A stretch of 64,000 nt of DNA from NCBI GenBank assembly GCA_907163375.1, contig CAJQUW010012890.1, positions 310,001 to 374,000 of the forward strand. Direction: 5' to 3'. The translations under genes were made by a program, and so were the position numbers. Shown piece by piece: positions 1-64,000 of the stretch. Source of the stretch: Prostheceraeus crozeri (lineage: Eukaryota; Platyhelminthes; Polycladida; Euryleptidae). The notes under the pieces were generated by a model, which was not told the DNA's origin, ran no database searches, and saw only the letters and a list, made by a program, of their open reading frames with translations. Positions within the stretch are counted from its first letter, which is position 1, and the number at the start of each line of letters is the position of its first letter.

Positions 1-1999
1 ACACGCAGGGAACGTCGGTCCTATTTTTGAAATGTTATATTTCTGCTGCGTTTTACTTTGAAATTCGGATTGCTTCACAATTCTTTAGAATTGCATGAAC
101 TGACTGCATTTCAGTTGATGAGTTCCAAAGGTGTGTGATCGGCATGATAAAGCATCTGTACATTCCTTAAATAGACGACTTGGCACTAAATCATTTGTTG
201 TCTTAGAGGTTTTCAGCTTTCGTAACTGAGCATGTGTAAATGCAAATATCAATATTTACAAATGATTCAGACAATCACACGTAATATGTAGACTAAGAAA
301 ATGACCTTGACTCAACTTTTCGCACTGAATAATAATTTGATGGGAATTCACTACAACTAGCTGGTCGAAGATTTGAAAATCAAACCACAGACATTCATGC
401 GCGTAAGAATTCATGCCCCATTGATGAATGTCACGTACAGAGATGCCCTGTAAAACGTAGAAGGTAGACAGATGAAAGACATTGCATACTAAGTACACCT
501 GCAACTAAAACCACATCGCACTCAGATCGAAGATATTCAGCAACAGACGAGAAATTGTTCCATCTTTTAGGAATCGCATTTTAGAGGAAATAAACGAATT
601 TTACATTTGAGTTAATCAATAAATTCCGCCTTAGAAACTTTGATGCAAAGATGTTGACAATGGCTTTCTATGTAAGTTAGTAGCTCCGCATTCCTAGAAA
701 TAATAATTCATAAAATTAAGCTTTAATGTCATTACTCCCATCCATTTGGGTATTGGGAGGTGCTGACTTAGTCAAACTTCTCTGGAGCGCTGTGATGCTC
801 TCGTTCTGGATGCACTTCAGCACTGAGCCACGGTGACCACTTAGAATCTTCCATTTGAGTGTCATCCATCAATCCAACCGTCCTAATGTTTGCAAATATT
901 TTCATATCGAATCATTCCTGTTCTTAATTTATGTTATGAAATTTGCTTGATTGGAAAATTCCTTCAGTCTCATCGAATCTGCGTTTTCACTGGAGAAAGT
1001 GATCGATTTTCCTCCTGCATGTGAACCTCAAATGTCATTAGCTACTCGGCGAAGACACCTGTACAGCACATCAAAATGTCAGTGCCTCTGAGCTGACGCC
1101 GTGATGTTTAGTAAATGTTAACAACTATTTCAACATGATGTTTGCATATGAATTCTTAATGATTTCATGAACAGAGAGTCTCGATTCTTGAAAGCTTTAA
1201 TGATCATGGCAAGGAATAGGCTACCCCGTAGTAGAAATTCCGATGCTGCAAATGATAGCATGATTATCATTGCTGTATTTCTATTTCGATCTTTTTGTTC
1301 GTGTAATTAGTTATTAGCAGCATGGCAGAGGACCATTAATGATGGATATATTACATTCCCCCAGCGAACTGGCACTCTGCAATATCTGTGACAAATGTGA
1401 ACGACACATCGATGTATCTGAATTCTCACCCGATTTATTTCATGTTAAAAATCGAATTTATGAATTACAAACGACATTGTTGCAGACTTAAGCGTCCTTC
1501 AATGACATTTTATCTAACCTAGGCATTGTTTTCCCATTGCTTTTGAATTGCAGTTGAATGATATTTGATGGTAGCCGTCCAGCTAGAGAAATCATTTCAC
1601 TAAATTCCACATCATATTAATCAGAGGGAGAAGAAAAAAGCTGCTACAATATTTCAGAGTTTCATGAAGATGGAGCATTCTCCTGTTTGTTTTAATTTGA
1701 TGTGTTTTTAACTTATGGTACCCACAGCATTAAACTGCTTGCTCCTTAGCCGTCGTTTCCTAGAATGGCAGAGTCATATCTCACATGCGATAGTGAAGTG
1801 GCACACATCACACACGATCTATGGTCAAACAATAAGTTGTCACGGAATGAGCAGTGAGGCTCAGGCAGCAGCCAGTGGCGTGCATGTCCTGCGCATCGAG
1901 TTCTTCGTTCGGTCACACTTCGCTGTCACAGTAGCAATCATTGATAAATTCTAAGAAGAGATGGAGTGAACAAAATTTCTCACGCCTTCCAACTTCTAA
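1..1999. other. No recognisable gene
   Basis: AT-rich sequence with only short scattered open frames. The longest plus-strand frame, at 1715-1954, has no domain-like composition and no splice context that I can defend. No transposon ends, tandem repeats or RNA genes were recognised. If the coiled-coil gene begins upstream, this may be intron. Confidence 0.5.
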
Positions 2000-2190
2000 A
2001 CAAAGAATCTGATGGACTAACGTTTTTACGAGAAACTTGTGCGCAATGATCTGAATTTTTCGAATCTGAAGGAACCGTTGCAATCGAAGCATTGTGGAGG
2101 AATTCACAGCAATCCGCAAGCGACGCACGACTTTTCCTATCTCTGCAAGGTATTAGAAATTCCTTTTTACCCACTTAATAAGTTCCAGCA
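2000..2190 (-). repeat. Dispersed repeat C, copy 1 (minus orientation)
   Basis: The reverse complement of this stretch matches plus-strand sequence at about 37190-37400 and 44805-45030. All three share a block beginning GGAACTTAYTAAGTGGGCAA, then a 'GCAGAGATAGGAAAA' block, 'GCGTCGCTTGCGGATTG' and 'TTCAGATTCGAAGAATTCA'. The copies differ by substitutions and small indels, so they are an old interspersed family. I cannot tell whether it derives from a transposon coding region or a non-autonomous element. Confidence 0.65.
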
Positions 2191-3189
2191 TGTGCCATAG
2201 TTTTGAATAAGTCTTCACTTCTAGTAAACTGAAACAGTTAAACAATACAATTCTGTGAGTAAAGCAGACCCATTTTTGCATCCAAAAAAATTTCTTGCTC
2301 GCTCATAGCAATTGCATCTACAATGCAATAATTCAACTGATCAATAGCGCGCATCAAGCATCCCTGACGCAACGAAACAGAAGCTATGAAGCCAGTTGTC
2401 CAATCAATTCTTTCAAAAATAAATAGTATTACTACTTCACTTTAAATTAAAAGATTTTCAAGGTTTCTTTTTTGTCTGATAGCATTTGACTTTGACTAGT
2501 GGAAAATGGCTTATTTTATTTGGAGATCTGACTTGCTAAACGGATTCTAATTATAAAATTGATAAGTACTTCAGCATTGTTTCATCTACATGATGAAAAC
2601 AAAAAAACTTCACTGTCGAAAATTCATGCAAGTAAAGAATCGTGTGAACTTGAAATATGTTCCACATTTGAGAGAAATAAAAATACAAGATTCAGTAAGC
2701 TACAGCAGTTTGACTTTACGCTGAATGTGTATCCTCAAGGTGATCTGTTTTTGTCAATCTGTAGTGTATCAAAACACAATAAGTCCATACAAATCTCTGA
2801 TGATGTCACTAAGTCCATAGCAAGGCACCTCACACAAGATTAGGTACGATCATATATCGTATATATTTGAGTCGCTAAAATATCATAGACCTTTTACAAA
2901 ACATCGCGACTTTTCTGAATTTATCCATCACGCTGTATGATTCTTCAATTTACATTCCCAAAATTACACCCGAAATGTCAGATTCATTTTCATTTTTGAC
3001 AGATTGTTTCATTGGGAATTATTCATCATGAAGATGTGCTGCTCCATTTACATATAAAGTGTGCTGCTCCACTTTTATTTGCCAGGCAGTCATCGTCAGC
3101 GGTTGTGTATTTTCAGTGCTCCGTTCAATCATTTTGTTTATCCTCGTATTATTCTTCCTGTGATTCTCTAATATCGGAATTTTATAGAA
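2191..3189. other. No recognisable gene
   Basis: AT-rich. A 94-codon open frame at 2559-2843 has ordinary composition but no recognisable motif and is not flagged by splice sites. The right part may be the 5' end of the LINE that follows; its 5' boundary is not visible. Confidence 0.4.
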
Positions 3190-3410
3190 TCTGAATCACC
3201 GTCGTCTCCTGCGTCTTTCTGTGGTTTTCAATTCGATTTTGGTTCAGCCGTTCTCAAGCTACACCGTTTTTGCGGTTTTTGTGAGTTTGTGACCGTGTGC
3301 GCATGCGCAGATCTTCGTGAATTGATATTCACGCCTCCTGTCGCGCTGTATCTCTTTTTGATTTTGACGATAATCATCTGTATATCGCCTTACTTCGACG
3401 TTGTGTGCGT

Positions 3411-3475
3411 TGGTCTAGTGGTTAAGGCAGCTGACTACTGAAGCCGAAATTTTGCTGTCTGTGCGCTCGAACCCC
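3411..3475 (+). promoter_or_regulatory. tRNA-like Pol III promoter boxes upstream of LINE ORF1
   Basis: TGGTCTAGTGG at 3411-3421 fits the tRNA A box (TRGYNNARNNG) at every position. About 45 bases on, CGCTCGAACCC at 3465-3475 matches 8 of 11 positions of the B box GGTTCGANTCC. The stretch does not fold into a convincing tRNA with intact acceptor and anticodon stems, so it is tRNA-like rather than a tRNA gene. It could be the LINE's own 5' region, a fused SINE head, or a relic the LINE inserted beside. Confidence 0.5.
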
Positions 3476-3528
3476 GATCAAGCCGATTTCTTTTTTTTCC
3501 ACCGACCTGACCTTTGTCCATTCTCACA

Positions 3529-4452
3529 ATGTCTGTGAATAATACCAAGACTGTCGACAGCTGCGATGCCAGTCCCTGTCTGATAACGCAAAAATCAAGA
3601 GATCGAGATAAGACGTTCGATTGAGTGTAACAGTCCAGGTTGTTGCAAGAAATTTCATGCACTCTGTGTTGGACATGGAAAATCAACTGACAAGGATTTA
3701 AACACGCTTTTATTCGTGTGTCTCAAATGCGAATCATATTTAAAGTATGGGGCCGAAATCGCACGGAAGTCATTCATGACTGAGTTAGATGAGAAACTGG
3801 AAGGTCTCGCGACAGCTATTCATCAGACTATTGATGCAAAAATTGCTTTGACAACTGAAAATATCTTAGTCAAGACAAGTTCGATGTGTGAAACCAACAG
3901 CAAAAACTTCGAAGTAAAGTTAAATGAAGTCAAAGCTATTCATGAAAAAGAAATCAACGACCCAAAATCATCGTGTGAATTAATGTTTAAATTTGTAAAT
4001 CATATGGAGTTGGATAAGCGGAAGAACTGCTCTATCGTTAGAAATTTTCCTGAGAGCCAAGTCAGTGTGAATGATCATGAAATATCTAGCTGTAAAGAGG
4101 CTGTCTCCGCGGTCTCCGTGACCTCAATGAAGAACTTCCAAACATCCAAGATGTGCACAGAATTGGTAGAGCTCGGCAAGATGGAAAACATCGCCTTATC
4201 AAAGTTCAAACTACACCGAAGACGGCTAAACTGTTTTTGCAGAAAGCGCGGCAACTGAAATCGGCGGTCCATCCTCTAAATAAAGTGTTTATTCAGGAAG
4301 ATTTACCTTTGGAGGTTAATAGACGATTGGCTGAAATGCGAAGGAGAGCCTTTGAGCACCGAACTCAGAATCCAGGTGAAACGGCATATGTCAAGAATAA
4401 GAAATTATTCATAAATGGAATCATCGTAGACGAGATTAAACTGGATTTTTAA
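3529..4452 (+). pseudogene. LINE ORF1 protein with PHD-like finger, frameshifted
   Basis: Starts at ATG 3529, where the first residues include the pair SCDASPC. A one-base shift near 3600 moves the frame to ECNSPGCCKKFHALC followed by FVCLKCE, completing a Cys/His pattern like a PHD finger. A charged helical stretch follows to about 4080. Another shift leads to the C-terminal part containing DVHRIGRARQDGKHRLIKV (about 4130-4210), which resembles the nucleic-acid-binding C-terminal domain of LINE ORF1 proteins, ending at 4452. ORF1 products bind the element RNA and act as chaperones. At least two frameshifts make this a pseudogene. Confidence 0.7.
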
Positions 4453-4469
4453 GTTCTGATTTTAACACA

Positions 4470-7032
4470 AGAAAATCTTTGAGAGCGAGATTGCCTTCTT
4501 TTTTCTTGACAAATTTGAGGTCCATTAATAACAAGTTTGATGATGACTTCATGGTTGACTTCGAATATGCCCAATCAATCTATTAGCATCAAAGGCTACG
4601 ACTGTCATCGAACTGATCGATACAATAATTCTGCTCGAGGTGGTGTGGCTATTTGGTCCAAAAAATTCCTACGCGCTGAGAAGTTGCAGTTTCCGTTATT
4701 CAGTTATGCTGAAGTGTGTTGTGTTGTGATCTCGAAGCTAAAGCTAGTCATCGTTGGTGTATATTTACCTCCTGGTATTACTCAACCAGTTTTTAATGAG
4801 TTTTGCATTACTTTTCTTAATAGTCTTGATGACGTACTCATTAAATTTTCCCACCATTGTCCTATTGTCTCTGGCGATTTTAATCTTTATAATTGTGCTT
4901 TCCTTACGAATTCATTTTCTTTAAAGAATATTGTGTCAAAACCCACCCGAAATGACGCTATACTTGATATGATATTTGTTGACTCAATTCTAATACAAAG
5001 ATACAGTCCCGAAAACGTTGAAGTTGGACCACCGATCAGTTGTTCGGACCATAATACAATTTTTGCCTTTCCATCAGACAGAAACGTTTCAACAGCTTCA
5101 AGGAAGCACATGTTTTATGACCTGCGCCTCTCGCACGTTCTTGTTTTTGAAAAGGAATTTCTAAGTCATCCCCATTTGTCAACTTTTTATGATTAGTCTG
5201 ATGTAGATAAAAAATGTGATTTTCTCACTGATATGTTAACTGATTCGATGTCAATTATTCCCCAACACATTGTGTATCTTTCTGATTCTGATGCTCCTTG
5301 GTTTACTCCATTTTTAAAATATTTGATCAATGTGAGATGGGAGGCTTTTCGATTGCAAGATAGGGATAAATATAATTATCTTAAGGTAAAGGTGAAAGAT
5401 GAAATAGTTAAGGCAAAGAAAAAGTACTTTCAAAAGAAAAGGGAGTCAGTAAAATGACTTTGGTCTTATGTAAACATGGGACGTGGCTACTCTGAAAATG
5501 CACAGCTCGACGCTCTTTTGGATGATTCTCCTATTCATTCTGTATTGAACCAGTTGAACGAGAATTTCATTGCCAGTATGAATTCCCGGCCAACCACTCC
5601 AACTTTTGCAAATTTTCAAGATGATGGATGGATGGATGCCGTCTTTCACGGTAATTGATGTGTGGAAAATTCTCTCTGGGTTGCCATCTAAAGCTACCTG
5701 CAGTGATGACGTTCCAACGAGTATCTACAAGAAGTCTGCTCTTATCTTGGTTGAACCAATTTTTGATTTAATATTGTCATGCTTAAAACAAAGGAAGTCT
5801 CCTATATCATGGAAGATCGCAGATTTAATTCCAGTACCGAAATCTGCAAAGGTATCTTTCGATAACTTCAGACCGATCAGCCTTCTACCTATTCCCGCGA
5901 AAATTGCGGAGAAAATTATTCTGACTGACATGAGATCTCGTCTAACATCTTGTTTTGGTAGTGATCAATTTGGTATCAGGAAAATGTCTTCAACGACTCA
6001 CGCTGTCATAGCGGCTCATGATATTTTGACAAAGTTATTTGACGATCCATGTATTGGAGCTTCATTGCTTGTTAGTTTTGACTTCAGCAAAGCATTTGAT
6101 AAGATTAGTCATGACCTCATTCTATCGCGAGCTTTGGAACTGAATTTACCTTCTGGTTTTGTAATGTTTTTAAACAGTTATTTAGAACAACGTCAACAGC
6201 GAGTTCGCATGTACAATTTGAAGAGTGATCTCAAACTGATAACAAGTGGCGTTCCTCAAGGGTCTCTTTTAGGACCATACTTGTTCGGGATATTCATTTC
6301 CACGCTACGTCCGATGTTCCCTTCTACGTATATGATCAAATACGTTGATGACTTGTGCATTATTGCTGGCATCAGGAAAACTCATCCTGCTGAAGATGCT
6401 AAGATGATCAAAAATGAATTAGAAAATATTTCTCAATGGTCTTCTTCCAATTCTATGTTGCTAAATAGTGATAAAACTGCAGGGCTTATCAATTACCGAG
6501 GCTCTTTCAAAGAAAATTTTGATGTTGAGAAATTTATCAATGAAGTGACCTTCCATCCCTACATCCGTATTTTGGGTGTCTACTTTGACAGCGACTTCAG
6601 ATGAAAAGTCATGTTAGCCTTGTTGAGAGAAGATGAGCACAGAGACTGTATATTCTTCGACGTATGAAATCTATAACGGCAGACTCTGAATTTATCATGA
6701 TTTATAATGCCCTGATCAGAAGTTTATTGGAATATGCCTCACCTGTTTTTATTGGTTTATCTGCCGGAGATGAAAAACGTCTTCAAGTAATTCAGAACCG
6801 TTGCATTCGCATGAAAGGAAAAATTGACTTACCAAATCTTGCTGACAGGAGAAGACGCTTGGCAAACAACCTATTCCAGAAGCTGCCTTATTCAGATACC
6901 TTTTTGAAGTCTCTCATCCCTCCCAGACTCCCAAGTGGTCGTATTTCAGTGCCGTTTTGTCGAACAACCATTCGGAGAAACTCGTTCTTTCCGCGACTAT
7001 GTATTATGTCTGCCAGTACTTTTTATGATTGA
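4470..7032 (+). pseudogene. LINE ORF2: endonuclease and reverse transcriptase, broken
   Basis: Endonuclease part: NLRSINNKFDD near 4515, then, after a frameshift near 4560, GGVAIW, VGVYLPPG, GDFNL and SDHNT, the usual APE-type motifs. A stop at 5194-5196, a stop near 5455 and a frameshift near 5640 interrupt the linker. The RT (5606-6604) shows FRPISLLP, DFSKAFDKISHD, GVPQGSLLGP and the catalytic box YVDD at 6341-6352. A stop at 6602-6604 and a shift separate it from the C-terminal part (IRSLLEYASPVFIGL, about 6715-6760), which ends at 7032. The protein would nick target DNA and copy the element RNA. The active box is YVDD, whereas most LINEs have FADD. Confidence 0.85.
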
Positions 7033-7130
7033 TTTATGTATGTGTTTACTTCTGTTTTTATGACTCTTTCTTGTCAGTTTTGTACACATGTATCCATTAT
7101 TTCGATTGCCATTTGAAGTTACAATAAAAC

Positions 7131-8691
<1,561 letters not shown>

Positions 8692-8742
<51 letters not shown>
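8692..8742. repeat. (TA)n microsatellite, right half
   Basis: Continuation of the AT tract at 7201-7271, split by the mariner insertion. Confidence 0.95.
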
Positions 8743-8746
<4 letters not shown>

Positions 8747-9175
8747 ATATGACCTTCAGTCTACAACTATGACATTACGGCACACTTGGAATTAATCAAG
8801 GAATTCTACATGGCGATACTGCAGTGTGCCAAGGAAGTTACACGCATAACCTGCGACCCAGGTTAACTAGACCTCTGCTCTGTACTACAAGCGCTTACAG
8901 GCGACTGTGTCCATTGGAAGGATCAGACCCTCACCACCACACATCAGTTGTCACAGCAATTATGATCAATGAATAGATATCTAGATTAAAGAATACTTTC
9001 ATCCAGAATACAATCACAATCAATTTAAAGACTGCAAATGTTTAATTGCGTGTGTATGACTGGCTTAACAACAATAAAAGACTGGATAAACAACAACAAA
9101 AGACTGGCTATAACAATATCAAAGTCAGAATCGATTTGCATACTCCAATCAGCTTAAGGCAATGGATTAACGGTA
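8743..9175. other. No gene seen; short CAACAA/AAGACTGG repeats
   Basis: Unannotated sequence. Around 9055-9110 the phrase AAAGACTGG recurs three times among ACAACA words. Nothing else was recognised. Confidence 0.5.
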
Positions 9176-9881
9176 TAGTCCAGCAGCCAGAACGAGGCCG
9201 AAAGTGAGACTTTCACAGAATGATGTACCCCCTGCGTCTACTACGAATCTGCACGTCTGCCGAGTTCTGGTGAGTTCCTCTTCTTGTCAGACAGGAGCAA
9301 GGAAAAACACATGTGAATCCAATGGGAGACAGATTGCAGTTTTTGGCTAAAATGATTTTTTTATGTTTTCTCTGATTGAGTACTAAGCCCAGAGTCATAA
9401 TTTTTGACATGGAATGTCTTCAGGTCATTTCCTTTCATGTGCATGTGCTTTTATCATGCATCTGATATCTGATCGGTAATGTATGTGAGAATGTGGTTGA
9501 ATGTGGATAAAGTTGCTCAAAATGTTTGTGTTTGCCGACATTAAGAGGCTCGGTAAATCTGAATGTGTTTAGTTTTATAGACAAGGGTGAACATGAAAGG
9601 AAATGACCTGAAGACATTCCATGTCAAAAATTATGACTCTGGGCTTAGTACTTTTCGTTTAATCAGAGAAAACATAGAAAAAAATCATTTTAGCCAAAAA
9701 CTGCAATCTGTCTCCCATTGGATTTACATGTGTTTTTCCTTGCTCCTGTCTGACAAGAAGAGGAACTCACCAGAACTCGGCAGACGTGCAGATTCGTAGT
9801 AGACGCAGGGGGTACATCATTCTGTGAAAGTCTTACTTTCGGCCTCGTTCCACGCAGAAGCTCGTTCTGGCTGCCGGACTA
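9176..9881. mobile_element. Foldback element A, copy 1
   Basis: Two long inverted arms (about 9176-9450 and 9580-9881) share blocks such as CGTCTGCCGAGTTCTGGTGA, TGTCAGACAGGAGCAAGGAA and CATGGAATGTCTTCAGGTCA in opposite orientation. The ends read TAGTCC...GGACTA, flanked by GTA on each side (9173-9175 and 9882-9884), a likely 3-bp target duplication. The left arm lacks a short segment present in the right arm near its end. No coding sequence inside, so non-autonomous. Further copies lie at 30798-31505 and 57345-57479. Confidence 0.88.
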
Positions 9882-9884
9882 GTA

Positions 9885-10746
9885 TGTGCCATGATTGGAA
9901 AGAAGAGCAAACTCACTATATGAATGAGTTCTGGAATATATAGGCTCTAAATAAATTGTTTTGGCTATTTGTCATATTTTGAGTTGAATTGGTAAGAGCC
10001 AATATTGAAATATCTTGATTTTATTTTCTTTATCTGCTACAATTAATTTCTGTTACCATCAGTTAACTATTTTCAGGTATTAAGATGCTATTGGTACTGT
10101 GTAACCCAATACTACCTGTTTCATAGCCTATCCTTCCTTTTATATTCAATCTATATGTCATTGTGACATAGACGTCGGTGTGAATTTTGAATTTTATACT
10201 GAACCTGTTAATTTCCTTCTTTTTATACCTGAAGATAGTTAACTAATGATGATAGAAATTGATTGCAGTAAATAACGAAAATAAAATCAAGGTCTTTCAA
10301 TATTGGCTCTTTCCAATTCAATTCAAAATAGATAGGCTACTATGATATGCCGTCTATTTTTCGGTGTTTTCTGATTTTGATGGTATATGAAAAACATGGA
10401 CGTCAGTTGAAACACAAGCATGTTGAAAGGCATACATTAGCGCCTTCCAGACGCTAATTTAAAAAATGATGAACTCATAAAGGTCTTTTATGATCAAAGA
10501 ATTTCCAAATTACCCATGTCAACGTCTTTTGAAGTTGAAAAGTGTCATAAAATGCTAGCTGAAGTTACCATTTCTTTGACAAAAGACATTGACTTCTTTA
10601 GTGCGTGACAGGCATAAGGTGACAGGCAATTACTGAATGAATGAATGTTTTCACTCAATATTATTGAACTTAACTTGCCATATAGTTCACTTGCTTTTTA
10701 AATATATTTCTGCAATATCCTTGACAACTGAATAAAACTGTTTCAG
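9885..10746. other. Intergenic or intron sequence with small inverted repeat
   Basis: No coding exon seen. The stretches near 9960-10085 and 10215-10330 are inverted copies of each other (shared words TTTGAGTTGAATTGG, AGAGCCAATATTGAAA, AGTTAACTA), making an imperfect foldback of about 370 bases. The right end carries the acceptor for the first visible exon. Confidence 0.5.
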
Positions 10747-10854
10747 ACTGACATCACCGGAATTCATCAATCATTGATTGATAAAGGCCTGAGAAGAGGA
10801 GCGTCTGACAAAGATGCACTGCAATTTCTATGGCGCATTCACCAAGAGAATGAA
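10747..10854 (+). CDS. Coiled-coil protein gene, first visible exon
   Basis: A 36-codon exon in phase 0 at both ends, bounded by TTTCAG on the left and GTAAGT on the right. An upstream in-frame TGA shows it cannot extend leftwards as an open frame. It encodes a short charged segment (begins TDITGIHQSLIDKG, ends WRIHQENE). It splices in frame to the exon at 11417. Across all five exons the joined frame is 1050 bases (349 residues plus stop), with phases 0, 1, 1, 2 agreeing at every junction. I do not recognise the protein. It is predicted to be largely alpha-helical coiled coil, without signal peptide or membrane segment in the visible part. Earlier exons must lie outside the window or were missed. 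Confidence 0.72.
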
Positions 10855-10925
10855 GTAAGTTTTTACAAGTCATTTTTCATCAGTGTAATGCTTCAGCTGT
10901 AATTTTCATCAAATCCGTCTCCCGC

Positions 10926-11290
10926 GCTCACTTGAAGGCTTACTAACTAAAACCTTGTGAGACTGGCCGCCTGCCGGAGGAAGGTGCCACCGTTCTCACT
11001 TGAAGGCTCGCTAGCCTTGTGAGTGGCCGCTGGCTGGGGAGGAACCACCACTCTCAGTTGAAGGCTAACTAGCCACAATCTTGTGAGAGTGACCGCCTCC
11101 TGGAGAGGTACCATCGCTGTCACTTGAAGGCTCGCTAGCCATAATCTTGTGAGAATGACCGCCTCCTGGGGCGGCATCACCACTCTCACTTGAAGCCTTT
11201 CTAACCAAGACCTTGTATAGCCTGGTCGCCTTTTAGAGAGGTGCCAACGCTTTCACTTGAAGGCTTGATTACCATCAGCCTATGTGACTG
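10926..11290 (+). repeat. 67-bp minisatellite filling intron 1
   Basis: Six copies of a roughly 67-bp unit starting CTCACTTGAAGGCT and containing CTTGTGAGAGTGACCGCCTC. Copies start near 10926, 10994, 11052, 11119, 11184 and 11251; one is shorter by about 9 bases. It occupies most of the 562-bp intron between exons 1 and 2. Confidence 0.88.
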
Positions 11291-11416
11291 CCAGGGGAGT
11301 GATTTTCCAGACGTCTCAAGTATCATACTCTGGTATATGACAATATTCCCATTAACCAAGCGTACTTTATCTGGAATCACTTATCAAATTTTCATGGAAT
11401 TATGCTTCCCTTCTAG

Positions 11417-11660
11417 AATAGAGTTGTGGCGTCAGTCAGCGCCCTAGAAGAGATAAAAAGCAAGCAGAAGCGGGAAGACATGGTTGTTGATGAGTATGCC
11501 GAACACATCCGCTCAATCTGCAGCGAGAGAGATGCCGCCATACTGAATTTAGAAAGTGAGAATCGACAACTCCGTGAATTGTTGGACAGTAAAGAACCTG
11601 GTGATAATAAAGAAGATGTTCAGGATAAAATCGACATTGAGAATCTGCTAGCAGAACAAG
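11417..11660 (+). CDS. Coiled-coil protein gene, exon 2
   Basis: A 244-base exon between acceptor CTTCCCTTCTAG and donor GTGAGT, entering in phase 0 and leaving in phase 1. The 81 complete codons encode a strongly charged helical segment: SALEEIKSKQKRE, DEYAEHIRSICSERD and SENRQLRELLDSK, followed by an acidic stretch. Leucines and isoleucines fall at heptad-like spacing, as in coiled coils. The coding look (few hydrophobic runs, E/K/R/D rich, no stop) and strong splice sites make this one of the best-supported exons. Intron 2 that follows is 14.3 kb and consists mostly of transposons. Confidence 0.86.
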
Positions 11661-13764
11661 GTGAGTGAAGATAAAGCCTCTAACCAGCCTTCATCCTGCG
11701 CAATATTGGAGTTCACTCGAAGAATAGAACTCAAATGTACCGCAGTTCTGTATTTCTAGTCTTCGAAGCACATTTAAACCAGGGATACGGAGTCCTATCA
11801 TTTTGATAGACTCCGACTCCGGTTGTAAGTCTAGTAAGTAGTGTAAAATATGAAAACTATGTCGGCACATGAACGGCAATTTTCGGTAAAGTTTGTAATT
11901 TCCCTAAATCAGTTGAAAGTGTTTTAAGTCGTAGCGATTCAATAGAGAATTCAATATGAATAATGCAGGGAGGGGGTAGGGGCGTCAAGATTATCTGAAT
12001 TTTTATAAATGATGTGGAAGGAGATATTTGTCAATTTCTTTCAAATTACTCCTTTCTGCTTGTACTTGTCCTTCACAGCAGTTTATCAAACATTCTAATA
12101 CTAGTAGCTATAGACTGAATCAAAATTCCATGTTCTAAAATTGAACTGTTATTAACTGTTCTAAATTCAAATTCTATCATGTCATCTCACCATTTAAGCT
12201 CATGAGATATTTTGAAAATGATGTTCAATTTTCTCTCTTCATCGGAAATAGTATATTTTTCCTCGAACAGGCAATGAAGTATTTTGATCATGTCAATAGT
12301 TGGTCTAAGTGTGGAGTATTCAGATGTTAATGCAAATGACTGCAGGTTTGAACTGTGACATCTTAGGGTCTGATTACTGCTTCATAGCGATATAGAGGTA
12401 GCATTGTTGAGGAAATATTTATTAATGAGACTGAATATTTCCATCAGATTTCGAGGCCAATGGTCATTGCTAGGGGCAAAGTGCTAAGGTTCAACTCACC
12501 AAGAACTCCAGCCTAGACCATGAAGCACAAGGACATTACTATGCGCTGTTTTTTCTTTTTGTTTTTTTGTTTCCGTAAATCCGCTTGGAACGAATTGTAG
12601 TCCCTGTGTAGACCTTCTTGGCCTACTCAATGCGTGCTTCTAATTATATCTAGCGACGGTGACTTGCGCATTTAACACAAATGTAAGCGTGCAAAGACGT
12701 GCATCATCAGTCACTATTGATACTGTGTTGTATCAATGTATTGTTGATATTGGATAGTGTAGTCACAGAGATAAATTGTTTTGTCTGTATTGTTTGGTCT
12801 AGAGATGACATTTTTGAATACTGATGGTCACGCCTAGAACTAGTGCCGAGGGGAAAAAGAAGATCAATTTTTCATTGACCGTATTGCAAATTCAAACCTG
12901 AATTCTGACGAACTAGAGATCATTGACATTGAACGTACACAGTCACTAATTTAGATCGTGAGGACTCGAGCGATGTGAATAATATATTTCCAATTGATGA
13001 ATTTATCACGGAGAAACATTGAGTCAAAGTCAAGTGCTGCTCACGTGGCAGATGGTCAGTCTTCAATGTGACAACGACAGCCCGTGTGTTCCCTAATACA
13101 ACTTTCCTTACGCATTGCGCGCGCTTGACCAATCACGCAAACCAAAGGGAGACATATCTCTCCACATATGTCTACCATTGCATACAAAGGCTGAGATTAG
13201 AATCGCGTCACCTCTAAAAAAACGGCGACAGACGAATCCATCTCTGTGAGTGCAGCATATAGCTATGAAATCACTAGTCTTCATGTCATTGTAGGAACAC
13301 AGTCACGTTCATTTTGATTCGATATGACCACTTTGGGCGCCGGGAATTGCAAGGGACTGGTCCTCCTTGCAACGTGGCTACACAACGTCTCATCAATATA
13401 AATAGTTCTTTCAAGATGCTGTATATGAGAAAAATCTTCGGTTTTTTGGAAGTTGATTTTGGACATTATTATACCAGAAGTGAACACGGTTTTAAGAAGC
13501 TATTGGGAATTCCTACAGTTACCGAAGTAAGCAGAATCTTACGTTGCAGCTCTCAAATATACTGGAAACTACATTGTGGACTGTGGAAATGGGTTCATTA
13601 AATCACTTGTCATTACTATCACCGTTATCTTTCAAATGCAGATCTGGAAATGACTTGAGGATATCCTGAACATATAGACAGCCTGAAAATGAACAGTAAG
13701 AATAGTGTCTATCAGACTATGCTGAGAATTTTCGCAATAATTCTTTAGCGATCAATGATTTTCA
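11661..13764. other. Start of intron 2, mostly unannotated
   Basis: Apart from a short hAT-like hairpin at 11775-11826, no gene or repeat was recognised. A 95-codon open frame at 13314-13601 has no domain signal and lacks exon-like borders. Confidence 0.5.
11775..11826. repeat. hAT-like terminal hairpin (GGAGTC type), copy 1
   Basis: Contains GGAGTCCTATCATTTTGATA followed by GACTCCGACTCC, a small palindrome also found at 17296-17362. There it ends in an inverted CAGGGCTGTGGAGTCGGAGT, which resembles common hAT transposon termini. Probably a solo end or very short MITE. Confidence 0.5.
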
Positions 13765-14441
13765 CTTTGAGGCAGTGTTGGGTACGATTCGATTTTCGCG
13801 CGATTCCGAATCGTGCGACTCAGAGCACGATTAATCGAAAATTGAGCGATTCTGAATATTTTGAGATTCAGTGACTAGAAAGTTAATCTAGCTGGTGGTG
13901 TGGGCGGCCACGTTTTGAGAACGGATTATTGGACTTCACTTCTTTGAGTTAATTGACAGTGACATTCTCTTAAATTGTTGAAGCGTTATTTTATTCTGAA
14001 ACTGAAGAGATCATGACGACGTTTTTCCAAAAAGATGGCACACCACCTCATTGGGGTTCGAAATCAAACGTGAGGATTGGATAGATTGGACGATGTGGTC
14101 CAATCCTATTGCCAGCTAGGAGCCGATATCTGACACCTTATGATTATTTTCTGTCTCTCTAAAAAGAGGCCAACCAACAGCAATGAACTGTCAGAAAAGT
14201 CAACAGAAACAACATTTTTGGATGAAATCAGTGAGGGAAAATTTTAAGCAGAAAGTTTTTCGTGACATGCAATAAATTGGTTGACCTCCATAATATGAGC
14301 CTGGAATGACGCTTAACTTGATTTTTTTAGAAAGGCAAGCTCATGCAAAAATTCTGCTTCTTCCTCTACGGTATGAACGCAATATTAAATTTGTAATACT
14401 AAGAGTAAAGGAGAGGAAATGTGCCTTGACTGTTCATGAAA

Positions 14442-14636
14442 TTGAAAATTGTTTTGAAAGAAAGTCAAGTAATTTATTGTAAATTCGTACAAAAGGTTGG
14501 TCAATATATTTCGACTATTTATACCACAGCCGGATTTCTTGATAATGGCTATGGTATAAATAGTTGAAATATATTGACCAACCTTTTTTACGAATTTACA
14601 ATAAATTACTTGACTTTCTTTCAAAACAATTTTCAA
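14442..14636. repeat. Long near-perfect hairpin, 85-bp stem
   Basis: Left arm 14442-14526 and right arm 14552-14636 are inverse copies with about two mismatches, around a 25-base loop. It begins TTGAAAATTGTTTTGAAAGA. High arm identity implies a recent origin or ongoing arm homogenisation. It could be a small foldback element; if transcribed it would form a long double-stranded RNA. Confidence 0.9.
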
Positions 14637-15269
14637 CTGCGAGTAATACTTAACGAGAAATCTTGATTTGAAACCCGATTAGGACTTTTGAGTCACCCTG
14701 TACATCATGTGCTTGCACTATGAAGTATATTATTAATATTTTTATTTCTGAGTTTTGGTTCTTTCGGTTTTTATCAATCATATTTTTCGAACATGGCTTT
14801 AAGAGTGTATGTATTTGTCGTTTCTTCTATTAGTCCTGAAATAAGCATAATTATGCATCAATTAAATCAAATTATTAGGCTTATAACGTTCACAAAACAT
14901 TAGCAAATGTAATAGAGAGGCGTCCTCAGACTTGAACAATTTTCAGCACAAAAATTCCGCTACAGTCTTAGACACTGCATTTCGCCTTACAAAGATTCGT
15001 CAGCACGGATGGTAATGGCCCAGACCAGCCTAAAATATCTAGAACTGGAACTCTAAGATCTTTATGATTATCGGCATTCGACATAGCATTCGGAATTGCA
15101 CGACATAGCCAGGATAGATAAACACAGAGCAGCCGGTTGTAGTCCTTCAGCTTGCTCACAATTCCGAGCCTAAATGACGAGCCCTTGTGGGGAGAAAGCC
15201 GCAGCGTGTACTGTACTGCTGCCATGGAATTATTGTGTTTAGATAATTCAAGTCTAAGGACACATTTCT

Positions 15270-16203
15270 CCCGCATATCTTCTAATATACACCGGATCTC
15301 TAATATACGCCGGATCTCTAATAGACGCCGGATCTCTAATAGACGCCGGATCTGTAATAGACGCCGGATCTCTAATATACGCCGGATCTGTAATAGACGC
15401 CGGATCTCTAATAGACGCCGGATCTGTAATATACGCCGGATCTCTAATAGACGCCGGGTCTCTTCTAGTATACGCCGGATCTCTAGTAGACGCCGGGTCT
15501 GCAGCAGATATCCGATTTTGAGGTCTCGATACGCCTACACATGGACTGGCCTACACGAGAGCAATAATCAGCAGCACATTCTCTGATCTCAACTAAGTGC
15601 TTGCATCATTGTTTTGCATGGATTTCTTCGATCGAAGAGAAGAGCTCGAGGGAAGTTCTGATAAAATCAGCCAGTCATGAAATAGTACGTTTGACTGTTG
15701 TGCTAACGGCACAAGCTGATGGCACAAAATTTTAAACCATACATTATTATCCCAAGAATAAGACCCATCAAAGAACTGGAAATATTGACTGGTGTTGTGT
15801 GTGCCTACGAAAATAAAAGCTGGATGGATGACTCTCTGACTATTGATTGAACTTGAACTATTGATTGAACTATGATTGAACTCTCTGACTTGAACCGTTT
15901 CGTTGGCAAATTTTCTTTCTCGAAGAGACTAATGATATGGGATTCATTTAGATGTCATTACTCTGAATCAACGAAAGCCCATCTTCGTAAGTTGTCAATG
16001 GCATCAGTGATCACACCAACAATGCTAATAATAGGACCCACTTAATGTATAGCCAACAGTTAATATTTTAAGAAAATACTGACACCTAAATACAATGTTT
16101 CGTCACTGACATGAATTAATAAACGCCGGGTCTCTATTAAACGCCTGGCTAAAATCTTAGGGAAAAAACAGACGCCGGTGCGTTTAATAGAAGATATACG
16201 GTA
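15270..16203. mobile_element. TACCGT-type element, copy 1, with 18-bp array at its left end
   Basis: The right end, read inverted, is TACCGTATATCTTCTATTAA. The left end reads CCGCATATCTTCTAATATAC and differs in its first bases. Interior words such as AATAAACGCCGGGTCTC recur near both ends. It is related to the larger element at 23375-25833 by shared TIR words (TACCGTAT, TCTAATAAACGCCG). No coding sequence; non-autonomous. Confidence 0.6.
15275..15500 (+). repeat. 18-bp tandem array, about 12 copies
   Basis: Unit GCCGGATCTCTAATAGAC with T/G and GAC/TAC variants. Because 18 is a multiple of 3, a plus-strand frame stays open and reads as a six-residue RRRISN-like repeat; this is a by-product. 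The unit matches the inner TIR motif of the element it sits in (CTCTAATAAACGCCG). Confidence 0.9.
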
Positions 16204-16731
16204 TTCTATGCCCAGGCGAGCTGGCACTTTGCTATCTTCATAATTAGCAAATCTGCAAGTACAATTACTACCGGATATGTTCATAGTGTGCATGTTAAAC
16301 GTACGAGTAAATCAGGTATTAATACGCATTGTTATTAATTTACTTACATCATTTCAATGTGGAGATATAACATCATTGGGAGCTACTATGCTTGACTGTG
16401 CCTTCACAACATGTATGATTCGTATAAATGGTGTACCTGACCTATGGGAAGTTTTTATGGTTTAATGCTATGAAGAGCTCCCATAGAGATTTCACACAGC
16501 AACTGTGTCTAGCTATTTACATTATATCAGGAACAAGCATCCGCGCATTCAAATTATCTCAAACGATGAAAGAGTGAATAGAAACATTGTATTTACTTTA
16601 TCAAACAAATTTCATTGAGAAGTCACATTGGAAAAGAAATCGCACGATTCCTGGTTATTCAAGAATCGTGCGATTGATCGCGTCGCACGATTAATCGATC
16701 GTGCGGAATCGATTAACTACTCCCGCCAGTG

Positions 16732-19700
16732 CTTGGCGGTAATTTCGCAGATCTGATCTCCAGAGGAATCATGAAATAGGGCCGTGGTCCACTCTTATTG
16801 TTTAATGTCTCGCTTAGCAAATCTTGAAGATGCGAGAGGTCATGCATAGGTTTGACAAACCACATGTTTCAGCCGTTTCGACCACCGCTTGTTGGCTGCG
16901 GATGCTTAGTGTAGACTCCAGTTTTGTAGATCTCATCCAAGCAACTTACTTGCTTGTGTGCAAATATCTAAATATGTTTCAATGGGAGAAAGCTACAAGT
17001 TAGGACCTTCCATGAAACTATCTCCCATTCGCTGCAGTCTAATTGATCAATATGCTGTTATCTAGCTGTATTCCATATACTGTACTTTGCACATAACAAG
17101 CAAAGTTCTCTGACTATTATATTTCATTAATACTCTCGCTACTAATTAGTGTGCTTCAAGAAATCACTTCAATTATGTGTCTGAAAAAGTTTCCACTGTT
17201 GATTCTAGGCCTACTTATGTCTGATACAGACACGAGTTGACTTTATGACAGTTATATTCAGGGATGAGTCACTTGTTTGTTTCATTTTTGGGTTCACATA
17301 CAGGCCGAAGGGTGGAGTCCTATCATTTGATAAGACTCCGACTCCACAGCCCTGATTTTAGCAATTTCTCTTAAAGCCGTGAGAGACAGTTTTCCATTTT
17401 AGTACTGGTTCGAAACTCTAGCTCAGTGTGATGATTGAGAATGACCTTGATTATATTCATTAAAGCATTAAGACAACTTCGATCGCAATGCGGCGGAGGC
17501 ATTTAGCTGATGAAGACTGGTTTTCCATTTTCAAATGCGAAATTTGATGAAATGTTTTGTGAAAAACCATTGGTCTATCTGACAATGCCTTGTCTGACAA
17601 TGACTCTCACCTTATCTTGTTGTGAGAGTTTCAAGATTGGTGTTTGTCATGAACTTAAAACAAAATATTACATCATCAGAGGACGAAGTTTACTTACTGA
17701 GCATTTCAAAACTTTCAAACCTTTGTTCGTAAGATCTGACATCATTGACCTAGATCAGTCAACCGCCGGTTTCTGTGTGGTGAAGTTTTTATTATTTTCT
17801 TTCATAAGTAATCTGCTGGACTTATTGTTCTTCAATCTAAATGATGATGTTGCTGTATTAAGAACTCAGCAAACACACCAGTTTGATAAAGTTTGATCTC
17901 AATTGTGAACTTATTTGTTTTTTAGTTGATCGATTCCAACAAGAGTAAGTTGATATCACGTTTGTATGATTCACATCTCACGTTTGTCTTAATTGACTCA
18001 CAGCGCTCATTTGTTTGATGTTAACGGTTTGGGTTGATTTCTAACAAAATACATGCAGGTGTGATTTTGGTGAAATTTGGATGACTTTCTTCCATCAAGG
18101 ACAGAGAAGCAGCGACTCGTATATTTTAACCCTCATAACACCTTGCAGATTGGATGAACGATCTCAGTATGACTGAAAGTGGGCTGATCATACCCAGAAT
18201 GGAATAATTTTTGTCTCGCCCTTTACTGGGTGCATAGAACAGCACCGTGTAGTTCGAATTCGGTTTTCTTCATCATTTCTGTTCTCCAGAAACATTTTCG
18301 TTTTCAAAACTGTGTAGGCCTATATAACCTTATAAACAGGATTATTGTTCGGAAACATGAATACATATTGTGCAGCAATTTGCGCAAATGCACATCAAAC
18401 TTGGATTATAACACATCCCTGAAAATGTTCAGATACTGCTAGAAGATGCGCAGCATCTTCACGACATTGCATTCCTTTCGGTTGATTTCCGAGATGTTAT
18501 TTTACCAGGTTATTTTGTTTACAAGTTATTCTGTTGTCTGAGATTTTTAGCAAAAAGCGACTTATGAAGACAAATAGCAAAAATCGAAATTTTTCGTAGG
18601 ATCATTTAGGAACCATGAGTGAAATGAATAAATTAACTTTAGATTCGTATCTTCTAGAATCGAATCCCCCAGTATAAATACTCTTACAAGTTAATTGGTA
18701 GCCAATACTTGTGAAAATGATATTTTTATGAAGATAAACAAACTATAGTTTTAGAAAAGCGACGCTAACTTCAGATTTGCTTTCTCCGGCTCAAATTGAC
18801 TAGAAGCAATAGAAATTATGATGAGGTTTAATTGTAAATGTTTTTTAAAAATTGTTTGCTAATTTTGTCAATTTCTTACAATATTCAGGTTATGCTTACA
18901 GTGTAATGTTTTGTATCATTATAGTACCGCTTTTCAACCGGCATGCCTTAGGCGCGAGTCCTTAGACGCCTTAGGTTGTAGGGTTTAGCAAGATGGAGGT
19001 ATTGGGCAAACGCAGGGTTGCGGGTAGACTGGCTCGTTTATGCAGGCTATCCATTTGAGTGTCCTGAATACCAAGTTCACTGCCGCAGCACGTGTCCGAG
19101 CGCGGAATACTTCTCCACGAACAGTCAGTCGATCACTAGGAATAACCACTGATTTACTCAATTATGCCGTGTTAATTGAATGCGCGGACAACGTGTTTTA
19201 ATTTATCAAATCAATGAGAACAAATGTATGAATGTCAGCAATGGTGTCCTGAACGTGTTGTGGACAGCGAAGTGGACTGAAAGAAAAAGTCAATTCAAAT
19301 GGTGATGAATAATAGCAATTCATTGATTGCTTCCTGTAGCTATTTAAGTGAATTGATTGCTTGGCCCAGTTTTTTTGCGGTTCCTAACCACGTGCATGAT
19401 ATCCGTCCGTATTCCCAGATGTCGCTAAAGGTAGCACCAACTTTTCACAAGGATTTTGTTCAAAATCGAAGATCAGCTATTCCTGCAATATCCTTGGCTT
19501 AAAGTTGATACAGACAAATATTTAAAAATTCGAATTCCTTCATTTTCAAAATTCAAGTTTAAATTTGAATTATATTCCTACATACGTGGAATTGAACGTC
19601 ATTCCAACCGGTAAAATGACATTCAGTCGCGCTCCACTGCTGATCGAGTGAGCTTACGCATATTCTGGTCATCATTGAATCGATGTTGATGTATTGGATA

Positions 19701-20419
19701 ATGAGAAATCTTCATCTTGATTCTTTCTTTTAATAAGACTGAACTAGTCAATTTTGGAGCAATTAAATCTTTTTGCTTTTAAATTTCCGGAAGACAGGCT
19801 CATAGTCAAAATCAATATTTAATCATATCATATTCCGTATAATGAATAATGTATAATGAATCATATACTATTTCCGTAGATGAAATCCTTGCTGTCATAA
19901 AGAAAAATTTCAGTATTACATATTTTGAAGCCCCATCACAACAATGGCTTTATCTAAGTTTATCATACACCGATTAAAAAATATGCTGACTATGACAAAA
20001 CAAGAAAGTTCTAAATTAACTTTATTGAATTCCACGCGGTTCAACTGCAGTTATCCCGATATCGAACTTTTTGCGATTGCCTGTTGTGATGGAAATGGAA
20101 GAATTTCTTTACTTTTGTAACCAGCCGAACATTTTTGAGTGAAACGTTTGATTTACAATTCAACAAATAGAGATGGTTTTTGATTTTATCGCGTCAGTTG
20201 CATTCTAGCAAGAACATAAATTAATTTCATAACTTAAGCTAGCTGCATTTTTTAATTTATAAAAATAAGTCGATTGATTTTGGGTTTTCTATAGATCAAG
20301 TAAACACCATATATTACATATAAGTAGGCCGGTCCTACAGATTATTTTTTGTTCACTTAGTGACCAGGCGGGACCGGCGAAGTCGATTATAGTAACAATA
20401 TAATTGTATTGTTAATACT
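16732..20419. other. Intron 2 sequence without recognised gene
   Basis: Contains a small hAT-like hairpin at 17296-17362. A 128-codon open frame at 17510-17896 shows no motif, has AT-rich codon use like its surroundings, and is most likely chance. Nothing else identified. Confidence 0.5.
17296..17362. repeat. hAT-like terminal hairpin (GGAGTC type), copy 2
   Basis: TGGAGTCCTATCATTTGATA then AGACTCCGACTCCACAGCCC. Read inverted, the right side is GGGCTGTGGAGTCGGAGTC, a typical hAT-like terminus. Same family as 11775-11826. Confidence 0.55.
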
Positions 20420-22420
20420 GGGGCTGGCCAAGCGGTAACGGAATTTCATTTTCACTGTTAACATGACTGCAACTCAGTCAATGAAGATTCATTTTTCTTT
20501 TGAAAAGTCATGTGTGACCCTTCGGTAGGCTCTTCAATGACACACAGAAAAGAATATTCGAGAAATTCATTTTCTTCAATGTGTGTCCATAAAACTGCTC
20601 GGTAACAGAATTTCAAAAAGGTAACATCACTTTTACAGGTATATAGCACATGGCTCATAACATGCTGTTCCATTATGAAAATGAGTATATGGTGAATGCC
20701 ATGCCGTTTTAGGGTTTGTAGACAATGTTATCACCAAATATTGTCCTAGTTGTGTTAATTAAATCCATTAATATAATAAAAAAATAATTGGTGCTACATG
20801 GTAACGGAACTTTAAATGCTCATAAAGTCTTATAACGGGATATGACTTCCCTTTTCTAATTTCTATCCTTACTCCTTATTACCACACCCATTTAACTTTC
20901 AAATAATTACATCATAGCTACATGCATAAATAGAAATGTTTCAGGGATTCCCAGCATTCAACAATTTGTGGAAAACAATCAAGGATGCTGATGATATCAT
21001 TTTTTTCATTTCATGTTGCCCAATGGTGGAACAAAATGAATTCATCCCTCTTACTGCAACCTATGAAATTATGTTCATCCACGGCCAACTAGAGGATAGT
21101 TGGCCGTGGTTCATCGTATATTGTCAGTATAATCAGGTAGCACATTAGGCCTACTGATCAAGGTATGGATGTATCAAATAGTCAAATAGACATTCAACTT
21201 GAGAAAATTATCTATTGCACGTGAATACACTTGTGATATATGACTGGGCTTATACACTGGACATTTGCACACACTGATTTATTGGGTGGTAAAAATGCAT
21301 ATCAATTAGTCCTCCCACCCTCACAGCTCTTTTGGGTCCCCTTTTACATTTTTCATGATTAAAAAGCAACCATCTATGTTTATTTTAGAACGTTATTCAT
21401 TACGGATATGATGACATTGACGGGAGCAAGCACTTTGATGTGGGAGTGTATGTTTGAAACATTTGAGATTTAAACGGCTTGATGAATGAATCGCAATCGT
21501 AACTAAGTTTGTTAACATGAATCTCGATAGCATTCAACATGACTACAGGATGCAGTGTTAGCGTGGTCATACAAAAACGTGGTCTTCTCCACAGTAGACG
21601 TTTCTGTGAAATTGGACGTTGGTCCTCATATTAAGGGTGCAGATGCTGAGCGAATGTACTTTAGGCAGTAGAAATAGAGACAGCAGCTGAATATTTGAAC
21701 TTAACTTAAACACAAATCCTACCTAGATATTCACCGCTTTGTGCATTTAATGTTGGACTAAGGAGTATAAGTGCCTACAGGAGACCTGAAGATTCCCACC
21801 TCACCCTGCACGATTATTTTAATCTTGACAATCTGTAAATCATATATTTCCACTGATGACTAACGTCAGAAATTATTCAGTAGTAGGCTATGTACCTACG
21901 TTACGCATAGTTACACAGACAGCAATGCATCCTTAATCATAGAGTTACATCATCTATATTTATTTGTTTTATTGTTACCTCAAATAACTTAATAATTTTG
22001 CTTTCCTAAATCAACAAAAGTATTGACTCAGTAGACCTACATCTAGGTGATAGCTATTGTTTTGCAATCTCAACCAAGAATGAAATTATCAATTCTGATA
22101 ATAAACGAAAATTCTCGTAGAAAGATGACATGTTAAATGGGTATAGTAATCGGGATAGAAACCAGCGAAAGAGAAGCTTTTATGTGATTTTATGACGATA
22201 AACATGTGAAATTCCGTTACCGGTAACAGAATTTCATAAAAATGTTACCTTATTTAACAATGAAAAATATCAAATTTTCGATAGCTGAATATACAACGTG
22301 TTAACATGCATCAAAACGCTTTCTTTCTGATGAAATTCAGTTACTAACACAAAAATGATTTTGAGTGACAACAAAAACATGGAAAATTTGGTAGCGGAAT
22401 TTCAACTGCATAAATTTAAT
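20420..22420. repeat. Region with repeated GGTAACRGAATTTCA boxes
   Basis: The 15-mer GGTAACGGAATTTCA or close variants occurs near 20431, 20600, 20799, 22219 and 22391 in plus orientation, and near 22203 and 22333 inverted. At 22203-22234 two boxes meet head to head. Clusters at both ends with a plain centre suggest subterminal repeats of a non-autonomous DNA transposon of about 2 kb. I could not define terminal repeats or a target duplication. Confidence 0.55.
21079..21109. repeat. Perfect 12-bp stem hairpin
   Basis: CCACGGCCAACT, a 7-base loop (AGAGGAT), then AGTTGGCCGTGG. It lies between the two box clusters of the preceding region. Confidence 0.85.
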
Positions 22421-22824
22421 TCACCTACAAAAATGGGGTTCAAAGATTTTATGACTATATCACCTGTCATATAATTGCTAAGCATTATCAATTGATTATA
22501 CATCCACAGAGAAATAGATTTCCTCACATGAACATTGATGAAAATCAAGAGCTTGAATATTAGGCTTGATAAGTGACAAACGCGACGTCAAAAACATTTT
22601 TTTTCGCCAAACTTCAAACATCGACTACTATTGAACCACAAAAGATAGGACAAAATGAGACATGTTCTAGGAACTAGAGAATCAGAGCTTTTCAGAAGCA
22701 TGAAGGAGAAAAACATAACTTGAATTTCATTTTTCACTCGAAATGTTGACTTTGACGTAGCTAACTAACCCGTACTATATCAAATCTTTTTCCCTGTTTG
22801 AGGATTCACTAGTTATCTTATTGC

Positions 22825-22990
22825 TGACTTTCCCGTAATAAATCAGTGCTGAATTTCAGCAATATTTTCATGAATGGACTTTCCTGTAATGATTTTTTAG
22901 TTATTTCAGTACTGAATGTCATTGATATCTTCATTAATGGACTTTGTTGTGATGATTCATTAGTAATTTCATTACTATTTTTTCCTGAAA
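22825..22990 (+). repeat. Degenerate 50-65 bp tandem repeat, about 3 copies
   Basis: Repeats of GACTTTCCYGTAATGAT... followed by TCAGTACTGAATTTCA and ending TTCATGAATG. Copies differ by substitutions and indels. Confidence 0.6.
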
Positions 22991-23005
22991 ATCCGTAGAT
23001 TCATT

Positions 23006-23153
23006 AGGCCTCAGCCACACTGAAAGCAAAGCAAGCAAGAGCGTCCCGAGCAAACGTATCTCCGCAAGCTATCAATCGCTCTCGTTTGCTTTGCTCGCAG
23101 TGTGGCAGTCTACAACTGCTGTAATGATGACTTTATATTTGCTGCTGAGGCCT
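23006..23153. mobile_element. Short MITE with AGGCCTCAGC ends
   Basis: AGGCCTCAGC at 23006-23015 and its inverse GCTGAGGCCT at 23144-23153. Inside, CAGCCACACTG with AAAGCAAAGCAAGCAAGAGCG is mirrored by CGCTCTCGTTTGCTTTGCTCGCAGTGTGGC (given here only as matching blocks). A palindromic non-autonomous element of about 150 bp. Confidence 0.65.
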
Positions 23154-23941
23154 CGGTCATTAATGAAACCGTACATGAATCATTACAGGGAACATGAATG
23201 AATCCTTCTTACTTTTTTGTACGGGTAGACACTAAGCTTACAAAACATGTCTTATTTACAAACTGATCGCTTTCAGAATATTATGATCATCACTGTGCTG
23301 TAGATCTTATTTCATTAGTTGACTACCACTGTAATGATGATGCATGATTATGATCTATAATAATCCAATACAGTTACCGTATTTCCTCTTGTAAACGACT
23401 CCCTCTAATAAACGCCGCACCTCTAATATCAAGAAAATTAGAAGAGATGTATATGTGTAGTACATATCTCTCTAGTATACATCTCTCATACATACTATCT
23501 ATATGTAGTACATATCTCGTCAATTTAGCTAAAAAACAAGGATGTACCGGTGTTATGCTATTCCTATTCTCCATTCACTTATTTCCCCCCGGAAAGTAAA
23601 AAGCTGACATTGATGTTCCGGGCCGGAAGATGAATCGTACAAGGAGATCGAGTCCTGCTTAGGAATGTGACGACAGAAAAGGCGGTGGCATGACAACGAC
23701 TTGATCGAATAAAGTCAGATCTGTTTTTATTCTCAGGGATGAGAACGGTATCGCCCTAAAGAAGGGTGTCAATGGTTGTCACCTTGAGAAATTTGTTGAT
23801 TGACTTTCAAACTTACTTTCCAGTAAATGCATAATTGGATGGCTAATGATTCTGTCTTGAACTGAAGTGATAGCTGCAATGAGAAGGGGGAAAATGAATT
23901 TCCAAAGGGGAAAATATAATAAGGCGAATTCTTGTGTGTAA

Positions 23942-24205
23942 GGGACGAATTCATGCGGTTCTGTCTACATTGGAAGTACAGTGCGTCCCTTACACACAAG
24001 AATTCGAGAGTACTTATTTTACAACAAATCCGCCATCTATGATCACAAGCTCATCTATCATGGCAGCCTCAGCATAGAAATTGTGTCACATGCTAAAGAC
24101 GCAGTAGATCTTCGTCTCAAAGAGGCACTCATAATTAAGACAGCCCAACCTGACCTGAACAGGCGTGATGAAGGACAAGATATCTGTACAGTGGTATATA
24201 CATGA
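23942..24205 (+). pseudogene. GIY-YIG endonuclease domain of a Penelope-like element, partial
   Basis: An open frame of about 88 codons. It contains CGSVYIGSTVRPLHTRIREY, a GIY-YIG signature in which VYIGST supplies the YIG motif and the two arginines follow as usual. Further on come SAIYDHKL and VDLRLKEALIIKTAQPDLNR, the helical C-terminal part with the conserved Glu. In Penelope-like elements this nuclease follows the reverse transcriptase and nicks the target. The RT is missing here, so this is a dead fragment. Confidence 0.82.
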
Positions 24206-24272
24206 CATTTTGATTTTTGAAAACATTTTTATATAGCATTGTACTCCATTTGTAAATCTTTTCTACTCTATA

Positions 24273-24300
24273 CTTTGAAAAGGGCTGTTACAGCCGAAAT
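24273..24300 (+). ncRNA. Degenerate hammerhead-ribozyme-like motif
   Basis: CTTTGAAAAGGGCTGTTACA then GCCGAAAT: a 5-bp stem (GGCTG/CAGCC) with a 3-base loop flanked by a GAAA box, as in hammerhead stem II. The 5' core is CTTTGAAAA instead of CTGATGA, so catalysis is unlikely. Penelope-like elements are known to carry hammerhead motifs, which is why I flag it. Confidence 0.4.
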
Positions 24301-24825
24301 ATAAGTATAAAATTAACTCATCGAGTTATCAATCAAGCAGCCTCGGCTACATAGACGAATTTGTCTTACCTCGTTAGATTTAATAATAATGCTGCTCAGA
24401 GAGAATTTTGATATTTTAATATATTTTTTCAAATGGCAACCATTAACTTGCTTGCGCAGTCTCTTTCCATTGCTGGCAATGTAGTAAGTGTTCCTACCTC
24501 TCACATTCTCAATGGTGTACACACTTGTACTCCATGTAGCTTCTAGCTTACCACCTTTTCGGTCGTCCTTTTTCTTGTTTCTTAAAAGTACTTTTTCGAG
24601 GGGTAAATCAAAGTATGCGGAAAATGCATATGCTAATTATGTCAAGATATTCTGTTTCTTGTGGGTAAATACATCACATACAAAACTCGAGTCTATGTTT
24701 CCTCCCGGAAAATTAAAGATTGGTGGAATTAAGCATCATAACATCGGGTAGTTTTGGCCCAACGTAACTGGCATTCTTGACCCTTTGGCTGCGGTGCTAT
24801 TTCATTTACCTACCGAATTTCACTG

Positions 24826-25265
24826 AGCCCGAGTTAACTCGTATCGAGACGGCAAGACAATGGTGCGCTGCAGGAGGCAATACAATGAGAAACTGACCCC
24901 GAGTTAACTCGTATCGAGGCGGCAAGACAATATCACTGAACCAATTTAGGTAATTCTCTGTGTCTCTGAAGGGTTTCAGTCACTTCATACTAAGCACGAG
25001 TTAACTCGTTATTCGTGAAATTGGAGCACGTTATTCGTGAACAGTGGAAGGGAAAACTATCTGTCAGCGACAGTTGCCTGCCCTACCGATACGAGTTAAC
25101 TCGGGCTCAGTTTCTGAATGACAACTGCTGAATTCGGCGTCAGTGATATTTCACCGTCTGACGATACGAGTTAACTCGGGCTCAGTTTCCTGCTGTACTC
25201 CATTGTCACCGTCACCAGTCGACTGTTGATAACGCTCGATACGAGTTAAAGAGGACTCAGCCGTT
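24826..25265. repeat. Foldback with repeated CGAGTTAACTCG palindrome, copy 1
   Basis: The perfect 12-bp palindrome CGAGTTAACTCG occurs five times (24830, 24900, 24997, 25092, 25167), with a sixth partial copy at 25246. Left copies sit in GAGCCCGAGTTAACTCGTAT; right copies sit in the inverse ATACGAGTTAACTCGGGCTC. The whole is therefore a foldback with nested palindromes. A decayed relative lies at 43187-43360. Confidence 0.85.
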
Positions 25266-25993
25266 AAAGAGTTAATTATATTGCTCTGATTCTAGTCTCT
25301 GCTATGATACAAGAAGTCACATAATAAAAGGTTCACACTCAAATCTCGCACTCAAACCATTTGGATAGATAATTATCTTCTGTATGTCTAATTTCATATC
25401 GCCATCGACATCAGAGTCTGATTTAAATTCAGATTCGGTAACTTATTAGAGCTGCCTGTAACGGCGAGCACTGAATCATGTCATGACCCATCACGCTCAA
25501 GTTTTGTGTGAGTCTCGCCTTCAAGTGACCATGGGAAAGAAATAGAAAACACTATATTGAAACTAGAATATAGCAAAAATATAGGAGATAGAAACACTAC
25601 ACCGGAAATATGTCGTCCGGTGGTATACCGGCCACCACGCCTTGTCGGCAATGCAGTAGGAAGAATGCTTGACGAGTTTTCAGCTGTTATCCGAAAAGGT
25701 CATATATAATTATTGTTGTTATTCAATTTGGAAAATCATGCATTTTAATAGACATCGTCCTCTAACATGCGCCGCACTTCAAAGTGGGTGATTGTAAATA
25801 AATGCCGCGTCGTTTATTAGAGGAAATACGGTATGTAGATTTCATGTAATGGGTCTACTCAAGGCGATGACAAATAATTGATAACCCATGGCTGTAGTTG
25901 GTGCTGACTTCAATGACATCAACCCCACATTTGACGAGCTGATTCGCTGACTTCAAGATAGTTCTCATCAGTAACATGTCTCACCATTTCCAG

Positions 25994-26248
25994 GTTTGGA
26001 AGTCTACCACGATGCAACACGAACGGAACAAGTTGTGTTACTTCTGGTGGAACGCGCTCGTCTGCTAGATGAACTTGATGCCTTTCGAAGAAGTCAACAG
26101 CATTCTGGGGGTGTGCCTCAAATAAAAATCAACAATCACATTGTAACAGATGAAGAGGAAGATGCTGAAATTAGGAATGAACATCTTATGATGGAAGTAC
26201 AACAACTGCGAGAGGAAAATCAGAATTTGAAAGCTGTCCTTCTGAAGA
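25994..26248 (+). CDS. Coiled-coil protein gene, exon 3
   Basis: A 255-base exon, phase 1 at both ends, between acceptor CACCATTTCCAG and donor GTGAGC. It encodes YHDATRTEQVVLLLVERARL, then DELDAFRRSQQ, a short polar linker, an acidic stretch (DEEEDAEIRN) and MMEVQQLREENQNLK. The heptad pattern and the E/K/Q/R/L bias continue the coiled coil of exon 2. The frame would run 14 bases past the donor before a stop, so the donor choice rests on consensus and on phase match with the next exon. Its acceptor lies only 160 bases right of the TACCGT element. Confidence 0.87.
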
Positions 26249-26928
26249 GTGAGCTTTCGTAGATATTCTACATTTCTAAACGAAAAATTTAGCTTGTAGG
26301 AATGCTACTTAATATTTACAATCAGTAGAATAAACTTTCAGAAAATCATCATTGAGCACTGCAAAGTCTACTTCAGCGTCCACACCTGAACGATAATACA
26401 TGTATGTATTTTCGCAATAATTAAGTTTTGCTTCAAAGCTGTAAATGGATGGCTTGATGAGTTTTATTGACGAATTTTCTGAATCCAAAGTGATCATTCC
26501 GATTCTTGTGCAGTTGCGTAAGACTGCGAGATTGCTTATTTTACAGCAGCCATGGGTAATCAGTGACCTCTATATTTCGGACATGCGGAACTTCGAAATT
26601 CGAGTCGATTCTAAATTCTGACTGGAAAAATTTTGAATCGGCTCGTTGCGGCAGGCGAAAAATTGCTCCTATTGTTTTCTTTTGACTATCCTCTGAAGCT
26701 TTGATGTTAAATTTGCTTGATACCCGTGATTTTGGTTCTCTTTAAAAGCGGTTGAAGACGTCGGTTGCTGAACAAGATTCATTCACAGCAAATATGTCAC
26801 CACACGTGCTGCAAGTTTGACTCATTCACTCAAGCTTCCCTTTTCCAATTCCTGGAATGTTTTTACAAGCCCTGCCTAGTCCAAGCCTGTACAGGAATAA
26901 GTCTACATTCCAGAGCTCGACGTCTTCC
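26249..26928. other. Start of intron 3, no recognised element
   Basis: AT-rich sequence without gene-like frames or repeats that I can name. Intron 3 spans 26249-45657. Confidence 0.5.
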
Positions 26929-26942
26929 GTAATAAATATGTA

Positions 26943-29900
26943 GGGGAAACCGTGGAGGTGTGGGACATTTTTACACAAAATGATCCGTGCTTCTCGTTAA
27001 TGCACTACACATAAATTTCTTTGTGGTTTTTGTGAAGTCCTGTGTACGCATCATTGTTTAAGCATAAACTTTTGCAATTGCACAAATGTTGGTGGGGAGA
27101 ATATTCATATTATAATTGTGATGGAAATGTCCCAATCCTCCTAAATTCTGGGATGCAGTGGGACAATATAATAGATGATGTGGGACAGGTTCAAACAGGA
27201 TATGCGTACTATTGCCTGGTATATTTCCATCATATTTCAGTGTGATAATTTTTATGTTATAAGTGTTGATAGCCTTTAAAATATAACTTTCCTTTTTTTA
27301 CTCAGATTGTATATGTTTGCTGAGGGCATATTCGTGCTATTAGGCCTATTTATATGCAAAATTCATGTTATTCAGACTTAAATGGAATTACATTTATGGA
27401 ATACCTTAAGCTTTGTAGGGAAAGTGTTAGCGATCACAATACCAGCCATAGTTAGCAGAACTACAATACTAAATCCTGATAGTGAAATCCCGATTACAAT
27501 TTTAATATAAGTCTATCTGATTTTGATATTATAGGCAATCTTACCCAAGAGGATTGTATATTCAAAGAGAAAATATGCAATTTTTAACGAAAGCTTACAT
27601 TCTTGATGTAATATAAACAAGAGAAAATGGCACAGTGAGCACTAGAAAAATTTTGTGACACACCAAATATCTTAAAACTCATAAGTTTATGGCGATTAGC
27701 ACTGGAAAATCTAGAAGAATTGAGTAAAATCCACATTTGGGAACGTGAATGTGTTTGCTGCTCGAGAAGAGCCACCAGGAGATATAGGAGTGGGCAAGGA
27801 ACGAACAATGTCATTTTCATCTATCCAATCCACATCTTTTTTCTCAGGGAATACGAAAGAATATGGAAGTCCGATTTTCATGAATGAAACAGTCTGTCTT
27901 TTCATGAAAGAAACTTCGAAAAGTCCATCAGCCGCTGACTCAATATATCCAGCGAAAAATTTCGATGCCCCATTTAGCAGATAGCGAACCAAAACGTGAC
28001 TGCCTACGTCAAATTTTCTTTCGTCTTCAGTTTCTCGTTCCAAACTTGAAATTTCAATTTCTTCGTCGTCGAGATCACCATCGTAGAAGCGGACATTTGC
28101 TAAGCGAATTTTCTTTCTCGGCTTGGACGGTTGATGATCTTGTGATTTGTGAAATTCCTGTCCTTGCTTACTTGTTTCAATATTTGTGAGAATCTTTGAA
28201 CAAGCAAATCGTTTGCGTCGAGGTGTCTGCGATGTGCAACCGATTGCAGAGGAATCAAAGGTCTAATCATTTCTGGACTTTTGTGACTCGATGGCACTTC
28301 AATTACAGATTGTGGCTCTTCCTCCTCCTGGTCAAGAGATTGCTCAGATGTATGATGTGATATAGGCCTATCACCTGTTGCATTGACATCATTATCATCG
28401 TTATTGTGTAGCTCTGGGAAACGATAGCGATCGAAAGGAAAGATGCCGGCGGAGCGAAATCCAGACATAATATTTTCGGGTGTCATTGCACGACTATAAG
28501 CCTGGCCCGCCAGTTCCGCAACGTCGTATTAAGTTATTCTTTTCCTGGGATTGCGAATAAGCCAAGAGTCACATGCGCTATTGTAAACTTCTTTAGCGGC
28601 CCATAAACACAGCGATCGAGGGGTTGAAGTTTGTGACTGGTATGCGTCGGTAAAGTTAGCAAGACAATGCCATTTTGACGAGCTTTTTCGATTGCAGGTA
28701 TAGACACGTGACTGTCGTGGTTGTCAAGAATTAGCAAGACCTGTTTCTGAAGCGACGGCTTTGAAAACATTATGAAGTGGTCAAGCCACTGAACGAAAAT
28801 GTCTGAATTTATCCAACCACTTTCGTTAGCTGCACCATCGGAACCAGAGGGACTTCCTTTCAACATATGGAGTTTGAAATTTACTGGTGGGAATATGAAA
28901 TAGGGTGGTATTGAATTTCCAATGGCATTTACAGCGCCAAGTAGTGTCACCAAACTGCCACGCTTCCCGAGGTTACTTTACCAACCTGCTTCAACTTTTT
29001 GTCTGCAACCACTTTAGATGGTGTATGAACTGTCATCATACCCGTTTCATCGCAGCTATAGATGTCACTGGGCTCGAATTGAAATTCCGTCAACAATTTC
29101 TCAAGATTGTCATAAAACTGTTCTACATTCATTCGATTGATATTTGTGGCCCTGTTCATACTGGTTGCTTCTGGTTTCCTAGTGCTTAATCACGGTTGTC
29201 GTCTTAGGAACCCAATCAACCATTCATAACCCGCCATTTGGTTGTCATTCCATGACTTCGGCACCGAAATGCCAATAGCCTTTGAATATTGCAGTGCAAG
29301 CTCCCTAACACACTTCATAGTAAGTCCAAAACACAACTTAGATGCCAATAAAAGATATTCAGTCAATTCAGTTTCCTGAGTTTCACTAAACACTTTCTTG
29401 TTCGCGTAATTTGGGGTGAGACGGATATTTTCTACTCCTCTTTCTTTCGCATTTGATACGTATCTTTGGTATCTCCAATGCTTTTGAGACCTCACGTATC
29501 GACCGTCCACTCAAACACAACTCCAGCACCTTTTCCATTACATCAGGAGGAGTTTGCTGTCCATTCTTCGTCTTCCGTTTCCAAATTCGTGGCATCGTAG
29601 AACTGAAACAAAAACAGATGGAGATATAGACCTATATACATATTTCAGTTTTCCATCAAAACTTCAAATGTTCTAGAATATTTTTAGCATACTCGTACAA
29701 TGCAGCTACATTTTTGTTGGGGAGGAGTGGGACAACTAGAGGAGGTGTGGCACGATTAATTATGCTGTTCGATTCTTGCTATTATAGAAATTCACGCATT
29801 TGTATCATAAGCATATGTTAACTATGTTTACCATGAAGTAAGCGTGTTTGATAAATCATCTATGAAATCAGTTCTTACATAATTCCTTATGTTCTTGTAA

Positions 29901-30318
29901 TCAAACTACCTTGTCCCAGTCCACCTGAAATGTCATGTTTCACTCCTCGCCAAAGGAGTTTTTGACCGATTATCTCTCCGAAATCTTTTGTCTGATCACA
30001 ATTCCAAATATTAGTGTGTTAAGACTTCAACGAAAGACTCAAGTGAAATTTTCAACATTTTTGTGATATTGACATTGAAATGTTACTTCACTGTTTTAAT
30101 TTTTCTTGAGTCTTGAAAAATTGCTCTAGGCGTCTTAAAAGCTAATGACTGTTTCTAGCAAAAAAGTACTAACAATTACTTACCAACTATGGCACGCCAA
30201 CGTACTTTATAAAACTGCGTAGCAGCTGGTTTGATTTAAATTTCGTGTCCATTTAAACAAAATCCATACGAGCTACTGTTCCACTGCTCCTTATGTCCCA
30301 CACCTCGACAGTTTCCCC
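26943..30318 (-). mobile_element. Pogo-like DNA transposon, decayed
   Basis: A 3376-bp element flanked by TA (26941-26942, 30319-30320). TIRs: left GGGGAAACCGTGGAGGTGTG, right inverted GGGGAAACTGTCGAGGTGTG. The word GTGTGGGAC/GTGGGACA recurs inside near 27147, 27180, 29730 and 29905 as subterminal repeats. The transposase is on the minus strand, spanning about 27711-29595, with several frameshifts. TA duplication and DDE_1-type motifs place it with pogo/Tigger elements. Confidence 0.87.
27711..29595 (-). pseudogene. Pogo-like transposase with extra C-terminal SH3/Tudor-like domain, broken
   Basis: Starts at ATG 29595 (MPRIWKRKTKNGQQTPPDVM), a helix-turn-helix of the psq type. After a shift, 29510-29190 holds the second DNA-binding part (VFSETQETELTEYLL, GFLRRQP). 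An in-frame stop near 29190 precedes YSCDETGMMTVHTP (first catalytic Asp, about 29050). After another shift come VLLILDNHDSHVSIPAIEKA and LPTHTSHKLQPLDRCVYGPL: DD35D by my count. The frame at 28486-28100 contains GFRSAGIFPFDRYRF and an acidic linker. The last frame (28043-27711) has VLVRYLLNGASKFFAGYIES, FEVSFMKR and DVDWIDENDIVRSLPTP, resembling a small beta-barrel SH3/Tudor-like domain. At least four disruptions make it inactive. Confidence 0.85.
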
Positions 30319-30797
30319 TACCTAAGCCGAGCCGCAGCTTGAGCCGAACCAAGCGGCTCGGCTCGACTTGGTTAAATATTGTCAGTGGAAGTCAGCGGAG
30401 AGGACTTCCAGACTGACAGCGTCACAACGCTCAATCTAAAGTCTGAATATGACAGCAGGCTTACTGCGGAGCAGTGACGCTAATTAATGGTTAATTTTTT
30501 TTCATATTTGATCTTATACGATAATAATGGGCAATTGTTTCTAAATGCAATGTAGACCTTACTCAGTGACATGACACTAAGATGTACATTGTATATAGCC
30601 GTATACTACACTATAACAACGATACAACTTTAATCAAGACTTTAAACGACAAATAATTGTAAATTATTCCACAGAACTGCATTGATGATACATGCATTTA
30701 TTTCTATATGCAGCAAATGCTCTGTAGTCTATCATTTGCCAGTACACCACATGCACGCCGTCCGTTACTTGATCTACTAGGCTAAATTTCTGCCATG

Positions 30798-31505
30798 CAG
30801 TCTGGCAGCCAGAGCGAGTTTCTGCCGGGAAGGAGGCCGGAAATGAGACTTTCACAGAATAATGTACACGCTATGCCTATAACGAATCTGCACGTCTGCC
30901 GAGTTCTAGTTAGTCCCTCTTCTTATCAGACAGGATCAAAGAAAAACACATGTAAATCCAATGGGACGCAGATTGCAGTTTTTGGCAAAAATGAAATTTT
31001 CTATCTTTCTTCAGATTTTTATTTTCAACAGAAAAGTACCGCGTCTGCAGCCATATTTTTTGGCATGGAATGTCTTCAGATCATTTATTAGCATGCTCAT
31101 CAACATTATCTATGAAGATACACACATTCGGATTTGGCAGGCCTTCTACTGTCTGCAAACACTAACATTTTGGCCCACGTCGCATACATTGCCGATCAGA
31201 AGCATGCTGATATCACATTCACATTATAGGAAATAACCTGAAGACACCTCATACGGAAAATTATGGATCCAGACTTTGTACTTTTCAGCTGTTAAGAGAA
31301 AACATAGAAATTTCATTTTTGCCAAAAACTGCAATTTGTATCCCATTGGATTTACATGTGTTTTTTATCCTGTCTGACAAGAAGAGGAACTCACTAGAAC
31401 TCGGCAAAGACGGAGATTCGTTGTGGCAATAGGGTGCACATCATTCTGTGAAAGTCTCATTTTCGACCTCGTTCCCTGCAGAAACTTGTTCTGGCTGCCG
31501 GACTA
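30798..31505. mobile_element. Foldback element A, copy 2
   Basis: Inverted arms at about 30798-31090 and 31230-31505 match copy 1 at 9176-9881: CACGTCTGCCGAGTTCTAGT, CAGATTGCAGTTTTTGGCAA and the GCAGCCAGA...TCTGGCTGC ends. The left end is CAGTCT in place of TAGTCC. Flanks ATG and TTG agree only partly. More diverged than copy 1. Confidence 0.85.
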
Positions 31506-31617
31506 TTGTTTTGCTTAAAATTATTACGGCTCGTCGGCTCGGTTTGGCAAGCCTCGGTTACAACGACTAACGGCTCAGCTCGCCTCGCGCCTTGTCTTGA
31601 CGAGCCGTGTACATCTA

Positions 31618-33203
31618 TTCTGCAAGCATTTACTTGCTGCGAATAAAGAAATCGACCTATCATATGTTGTCGTGAATTTGACGTGAATAAATAAGATAAG
31701 AATAGTAATCACTAATTATAGACAGCGATAACATGGAAGTTATGTATTCACTTCTATAAGTTTTGCGTGCATTATTTCTAGCAATACACTGTATCAACAG
31801 AATTTGCAAGGAAAGAGTTAGAGAATGTTTTAGCAGATAAATGATAATGAAAATAAGATTGATTAATCTTCTAATCCGCTTTTTAGTTATAATGTTGCGG
31901 CGAACCGAACTATTTTACTACATTTATGTGAAGAAGAACGGGCGATCAATTTATTGAGCGAAATCATGAACATATACAAGTTAAGAATATTTAAGCAGCA
32001 CTCATTGATTCTAGATCAAGACAATTGAGACTTTTCAAAGTTTTTCTGACAGCAATTAGCAGAAGCGTCTTCGTAGTAATACATTTCGAAAAGCTTCTTG
32101 CTGCCCTATTGTCGGGCCACCATGTGCGACTTCGCAGCTTTTTTTCTAGGCGATATCTACGTATGTTCAAAAATGTTCAATCCAGCAGAGCTGACATAAA
32201 TCTGCGGACGAGCCAGCATAATCAGAATTGGCAAGTTTCTTTCTTCAACGCAAACATAGTCATGATTGACTCTTCATTTCCATGAAAACTTAGGACATTA
32301 TAGGCCTGTGCGGTACATTTTTGCAATTATTTTACAAGATTACATGTCGTCACCATCATCAGCATTTAAAAATCTCAGAGATAAACAATGTGTAAATCAT
32401 ATGCGCATCATAATGAGTTACTTGAACCTCTCTAACATATCCGGTATGTATTAACCATTTCTTCGCTTAAATTATTTTCAAAACTAATGTTTTTTGAAAT
32501 TTCTTCAAATACAATCTATAAGCATTCTAGGCATCGTTGGGAAAGATGCCATTAGAATCGCATTGATCTCCACTTTCTTTTAGTAATTGATTTTTGCGGC
32601 GGTGGGATCAACATAAGTGTGCAATGTTGTCCCATAACATCAAAAGGATAAAATGTGCATGAAATGATTAATTCACGAGCAGAAAATTGACAAAATTGGA
32701 GAAAATCCATGTTACCTATCTTACGACTTGAAATAGGCAACATTCACCCGCGACTACAGCTTCTAGTCTGAGATTGAATCGCTGTGATGTGAAGTTCTCT
32801 TTTGCCCCGAGACAAAAGCTGTGCTATGTACATACACTCCCTTGCAAAAATTTGGAATCAAGCAAAAAGTTTTACTATTGATAGACATATTGCACTTTGC
32901 CATGTCACCGGTGTAATGAGACCCCCGCAAATCAAAATATCGCTAACAGGTTGCTATTTCTTAGTTCACTCGGAAAACAGAAAAAGCAATCTCTCCCTCT
33001 TTTACGACGATTCTTTATTTGTTGAAAAAGCGTTACCCTTACCTCTAGCTATTTCTTGGAACAACGCCATAGATAACTCTCACGAAAGGCTGTCAACAAC
33101 TACAGTTTCCTTCATCTCCTTATTATACTCGTCCGCCATTTGTTTGCGTCCCCTCTTCTATTATGGCTAAGTATGTCGGTAACAATTTTGACCTGTTGGT
33201 GTT
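31618..33203. other. Intron 3 sequence without recognised gene
   Basis: A 122-codon open frame at 32802-33170 has no motif and no exon borders that I would trust. No repeats were identified. Confidence 0.45.
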
Positions 33204-33377
33204 TGTAATTACCTACAGTTAAAATTTGTTAATACCAATTACCAACACCTACAAGTAATTACCAACAGCTGCTGGTAATTACCTACAGATAATATTTATT
33301 AATACCAATTACCAACAGCTACAGGTAATTACCAACAGCTGCTGGTAATTACCTGCAGGTAAATGATTGTTAATACG
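33204..33377 (+). repeat. 70-bp tandem repeat with internal palindromes
   Basis: GTAATTACCTACAG recurs near 33205, 33275 and 33345, and TTAATACCAATTACCAACA near 33229 and 33299. Each unit contains ACCAACAGCTGCTGGT and GGTAATTACC, so single strands fold back. It abuts the Tc1-like relic. Confidence 0.85.
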
Positions 33378-33389
33378 GGCACAGCTCTG

Positions 33390-34310
33390 TTTCTCCTGTT
33401 ATTCGTGCACAGGCATATGCGCTTCATATGAGTGGTATGGCTCAGCGGAATATTGCTCAACAATTGAGCATCAGTTAACATGCTGCTTATCTTGGCCATC
33501 AAAAAGCAACGGTCGACAAACGGCAGGTTTTGCGATACACCGATATCAGGGAGGCTACGAGTCACATGTGAACGCAGTGAAAGACCACTGAAATAAGCTG
33601 TGCAGCAAAATCCTTATGTCAGCCTCCCTGAATTGGTCCAAGGACTGGAAGCAGTGGGTACTTCGAAAGCGTCAGTCGACAACTTTAAAATGAATTAGGC
33701 TTAAAAGTCATCGCCCATCAAAAAAAAAGAATAACGCCAGCTATGGTTGCAAAGAGACTGGTATAAGCTCAAAAGTATGTTCACAGACTGCTGAACAATG
33801 TTATGTGGACCGATGATTGTTCCCTCGAGCAGTTTGATACCTGTCAATTAACAGTTCGTTGTCCAACCCCCAACGATGCAGGCCCAAGTATGTGGTCTAC
33901 ACAATGAGGCATTCAGTCAAACAAATGATTTGGGGCTCCATCAGCTCTCATGGAAGATGTCTATTTTTTTCTACCTGTAGGGGAAACCATGAGCTGTGCA
34001 GCATATCTCAATTTGCTGAAAGGGAAACTGAGTAATCACATGGCAATTGATTCCTCACTTATTCTGATGCACAGACATATGCGCTTCATGTGAATGGTAT
34101 ATGGCTAAACGGAATACTGTTCAACAACTGAGCATCAGTCAACATGCTGCTTACTTGCCATCGAACAATAATTGTCTCTCAGAGCTTGATTCAAAGGATA
34201 TAATGGTGCTGGATTTGCCTGGAAATTCTCTGGATTGCAATTCCCTGGAAAATATATAGAGCAGGGTGAAGCAGAATATTTTTGGGAAGTTACATTCATG
34301 TGCATTCATG
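33390..34310 (+). pseudogene. Tc1-like transposase relic with internal duplication
   Basis: In shifting frames the plus strand reads MAQRNIAQQLSISQHAA (helix-turn-helix region, near 33440), a segment near 33770 (AQKYVHRLLNNVMWTDD) with the first catalytic Asp, PKYVVYTMRHSVKQMIWGSI near 33890, and LDLPGNSLDCNSLENI near 34210, a decayed version of the Tc1 motif around the third acidic residue. Many stops and shifts. A second copy of the N-terminal segment (about 33405-33500) lies at 34068-34165, where the second catalytic Asp region would be expected. No terminal repeats were found. Confidence 0.7.
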
Positions 34311-35554
34311 TCTAGAGTCATCAGTTAAAAGAAACAAAGGGGACAATTATAGTTTGCTAGCTTCAAGTCCATGACCTGAATGAGGATGCCTGCTAGATCA
34401 GTTTCTGCAGCGGTAGTGTTGTGTGCTTGTGTGAAACAACGGATTGGATCGAAAGATGACTGCGCCATTGAGGAGGCGATTGTTGCTCATAGAAATCGAC
34501 AACAATAAAGCCTCTAGGACGGAGGTTAGGCTTCATACAATACACAATAGTGGCACATAAATCGCACGCATTTTCACTTAGATACACTTGTCATCGGCTG
34601 CATCATTGGGTCAGAATCAGTCACATGTGTAAATCAAAACTTAGTTCCCCCGGATGTGCCGCGACCTTGAGTCAATTTCCATTCTAGTCAACTTCAGTCA
34701 AACAATCTATTTCTATGTTGTTGCTAGAACAAAAACGCCGATTCAATGAAAGTTGGGAAGTTGAATTTTTTTCACTGCGATAGCGGCAAATGGACTCATG
34801 AAGTGTCTCATTTGCGAAGAAGTAATTTAGACCGTAAAAAGTGATAATGCAAAACAGCACTAACGTCGCCTCGAATCTCATTCTATCACAAATCTACAAG
34901 GCGAGGAGAGAAAAATCTGCGTAGCAAATGTGATCAAGAAAATACAGCAGCAAACGACAAATTACGGTTGCCCTTACAAAAATGTGCTTTAAATTTTTAG
35001 GTGCTAATAACACATTAAGCTTAAAATCTTTTTGTGTCAGAAATGACCTAACTCATTCTTTACGAAGTAGGCCTTCATGGGATTTTCACTGCGTCATTCA
35101 TCAGGGAAAGCTAGTTTGAGTGGTGGAATATAAAAATGATTGGCTATTGACCTAGTTGTTTGCACACATATTAAGTGCGGCCTTGATTCTTTCGGCCTTC
35201 GAAATGGCGGCCGAAAAATGCAAAAGCTATGCCAAATTGAAGAGCGAAGCATCAGCCATGAGATCTCAATCTCTTGATCTTTGCAAGAATGCATAAAACT
35301 CGCTTGGGCGACGAAAATATTGCGCGAATACTGTCGCCGTCTGGTGCATTCGATGCCTGAGTGGAAAAAAATAAAGCATATTTTTCGGAGGAAAGATTTC
35401 TGATTCAAAACTTTTGCAAGGGACTGATTTCCCTTGTTGATTGCAGGTTCACAATTTGACGTCTTATGACAAGGTTCTGCTATGTATGAATGGATGGGAC
35501 GCAAGGCGATTTATCGACTTTGCGATTATCATTCTCTTTCGATATTCAGGTGAT
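34311..35554. other. No recognised gene
   Basis: A 136-codon minus-strand frame at 35094-35504 has unremarkable composition and no motif. No repeats recognised. Confidence 0.45.
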
Positions 35555-36050
35555 TTATATATATATAATAATAATAGATCTTTATTCGTCAAAACATATG
35601 GCGGTAATGACATCATGGAATTCAATACAGTGGCAAATTCATGAATGTACAGAATACTTTACAAAGGAGGAATTGTACATGGCAGAGCGTCGACGGAGCG
35701 GTAGAAGCTGCCTGGTGTGTCTAATACCGGTCTTCTGGTCGCGTGTGATGAAAAAATCTGCCAGCGGATGAGTCTCTTTGTCTCTTGCAATTTTTCAGTT
35801 TTCACACATGATTTGTCTAAATGTTTCTGGCAGGCTGACATTTGTTGCACATACAGATGCCCACCTACGGGCTTCCAAATGAAAATGAACAAGCTTTTAA
35901 ATTGCTCTTTATACATCACAACATAACCAACAACAAAAAAACAATGTGGCAGACACGAAACTGATGTATGCTTGCCAAATAATGTAAAAAACAATGGGTT
36001 TTTTTTCGCTTAACTAAACTATTGACAACGCTCGACAACATTTTGACAAC
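35555..36050 (-). mobile_element. Possible LINE 3' end, minus strand
   Basis: Read inverted, this ends GACGAATAAAGATCTATTAT followed by a short ATT/AT tract, a layout like the 3' end of a non-LTR element with AATAAA and a simple tail. The sequence to its right contains a 111-codon minus frame (35659-35994) with no RT motif. Weak evidence. Confidence 0.25.
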
Positions 36051-36318
36051 AACAAGTGAATTTCTTTTCCCATCTCGCATTTAAAACTAAGAAACGACAC
36101 CACAAAATCTTCAAACTGTCAACATCCCAATTACAACATTACAACAATGAGAGGGGGACACAGATGTGGGGGGTTGGGGGAGTTCCAACACAGTATTCCT
36201 ATGATGTGTCTTGCTTGTTGTCTTGGTTAATTTTTTGTTAGTGATTTTTCTCTTGGAACCACTGACTAACTTGAACAAGTATTCACAGAAACTATCAACA
36301 ACCAAAGGTTGTTTGTAA

Positions 36319-36654
36319 CAAATAAAATTAAATCACCGTAACATCATCCGCATCAAAGGAACCCACTTCTATGTCTTCAATTTAAAGGAAGGTCCGTTAA
36401 TCAAGGCCACAAAAAATCGGCTTGATTCCATGCTTGAGGCACCCCACTGTGAACGGCTTTCATTCGGCATACGAGAGGAAGCTTTAAAAAAACAACGCTG
36501 GAAACGATTTAAGAGAAGCTTTGAAATGAACTTGATGACTAAGGTTTTCAGTCGAAGTGAATCATTATCTAGCAACATATTTACTTCAATGTCGATGGAA
36601 CACTTCAGAGAGTACATTAAGCATCACTCAAATGTAAAACATATTATCGTTTGA
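36319..36654 (+). CDS. Unidentified 112-codon open frame
   Basis: An open stretch between TAA 36316-36318 and TGA 36652-36654; the only convincing Met lies at 36430. The translation is basic and helical, including IREEALKKQRWKRFKRSFEM and SMSMEHFREYIKHHS. Composition is more protein-like than neighbouring frames, but there are no clear splice sites and the opposite strand is also open over 82 codons. It could be a transposon coding fragment, a cassette exon of the host gene, or chance. I do not assign a function. Confidence 0.22.
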   Translation, partial: QIKLNHRNIIRIKGTHFYVFNLKEGPLIKATKNRLDSMLEAPHCERLSFGIREEALKKQRWKRFKRSFEMNLMTKVFSRSESLSSNIFTSMSMEHFREYIKHHSNVKHIIV

Positions 36655-36659
36655 AGCAA

Positions 36660-37189
36660 CAGTTGTGGTTATCAAGACAAGCGTGCTGCAGTCTTGCCAA
36701 TGTAGGCTAACTAGGTAGTCACTATAACTCAAAAATGCTTGATGCAAGTTATGCACACATGGAATGCGATAGTGCTCATTCGGAAACATAGAGAATTATT
36801 TGCACTGATGTACACGTATGTCTTCCAACAGACTATGTTGCTCTCATGAAAACTGTGCGGCAAAGTCCTTCTTACTTGAACGTGAGAGCGTTGTCATAGA
36901 GATCTCAAAAATGTGAAAAATGTGTCGGATCGTCATATAAGCTCCATTCTCCCTGGAAAGAAAGCTGTTAACAGTACTGTACATGTCCAGAACGTCATAG
37001 TGCCCCAGTCTCCTCTTTTGTGGGTCGAAGAATCAGGCAATTCATCATCATTTAACAACTAGAAAAGATAAGTGATTGATTTTGTGTTTCTGAAACTCAC
37101 ATTTTTATTTGTTTTGATATGTTAGCGCGTTGCAATCACAGAATTAGATTGTTTGAGCTTGTCACTTTGTTGGAAGTGCAAACTGATTC
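36660..37189. other. No recognised feature
   Basis: AT-rich intron sequence without repeats or frames of note. Confidence 0.5.
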
Positions 37190-37400
37190 AAAACGGTGGC
37201 GCATACAGGAACTTACTAAGTAGGCAAAAAAGAGAGCTCTAATACCTTGCAGAGATAGGAAAAATAGTCATGCGTCGCTTGCGGATTGTTGTGAATTCCT
37301 TCAGATTTGAAGAATTCAGATCATTGCGCAAAAGCTATCTCGATATTGTTGGGCCCTTCCGATCATTATTAAAAAAGTTAGCAGACGCACGAAAAAACGC
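37190..37400 (+). repeat. Dispersed repeat C, copy 2
   Basis: Plus-strand match to the inverse of 2000-2190 and to 44805-45030: GGAACTTACTAAGTAGGCAA, TACCTTGCAGAGATAGGAAA, GCGTCGCTTGCGGATTG, then CCTTCCGATCATTATT, which copy 3 also has. Confidence 0.7.
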
Positions 37401-38520
37401 TCACAAACTTCTGTGTAGAACTTGACATCAACTGTGTCTCTTTGGTGTGTGATTCGACTGATAAGTCACTGAAACTTCGCACAATTTGGCGTATTTAATG
37501 TTGAACTGGCTGCTCATTGTTCGGTTGCTATGGTATTATGTCAGCAAATTTAGCCATTTCATTTACGTTACATGTTCCAATGTTTCCTTTCTAGTCAAAC
37601 AGAAGAAGAGACGACCTGTCTAATTCTGTGGCTGCAATCGATGGAATTCATCACTTTAGTAATGCTCGTTAACAGTTCTTGTATGTTGACACTTGCGTCA
37701 ATGTGCGACACAAACCCTTCCATGTGAAGTCTCTACGTTTGTCCATGTTTCCGCTTTGTGTAATCACAGTGATGATGAAAGGAATATTAGCTCACTAAAA
37801 CCGATTCAGCAGTCTTTTGGAAAATGTTAGATAATCTGTTTCTTTTGATGAAAGCCATGGAATAATGCTGTCAGTGATTTGCAATCAATTGAGCAATGTT
37901 CATGCTTTCTTTATTATTATTTAAGACTGCAATAATATCTGAAGAAAATTAACGTTGCGAATTTTTCTACGGAAGAAATGTTCTTCATTCAGAAACGAAC
38001 AAAAGATTCAAAAATTTGAAATAAATAAATTGAAAATGATACAAGCTAATCAAGAGCCATTTGAATGGTTCTTATGAAATCGGTTGTTATGAAGATTTTG
38101 ATGAAGTGCAGTTAGTTCTGTACTCCACACTGTACAGTGGTGAATGGTAGCTGATTTCTTCATTATTTGCATGTCTCTTATTGAAAACCTCGTGACAGGA
38201 GCCTCCTCTCAACCTCAACCCTTCGAATCTTATTAAAAGCTCCGATAAACAAACAAAAACTTTAGATGATTACAACTTCTGTGATTGATGTAAAATGCAA
38301 GGATCATGTTTGACAACAATCAGACGTATGATTGATAACTTTCCACCAAATTGAGACAAATCAGCAAGACTTAACGAATTCAAAGCGGTCTGAAACTTCA
38401 TTGCTCTTGAATATACATGCAGTCCGAATGACTTGAAATCGAACATTATTCACATGCCAAACACACAAATTTAAAGTACAATTCTTAGCTCTTGTAGCCG
38501 ATTTCTCAAGCCAATATCAG
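37401..38520. other. No recognised feature
   Basis: AT-rich intron sequence; nothing supported. Confidence 0.5.
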
Positions 38521-38521
38521 A

Positions 38522-39245
38522 ATCACGTAGGAGGCGCAGGTCACCAGGAGACCTGTGGACTCCACATTGCGAGATTATGTGGTCCACTGTTTGAGCTGGA
38601 TGATCACAAGCACAGGAGGCGGACTGTCAAAAGCCCCATCGCTGGACGGTTGCAGCCACGTGAGCGATGTTGTACCGGAGTCGGTTCAGTCGGACCCATT
38701 GCTTTCGAGGGAGGTCGGCTCCGGTTGGCAGCGATTGATTTGGAGCTGGGGAGGCACACATTAGAAAAAGGGAAACGTAGATGACTTGTATATTCCACAT
38801 CTTCAAAATGTCAAAACCGTCACGGAGGAGGCGGGACGCGTGACGTGAGAAAGGCCGTCGTGATTTAAGCCGCTGAGTTGGTGCAGCAGTGATAGGATGA
38901 TGGAGGATGTGATGTTGGTTTTCCTTGGCTTTTGTTGCGAGACTCATGACATGCGACTCTCGCCGAATTGTGGGTGGAGCAATACCCGAGAGGACCGGGA
39001 GGAAAATCGCTTCGGTCGGGCTCAGACAGCCTGTGATGATCCTCATTGAGCGTTGACTCGATGATCCCTGTGTGAGCACTGCGACACCATACTGGAGTTG
39101 CATACTCGGCCACACTGCAAGAGCACCTGTTCGCAACGTCGAAGGACATGCTCCCCAGCTGCTGCTCACCAACGATCGTAGTAGTGCATAAGTACGGTGG
39201 TCGGCTGAACGTTGAAGTTTGCTTAGCCTTGGGACAACGACTCAC
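38522..39245 (-). pseudogene. Non-LTR retrotransposon C-terminal fragment
   Basis: On the minus strand, frames 39245-38865 and 39172-38627 together read as the region after the RT catalytic core: SCSVAEYATPVWCRSAHT, RIITGCLSPTEAIFLPVLSG, IAPPTIRRESHVMSLATKAK and ADLPRKQWVRLNRLRYN. Further on, near 38590, a decayed CACDHPAQTVDHII resembles the Cys/His motif at the C-terminus of such polymerases. At least one frameshift. GC content is higher than the surroundings. It differs from the LINEs at 3.2 and 61.3 kb. Confidence 0.8.
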
Positions 39246-41128
39246 GACGCATTAGGATGTGTAGCAAACGATTCTGTTGGATTATGATGTATTTCACAAT
39301 AATTAATTTAACAGACTGAAAATAGCTGCGTGTCTTGGTGGATTTAAACCGCCGACTTCTGGCATTCTATGGGATGTTTTGCATCTTGTTCCATGGTTTT
39401 ATCTAGCTGCACACTATCGTCATCTATGAAGGTCAACAAAATCACCGGTCTCCTGTCCAGTGCATGCTATCGGAGTTGAGTGCTCCCTAGATGTCATATA
39501 GTAATCATGCGAGTAGAGGTCTTTCGTTGTGAGGGTTCTGTCTCATTTTCGATAGGTCTCGGTAGAAGGAAAAGAAAAAGTTTTAGCAGAGAGCAAGTAT
39601 GCAATGGGCAGAGTGTCAATTTAAAAAATGTCGACATACAGTGAAAATTTATATCAAAAGATTCAATTTTAAACGGAGACAGTGTTCCTGTGATCTAAAA
39701 TATATTTGAGCACTTTTTAAGAAGCTAAACTTTTGCAAATTATTCCTGTGTTTATATACTAGCGACGTGAAACCAATAAATAAGTAGTGTGAAACTTATT
39801 AGATATCAAAAGGAATGAACATTTACTAACAGGTGTATCTTGATTAAGCGGAACTTAAGTTGATTATCAAGGAAATTTCATCAGACGCATTATAATACAA
39901 GTCTTCTTGGAAAAGTCGAGATCTCATTGTTCTTCTTGGCTGAAGTTTTTTTAATTCAATTTTCATCAACATGATTTTATGATTCACGAAATTTATGCTT
40001 AATTTCTTGAATCTGAATAGTAATGTGGACCCATTTACATCTTTTAAAGTTATTTATGATCATTGTCTTTGATTATGACATTTCTCTTTCAGTGGCGGGT
40101 AGTTTGTTGTATGAGTGCGCTTAAGAAAATAGTCTTATTATAATAAGCCTGAGCTTTCAGTACTGGTAACCCATCGAATTTCTAATTTAACAAACACTAC
40201 CTCTCCAAGCTTGTCATGACACGGAGGATTTGTAAAATACTATTATTCCGTCTGTATTGCTATCATGATCAGTCAAATCCGTGTCAATTTCTCCAAAAGA
40301 GTAAATATTTACATATCTCAGATTGTGGTAGTCCCAACTCGAGTTTATTTAATAAAATCGAAACTGCATGCGCATTGGGGACTTAATTAGCACTGAGTTG
40401 CTACTCCACCTAATATACTTACTCTATGATCTGTTACTGAGGCCTGTTATTACTGACACGTGAATTTCAATGTTTCATTTCCATGCGTTGCCTGATGTCA
40501 TGAAATTCTGCCTTAGCAGCATTGAGATTTGTTGAAAGGAAAATATGGAAAGTTGAGGAGTTGACCAATGTTTCGGCTGCACAGCCTGATTCGAGGAACA
40601 AATGTACACACTGTGCTTTGTACACCATCCCTCTCAGCGCTAGTTGAAATCGAATCGAAGAAGTTGAAGTTATCACTTGGAGTCCACAAAGATCATTTTC
40701 ATGGATTTCTCTGAGGAGTGAAAGTTTTTCTGTAGCTGTTAATCGATGCATTAACTCAACTGACTTCATTATCAACCTCAACACCGAGCAAAGTGAAACC
40801 TTTCAATTTTATTACAAAGATGAAGCCATCAATGATATCTTTGGAAATGTTTTTCTTTCCTCAGCTCGTGAAATGATGTGAGGAAAGGAAATTTAGAAAC
40901 AGATTTCTTCATCAACATGAAGGCAGGAAATTTCATAATGGATTGAATGCGATCTCAATGTCACGTGAGAGAGAAGGACCGGATTGTAGATCCGAGCGTA
41001 CAACACATGCTGAATGTTTCATATCAACTTTGTTCCCATTGAAAGAGATCAATTCGTCACATCACAGAGCGCGTGGTTGATATTAAATGATGGTTATACT
41101 CCTGTACTTGGATGATAGCAAAGCCCGC
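39246..41128. other. Intron sequence; possible decayed SINE near 39331-39405
   Basis: On the minus strand GGTTTAAATCC near 39340-39350 matches the Pol III B box at 10 of 11 positions, but no clear A box or SINE body was found. The rest, including a 105-codon minus frame at 40467-40784, shows nothing identifiable. Confidence 0.3.
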
Positions 41129-41133
41129 ATGTC

Positions 41134-42600
41134 CAGGTGTAGGGTTCGAGTCTGTCCACCTGGGGAAGTGCAGAAGGTACAGAGTTCGAGTCTGTCAGCC
41201 CGGGGAGGTGCAGAAGGTCCAGCGGTGGAGTCTGTCCGCCTGAGGAGGTGCAGAAGGTGCAGGGTTCGAGTCTGTCCGCCTGGAGAGGTGCAGAAGGTCC
41301 AGCGGTGGAGTCTGTCCGCCTGAGGAGGTGCAGAAGGTCCAGCGGTGGAGTCTGTCCGCCTGAGGAGGTGCAGAAGGTGCACGGTTCGAGTCTGTCCGCC
41401 TGAGGAGGTGCAGAAGGTCCAGCGGTGGAGTCTGTCCGCCTGAGGAGGTGCAGAAGGTGCACGGTTCGAATCTGTCCGCCTGAGGAGGTGCAGAAGGTGC
41501 AGGGTTCGAGTCTGTCCGCCTGAGGAGGTGCAGAAGGTGCAGGGTTCGAGTCTGTCCGCCTGTAGAGGTGCAGAAGGTGCAGGGTTCGAGTCTGTCAGCC
41601 TGAGGAGGTGAGGAAGGTACAGGGTTCGAGTCTGTCCGCCTAGAGAGGTGAGGAAGGTGCAGGGTTCGAGTCTGTCCGTCTGGGGAGGTGAAGGAAAGTG
41701 CAGGGTTCGAGTCTGTCCGTCTGGGGAGGTGAAGGAAGGTGCAGGGTTCGAGTCTGTCCGTCTGGGGAGGTGAAGGAAGGTGCAGGGTTCGAGTCTGTCC
41801 GCCTGAGGAGGTGAAGGAAGGTGCAGGGTTCGAGTCTGTCCGCCTGAGGAGGTGCAGAAGGTGCATGGTTCGAATCTGTCCGCCTGAGGAGGTGCAGAAG
41901 GCGCAGAAGGTGCAGGTTTCAAGTGTGTCCGCGTGGAGAGGTGCAGAAGGTGCAGGTTTCAAGTGTGTCCGCGTGGAGAGGTGCAGAAGGTGCAGGGTTC
42001 GAGTCTGTCCGCCTGGGGAGGTGAAGGAAGGTGCAGGGTTCGAGTCTGTCCGCCTGAGGAGGTGCAGAAGGTGCAGGGTTCGAGTCTGTCCGCCTGAGGA
42101 GGTGCAGAAGGTGCAGGGTTCGAGTCTGTCCGTCTGGGGAGGTGAAGGAAGGTGCAGGGTTCGAGTCTGTCCGTCTGGGGAGGTGAAGGAAGGTGCAGGT
42201 TTCGAGTCTGTCCGCCTGGGGAGGTGAAGGAAGGTGCAGGGTTCGAGTCTGTCCGCCTGGAGAGGTGCAGAAGGTCCAGCGGTGGAGTCTGTCCGCCTGA
42301 GGAGGTGCAGAAGGTGCAGGGTTCGAGTCTGTCCGTCTGGGGAGGTGAAGGAAGGTGCAGGCCTCGAGTCTGTCCGTCTGGGGAGGTGAAGGAAGGTGCA
42401 GGGTTCGAGTCTGTCCGCCTGGAGAGGTGCAGAAGGTGCAGGGTTCGAGTCTGTCCGTCTGGGGAGGTGAAGGAAGGTGCAGGGTTCGAGTCTGTCCGCC
42501 TGGGGAGGTGAAGGAAGGTGCAGGGTTCGAGTCTGTCCGTCTGGGGAGGTGAAGGAAGGTGCAGGGTTCGAGTCTGTCCGCCTGGATAGGTGCCACCGTC
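41134..42600 (+). repeat. 40-bp minisatellite carrying a B-box-like motif, about 36 copies
   Basis: Tandem units of 40-41 bp. The common form is GGTTCGAGTCTGTCCGCCTG followed by AGGAGGTGCAGAAGGTGCAG; a second form has GAGGTGAAGGAAGGTGCAG. Most units contain GGTTCGAGTCT, 10 of 11 with the Pol III B box GGTTCGANTCC. A minority (near 41220, 41300, 41340, 41420 and 42280) have CAGCGGTGGAGTCT instead. A degenerate tail runs to about 42660. The array is GC-rich and G-rich on the plus strand, unlike its AT-rich surroundings. Long open frames on both strands are by-products of a unit lacking stops. Confidence 0.95.
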
Positions 42601-43186
42601 TCGGTGGGTAGGTGCAGAGGATATAGAGGTCGAGTCTGTGCGCGTGATGAGGTTACACCTGCCTGGTGTAGATGGAAGGGGAAGAATGTTCGCATTAAAT
42701 CTTTGAAGGACTTTTGGATGGAAGCATCACTTGACTGCAATAATTTCACAGTGATGTTGAGTTTTATCCATTTGAAGGACATCTTCACCTCAATCTGTCC
42801 TCAGCAGTTTACCTGATACGGAATTCTGCAGAGTATCACTTTTATTTAACTTTGAGAGAACTCAGTTCTCATTTTCTCAGTGAATCTGTGGAAAATGTTG
42901 AGAGATGATGAAGCCGTCCATTAACGTTTCCAATTCTCTTTCATCTCCAGATAGTTCTATAACTTTCACTTTGTTGATTAAGTTGTGTGTTCGCAAACAG
43001 ATAGGAAACTTAGATTAGAAAGATGTTTAATAGCAGAACGGAATCGATTTCTATTTCTCACTTAAATAATATTTGTAACAGGACTACTGTTTACGGCAGC
43101 ATCAGTAGTATGATTCAGCGTCATCTGGTCAATTCGACCGCAGGCGGTTAAGCAGATTTGTTTAATAAGCTGCTGTGCTTATTTTA
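42601..43186. other. No recognised gene
   Basis: The left part is the decayed tail of the minisatellite; the rest is plain AT-rich sequence. Confidence 0.5.
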
Positions 43187-43360
43187 TGTACCTAGAGAAC
43201 TTCACTAAGCCCGAGCAAGGACGTCTGAATACCACGAGTAATAATATATCTAGTAATCATTGTCCCGAGTTAACTGGCAGCGACGGAATAATACAACATC
43301 ACTGACCGCATTGCGAAAGGAATATCATGAGAAACCAAGCCCGAGGTAGACAATATTAAC
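43187..43360. repeat. CGAGTTAACTCG foldback family, decayed copy 2
   Basis: Aligns to 24815-24960: ACCTAGAGAACTTCACTAAG, CCCGAGTTAACTGGCAGCGA, ATCACTGACCG and ATGAGAAACCAAGCCCGAG. The 12-bp palindrome is reduced here to CGAGTTAACTGG. Confidence 0.65.
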
Positions 43361-43493
43361 CCTTTTCAGATGTATACAATCAAATCTCCGAAATTGAGAC
43401 CACAAATGCCAGACTCTCAATGTCTTAGTTATCGAAATTCTTATTAAAACAGCTAGCTTATGTATGGGAAATATAGAAGAAATACCACGACCG

Positions 43494-43556
43494 TATGATC
43501 TTAATTAACCGAAGTCTTAATTATTCGTGTCCGAATTGACGAGCTTCGACTGCATA
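43494..43556. repeat. Possible solo pogo/Tigger-type terminus
   Basis: Read inverted, the right end is TATGCAGTCGAAGCTCGTCA followed by AATTCGGACACGAATAATTA. It resembles termini of Tigger-like elements with spaced AATTCGG words. No partner end was found. Confidence 0.35.
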
Positions 43557-43634
43557 TATAAAGCGTATATTTCTTCAAAATGAAAATATAGCAAAGTCGA
43601 GTCAAGTCAGATACACGGGTTTGATGTGTCAGTC

Positions 43635-44110
43635 ATACACGGAACAGAATAAAAGTTTTACTTTGCATAACTGTTCGTTGTTGTGGAAGAACAAAACGAC
43701 CTGTGGCAGACCTTGAGAGTACCTGATCACGAAGAATTTGGCTTGTATCCATCACAGAATTGAGGAACCGGAAGCATAATGTCTCTCGAAGTTCACTCAG
43801 ATCAGTCGATGTCACATGAATCACCACATAAAAGTCTATGGAATCGGCGTTGAAGTCGATCCAGGCGAGGTTTATCGCTTGCGAGCAAATACATTAGTAA
43901 CGGTGCACAGTACTGCAGTAAGGACCTTGCGAGGGAATAAAATGTCAGTTTGAGAGCACTATCACTCAAAGATCGACACAAGATACGTAAGGCATAGAAG
44001 CGGCGCGAAGATTGTTTTACTCGTACTATGAGAAACGGAGGACCACTTAGCTCGTCGCCCTGATTGGTGCAAAGTAACCAAACTGGCAATTCTCTGTGTC
44101 TCAAAATAAT
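43635..44110 (-). pseudogene. CR1-like RT C-terminal fragment
   Basis: The minus frame 44104-43802 includes SSRRFYALRILCRSLSDSAL, YSLARSLLQYCAPLL and LDRLQRRFHRLLCG. A shift leads to SDLRETLCFRFLNSVMD-like sequence and RSATGRFVLPQQRT (frame ending at 43633). These correspond to the region after the RT catalytic core of CR1-like elements and are comparable to IRSLLEYASPVFIGL in the LINE at 3.2-7.1 kb. 5'-truncated and frameshifted. Confidence 0.75.
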
Positions 44111-44649
44111 TATAGGTCAAAATTGAAAATCACTACTTTTAAAATAGAGATTTTCATACATACTATATATATTCTTTTCAGAGAAATTTAATGAGCAGCT
44201 TTTATCCTGAACATCATGTTTAGACATAACCAAAGCACTGACCATAATTTTGTTAAAATCCTGAACTATATAACTCTGCTTTAATCGTGATAATGAGACT
44301 CACATGCATGTGATAATTATTCGGATTTGGAGGAGTTATCTAAAATCTTCCTCTTATCTCGACGGAAATACGTTGACGGGTATGGTGTTGACGAAACACG
44401 TTGCAACAGAAGGAAGGAGATTGCACTTTATCCAATTGCACAGTAAATGCACAATGAACATCTTCTCCATCACCAGATCACCGAAATCTACTTTTCCTTC
44501 ACCCTTACCATTTCTTTCATGTTGTAACACATTTGCTACTTGTTCGGTATTGAGTTGCGATCGAAAGCGTCTCCTGTATGACATGACATGACTGGAGGAT
44601 AATATGACAAATTTGTGGAAATTGAAACTGCGGTGTGGAGCCATTGACT
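44111..44649. other. No recognised gene
   Basis: A 126-codon minus frame overlaps this stretch and the following hAT-like palindrome; composition gives no support for coding. Confidence 0.45.
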
Positions 44650-44745
44650 GAAAGAATTGAGGCCGAACCGAGCCGTGGGCAAGATATTTCAAGCCGAGCC
44701 GCCGTCCGCTCGGACCGGTTCGGCTTAGGTACATCTATTAGCCAC
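44650..44745. repeat. hAT-like terminal palindrome (TAGATGTACCTAAGCCG)
   Basis: GGCCGAACCGAGCCG on the left and CGGTTCGGCTTAGGTACATC on the right are imperfect inverses. It matches the ends of the outer element at 26929-31617. Confidence 0.55.
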
Positions 44746-44804
44746 AGAATTAAATATTCTGTTCATCTGCTTCGGCTTGCTAGAAGTGTGATTAATTCGA
44801 AATC

Positions 44805-45030
44805 GCCGGCGCATCGAGGAACCTATTAGGTGGGCAAAACTAGGGATTCCTTATACATTACAGAGATAGAAAAAAGTCGTACGTCGCTCGCTGATTAATG
44901 TGAGTTCAAGTAAAGTGCTTCAATTGCCACAATTCGCTCAGATTCGAAGAATTCATATAATTGCGCACAAGTTTTCTCCATAATGTTGGCCCTTCCGATC
45001 ATTATTTAAAAAAAGTAGCAGGCGTGCGAG
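44805..45030 (+). repeat. Dispersed repeat C, copy 3
   Basis: GGAACCTATTAGGTGGGCAA, ACATTACAGAGATAGAAAAA, CTCAGATTCGAAGAATTCA and GCCCTTCCGATCATTATTT align with copies at 2000-2190 (inverted) and 37190-37400. Confidence 0.7.
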
Positions 45031-45657
45031 AATTAGTTCACTTGATGATTTCTCCATCATCTTCTCAGCCAGTCCTCACTGTATATTGCATACACTGAAT
45101 CGAATGCTAGCCAGACAGCGATGTGTGTTTTGGTGTGCGCGAAGTGATATCACGGCACGCACGCATCTCTCACTGGCTCTGTTGTCCTTTGCTGACAGCT
45201 TATTGTTTGCCATTTCCAATAGCAAGCGATAAATAAGCAAGTTGTCTAATTCTGTGATGTGCCATTTCGATATTAAGGTTAGATGTGATCCTTCCTTTCT
45301 AGGAAGCCGAAGCGCGCGCAGATGAATCCAATTCTGTGGCACATTGACTTTTACGAGGATAATAAAATGTTGTCATTTTGATAAAGAAAAACAGAGCAGG
45401 ATGTCGGCACCAATTTCTGAAAGCCGTTCAGCAAATCTATGTTCATGAAACGGTTACTTCCAACTAAATACTTCGAGAGATTGCTGCAGAACAGCACTGC
45501 TTGTAATCTAATAATTGCAACAATCAAATACCTCGCACTTTTATTCCGCTGGTTGAGATTTTGTACGAAGCACTACTGTTGAATCCATCCTCATATGAGT
45601 AGTTTATGAACTGAATTTTCTTCGGTGGTATTCATGAAATTCCATTATTCTCCACAG
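45031..45657. other. End of intron 3, unannotated
   Basis: No repeat or gene recognised until the polypyrimidine tract and acceptor TTATTCTCCACAG of exon 4. Confidence 0.5.
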
Positions 45658-45922
45658 ATGAATCGGATGGGTCGCAGTTGAAGCAAACTGTCGGTGTACT
45701 ACGAGATCAAGCGGTTCAACGTCGGCGGCACGTGAAAATGAAGTTGGCGTCGGCTCGAGAAACTCTGCATCAGAGGACAATCGCTCACTCCGCAGAACTG
45801 AATTCTCTTCGAAGTCAAGTGGATCGTCTGACACTGAGCACGCGGGAAGGAGAGAAAGTGCAGCAAGAAATGCAACAACGTCTACATCAACTCCTCGAGA
45901 CGAATTATCAACTGGAAATGAG
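45658..45922 (+). CDS. Coiled-coil protein gene, exon 4
   Basis: A 265-base exon entering in phase 1 (A|AT) and leaving in phase 2 (AG|). Acceptor TTATTCTCCACAG, donor GAG|GTGAGA. It encodes ESDGSQLKQTVGVLRDQA, a basic patch (VQRRRHVKMK), ETLHQRTIAHSAELNSLRSQ and QQEMQQRLHQLLETNYQLEM, all consistent with a continuous coiled coil. Without splicing the frame ends at once (ATG AGG TGA, stop at 45924-45926). The last 11 bases and the donor are the first, partial unit of the 20-bp array that fills the start of the next intron, so exon end and array share ancestry. Confidence 0.88.
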
Positions 45923-48838
45923 GTGAGACCACTGGAAATAAGGTGAGGCCGCTGAAAATGAGGTAAGAGCGCTGGGGATGAGGTGAGGCCGCTGGAGATG
46001 AGGTGAGACCGCAAGAGATGAAGTGAGATCGTTGCAGATGAGATGAAGCCGCTGGAGATGAGGTGAAGCAGCTGAAAACGAGGTGAGACCACTGAAGATG
46101 AGGTGAGGCCGCTGAAGATGAGATGAGGTAGCTGAAGATGAGGTGAGACCACTGAAGATGAGGTGAGGCCGCTGAAGATGAGATGAGGTAGCTGAAGATG
46201 AGGTGAGGCCGCTGAAGATGAGATGAGGTAGCTGAAGATGAGGTGAGACCACTGAAGATGAGGTGAGGCCGCTGAAGATGAGATGAGGTAGCTGAAAACG
46301 AGGTGAGACCACTGAAGATGAGGTGAGGCCGCTGAAGATGAGATGAGGTAGCTGAAGATGAGGTGAGACCACTGAAGATGAGGTGAGGCCGCTGAAGATG
46401 AGATGAGGTAGCTGAAGATGAGGTGAGGCCGCTGCAGATGAGGTGAGGCCGCTGAAGATGAGATGAGGTAGCTGAAGATGAGGTGAGGCCGCTGCAGATG
46501 AGGTGAGGCCTCTGAAGATGAGATGAGGTAGCTGAAAACGAGGTGAGACCAATGAAGATGAGGTGAGGCCGCTGAAGATGAGGTGAGGCCGCTGAAGATG
46601 AGGTGAGGCAGCTGAAGATGAGGTGAGGCCGCTGAAGATGAGGTGAGACCGCTGAAAACGAGGTGAGACCACTGAAGATGAGGTGAGGCCGCTGAAGATG
46701 AGGTGAGGCCGCTGAAGATGAGGTGAGACCGCTGAAAACGAGGTGAGACCACTGAAGATGAGGTGAGGCCGCTGAAGATGAGGTGAGGCCGCTGGAGATG
46801 AGGTGAGAGCGCAGGAGATGAGGTGAGGCCGCTGCAGATGAGGTGAGGCCTCTGAAGATGAGGTGAGGCAGCTGGAGATGAGGTGAGGCAGCTGAAAACG
46901 AGGTGAGACCACTGAAGATGAGGTGAGGCCGCTGAAGATGAGGTGAGGCCGCTGAAGATGAGGTGAGGCAGCTGAAGATGAGGTGAGGCCGCTGGAGATG
47001 AGGTGAGACCACTGAAGATGAGGTGAGGCCGCTGGAGATGAGGTGAAGCCGCTGGAGATGAGGTGAGGCCGCTGGAGATGAGGTGAGGCCGCTGGAGATG
47101 AGGTGAGACCGCTGAAGATGAGGTGAGGCAGGTGGAGATGAGGTGAGACCACTGGAGATGAGGTGAGACCGCTGGAGATGAGGTGAGGCCGCTGGAGATG
47201 AGGTGAGAGCGCTGGAGATGAGGTGAGGCCGCTGGAGATGAGGTGAGAGCGCTGGAGATGAGGTGAGACCGCTGGAGATGAGGTGAGACCACTGGAGATG
47301 AGGTGAGACCGCTGAAGATGAGGTGAGGCAGCTGAAAACGAGGTGAGACCACTGAAGATGAGGTGAGGCCGCTGAAGATGAGGTGAGGCAGCTGAAGATG
47401 AGGTGAGGCCGCTGAAGATGAGGTGAGGCCGCTGAAAACGAGGTGAGACCACTGAAGATGAGGTGAGGCCGCTGAAAATGAGGTGAGGCAGCTGAAGATG
47501 AGGTGAGGCCGCTGAAGATGAGGTGAGGCCGCTGAAAACGAGGTGAGACCACTGAAGATGAGGTGAGGCAGCTGGAGATGAGGTGAGACCACTGGAGATG
47601 AGGTGAGGCAGCTGGAGATGAGGTGAGGCCGCTGAAGATGAGGTGAGGCAGCTGAAAACGAGGTGAGACCACTGAAGATGAGGTGAGGCCGCTGAAGATG
47701 AGGTGAGGCAGCTGGAGATGAGGTGAGACCGCTGAAGATGAGGTGAGGCCGCTGAAAACGAGGTGAGACCACTGAAGATGAGGTGAGGCCGCTGGAGATG
47801 AGATGAAGCCGCTGGAGATGAGGTGAGAGCGCTGGAGATGAGGTGAGGCCGCTGGAGATGAAGTGAGACGGCCGGGGATGAAGTGAGATCGTTGCAGATG
47901 AGATGAAGCCGCTGGAGATGAGGTGAGAGCGCTGGAGATGAGGTGAGGCCGCTGGAGATAAGGTGAGACCACTAAAGATGAGGTGAGGCCGCTGGAGATA
48001 TGGTGAGACCGCTGGAGATGAGGTGAGGCCGCTGGAGATGAGAAGAGAGCGCAGGAGATGAAGTGAGGCCGCTGAAGATGAGGTGAGGCCGCTGGGGAGA
48101 TGTGGTGAGAGCGCTGGGGATATGGTGAGACCGCTGGAGATGAGGTGAGAGCGCTGGAGATGAGGTGAGGCCGCTGGAGATGAGGTGAGAGCGCTGGAGA
48201 TGAGGTGAGGCCGCTGGAGATGAGGTGAGGCCGCTGGAGATGAGGTGAGGCCGCTGGTGAGATGTGGTGAGAGCGCAGGAGATGAAGTGAGGCCGCTGGA
48301 GATGAGGTGAGGCCGCTGGAGATATGGTGAGGCCGCTGGAGATGAGGTGAGAGCGCAGGAGATGAAGTGAGGCCGCTGAAGATGAGGTGAGGCCGCTGGA
48401 GATGAGGTGAGGCCGCTGGAGATTAGGTGAGGCCGCTGGAGATATGGTGAGACCGCTGGAGATTAGGTGAGGCCGCTGGAGATGAGGTGAGGCCGCTGGA
48501 GATGAGAAGAGAGCGCAGGAGATGAAGTGAGGCCGCTGAAGATGAGGTGAGGCCGCGGGAGATGAGGTGAGGCCGCTGGTGAGATGTGGTGAGAGCGCAG
48601 GAGATGAAGTGAGGCCGCTGAAGATGAGGTGAGGCCGCTGGGGAGATGTGGTGAGAGCGCTGGAGAGGATGTGAGGCCGCTGGAGATGAGGTGAGACGGC
48701 CGGGGATGAAGTGAGATCGTTGCAGATGAGATGAAGCCGCTGGAGATGAGGTGAGAGCGCTGGGGATGAAGTGAGATCGTTGCAGATGAGATGAAGCCGC
48801 TGGAGATGAGGTGAGAGCGCTGGAGATGAGGTGAGAAC
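45912..48838 (+). repeat. 20-bp minisatellite of splice-donor units, about 145 copies
   Basis: Consensus CTGAAGATGAGGTGAGGCCG, with GGAGATG, GAAAACG, GAGACC and GATGAGGTA variants. From about 45921 to 48090 the period is exactly 20 with no indels; after that, inserts such as GGTGAGATGTG break the register. Most units contain GAG|GTGAG, a good 5' splice-site match. The first unit overlaps the true exon 4 donor. Between 46081 and 46440 three units form a 60-bp higher-order repeat. The minus strand has no stop in any frame for much of the array, giving spurious open frames of over 500 codons. The array is G-rich on the sense strand of the host gene. Confidence 0.97.
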
Positions 48839-49465
48839 TTCGAACCGCTTTTTCCACTCTTCGTAGTTCTGACTATTTGATTTTTGAAATATCTACAGAA
48901 ATGTTAATATGCAATTTATTAGTCATTCAAGTAGCTGTTTAGGAACCGCTTTTCCCGCAGTTCCGCAAAACTCACTTGAGTTTTAAACACTGCCTCATAA
49001 TTTCCCTGAGATATCTCTGACTTCGACATACAGTCCTGCACGCGTACGGTCAACTTGAATAATCCAAAAGTGCTTTCATCTCTGCCATGTTGATGAAATA
49101 GAAGCGTGTTGGTGAGGATTTTCCCACAGAAAGGTTTACACAGTTCAAGGGGATCGCTTCAGTTTTTATCCGAAAATGTGAATTTCCAACCGTTTTGGCG
49201 GTGAGAAGTTGCAAGTTTATTGTTTGGCAGTCATGCAAAGTGTTCGCGGAGACTGAATTGCAGGCAATGCGCAATTCGGTGCTAAAATGCAAATGCTGAG
49301 TTCAGACACCTTTTTATCGCTAATTGTAGAGTTGTGGGAAGTTAGTTCCTATTCATTCTTTCCTGACGAGAGACATTTGATTGAGTTTTGTTGCCTCTGA
49401 AAACTGACAAGATAGCGATGTTCTCCAGTCCAAACGGGTAAAATGACTTCGAAGATGTAACGTTT
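48839..49465. other. Intron 4 sequence, no recognised gene
   Basis: No repeat family or coding frame recognised. Confidence 0.45.
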
Positions 49466-50095
49466 GGGTACATGTGGGTTATCTCCCCCCACGTTTTCAA
49501 ATTTGTCTAAAATCCGTAAAAGCGAATCAGTTGTCACAAAACTTCAGAACACGTACTCAAGCATATTTTCTACCCGCATGGCAAAATAAATGCAAATGGG
49601 AAAAGTACTATTAGCATTAGAGACGATAACGTGAAGTGTAGCGATCTCAGCAGCTTGATCTGACTTTTGTCTGACTTCATATTCTGAGCAGATAGCACTG
49701 GGTCAGCAAAGTCATGCCGCGACAACTCTTGAAGTGATGGTGGTCCAGACCTCATCCCTTCCTTTAATATACCTACGTTAAAAAAGGTGTGGCAAGGTAG
49801 TGGTCGTGGGAAGATTTCAAATGGCATTGATGACACGAAGAGGGAGAGAGAACAATGCACACACGAGTAATAATAATGCGTCGAACAGACAAAGTCAGGT
49901 CAAGCTGGTGACATCGCTACATTTTACGTTATCGTCTCTAATGCAAAAAGTACCTTCCAATCTGCATAAATTTTTGTATGCTGGTGGAAAATATGCTTGA
50001 GTGCGTGTCTCTGAAGTTTTGTGACGGTTGGTTCAGTTTCACGGATTTGAGACAAATTTGAAAACCTGGGGGGGGGAGATAACCCAAAAGTACCC
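49466..50095. mobile_element. Foldback element B, copy 1
   Basis: Arms of about 200 bp: left GGGTACATGTGGGTTATCTC, right inverse GAGATAACCCAAAAGTACCC. Mirrored inner blocks include GACGATAACGTGAAGTGTAG with CTACATTTTACGTTATCGTC, and TGTCACAAAACTTCAGA with CTGAAGTTTTGTGACG. No coding sequence. Copy 2 at 57594-58226 is in the opposite orientation. Confidence 0.85.
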
Positions 50096-50573
50096 TCGGT
50101 TGTCTTGGTCATTGAGGTTTCAGTCTTCTAATTAAGAAAATGTGATTCAAGCACTTTGAACCTATCTATGATGTTTCATTCATTGATTTATTTCATATAT
50201 TCATTAACAATTTTAGACCTTGGATCTTTGGTTTAGCCTTAGTAGCCGTAATTATGGTTCCAAAAACGTTTGTTGCGAGACTTATGGCAAATCTTGAAGA
50301 TTGTTTTGGCTAATTTTTAATGACATTTAAACCAGTGCCAAAATTATATCAGCTCTGTCAAGTGCAATTGTATCATTACACCATATAAGTAATTGTGTTG
50401 AAGGAATTGCCATGATTACTCGCTAACCGTTACTAGTATTTAGGATGTCTTATGGTATCTTCTTCCTAGGTGACTGGCTTTAGCAAAATTTTAGCAGCTG
50501 ATGTTGACTTGATGCTACAAGTTGGTGCGCCTGAAATTATTAATAAATGCTGCTTTTTGCAAACGCAATGTGA
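50096..50573. other. No recognised feature
   Basis: AT-rich intron sequence. Confidence 0.5.
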
Positions 50574-50882
50574 ATAGAATGATGAAATATTGAGCTGCAT
50601 CCTCAGTTGAAAAATGGGAACAGACCTGAATAGCTGCAATTTCATCCAATATCAGGAATCATCAGGAGTCCTAGTTCACATCGTCCAACATCGACAAACT
50701 CCCTATTGAAAGTGCAGCCATGCCCGGGTAAATTGACTGCAACATTAAATAGGGAGTTGTGTCGATGTTGACAGCTGTGAACTATGCCTGTTAATGATTC
50801 CTAATATTGGTTGAAATGGCAGATATTCAGGTTTGTTTCCATTTTTCAACTGATGATACAACTCAATATTTCATTATTCTAT
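50574..50882. repeat. Large imperfect hairpin, arms about 135 bp
   Basis: Left arm ATAGAATGATGAAATATTGA... to CAACATCGACAAACTCCCTA; right arm is its inverse, TAGGGAGTTGTGTCGATGTT... to TCAATATTTCATTATTCTAT. Mismatches and small indels are spread along the arms. A MITE-like foldback; the loop is about 40 bases. Confidence 0.85.
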
Positions 50883-51007
50883 TTATTGGAACTGAGTCAT
50901 TTGAGAGCACAGCGATCGTTGCAAGACACAACAACGAATGAAATTCAATCTGCAATTCCCACATGTTTATGAATTCTATCTTCATAATATGAATAGGTCC
51001 TCACATT

Positions 51008-51095
51008 ATAGGAATCATAGACCAGAATTTTAGGCATGAATTCCAGGCGTAGCGCCTGGGAAATCATGCCTAGAAATCTGGTCTATGATTCCTAT
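51008..51095. repeat. Pre-miRNA-sized hairpin, about 42-bp stem
   Basis: ATAGGAATCATAGACCAGAA ... CCAGGCG, a 3-base apex (TAG), then CGCCTGG ... TTCTGG-like sequence to GGTCTATGATTCCTAT. Few mismatches. Size and shape fit a miRNA precursor, but a very short MITE is equally possible. Confidence 0.8.
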
Positions 51096-51264
51096 TGTTT
51101 CCAACTTACTATGGTAATAAATGCATGTACAACATGGAAGCAAGAGCTGAATCGTGGAAATGGTTGAATAGATGTCCATGTTAGTTGCATAGATGAATTC
51201 CCGTGTTGATATTTGTTACTATTTCTATGTTTATGATTCCTAGTTATAGCCTTTCATGATTATC

Positions 51265-51310
51265 ACAAAAAACCTGGCAAGAATTACGACATTCTTGCCA
51301 GGGTTTTTTG
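51265..51310. repeat. Short hairpin, about 19-bp stem
   Basis: CAAAAAACCTGGCAAGAAT, a loop of about 7 bases, then ATTCTTGCCAGGGTTTTTTG. A partial repeat of the arm (AACCTGGCAACAATG) follows at 51331. Confidence 0.8.
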
Positions 51311-53019
51311 CATTATTTCAATAGAAATTTAACCTGGCAACAATGCCTTTTGATTGCAATCATAGCGTGATAAATACTTGTAAGCTGGTAACAATGATGC
51401 AATCATGCATTGACGTTACATCAATATCGTGAAATAATGGTGCGATAATGAATTAAGCTCAATTAATGACATAGATCATGCGCGTGCGGATCTTATATGC
51501 CCTTTGATGTAGCACATGCAATGATGCGTGTACTATACATATAGACCTACATGTAGATACTGTACTGAAGGAAAAACCGATCAATTAGGCCTATTTATTT
51601 CTCCGAGGCAGCTGACCGGTGGCCGGTTTTTAGATTAATTACTTCTGAAGTCCGGAAATTTTTATTCACTACTTATTTCTATTAAGTACACAGATTAACA
51701 ACTACTAGAAGTGCCCTGTGAATAACCTGCAGCTTTTCTTTAAATTAGGGAGCTGGAATTTCATTTTGAAGCGTGTCACTTTGATTGAATATCAAAAATC
51801 AAGTAAAATTAGTCATCATGAAACGTCCCTCAGGTGCCGCGCGTCATTTTCTAAATAGCTCCTACATAGGATGACGTTGAGTGAACATTTTCCTAACGGA
51901 AAATGTATAGTATTGATTTCATGAAGACCTCCACTTCCGAAGACGAGGACGCGGAAGAACGAAACAACTACCGAGTGGCAATAACGATAGCATACAGACT
52001 GATGCCCCAAAAAAGTGAATAAATAACTATTGGTGCATTGCAGTAGTACTAGACAAGTTTCCTACCCATTGTGGTACATCTAGTGTTTTATCATAGTGTA
52101 GCTATTGCTTTTGAGAAATACATGAAATATTATCTTTTTGACAAATTGTTTTTCTTAAAAAGTCGGCCTTCTAATAATTATTTATTTTCCAAGGTGCCCG
52201 GTCGACGGCCGGTTTCTGAATGAATCAGATTCTAAAAAGAATCGTATTATCTATGATTATTTGACCTTTATAAAGAGTGTCAGTGCTAGTTGTAGGAGTA
52301 GGATTAATTAGCTTGTAATGAAACGGGAAATCTGGCATTTAAATAAGGATTGGATAAAAATAATTGTTTTTGTTTAGCTCTATAGACTTTTTTCAGTTGT
52401 TTTGGTGCAATTGCATGTAGGTGAGAGTTCATATCAATGTCAACTTTTTAGTCTTAAAAAGGTCATGTTTGGGTTTCAAAACCCGCTATTCATTCTTATG
52501 GGTGGAACTTATGCGAGATATTCGACTTGAAGGACTTGGTAGGACTTGAGAAGTCTTGTGATTTCGAAAAGGTTCAGATGAAATTAATAAAATAAATGAT
52601 CTTTGACTAATAGCAATCTGATATGGCTATTTATTCCCATCCGTTGTCAATTTTGATTTTGTCATCTCCGTCATTCCTTCATAAACAGCATGAGTGAAGT
52701 ACACGCTTGCAGTAAAATATTTTCGAGTTTTTCCAAAAGTTATTATTGCTTCATTTCTGTGATACCAGGCTTATATTTGACATACATTGTTGTCTACGTA
52801 AAAGGTACCTAAGTCGCAGTGTTGATTCGATACGAGAGTGAATACAGACTGTCAAGCTTATCATTATTTACTTTTTATTCATTTTCCATTTTTTGAAAAA
52901 AAATTCATTTATGCTAGCAATTCGTCACTTTTTTCATTTTTGCCATCATTTTTTAAAATTTTGTGTTGTATTTGATGACATTATTTTTGATGATCATAAA
53001 TTTTGAAATCGTCAATAAC
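51311..53019. other. No recognised gene
   Basis: AT-rich intron sequence with no supported feature. Confidence 0.5.
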
Positions 53020-53577
53020 CTTTAGCCCGGTGGTCATACGGCTGCGCGAATTTGTGTAGTGGATGAATGTGAGAAAACATTGAGCTCCTGCGTGAAAAAT
53101 CTGTGCCCTTCAGCGTGAATTTCATGGATGATCGAAATACTTTTTACTATTAATTTCTGGAAATCGGGATTATTTTAGATCTTTATGATTCACTTTGACG
53201 TCTACTTGGGCTCTGTTGAAGGTTCTTGGATATATGAGTGAACTTAAGAAATGCTTCGGCTGTTGTGCTTGCTTCACAGAAATGAGAAAATCAAATTCTT
53301 CCAACAGGTACTTGGAGCCGCAGTGGTATGTATCTTTGGAGCTGAAAGATGTTTCGCACCAGATATCTGTCAATCACAACCGGAATGCGTATTTGGTGAT
53401 ACTTAAGTGTAGTCTGTGTAACTATGGGCATTTGATGGCAGCGACTGTTATGTGGAGATTCAATTTAGCTGAAGGTTATCTCCCTTCACGTCATCAGAAT
53501 GTCAGTTTATTGGAGCCATCATTTGAAGTGTATGTTCGGTAGTGCTCAAGATGTGTTAGGATTTGCGATAATGCGAT

Positions 53578-53960
53578 AATGCAGCGTCTTTTTCAAGCTT
53601 GCCTGATTCCACCACACTGCAACTCTGACGTCGAGTGCATGTTTTCCATTTTGAGTGACGCTAATTACTCCAGGATTACGTGATTATGTGGCGAATACAT
53701 TTGTAGCATATCACGCACGATTGAAAAGAGAAAATGAGATCAAGGAAAAAGCCGACGAAGATGCAAAACGTAAGTCGTACAAAGAAGATGAAAAAGCCGA
53801 GCGACTGAAAGATTGCAAGTTAGTGGAAATTAGGTGTAGGTTGGAGAAGATCGATTAGAAAGCAATGGAAGCTTCAAAGAAGAAAGAAGAAGCATACCAA
53901 TAAATGGAAGAAGCTCAAAACCCAATGAAATCTGCCGCAGATGACAATAATATATAACCA
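53578..53960 (+). pseudogene. hAT-type transposase C-terminal remnant
   Basis: In one frame after a shift the sequence reads IPPHCNSDVECMFSIL, similar to the hAT dimerisation-domain motif (H/N-x-D/S-x-E-R-x-F-S). Next come TPGLRDYVANTFVAYHARL and a K/E-rich tail (KEKADEDAKRKSYKEDEKAE), ending at a stop at 53856-53858, with the charged tail readable beyond (MEASKKKEEA). Such charged tails occur in one group of hAT-like transposases. The upstream catalytic part was not found. Placement inside TIRs with an 8-bp duplication supports the call. Confidence 0.6.
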
Positions 53961-54340
53961 GAAAAGAAAGTTTGTGCATTTTGTTGATACAAACATATAA
54001 GTTGTCAACAGTTGTCCGGGACATAACAATTTTTGCATGTACTTTAGACCTGACAATAGCAAAAACAGAATGACATGTTGCTATGGGTCAAGTGCATGAA
54101 TTAATCCACTTTATTCTTTCAACATTTCAATATGAAAAGGAATACGCAAAATAATTGAATATGATCTTATACATATCGACAACGTAGACATTTCTCAGGG
54201 AGTCTACTCTTCCGTAGAAAAGTGGTCTTACTAAAATTTGAGGATGAATTTGACATTTTTGTAGCAAATAAAATAGCAAAATGACCACTTTTCATCGCAA
54301 ATTGTACTTAAATAATTTTGAATGCAAAAACCAAGGCCTT

Positions 54341-54367
54341 TCTGTAGGAACAACCTACAGTCATCAG
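54341..54367 (-). ncRNA. Hammerhead-like motif in Penelope 3' region
   Basis: Read on the minus strand: CTGATGACTGTAGGTTGTTC then CTACAGAAAGG. The exact CTGATGA core is followed by a 7-bp stem (CTGTAGG/CCTACAG) and AGAAA. In a true hammerhead the GAAA should follow a closed stem II; here its G overlaps the stem, and I could not identify stems I and III with confidence. Position downstream of the GIY-YIG domain agrees with reported hammerheads in Penelope-like elements. Confidence 0.42.
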
Positions 54368-54539
54368 GGAAACAATCTAACTGAAGGGTACATGCACATA
54401 AATTTCTACAAAAGATATTCAAAATTATCAAGCTATAGAGTACTATAAAACCTAGATAAATCTATGGTCAGTAAAGACTATGTTCAAAACACCAAAGAAA
54501 TGATGTAACTACTAAAGGCAAAGAAAAAAAGAAGAGACA

Positions 54540-55139
54540 TCAGAAAATAGAAAGATAAAATGAAGAGCCTGAATGAGAAAGTTGACTGTTTAAAATTGGG
54601 GACCTCTTCTTTATGAAGAGGGCCTCGGAAATACGAACAAAATGAGTTTTGTAAATGATCGAAACATTGTTCATGATGTCACGTCTGCTGCAGGTATTAC
54701 ATTCAAGCAAATGGTCGAAAATTGGACCAGGTCTTGACACATGTTCATGAAATCTTTTACCTAGATGTCGTGTTGTCTCACCGATGTATGTGGTATACTG
54801 ATCACCAGTACACTTGAATTCATAAACCACCGATGAGACAAGGGACCTCGGGGTAGGAGACTTCAGAGAAAAAAACTCTCGCAGTCGGGTGCTACGAAAA
54901 GAAAAAGCACAATGTGGTCTTATTTTCACAGGTATCAGCCTTTTAACACGTCTGCAATACATGATACTTTCCTTGTCAAAATATCTGAAAGTAAAAATCT
55001 GTCTTCTGATGTTACTTTCTTCACTCATTGAGTCTTCTTGGTTCACTTGTCTAGGAATTACAATTTTGTCAAGCGTCTCTTTCAGATGTTTCTCCACAAA
55101 CCACAAAGGGTAATTGTTTGCTGCTAAATTTTTTTTCAA
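54540..55139 (-). CDS. Penelope-like protein C-terminal fragment with GIY-YIG nuclease
   Basis: An unbroken 199-codon frame. The N-terminal 60 residues (NNYPLWFVEKHLKETLDKI) correspond to the region between RT and nuclease. VVYEFKCTGDQYTTYIGETT followed by RHLGKRFHEH is the GIY-YIG signature with its catalytic Arg region, and FVRISEALFIKKRSPILNSQ is the C-terminal helix with the conserved Glu. Cys/His residues around the nuclease (CTG, CNTC) fit the Zn-binding linker of some Penelope types. No stop or shift in the fragment, so it is younger than the copy at 23.9 kb, but it lacks the RT and is 5'-truncated. Confidence 0.85.
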   Translation of the reverse strand: MKKNLAANNYPLWFVEKHLKETLDKIVIPRQVNQEDSMSEESNIRRQIFTFRYFDKESIMYCRRVKRLIPVKIRPHCAFSFRSTRLREFFSLKSPTPRSLVSSVVYEFKCTGDQYTTYIGETTRHLGKRFHEHVSRPGPIFDHLLECNTCSRRDIMNNVSIIYKTHFVRISEALFIKKRSPILNSQLSHSGSSFYLSIF

Positions 55140-55215
55140 TTTTCTTATTATCGTTAAATTAAATTATTTTCGATGAAAAGTGGTCATTTTGCTATTTTAT
55201 TTGCTACAAAAATTT

Positions 55216-56555
55216 ATAGTGGGCTTCCTGCTGGAAAAGAATTTGACATTATCTGAGATCGATGCATGTCTGTAATAAAAAAGATAGGAAGGGTAGGGGA
55301 TTAGGGTGTAAAATTTTGAAGGGAGATCTCTTGTGACATCCGCATATTGCGAAATTGAAAATTTTTTGCCCTTCGCGCGCTCTTAGTCATTTTCAGCGGT
55401 TCACATTTCTGGTTTTTATGCTTTGCGATATATAATTCAAGCAGCTACCGAAACAGTTACAAAAGTTAAATGAATTCAAAATAAAAAGAATCTCGTACAT
55501 TGTAGAGATAAAGCTCCCTCTGCAACATGCACATTTGCCTCTGGACAATTTGTCAGTGAACTGCTTTCTAATTTTATCGCTATTTATCAACTTCTGATTT
55601 ATTTAGGAAGCTCTGCAAATTTCCGTAAATTTATTTTGTCCCTGGTAAGTTCCCTGATCTCTACAGTGTTGTGCGTAATAATAGAATGTTTACAGTCGCT
55701 AAGCATAACCTTGTACTGTATATTAAACCCTTAATCTTTCTCTATGTGCCGGACAAGTGCTAATAAAATGCTGATGTTGCTTAACCTTCATTCGAGATAT
55801 AATTTCTTGGTAGATTTGCGCTTATATATCTCTTTGTTTCAAGATATCAACATTCAGATTTCAAGCCTTCGGCATTTTTGTTTCTGCAAGGTTTCTGTTA
55901 AGTAGGGCCTACTTGGTTTTTATCTTCCCATCCATTTTAAATTTTCATTTTGTTAAGTATCACACCTAGACATACTTACACATGCTTAATTGATTTTTAT
56001 AAATCACAGAATGAAAAGAGCATATATTTTTGCGTTTTTGCTTTTTCATGTGTCATGCATGTAGCTTAGAGGTTTGTTTACATCCTCATTATGCATGTTT
56101 CATGACTGATATACCTATGCCTGTCGCAAGTGGTGACAAAATAACTGCAGGCGAAGGTACTTCTCGCCTGTCGAAGGATGGATAGATAATGTATTTGAAT
56201 TATCATTTAATATGAGGTAAATTTCCATATTTCTAGATTTAAGATGTTCCAAAAATTCTGCATTCTGTCGCTATTAGTCTACTTAAATTGAAAGAACGTG
56301 ATTCATAGGCTCATAACCTATGCTCATATCACAATAAATTTCAGGTAATAGAATTTGCAGTATGTGTTGTTAAAATCAATAAGTAGTTTCACACTAAGCG
56401 CATGTGCAATAAGCTTGAACTGGAAACTCACAATTGATATTATGATATTCTATTCAAGTAAATTGACCCTCTTGAACTAAGGCAGTTTTCAGTCTATGAT
56501 TTCATTATTTTAGACATGCGTTATGCAGCCACCACTACTGGCCACACTGACTAGT
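55216..56555. other. Interior of hAT element, no recognised gene
   Basis: AT-rich sequence without identifiable coding or repeat content. Confidence 0.45.
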
Positions 56556-56740
56556 GATTTCCGTGGCACAGTAGTTAAGGGCTTAGCCTAGCGATCTTTC
56601 GGTCCAGAGGTCGAGCCCCGGAAGTATCATCGGAAGTCGGCAGGAAGGGCATCCGGGTTAAAAGATCACAGCGCTCCAGACTCCAGATAAAAGTCTGACT
56701 GTGTCAGCACAGTTAAAGCTTTCTGTATCGCGGACTAGAG
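56556..56740 (+). mobile_element. tRNA-derived SINE
   Basis: TGGCACAGTAG at 56564-56574 fits the Pol III A box at every position. AGGTCGAGCCC near 56609 is a weaker B box. The body contains GGCAGGAAGGGCATCCGGGT, a block seen in SINE and LINE tails of several animals. A Pol III-transcribed, LINE-dependent element. I see no clear target duplication. Confidence 0.6.
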
Positions 56741-57112
56741 ACGTTAATTCATCATTTTTTGTATAAACCATACGAAGATGTATTACATAAATCTTCATAG
56801 TGTACATGTATGTATAAACCCCTGCGTGAATTTTGCGTCTCTGTGTGAAAAATGGAAAATTTCCGGTACGACCACTGCTTAAGCCCTAATATCTGTTTCA
56901 GCCTTCTTTTTTCGAATTTAAGATCGTTGTTCTTTAGATCACGCCTATATGGCACAGGATTCGGCATTTCCTATTAAATTTGTGTCCGCGCATGTGCTTT
57001 GTGCGTAGATAACTGTTTAATAAATCACAGATTGGTTCTCAGGTATTTCTGAGTTTTATGCGCTGGAAAATTTATCGGTTGACATGAAAACCTGTAGTCT
57101 TTCTCTTTCCAG

Positions 57113-57290
57113 TTTGGCTGAAGCGACGAATTCTCTGTCGGAGGAGAAACATCGATCAAGCCTGCTTGCAGAGCGATGCCGGAGGATCGAAGAGGATTAT
57201 GATCTTCACTTCAACAAGAGAAGAGCTGCGACTTTACCTGCCAAACTGACTACGGGCCAAGTAGCAGCGGAGTTTGATGAAAATTGTTAG
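57113..57290 (+). CDS. Coiled-coil protein gene, last exon
   Basis: Acceptor CTTTCTCTTTCCAG; enters in phase 2, so AG|T completes a Ser codon. It encodes LAEATNSLSEEKHRSSLLAE and RCRRIEEDYDLHFNKRRAAT, then a short non-helical tail (KLTTGQVAAEFDENC) and TAG at 57288-57290. The heptad pattern continues from exon 4 for about 40 residues. No good donor precedes the stop, so this appears to be the terminal coding exon. No AATAAA was noticed close downstream. Foldback A copy 3 begins about 55 bases after the stop and may lie in the 3' UTR. Confidence 0.78.
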
Positions 57291-57344
57291 TCCTCAGCAC
57301 GGGAGAGGGTCATAGACAGCAGTTTTTAATTCATTCATGTACCG

Positions 57345-57479
57345 CCGTTGTGTCGGACAAGAAACGGATAGAAGTCCTAGACGCGTTGATTCGTAGTAGG
57401 CATAGGATGTACGCCATTCTGTGAAAGTCTAATCTGCAGGCCTCTTTCCCTGCAGAAACCCATTCTGGCGGCCGGACTA
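57345..57479. mobile_element. Foldback element A, copy 3 (right arm only)
   Basis: Matches the right arm of copies 1 and 2: GTCGGACAAGAAACGG, GATTCGTAGTAGGCATAGGA, CATTCTGTGAAAGTCTAATC and end GGCGGCCGGACTA. The left arm is absent. It lies just past the stop codon of the host gene. Confidence 0.8.
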
Positions 57480-57593
57480 AAAATGAAGCTTTATGTCATG
57501 ATTGTGCTTGATGTCCCTGATCAGACTGATCAGCAAACTTTGATTATTCGTTACAAGTAGCTGATAATTGTCATCAAGCTGGCGATATAACTT

Positions 57594-58226
57594 GGGTACT
57601 TATGGGTTGTCTCCCTCGCACCACGTTTTCAAGTTTGTCTCAAATCTGACAAAATGAATCAATCGTCACCAAACTTCGAGTACACGCACTTAAGTACATT
57701 TTCTACCCACATGCGAAATTTCATGCAGATTAGACAAACACTTTTTGCATGAGAGACGATGACGTAAAGTGTAGCGAAGTCAACAGCTTGATCTGAGTTC
57801 GTCTGCTCGACGCATTATTATTAATCGTGTGTACATTGTTCTCTCTCCCTCTTCGTCTCATCCACTGTTATTTGAAATCTTCCCACGACCACTACCTTGC
57901 CACGCCTTTTTAAGAAGCATATTAATGTGAGGGATGTGGCCTGGTCATCATCGCTTCACGAGTTGTCGGGAATTGACTTGGTTCACCTCAAATGCTTTCT
58001 GCTCCGACCGCGAGGTCTTATGAAGTCATATCAAGCTGCCGGCATCGCTGCACTTCAAGTTATCGCTCCTAATTCAAAAACTACTTCTCCGATTTGCCTA
58101 GATTTTGGTATGTGGCTAGAGAATATCCTCATTCACGTGTGTTTAAAGTTTTGTGACGATTGATTCATTTCTACGGATTTTTAGACAAATTCGAAAACGT
58201 GGGGGGAAGATAACCCATAAGTACCA
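57594..58226. mobile_element. Foldback element B, copy 2 (inverted relative to copy 1)
   Basis: Ends GGGTACTTATGGGTTGTCTC and AAGATAACCCATAAGTACC. The interior matches copy 1 (49466-50095) in opposite orientation, including TTGAAATCTTCCCACGACCA and AGTTGTCGGGAATTGACTTG against AAGAGTTGTCGCGGCATGAC. Confidence 0.82.
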
Positions 58227-61200
58227 CAACTTGTTATGGTTAATGTTGGTAAAATAGCTCCAATGCAAAGGGTAGACTTGTTATTGGATATTCCTGAGAT
58301 GTTACAAATATGTCCGATCCGACGCGGCTTTGCATTTTTCGATCCAACGAGCAGCTCTGCCAATGATAGCAAGGCGAATCGGTGTGTCACCTCGACGTGA
58401 AGTTGGCAAGGATATCTGCTTACAATCCGACCTCCAACGGCATTCACGAGCCGCTATCTATGTCCCTCTCCTCATGCTTGTCAATTCAGTGTTCATCTTC
58501 CCGCCCTGTGAACACTTTCTCTATTCATTGTCAATTGTTTTCTATTGTTATCTCCAAGTGTCTGCACATCGATGAAATATGACACTGTTCAGTTCACGTG
58601 TGAAATGTCCTTACTCCAACTAATTGAGGGTATCACCTGGCCCTCGCGTAGCAACAGTCTTGGAATGCAAATCTGTCGCAAGTTCAGTACATCGCCTTCC
58701 TTCCCACGCAGAAAAAGTGTTAATGTTTTGCGTCAAATATAGTCAAAATGAGAAGGGCATGCTTTTTACTGAAATAGTTTCCTGAACGGTGCGATGACCT
58801 TAACTTTCAATGTCAAATCTTGTGACGCACAACAAGTTTACGAATTGTCCGTACTTGTAGGTTATCTCCTGGTTTTGTGTACCAATGATTCCATTTACTC
58901 ATATGTTTCTAAATAGAAACGGAATGTCAACTGGATTCATGAATTACAAGCGAGTTAGGAAGTTGTTGAACCTATGCGTTTACGATCTTTCCAAAGTGTC
59001 AATCGTTATTGTCTGTCTCACTGGTTCATTGAAACAGTCGCAATCGTACCGGGCATTCATTCAGATATTAGTTTTAAAGGAATTTGTCAAGGTGACTTGG
59101 AAATGAATATCTAACAAGTATTTATGAACGATGAATGTCATTTAATAGTTTTTTCGACTGTGATCATTTATCACGTAATTTTGCATTGCAAGTTGTTGGA
59201 GAACTTGTACTCGGATTCACAAGGTCGCATCGGTTCATGGAATCCAATTGACACGAAATTTCTATGCATAGGAAACGCATACATATCAACGTATTGCAGA
59301 CAAGTTCTGAGCAAGCATGTAATCCCGGCAAGGGAGACAACCTACAACTACTGAACTAACAGTAATGAAAGATATTATTGCTATTATCTGTGAAACTTTT
59401 TTCTTCCTACGATTTTTACTGATATTATGACTTCCTTCTTGTACAATTATATCCACTATTTTCGTACATGTTGTTTTGTCTTCTATGAATAACTGACGCG
59501 CGTTGGAACTAAGCAGACAAAATACTAAATGTCACTATAACCGTGAACTGAAATGAAGCTGCAAAAATTACTACCCTGCTTACCCCCAAAAAATGTGACT
59601 ACAATGAAAACTCATGACTGCGCTTTGCGATTACTAATAGAACAAATTTAAAACTGAAATTTTAGATGGTTCATGTGAGCTTGGAGTGTTCTTCCGCGTG
59701 GCATATTAACTGCAGACTAGCGCATTTAGGTGCTGGGACTAGTAATGAATTAATGTCGGGAAATCTAATTGCTTTGAACACCGACGACGATGACCCGTGA
59801 CAGCTGTCATATAGTGTGATCTCTCTCGACAACAAATTTCACAGAAGCTCAGGCCATCATAATGCAGGCCAGCTAAGCGGATTTTATTGAATTCGATAAG
59901 TAGGGGCCTCTACACCGACATCTTGTGTGTATGAAATTAGAATTTCACCCATTTGCATTCCACTGATGATGACATGTTCATGACATAATGATTTACAAAA
60001 TGTTTGATAGTAGCCTACTATCAAAGAGTAGGCCCAAAGGATATAAGGGAAGCATGTAATCAAAGCATGATTTGTATGGATATTACTATGATATTACTTT
60101 TTCGCCAGTTTATAGGCCTAAACAGTTTTATTTGATATCTCAATTGATAATAGAAGAGTAGATCAGGCCTTAGAGTAGACCTAACAATTATTTTTCATCT
60201 GACTGATAGCAGTAGGAGCAACGATACCATTTGCACTTCGCACGTGAAATTGCGAAAATACAGTGCGGGCAAACCCCTCGCTATTATCAGAAGATCATCT
60301 GGTGAATTAGCGATTTTGTAGCTAATTTTTTTTCATTTCCTCAATAAAAACTATCGCCACATGCGAAAACGACTTTCATTTTTAATAACTGCGTCCAAAA
60401 TCCAAAAGCTACAGGTGGCGAATAAGTTGCTGTTATAAGCAATTGATTCATCGAGACGACTTTCCGCCAACCGACAGGATATGTTTTAGGCTATAACCTT
60501 TTCCGACAAAATCTCATGGCTTGAGACTTTGTTTGAATCTTCTCTTTCCATTAAATTCTTAACTTTTTGCATTGATCCATAGTTCCATTTATATGTCTTT
60601 CTATAAATCTCTCATAGATTCTGGCCATTTGTCTGGAAAACAAGCATGCCAGAAATAAGTGATGATAAAAATGCATCACCCAGTGATATTTTAGGAGTGG
60701 GCCTATGGGCACTTTCTAAGACCCATATTTTTCGGAAACTATCAATTGTGGGCCTAAATGGACGTTACATCGTCAATTTGCATGTAATTACGATGCCCGG
60801 ACAGTTTTTGTTTGCCTCGAACAATCACTCTACACTCGAGTGAGAGGCCTAGCCAATAAGCGTCTGATTTCATTGTCGTTACCTCATTTACATTTTACAT
60901 TTACATATTACATTTTTCATCGCTATTCTTAGCGAATGCGCGTGTTTCCTTCGAATGAGCTGCACATATGGATAAACGATGACAATGACTATTTCTCTTT
61001 CGAATTTGAAGTTCACACGAGCAATGGGTTCAGAGCTAGAGGCCGAAGAACTCAAATTACCCACTTTAGTCCGCTGCCATATTAGGCCTAACAGTCCCAC
61101 TTCACACAATTTTAGAAATTTTGCAGACCCATCTGATGAACTTTAGACGATGATTCTCAAGATTGACTTTTCAAATAGGCCTACGTATGGCCATCGCTTG

Positions 61201-61299
61201 CGTGGCGGCCGATATATACGCACATGGTTATGCTCACATTAAGATACCGACATCTAGGCCTATGTGCATGAAGATCTAATCTATATATCTCCTATAGAT
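58227..61299. other. Downstream of host gene, no recognised gene
   Basis: Short frames only (up to 88 codons). A short TTTACA tandem lies at about 60886-60920. No transposon ends were recognised. Confidence 0.45.
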
Positions 61300-63157
61300 G
61301 TAATCAAACTTTCAAGTTTGATGACTTTACACTCACAGAACTTACTGAAACTATAAGTACTATGAATGCCAACAGATCTACGTCAAGTTACCTTTGAAAA
61401 TATTTAAACAATGCTCATCAGAATTTTTTTCACATCTGTGCCGTGTATATAATGAATCAGTGAAAAGAGGAATCTATCCCGAATGCTTGAAAGAATCGGT
61501 GGTATTACCAATATATAAAAAAAGTGACAGAAGAAAACCATCAAATTATAGACCAATCTGTCTATTAAGCTATCTAACAAAAATTTTTGAAAAGATGATC
61601 CATAAGCGAGTATTTAATTTCTTAGAGAAAAACCAAATACTATTTGAGAATCAATATGGTTTCCGGAAGAATCACTCTACAAATTTGGCACTCTTAAAAA
61701 TGACGGATAAAATATACTACGCAAAAGCCAATAATTTATTTACAATAGCATTAAATCTCGATATATCGAAGGTTTTTGACACTGTTCAAACGGACATACT
61801 GCTAGGAAAATTATACAGGGTAGGGATTCGTGGCTTTGTACATGAATGGTTTGCTTCGTATCTGAGAGACAGACCACATAAAGTCCTCGTCAATAAGGTA
61901 CAATCAAAGATGTTAACGGTAAAGACAGGAGTGCCACAAGGCTCATCTTTAGGACCACTATTATTTTTGATCTACATTAATGACATGAAAAATATAGACG
62001 TCTGTGGTGATCTCAGTCTGTTTGCGGATGACACCAATCTAATCGTAAGTGATGGGACTCTTGAATGTGCCATAGAAAAAGCCCAAATGTCATTGGACAA
62101 AATTCAAGCATGGATGAAATATAATAGACTAAAGCTAAACTTAGGAAAATGTGAATATTTGTTCATTCCTCCCAAGCTCCAAACCAAAAATGTCCATTTT
62201 GATTTGACAATAGAAAACTGCAAGTTATCTCAAGTAGACAGCACCTTGGAATCAAATTCGATAATAACTTTAAATTTGATAATCATATCTCATCGATAAT
62301 CAATAAATTGAAAACATTTATACCGACATTATACAAGCTAAGAGATATCATGCCATTAAAAACATTACGCGTACTACACGAACAACTATGTCTCCCTTCT
62401 ATTCAATACTGCTTAATAGCATATGGTAGTGGCAACAAACGGTCACTTAACAAACTACAGCGTTTACATAAGACCTTGATCAAGATAATATACCGCAAGG
62501 AAAAACAGACATTGGATATATCGTTTTACAAAAGTGAACAGTATATGAATGTGGAAACTATGCATGAATTCGAGCTACTGACTCTCGCATATAAAATAAA
62601 ATACAATGATAGCAGCTTGCCAGCATACTACAAAACCCATTTAGAAGAATCAACTAGGCGTAGTGAAAACTTTAAAATCCCATATTTTAGTACATCACTA
62701 GAGCAAAAGAGTAGTAAATTTAGAATACCATTTTCGTGGAATGGTCTTCCGAGCAACATTGAAAAAGCTAAAACAACAAAAGAATTCAAGCAAAAATTAA
62801 AATCACTAATGATGGATAAAATGAATTACTTTTGATATGATGTGCATAATTCTGCATGAGTAGGTCAAATATCCTTCTATGTGCTTTATAATTATGCGTG
62901 CATGCATAATGTACATACCCGTATTATATATTCTAATATACACGTGTTCTTGTATTATTCTGTACTCGTATTATACATTTTCTTTCTTGAGAGCAAAAAA
63001 TAGGGCCAGGCCTTATACCCCATGTGCGGGTCATCTGGTCCTTTTCTCCAATTGACAGTCTTTACGTTATGTCATGAAAAATTTGTATTCACATTTGTAA
63101 AAGATGCATGAAACTCATTTTGTTTGGGGAATAAATATATTTTCTATTCTATTCTAT
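61300..63157 (+). mobile_element. 5'-truncated LINE with nearly intact RT
   Basis: Begins inside the linker before the RT and runs to AATAAA at 63130-63135, followed by a TTCTA tandem tail. Carries an RT with one frameshift near 61385 and one near 62240. Fewer lesions than the LINE at 3.2-7.1 kb, so a more recent insertion. A distinct family, with FADD and a TTCTA tail. Confidence 0.87.
61394..62835 (+). pseudogene. LINE reverse transcriptase, C-terminal two thirds, one internal frameshift
   Basis: First frame (61394-62299): ESVVLPIYKKSDRRKPSNYR, PICLLSYLTKIFEKMIHKRV, NLDISKVFDTVQTDIL (RT motif A), GVPQGSSLGPLLFLIYINDM (motif B) and LFADDTNLIVSD (catalytic FADD). A one-base shift near 62240 passes from VDST to HLGIKFDNNFKFDNHISSI. 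The second frame (to 62835) holds SIQYCLIAYGSGNKRSLNKL and FRIPFSWNGLPSNIEKAKTT, typical of the C-terminal region of jockey/CR1-group elements. The reading frame also extends upstream to about 61309 after another shift. It would copy element RNA at a nicked target. Confidence 0.87.
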
Positions 63158-63793
63158 ATGTAGCCTAAGTGTATATCGGCACAGCACCTACATTAGCGAG
63201 ATAAGTAATTAAGCCCCGTGAAACAATTGACGTCATGCATAGAACGCCGGATTATCGGAATGTGACTGTTTTCATCATAAAACATTGCGACTTGCGAGAG
63301 TATACAATGCATTGAAAGCTCCCTGAGACCTTCACCCAGAGAGTTTAAATTCCATCAGCCACGAAATTTCATTTGATGATAGAAAACAAGAGAGTGTATC
63401 AAAATAAAAATGCAATTTATTTATAGTTTTTTATCATATGAGACGATACAATATAAGAATCCATGTATAAATACCAAAATCACTGTTGAGAAATTATTAT
63501 TATTATTGAATTCATGAGTCTCAATCATACAAAACAAAGACTTACTCACTATAGCCAACACACAGGGACATTGCGCCCAAGAAGCCAAATTATACCTACG
63601 ACAAGTGTTCAAGCAGCGATTGAATAAAAAATCGTTGGAAAATGATGAAAAACGTCACGACTATATAGAGGATAAATGCAGACGTTGCTTTCATCATTTT
63701 CGTCACTCCAACAAACAACTTACAAAACGATGAAATCACCAACTACTTTGGGCTGCATGCAAAGCGTCGAGGCGTTCTAGATTCACACGATGA
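63158..63793. other. No recognised gene; possible promoter-like TATA
   Basis: CTATATAG near 63660 sits in a region flanked by ATGATGAAA and TTTCATCAT inverse words (63648 and 63690). A 16-codon frame starts at ATG 63731. Nothing else is supported. Confidence 0.3.
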
Positions 63794-64000
63794 AGCCAGG
63801 ACGGGAGGGAGTTTTCAGTTCAGTCCATCAAATCACAACCCAAAACGGGCGAGTGTGTAGGAGGCAAAATTCACATTGGAAGCCTCGCCGTAATCCAACA
63901 AATGTCCAAGGAGGCCGGGAATCGTGGTGTCATCATGGAGGCATCACCACAAATATCCGATGAGGAAAGGAGTTGTACAAGTGACCATCAGAGCTTTCGG
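63794..64000 (+). CDS. Open frame running off the right edge
   Basis: Sixty-nine codons without a stop from after TGA 63791 to the window end; the first Met is at 63902. The translation is balanced and soluble-looking (GECVGGKIHIGSLAVIQQMS, NRGVIMEASPQISDEERSC). A possible acceptor GAGTTTTCAG ends at 63818. GC is higher than the adjacent sequence. No motif was recognised, and length alone does not prove coding. Confidence 0.3.

Follow-up and report, generated by a model that had tools for sequence, protein, structure and literature searches.

Tandem repeats lying across exon-intron borders have been described in amphioxus under the name of mirages, and the accessible parts of the two studies concerned place them in Adh3 and the globin genes BflGb6 and BflGb9 (PMC3087553), with TnC and PGBD5 added subsequently (PMC3902484). 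Regular splicing was reported to be undisturbed by such repeats (PMC3087553), and the same was reported for the TnC mirage (PMC3902484). The available text also counts length instability between haplotypes and somatic instability among mirage traits. In human ABCA7, according to the sections of the source at hand, intron 18 carries a 25-bp VNTR, and exon 18 takes the first GT of this repeat as its authentic donor. When the second unit serves instead, the transcript gains one unit, its frame is shifted and it becomes subject to NMD; such retention of one unit accounts for approximately 2 % of transcripts, with no relation to VNTR length, and longer VNTRs are accompanied by a rise in exon 19 skipping and a fall in expression (PMC5954066). 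A further human example is the IFI6 (6-16) minisatellite, for which the excerpt available states that two downstream units serve as splice donors and give rise to three mRNA species (PMC4526556, citing Turri 1995).

The array analysed here is a large and clean case of this already described arrangement, judging by what the accessible portions of these papers set out. It had originally been predicted that no system of this kind had been described, a statement contradicted by the same portions of the literature on amphioxus mirages (PMC3087553, PMC3902484), ABCA7 (PMC5954066) and IFI6 (PMC4526556). The array therefore matters less than first thought, because the same arrangement is already on record from the mirages of lancelets and the repeats of ABCA7 and IFI6. 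It nonetheless provides a natural setting in which to study how one donor is chosen by the spliceosome among dozens of near-identical neighbours, and as a clear example of a splice junction giving rise to a minisatellite it bears on the idea that tandem duplication of AG/GT blocks can let introns grow or arise.

As with the amphioxus mirages, to the extent that the available text characterizes them, the array comprises minisatellite-like copies of an exon-intron border within a gene, with AG/GT kept in many but not all units and with edge units that escape homogenization. It differs from them in that its 146 units are short and form one 2.9-kb block at a 5' border. Its 20-bp unit compares with units of 150-160 bp in BflGb6 (six and three units in two haplotypes), a 157-bp duplicate in BflGb9 and units of 10-72 bp in Adh3, as given in the accessible text. 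The likeness to ABCA7 lies in a first unit that holds the real donor and, according to the part of the source available, in the lengthened, frame-shifted product that use of the second unit gives; the ABCA7 unit begins at GT, whereas the unit here includes 14 exon bases. Among the ABCA7 alleles quoted in that part, sizes run from 315 to 9711 bp and an influence on expression and on the skipping of exon 19 has been demonstrated, whereas the array here is known from the sequence of one haplotype. Like IFI6 in the excerpt available, the locus has repeat units downstream of an exon that carry candidate donors. The IFI6 unit is 12 bp long and keeps the frame, whereas every slip in the array here ends the protein.

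Structure of the array

Within the window (the whole stretch of 64,000 nucleotides analysed), Tandem Repeats Finder identified a repeat of period 20 with 145.8 copies at 45912-48835 and the consensus CTGGAGATGAGGTGAGGCCG. Re-phased by three bases, the array was segmented into 146 whole units, comprising 142 of 20 bp and four of 22 bp (Table 1). The original prediction had placed about 145 sense-oriented tandem copies of a 5' splice site at the head of the intron; the exact count is 146, and the location was borne out, whilst the repeated block begins three bases before the start first given. Unit 1 consists of CAACTGGAAATGAG as its exonic part and GTGAGA as its intronic part. The final unit likewise closes with GTGAGA and is followed by unrelated, non-repeat intron sequence. 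Elsewhere in the window the best matches to the unit on either strand had six mismatches in 20, within the range of five to seven given by 20 shuffles of one strand.

Table 1. Coordinates of the array and of the gene model in which it lies (value in brackets, calculated U1 pairing energy in kcal/mol)
Feature	Position	Strand	Basis
Upstream exon of the model, donor AAG/GTGAGT	11417..11660	+	
Upstream exon of the model, weak donor AGA/GTGAGC (-5.4)	25994..26248	+	
Probable coding exon with the array at its end, acceptor TCCACAG, donor GAG/GTGAGA, ends in phase 2	45658..45922	+	
20-bp minisatellite, 146 units, each corresponding to exon -14 to -1 plus intron +1 to +6	45909..48836	+	Tandem Repeats Finder, segmentation, column variation, edge and lag tests
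Unit 1, final 14 bases of the exon and initial 6 of the intron; sole array donor preserving the 313-residue frame	45909..45928	+	
Putative intron opening with the array, 11.2 kb	45923..57112	+	Inferred from exon model and acceptor scan
TGA reached at once by any donor after unit 1	45924..45926	+	130/130 later donors that keep GT
Probable next exon, ends in a stop	57113..57290	+	Longest frame among candidate acceptors

Comparison of the units with one another showed the features by which mirages are recognized. The repeats span the exon-intron boundary as placed by the exon model, with unit 1 on the border and 145 further units behind it. Many units, although not all, retain the splice motif: GT is present at the donor position in 131/146 units and absent from 15/146, and the wider motif NAG/GTRAG is kept in 110/146. 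The expectation that most units would keep GAG/GTGAG was upheld, this motif being intact in 105 of the 146. By the same exon model the authentic donor lies in the first repeat unit, as in VNTRs of the ABCA7 and IFI6 type.

Probable local amplification of the repeat

Edge and lag tests were restricted to the 20-bp units (142/146). The 16 outermost units, eight at each end, differed from the majority unit by 1.78 bases more on average than the inner units did, a difference reached in 0/5000 permutations. These outer units were also more distant from all other units (0/5000 permutations) and from their nearest unit (2/5000). Identical units recurred at a lag of five units (0.142), a value matched by 0/500 shuffles at any of 30 lags, with weaker recurrence at lags of three and 11 (0.112 and 0.111; 7/500 shuffles reached 0.111 at some lag). 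The interior thus displays concerted evolution from which the boundary units have been left out, with divergent ends on three measures and recurrence at lag 5. Taken together, the lag recurrence and the divergent ends point to local amplification with the ends left out, as in the mirage clusters portrayed in the accessible text (PMC3087553). The units are whole and keep the register of the exon border, and the array ends on GTGAGA, as would be expected if an ancestral junction had been multiplied in place as one block.

Donor strength and consequences of a slip

The U1 pairing energy was computed for each GT site against the 5' end of U1. A dense row of U1 sites had been predicted, and by calculation 108/146 units both keep GT and match or exceed unit 1 (-9.7 kcal/mol) in the strength of U1 pairing. 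Of the 3401 plus-strand GT sites that the window has outside the array, four reached this energy, equivalent to about 0.07 per kb versus 37 per kb within the array. Units 2 to 5, the nearest neighbours of the exon, had energies of -10.1, -9.6, -10.2 and -9.7, and the remaining two donors of the gene model had energies of -10.2 and -5.4. On its plus strand the window contains 107 copies of the donor core GAGGTGAG, two of them outside the array (41605 and 41645, both within another minisatellite), and on its minus strand none.

Use of any later unit had been predicted to run straight into a stop (ATG AGG TGA, 45918-45926), and all 130 later GT donors proved to do so. A slip of this kind would truncate the partial 313-residue model at residue 255, and among the 131 GT donors the 313-residue frame survives with unit 1 only.

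We consider it probable, at roughly four chances in five, that the array is a neutral, donor-spanning minisatellite, a mirage in the amphioxus sense, in which splicing relies chiefly on unit 1, some truncated mRNA is made by leakage and no role has evolved. A 20-bp block, with 14 bases from the end of the exon and six from the start of the intron, would have been duplicated in tandem, and would then have expanded to 146 units through ordinary minisatellite turnover, by slippage or unequal exchange. Sitting in the intron, the copies would be spliced out along with it. The spliceosome would choose unit 1 for the most part, presumably because this donor is transcribed before all the others and yields the shortest exon, and near units (2 to 5) may be used occasionally, yielding mRNA with an immediate stop; the array would thus cost a slight loss of output. 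We count in favour of this reading that donor loss is tolerated within the array, 15/146 units having no GT, and that the decoys beside the exon, units 2 to 5, have not been purged. Counted against it are the low variability of the donor core and the rarity with which the donor Gs at +3 (0.007) and +5 (0.049) are lost, as well as the negative orthologue searches and the missing poly(A) signal past the last exon. Among the options originally put forward, the strongest support goes to a neutral minisatellite that arose from duplication of an exon-intron border, whilst the U1 sponge finds little support, given that the +1 G is lost like the G of column 9 and that GT-less types have multiplied.

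The main rival is a length-dependent modifier of splicing of the ABCA7 type, in which additional units would supply extra decoy donors or bind further splicing factors, so that long alleles would give less full-length mRNA, either through truncated mRNA or because a neighbouring exon is skipped, as happens in ABCA7. Strong donors do lie near the exon and any slip gives an immediate stop, and the human gene supplies a parallel in the available part of its description, longer VNTRs being associated there with more exon 19 skipping and lower expression (PMC5954066). The same part, however, reports second-unit use to be independent of VNTR length (PMC5954066), and the amphioxus mirages are reported, in the text accessible, to leave splicing free of interference (PMC3087553, PMC3902484). 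We regard such a modifier as unlikely.

Conservation of donor positions

Variation was then compared across the columns of the unit. The eight-column donor core was the least variable of 20 circular windows, ranking first on three measures, and column permutation gave P values of 0.021 for units and 0.024 for distinct types. With the two CpG columns removed P rose to 0.05, and with the two most variable columns also dropped, a post hoc choice, it rose to 0.18; the excess of conservation in the donor core is slight and varies with the choice of columns. The fraction of 142 units with G replaced by A was 0.042 at -3, 0.07 at -1, 0.106 at +1, 0.007 at +3 and 0.049 at +5 within the donor, and 0.148 at column 3 (CpG), 0.014 at column 6, 0.106 at column 9 and 0.359 at column 20 (+6) outside it. 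The +1 G, which a donor needs to work, was thus replaced by A in 15/142 units (0.106), the same rate as for the non-donor G of column 9 (0.106). One GT-less type was present in seven copies and another in four. The copies are therefore not clearly maintained as donors, nor clearly purged, because loss of the +1 G equals that at column 9, GT-less types have multiplied and units 2 to 5 resemble unit 1 in strength; a weak constraint on donors is possible.

These patterns bear on the idea of a selected U1 platform, in which the array would keep many U1 snRNPs bound to the nascent transcript, either as a sponge or to guard the long intron against being cleaved prematurely at its poly(A) signals. 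By calculation 108/146 units pair with U1 like unit 1, the 16 AATAAA or ATTAAA hexamers of the putative intron all lie downstream of the array, and the donor core is slightly over-conserved; but loss of the +1 G at the same rate as the G of non-donor column 9, and a GT-less type multiplied to seven copies, argue against it, and titration of abundant U1 by the intron of a single gene is unlikely. We judge a selected platform of either kind highly improbable. Equally hard to credit is the fuller proposal that an 11-kb intron opens with a selected platform of over 100 U1 sites, which would both block premature polyadenylation and set the amount of full-length protein by array length. The accessible parts of the literature on minisatellites with U1 snRNP and on tandem repeats with telescripting (including PMC9909926) describe no such system.

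Gene model around the array

The exon at whose end the array begins was numbered exon 4 in the original prediction; the model considered here begins with the exon at 11417. Its four exons, bounded by AG acceptors and GT donors, can be joined into a single open frame that encodes a partial protein of 313 residues ending at a stop, with a coiled-coil look by eye. The acceptor of the last exon was chosen among 22 acceptor-like sites between 48837 and 64000: it opens 59 codons in the required phase, the longest such frame (the next has 48), and has a pyrimidine tract of 13/15.

Homology searches returned no relative at E <= 0.01 for a 147-residue query against 53 candidates, nor at E <= 0.1 for the 313-residue query against the 7998 candidates sharing most words. 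This absence carries little weight because the coverage of animals in the protein library is uncertain. No Pfam family exceeded its curated cut-off, the best matches being weak (Mod(r), E 0.0019; CCDC22, E 0.39). The PDB held no relative at E <= 0.001, and for the four-exon protein nothing better than E 0.054; the three chains found at E 0.054-0.07, one from the allophagy receptor allo-1 and two from translation machinery-associated protein 17, were taken as compositional matches. No AATAAA or ATTAAA was present in 57291-60342, the 3 kb past the stop of the last exon. That exon is for this reason less sure than the others, and the true 3' end of the gene may sit elsewhere than after 57290. As no orthologue was found, the model is drawn from reading frame and splice signals, and we consider it probable rather than proven, because no protein relative was found and no poly(A) signal occurs up to 60343.

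Were the gene or the exon border not real, owing to a pseudogene or a wrong model, the array would only look like a row of donors. The failure to find a homologue, a Pfam family above cut-off, a PDB relative at E <= 0.001 or a canonical poly(A) signal within 3 kb speaks for this, but four exons in frame with standard splice signals, the last of them the longest frame of 22 candidates, make it very unlikely. That the array instead codes on the minus strand, as an antisense gene for a repeat protein, is negligible as an explanation: minus-strand open frames of 952, 846 and 687 residues do lie at 45604-48462, but the minus strand of the unit is free of stop codons, which leaves all three frames of that strand open across most of the array, none stands out because a 20-bp unit places every column in all three codon positions, and the longest continues into the antisense of the exon.

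Other exon borders of the model were also inspected for repeats. No repeat of at least 14 bases was found at the borders covered (25800-26600 and 56900-57500). Six degenerate copies of a 64-nt sequence, spaced 58-68 bases apart, were present at 10902-11290, ending approximately 130 bp before the exon at 11417 and therefore not reaching its border; some of these copies hold stretches resembling CTGGAGAGGT.

Other features of the window

A second minisatellite was identified at 41135-42593 in an intron of the gene model. It comprises about 36 copies of a 40-bp unit, its ends are tied to no exon, and it is G-rich on the same strand as the donor array (GC skew 0.40). Many of its units contain GGTTCGAGTC, which we take to resemble a tRNA B box. 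By eye, the stretch at 56560-56640 resembles a tRNA, has possible A and B boxes and may be the head of a SINE; Rfam and ARAGORN returned nothing in the window, this stretch included.

Several sequences resembling mobile elements were also observed. The reading frame at 5582-6604 is that of a LINE-type reverse transcriptase, with 142 relatives at E <= 0.001, a top match 56 % identical over 96 % and PF00078 in those relatives among the matches listed (120 of 142). Frames at 7384-8508 and 27711-29631 on the minus strand presumably belong to transposases of the Tc1/mariner and pogo types, on inspection by eye. A second reverse-transcriptase-like stretch was likewise recognized by eye at 61440-62840 on the plus strand.
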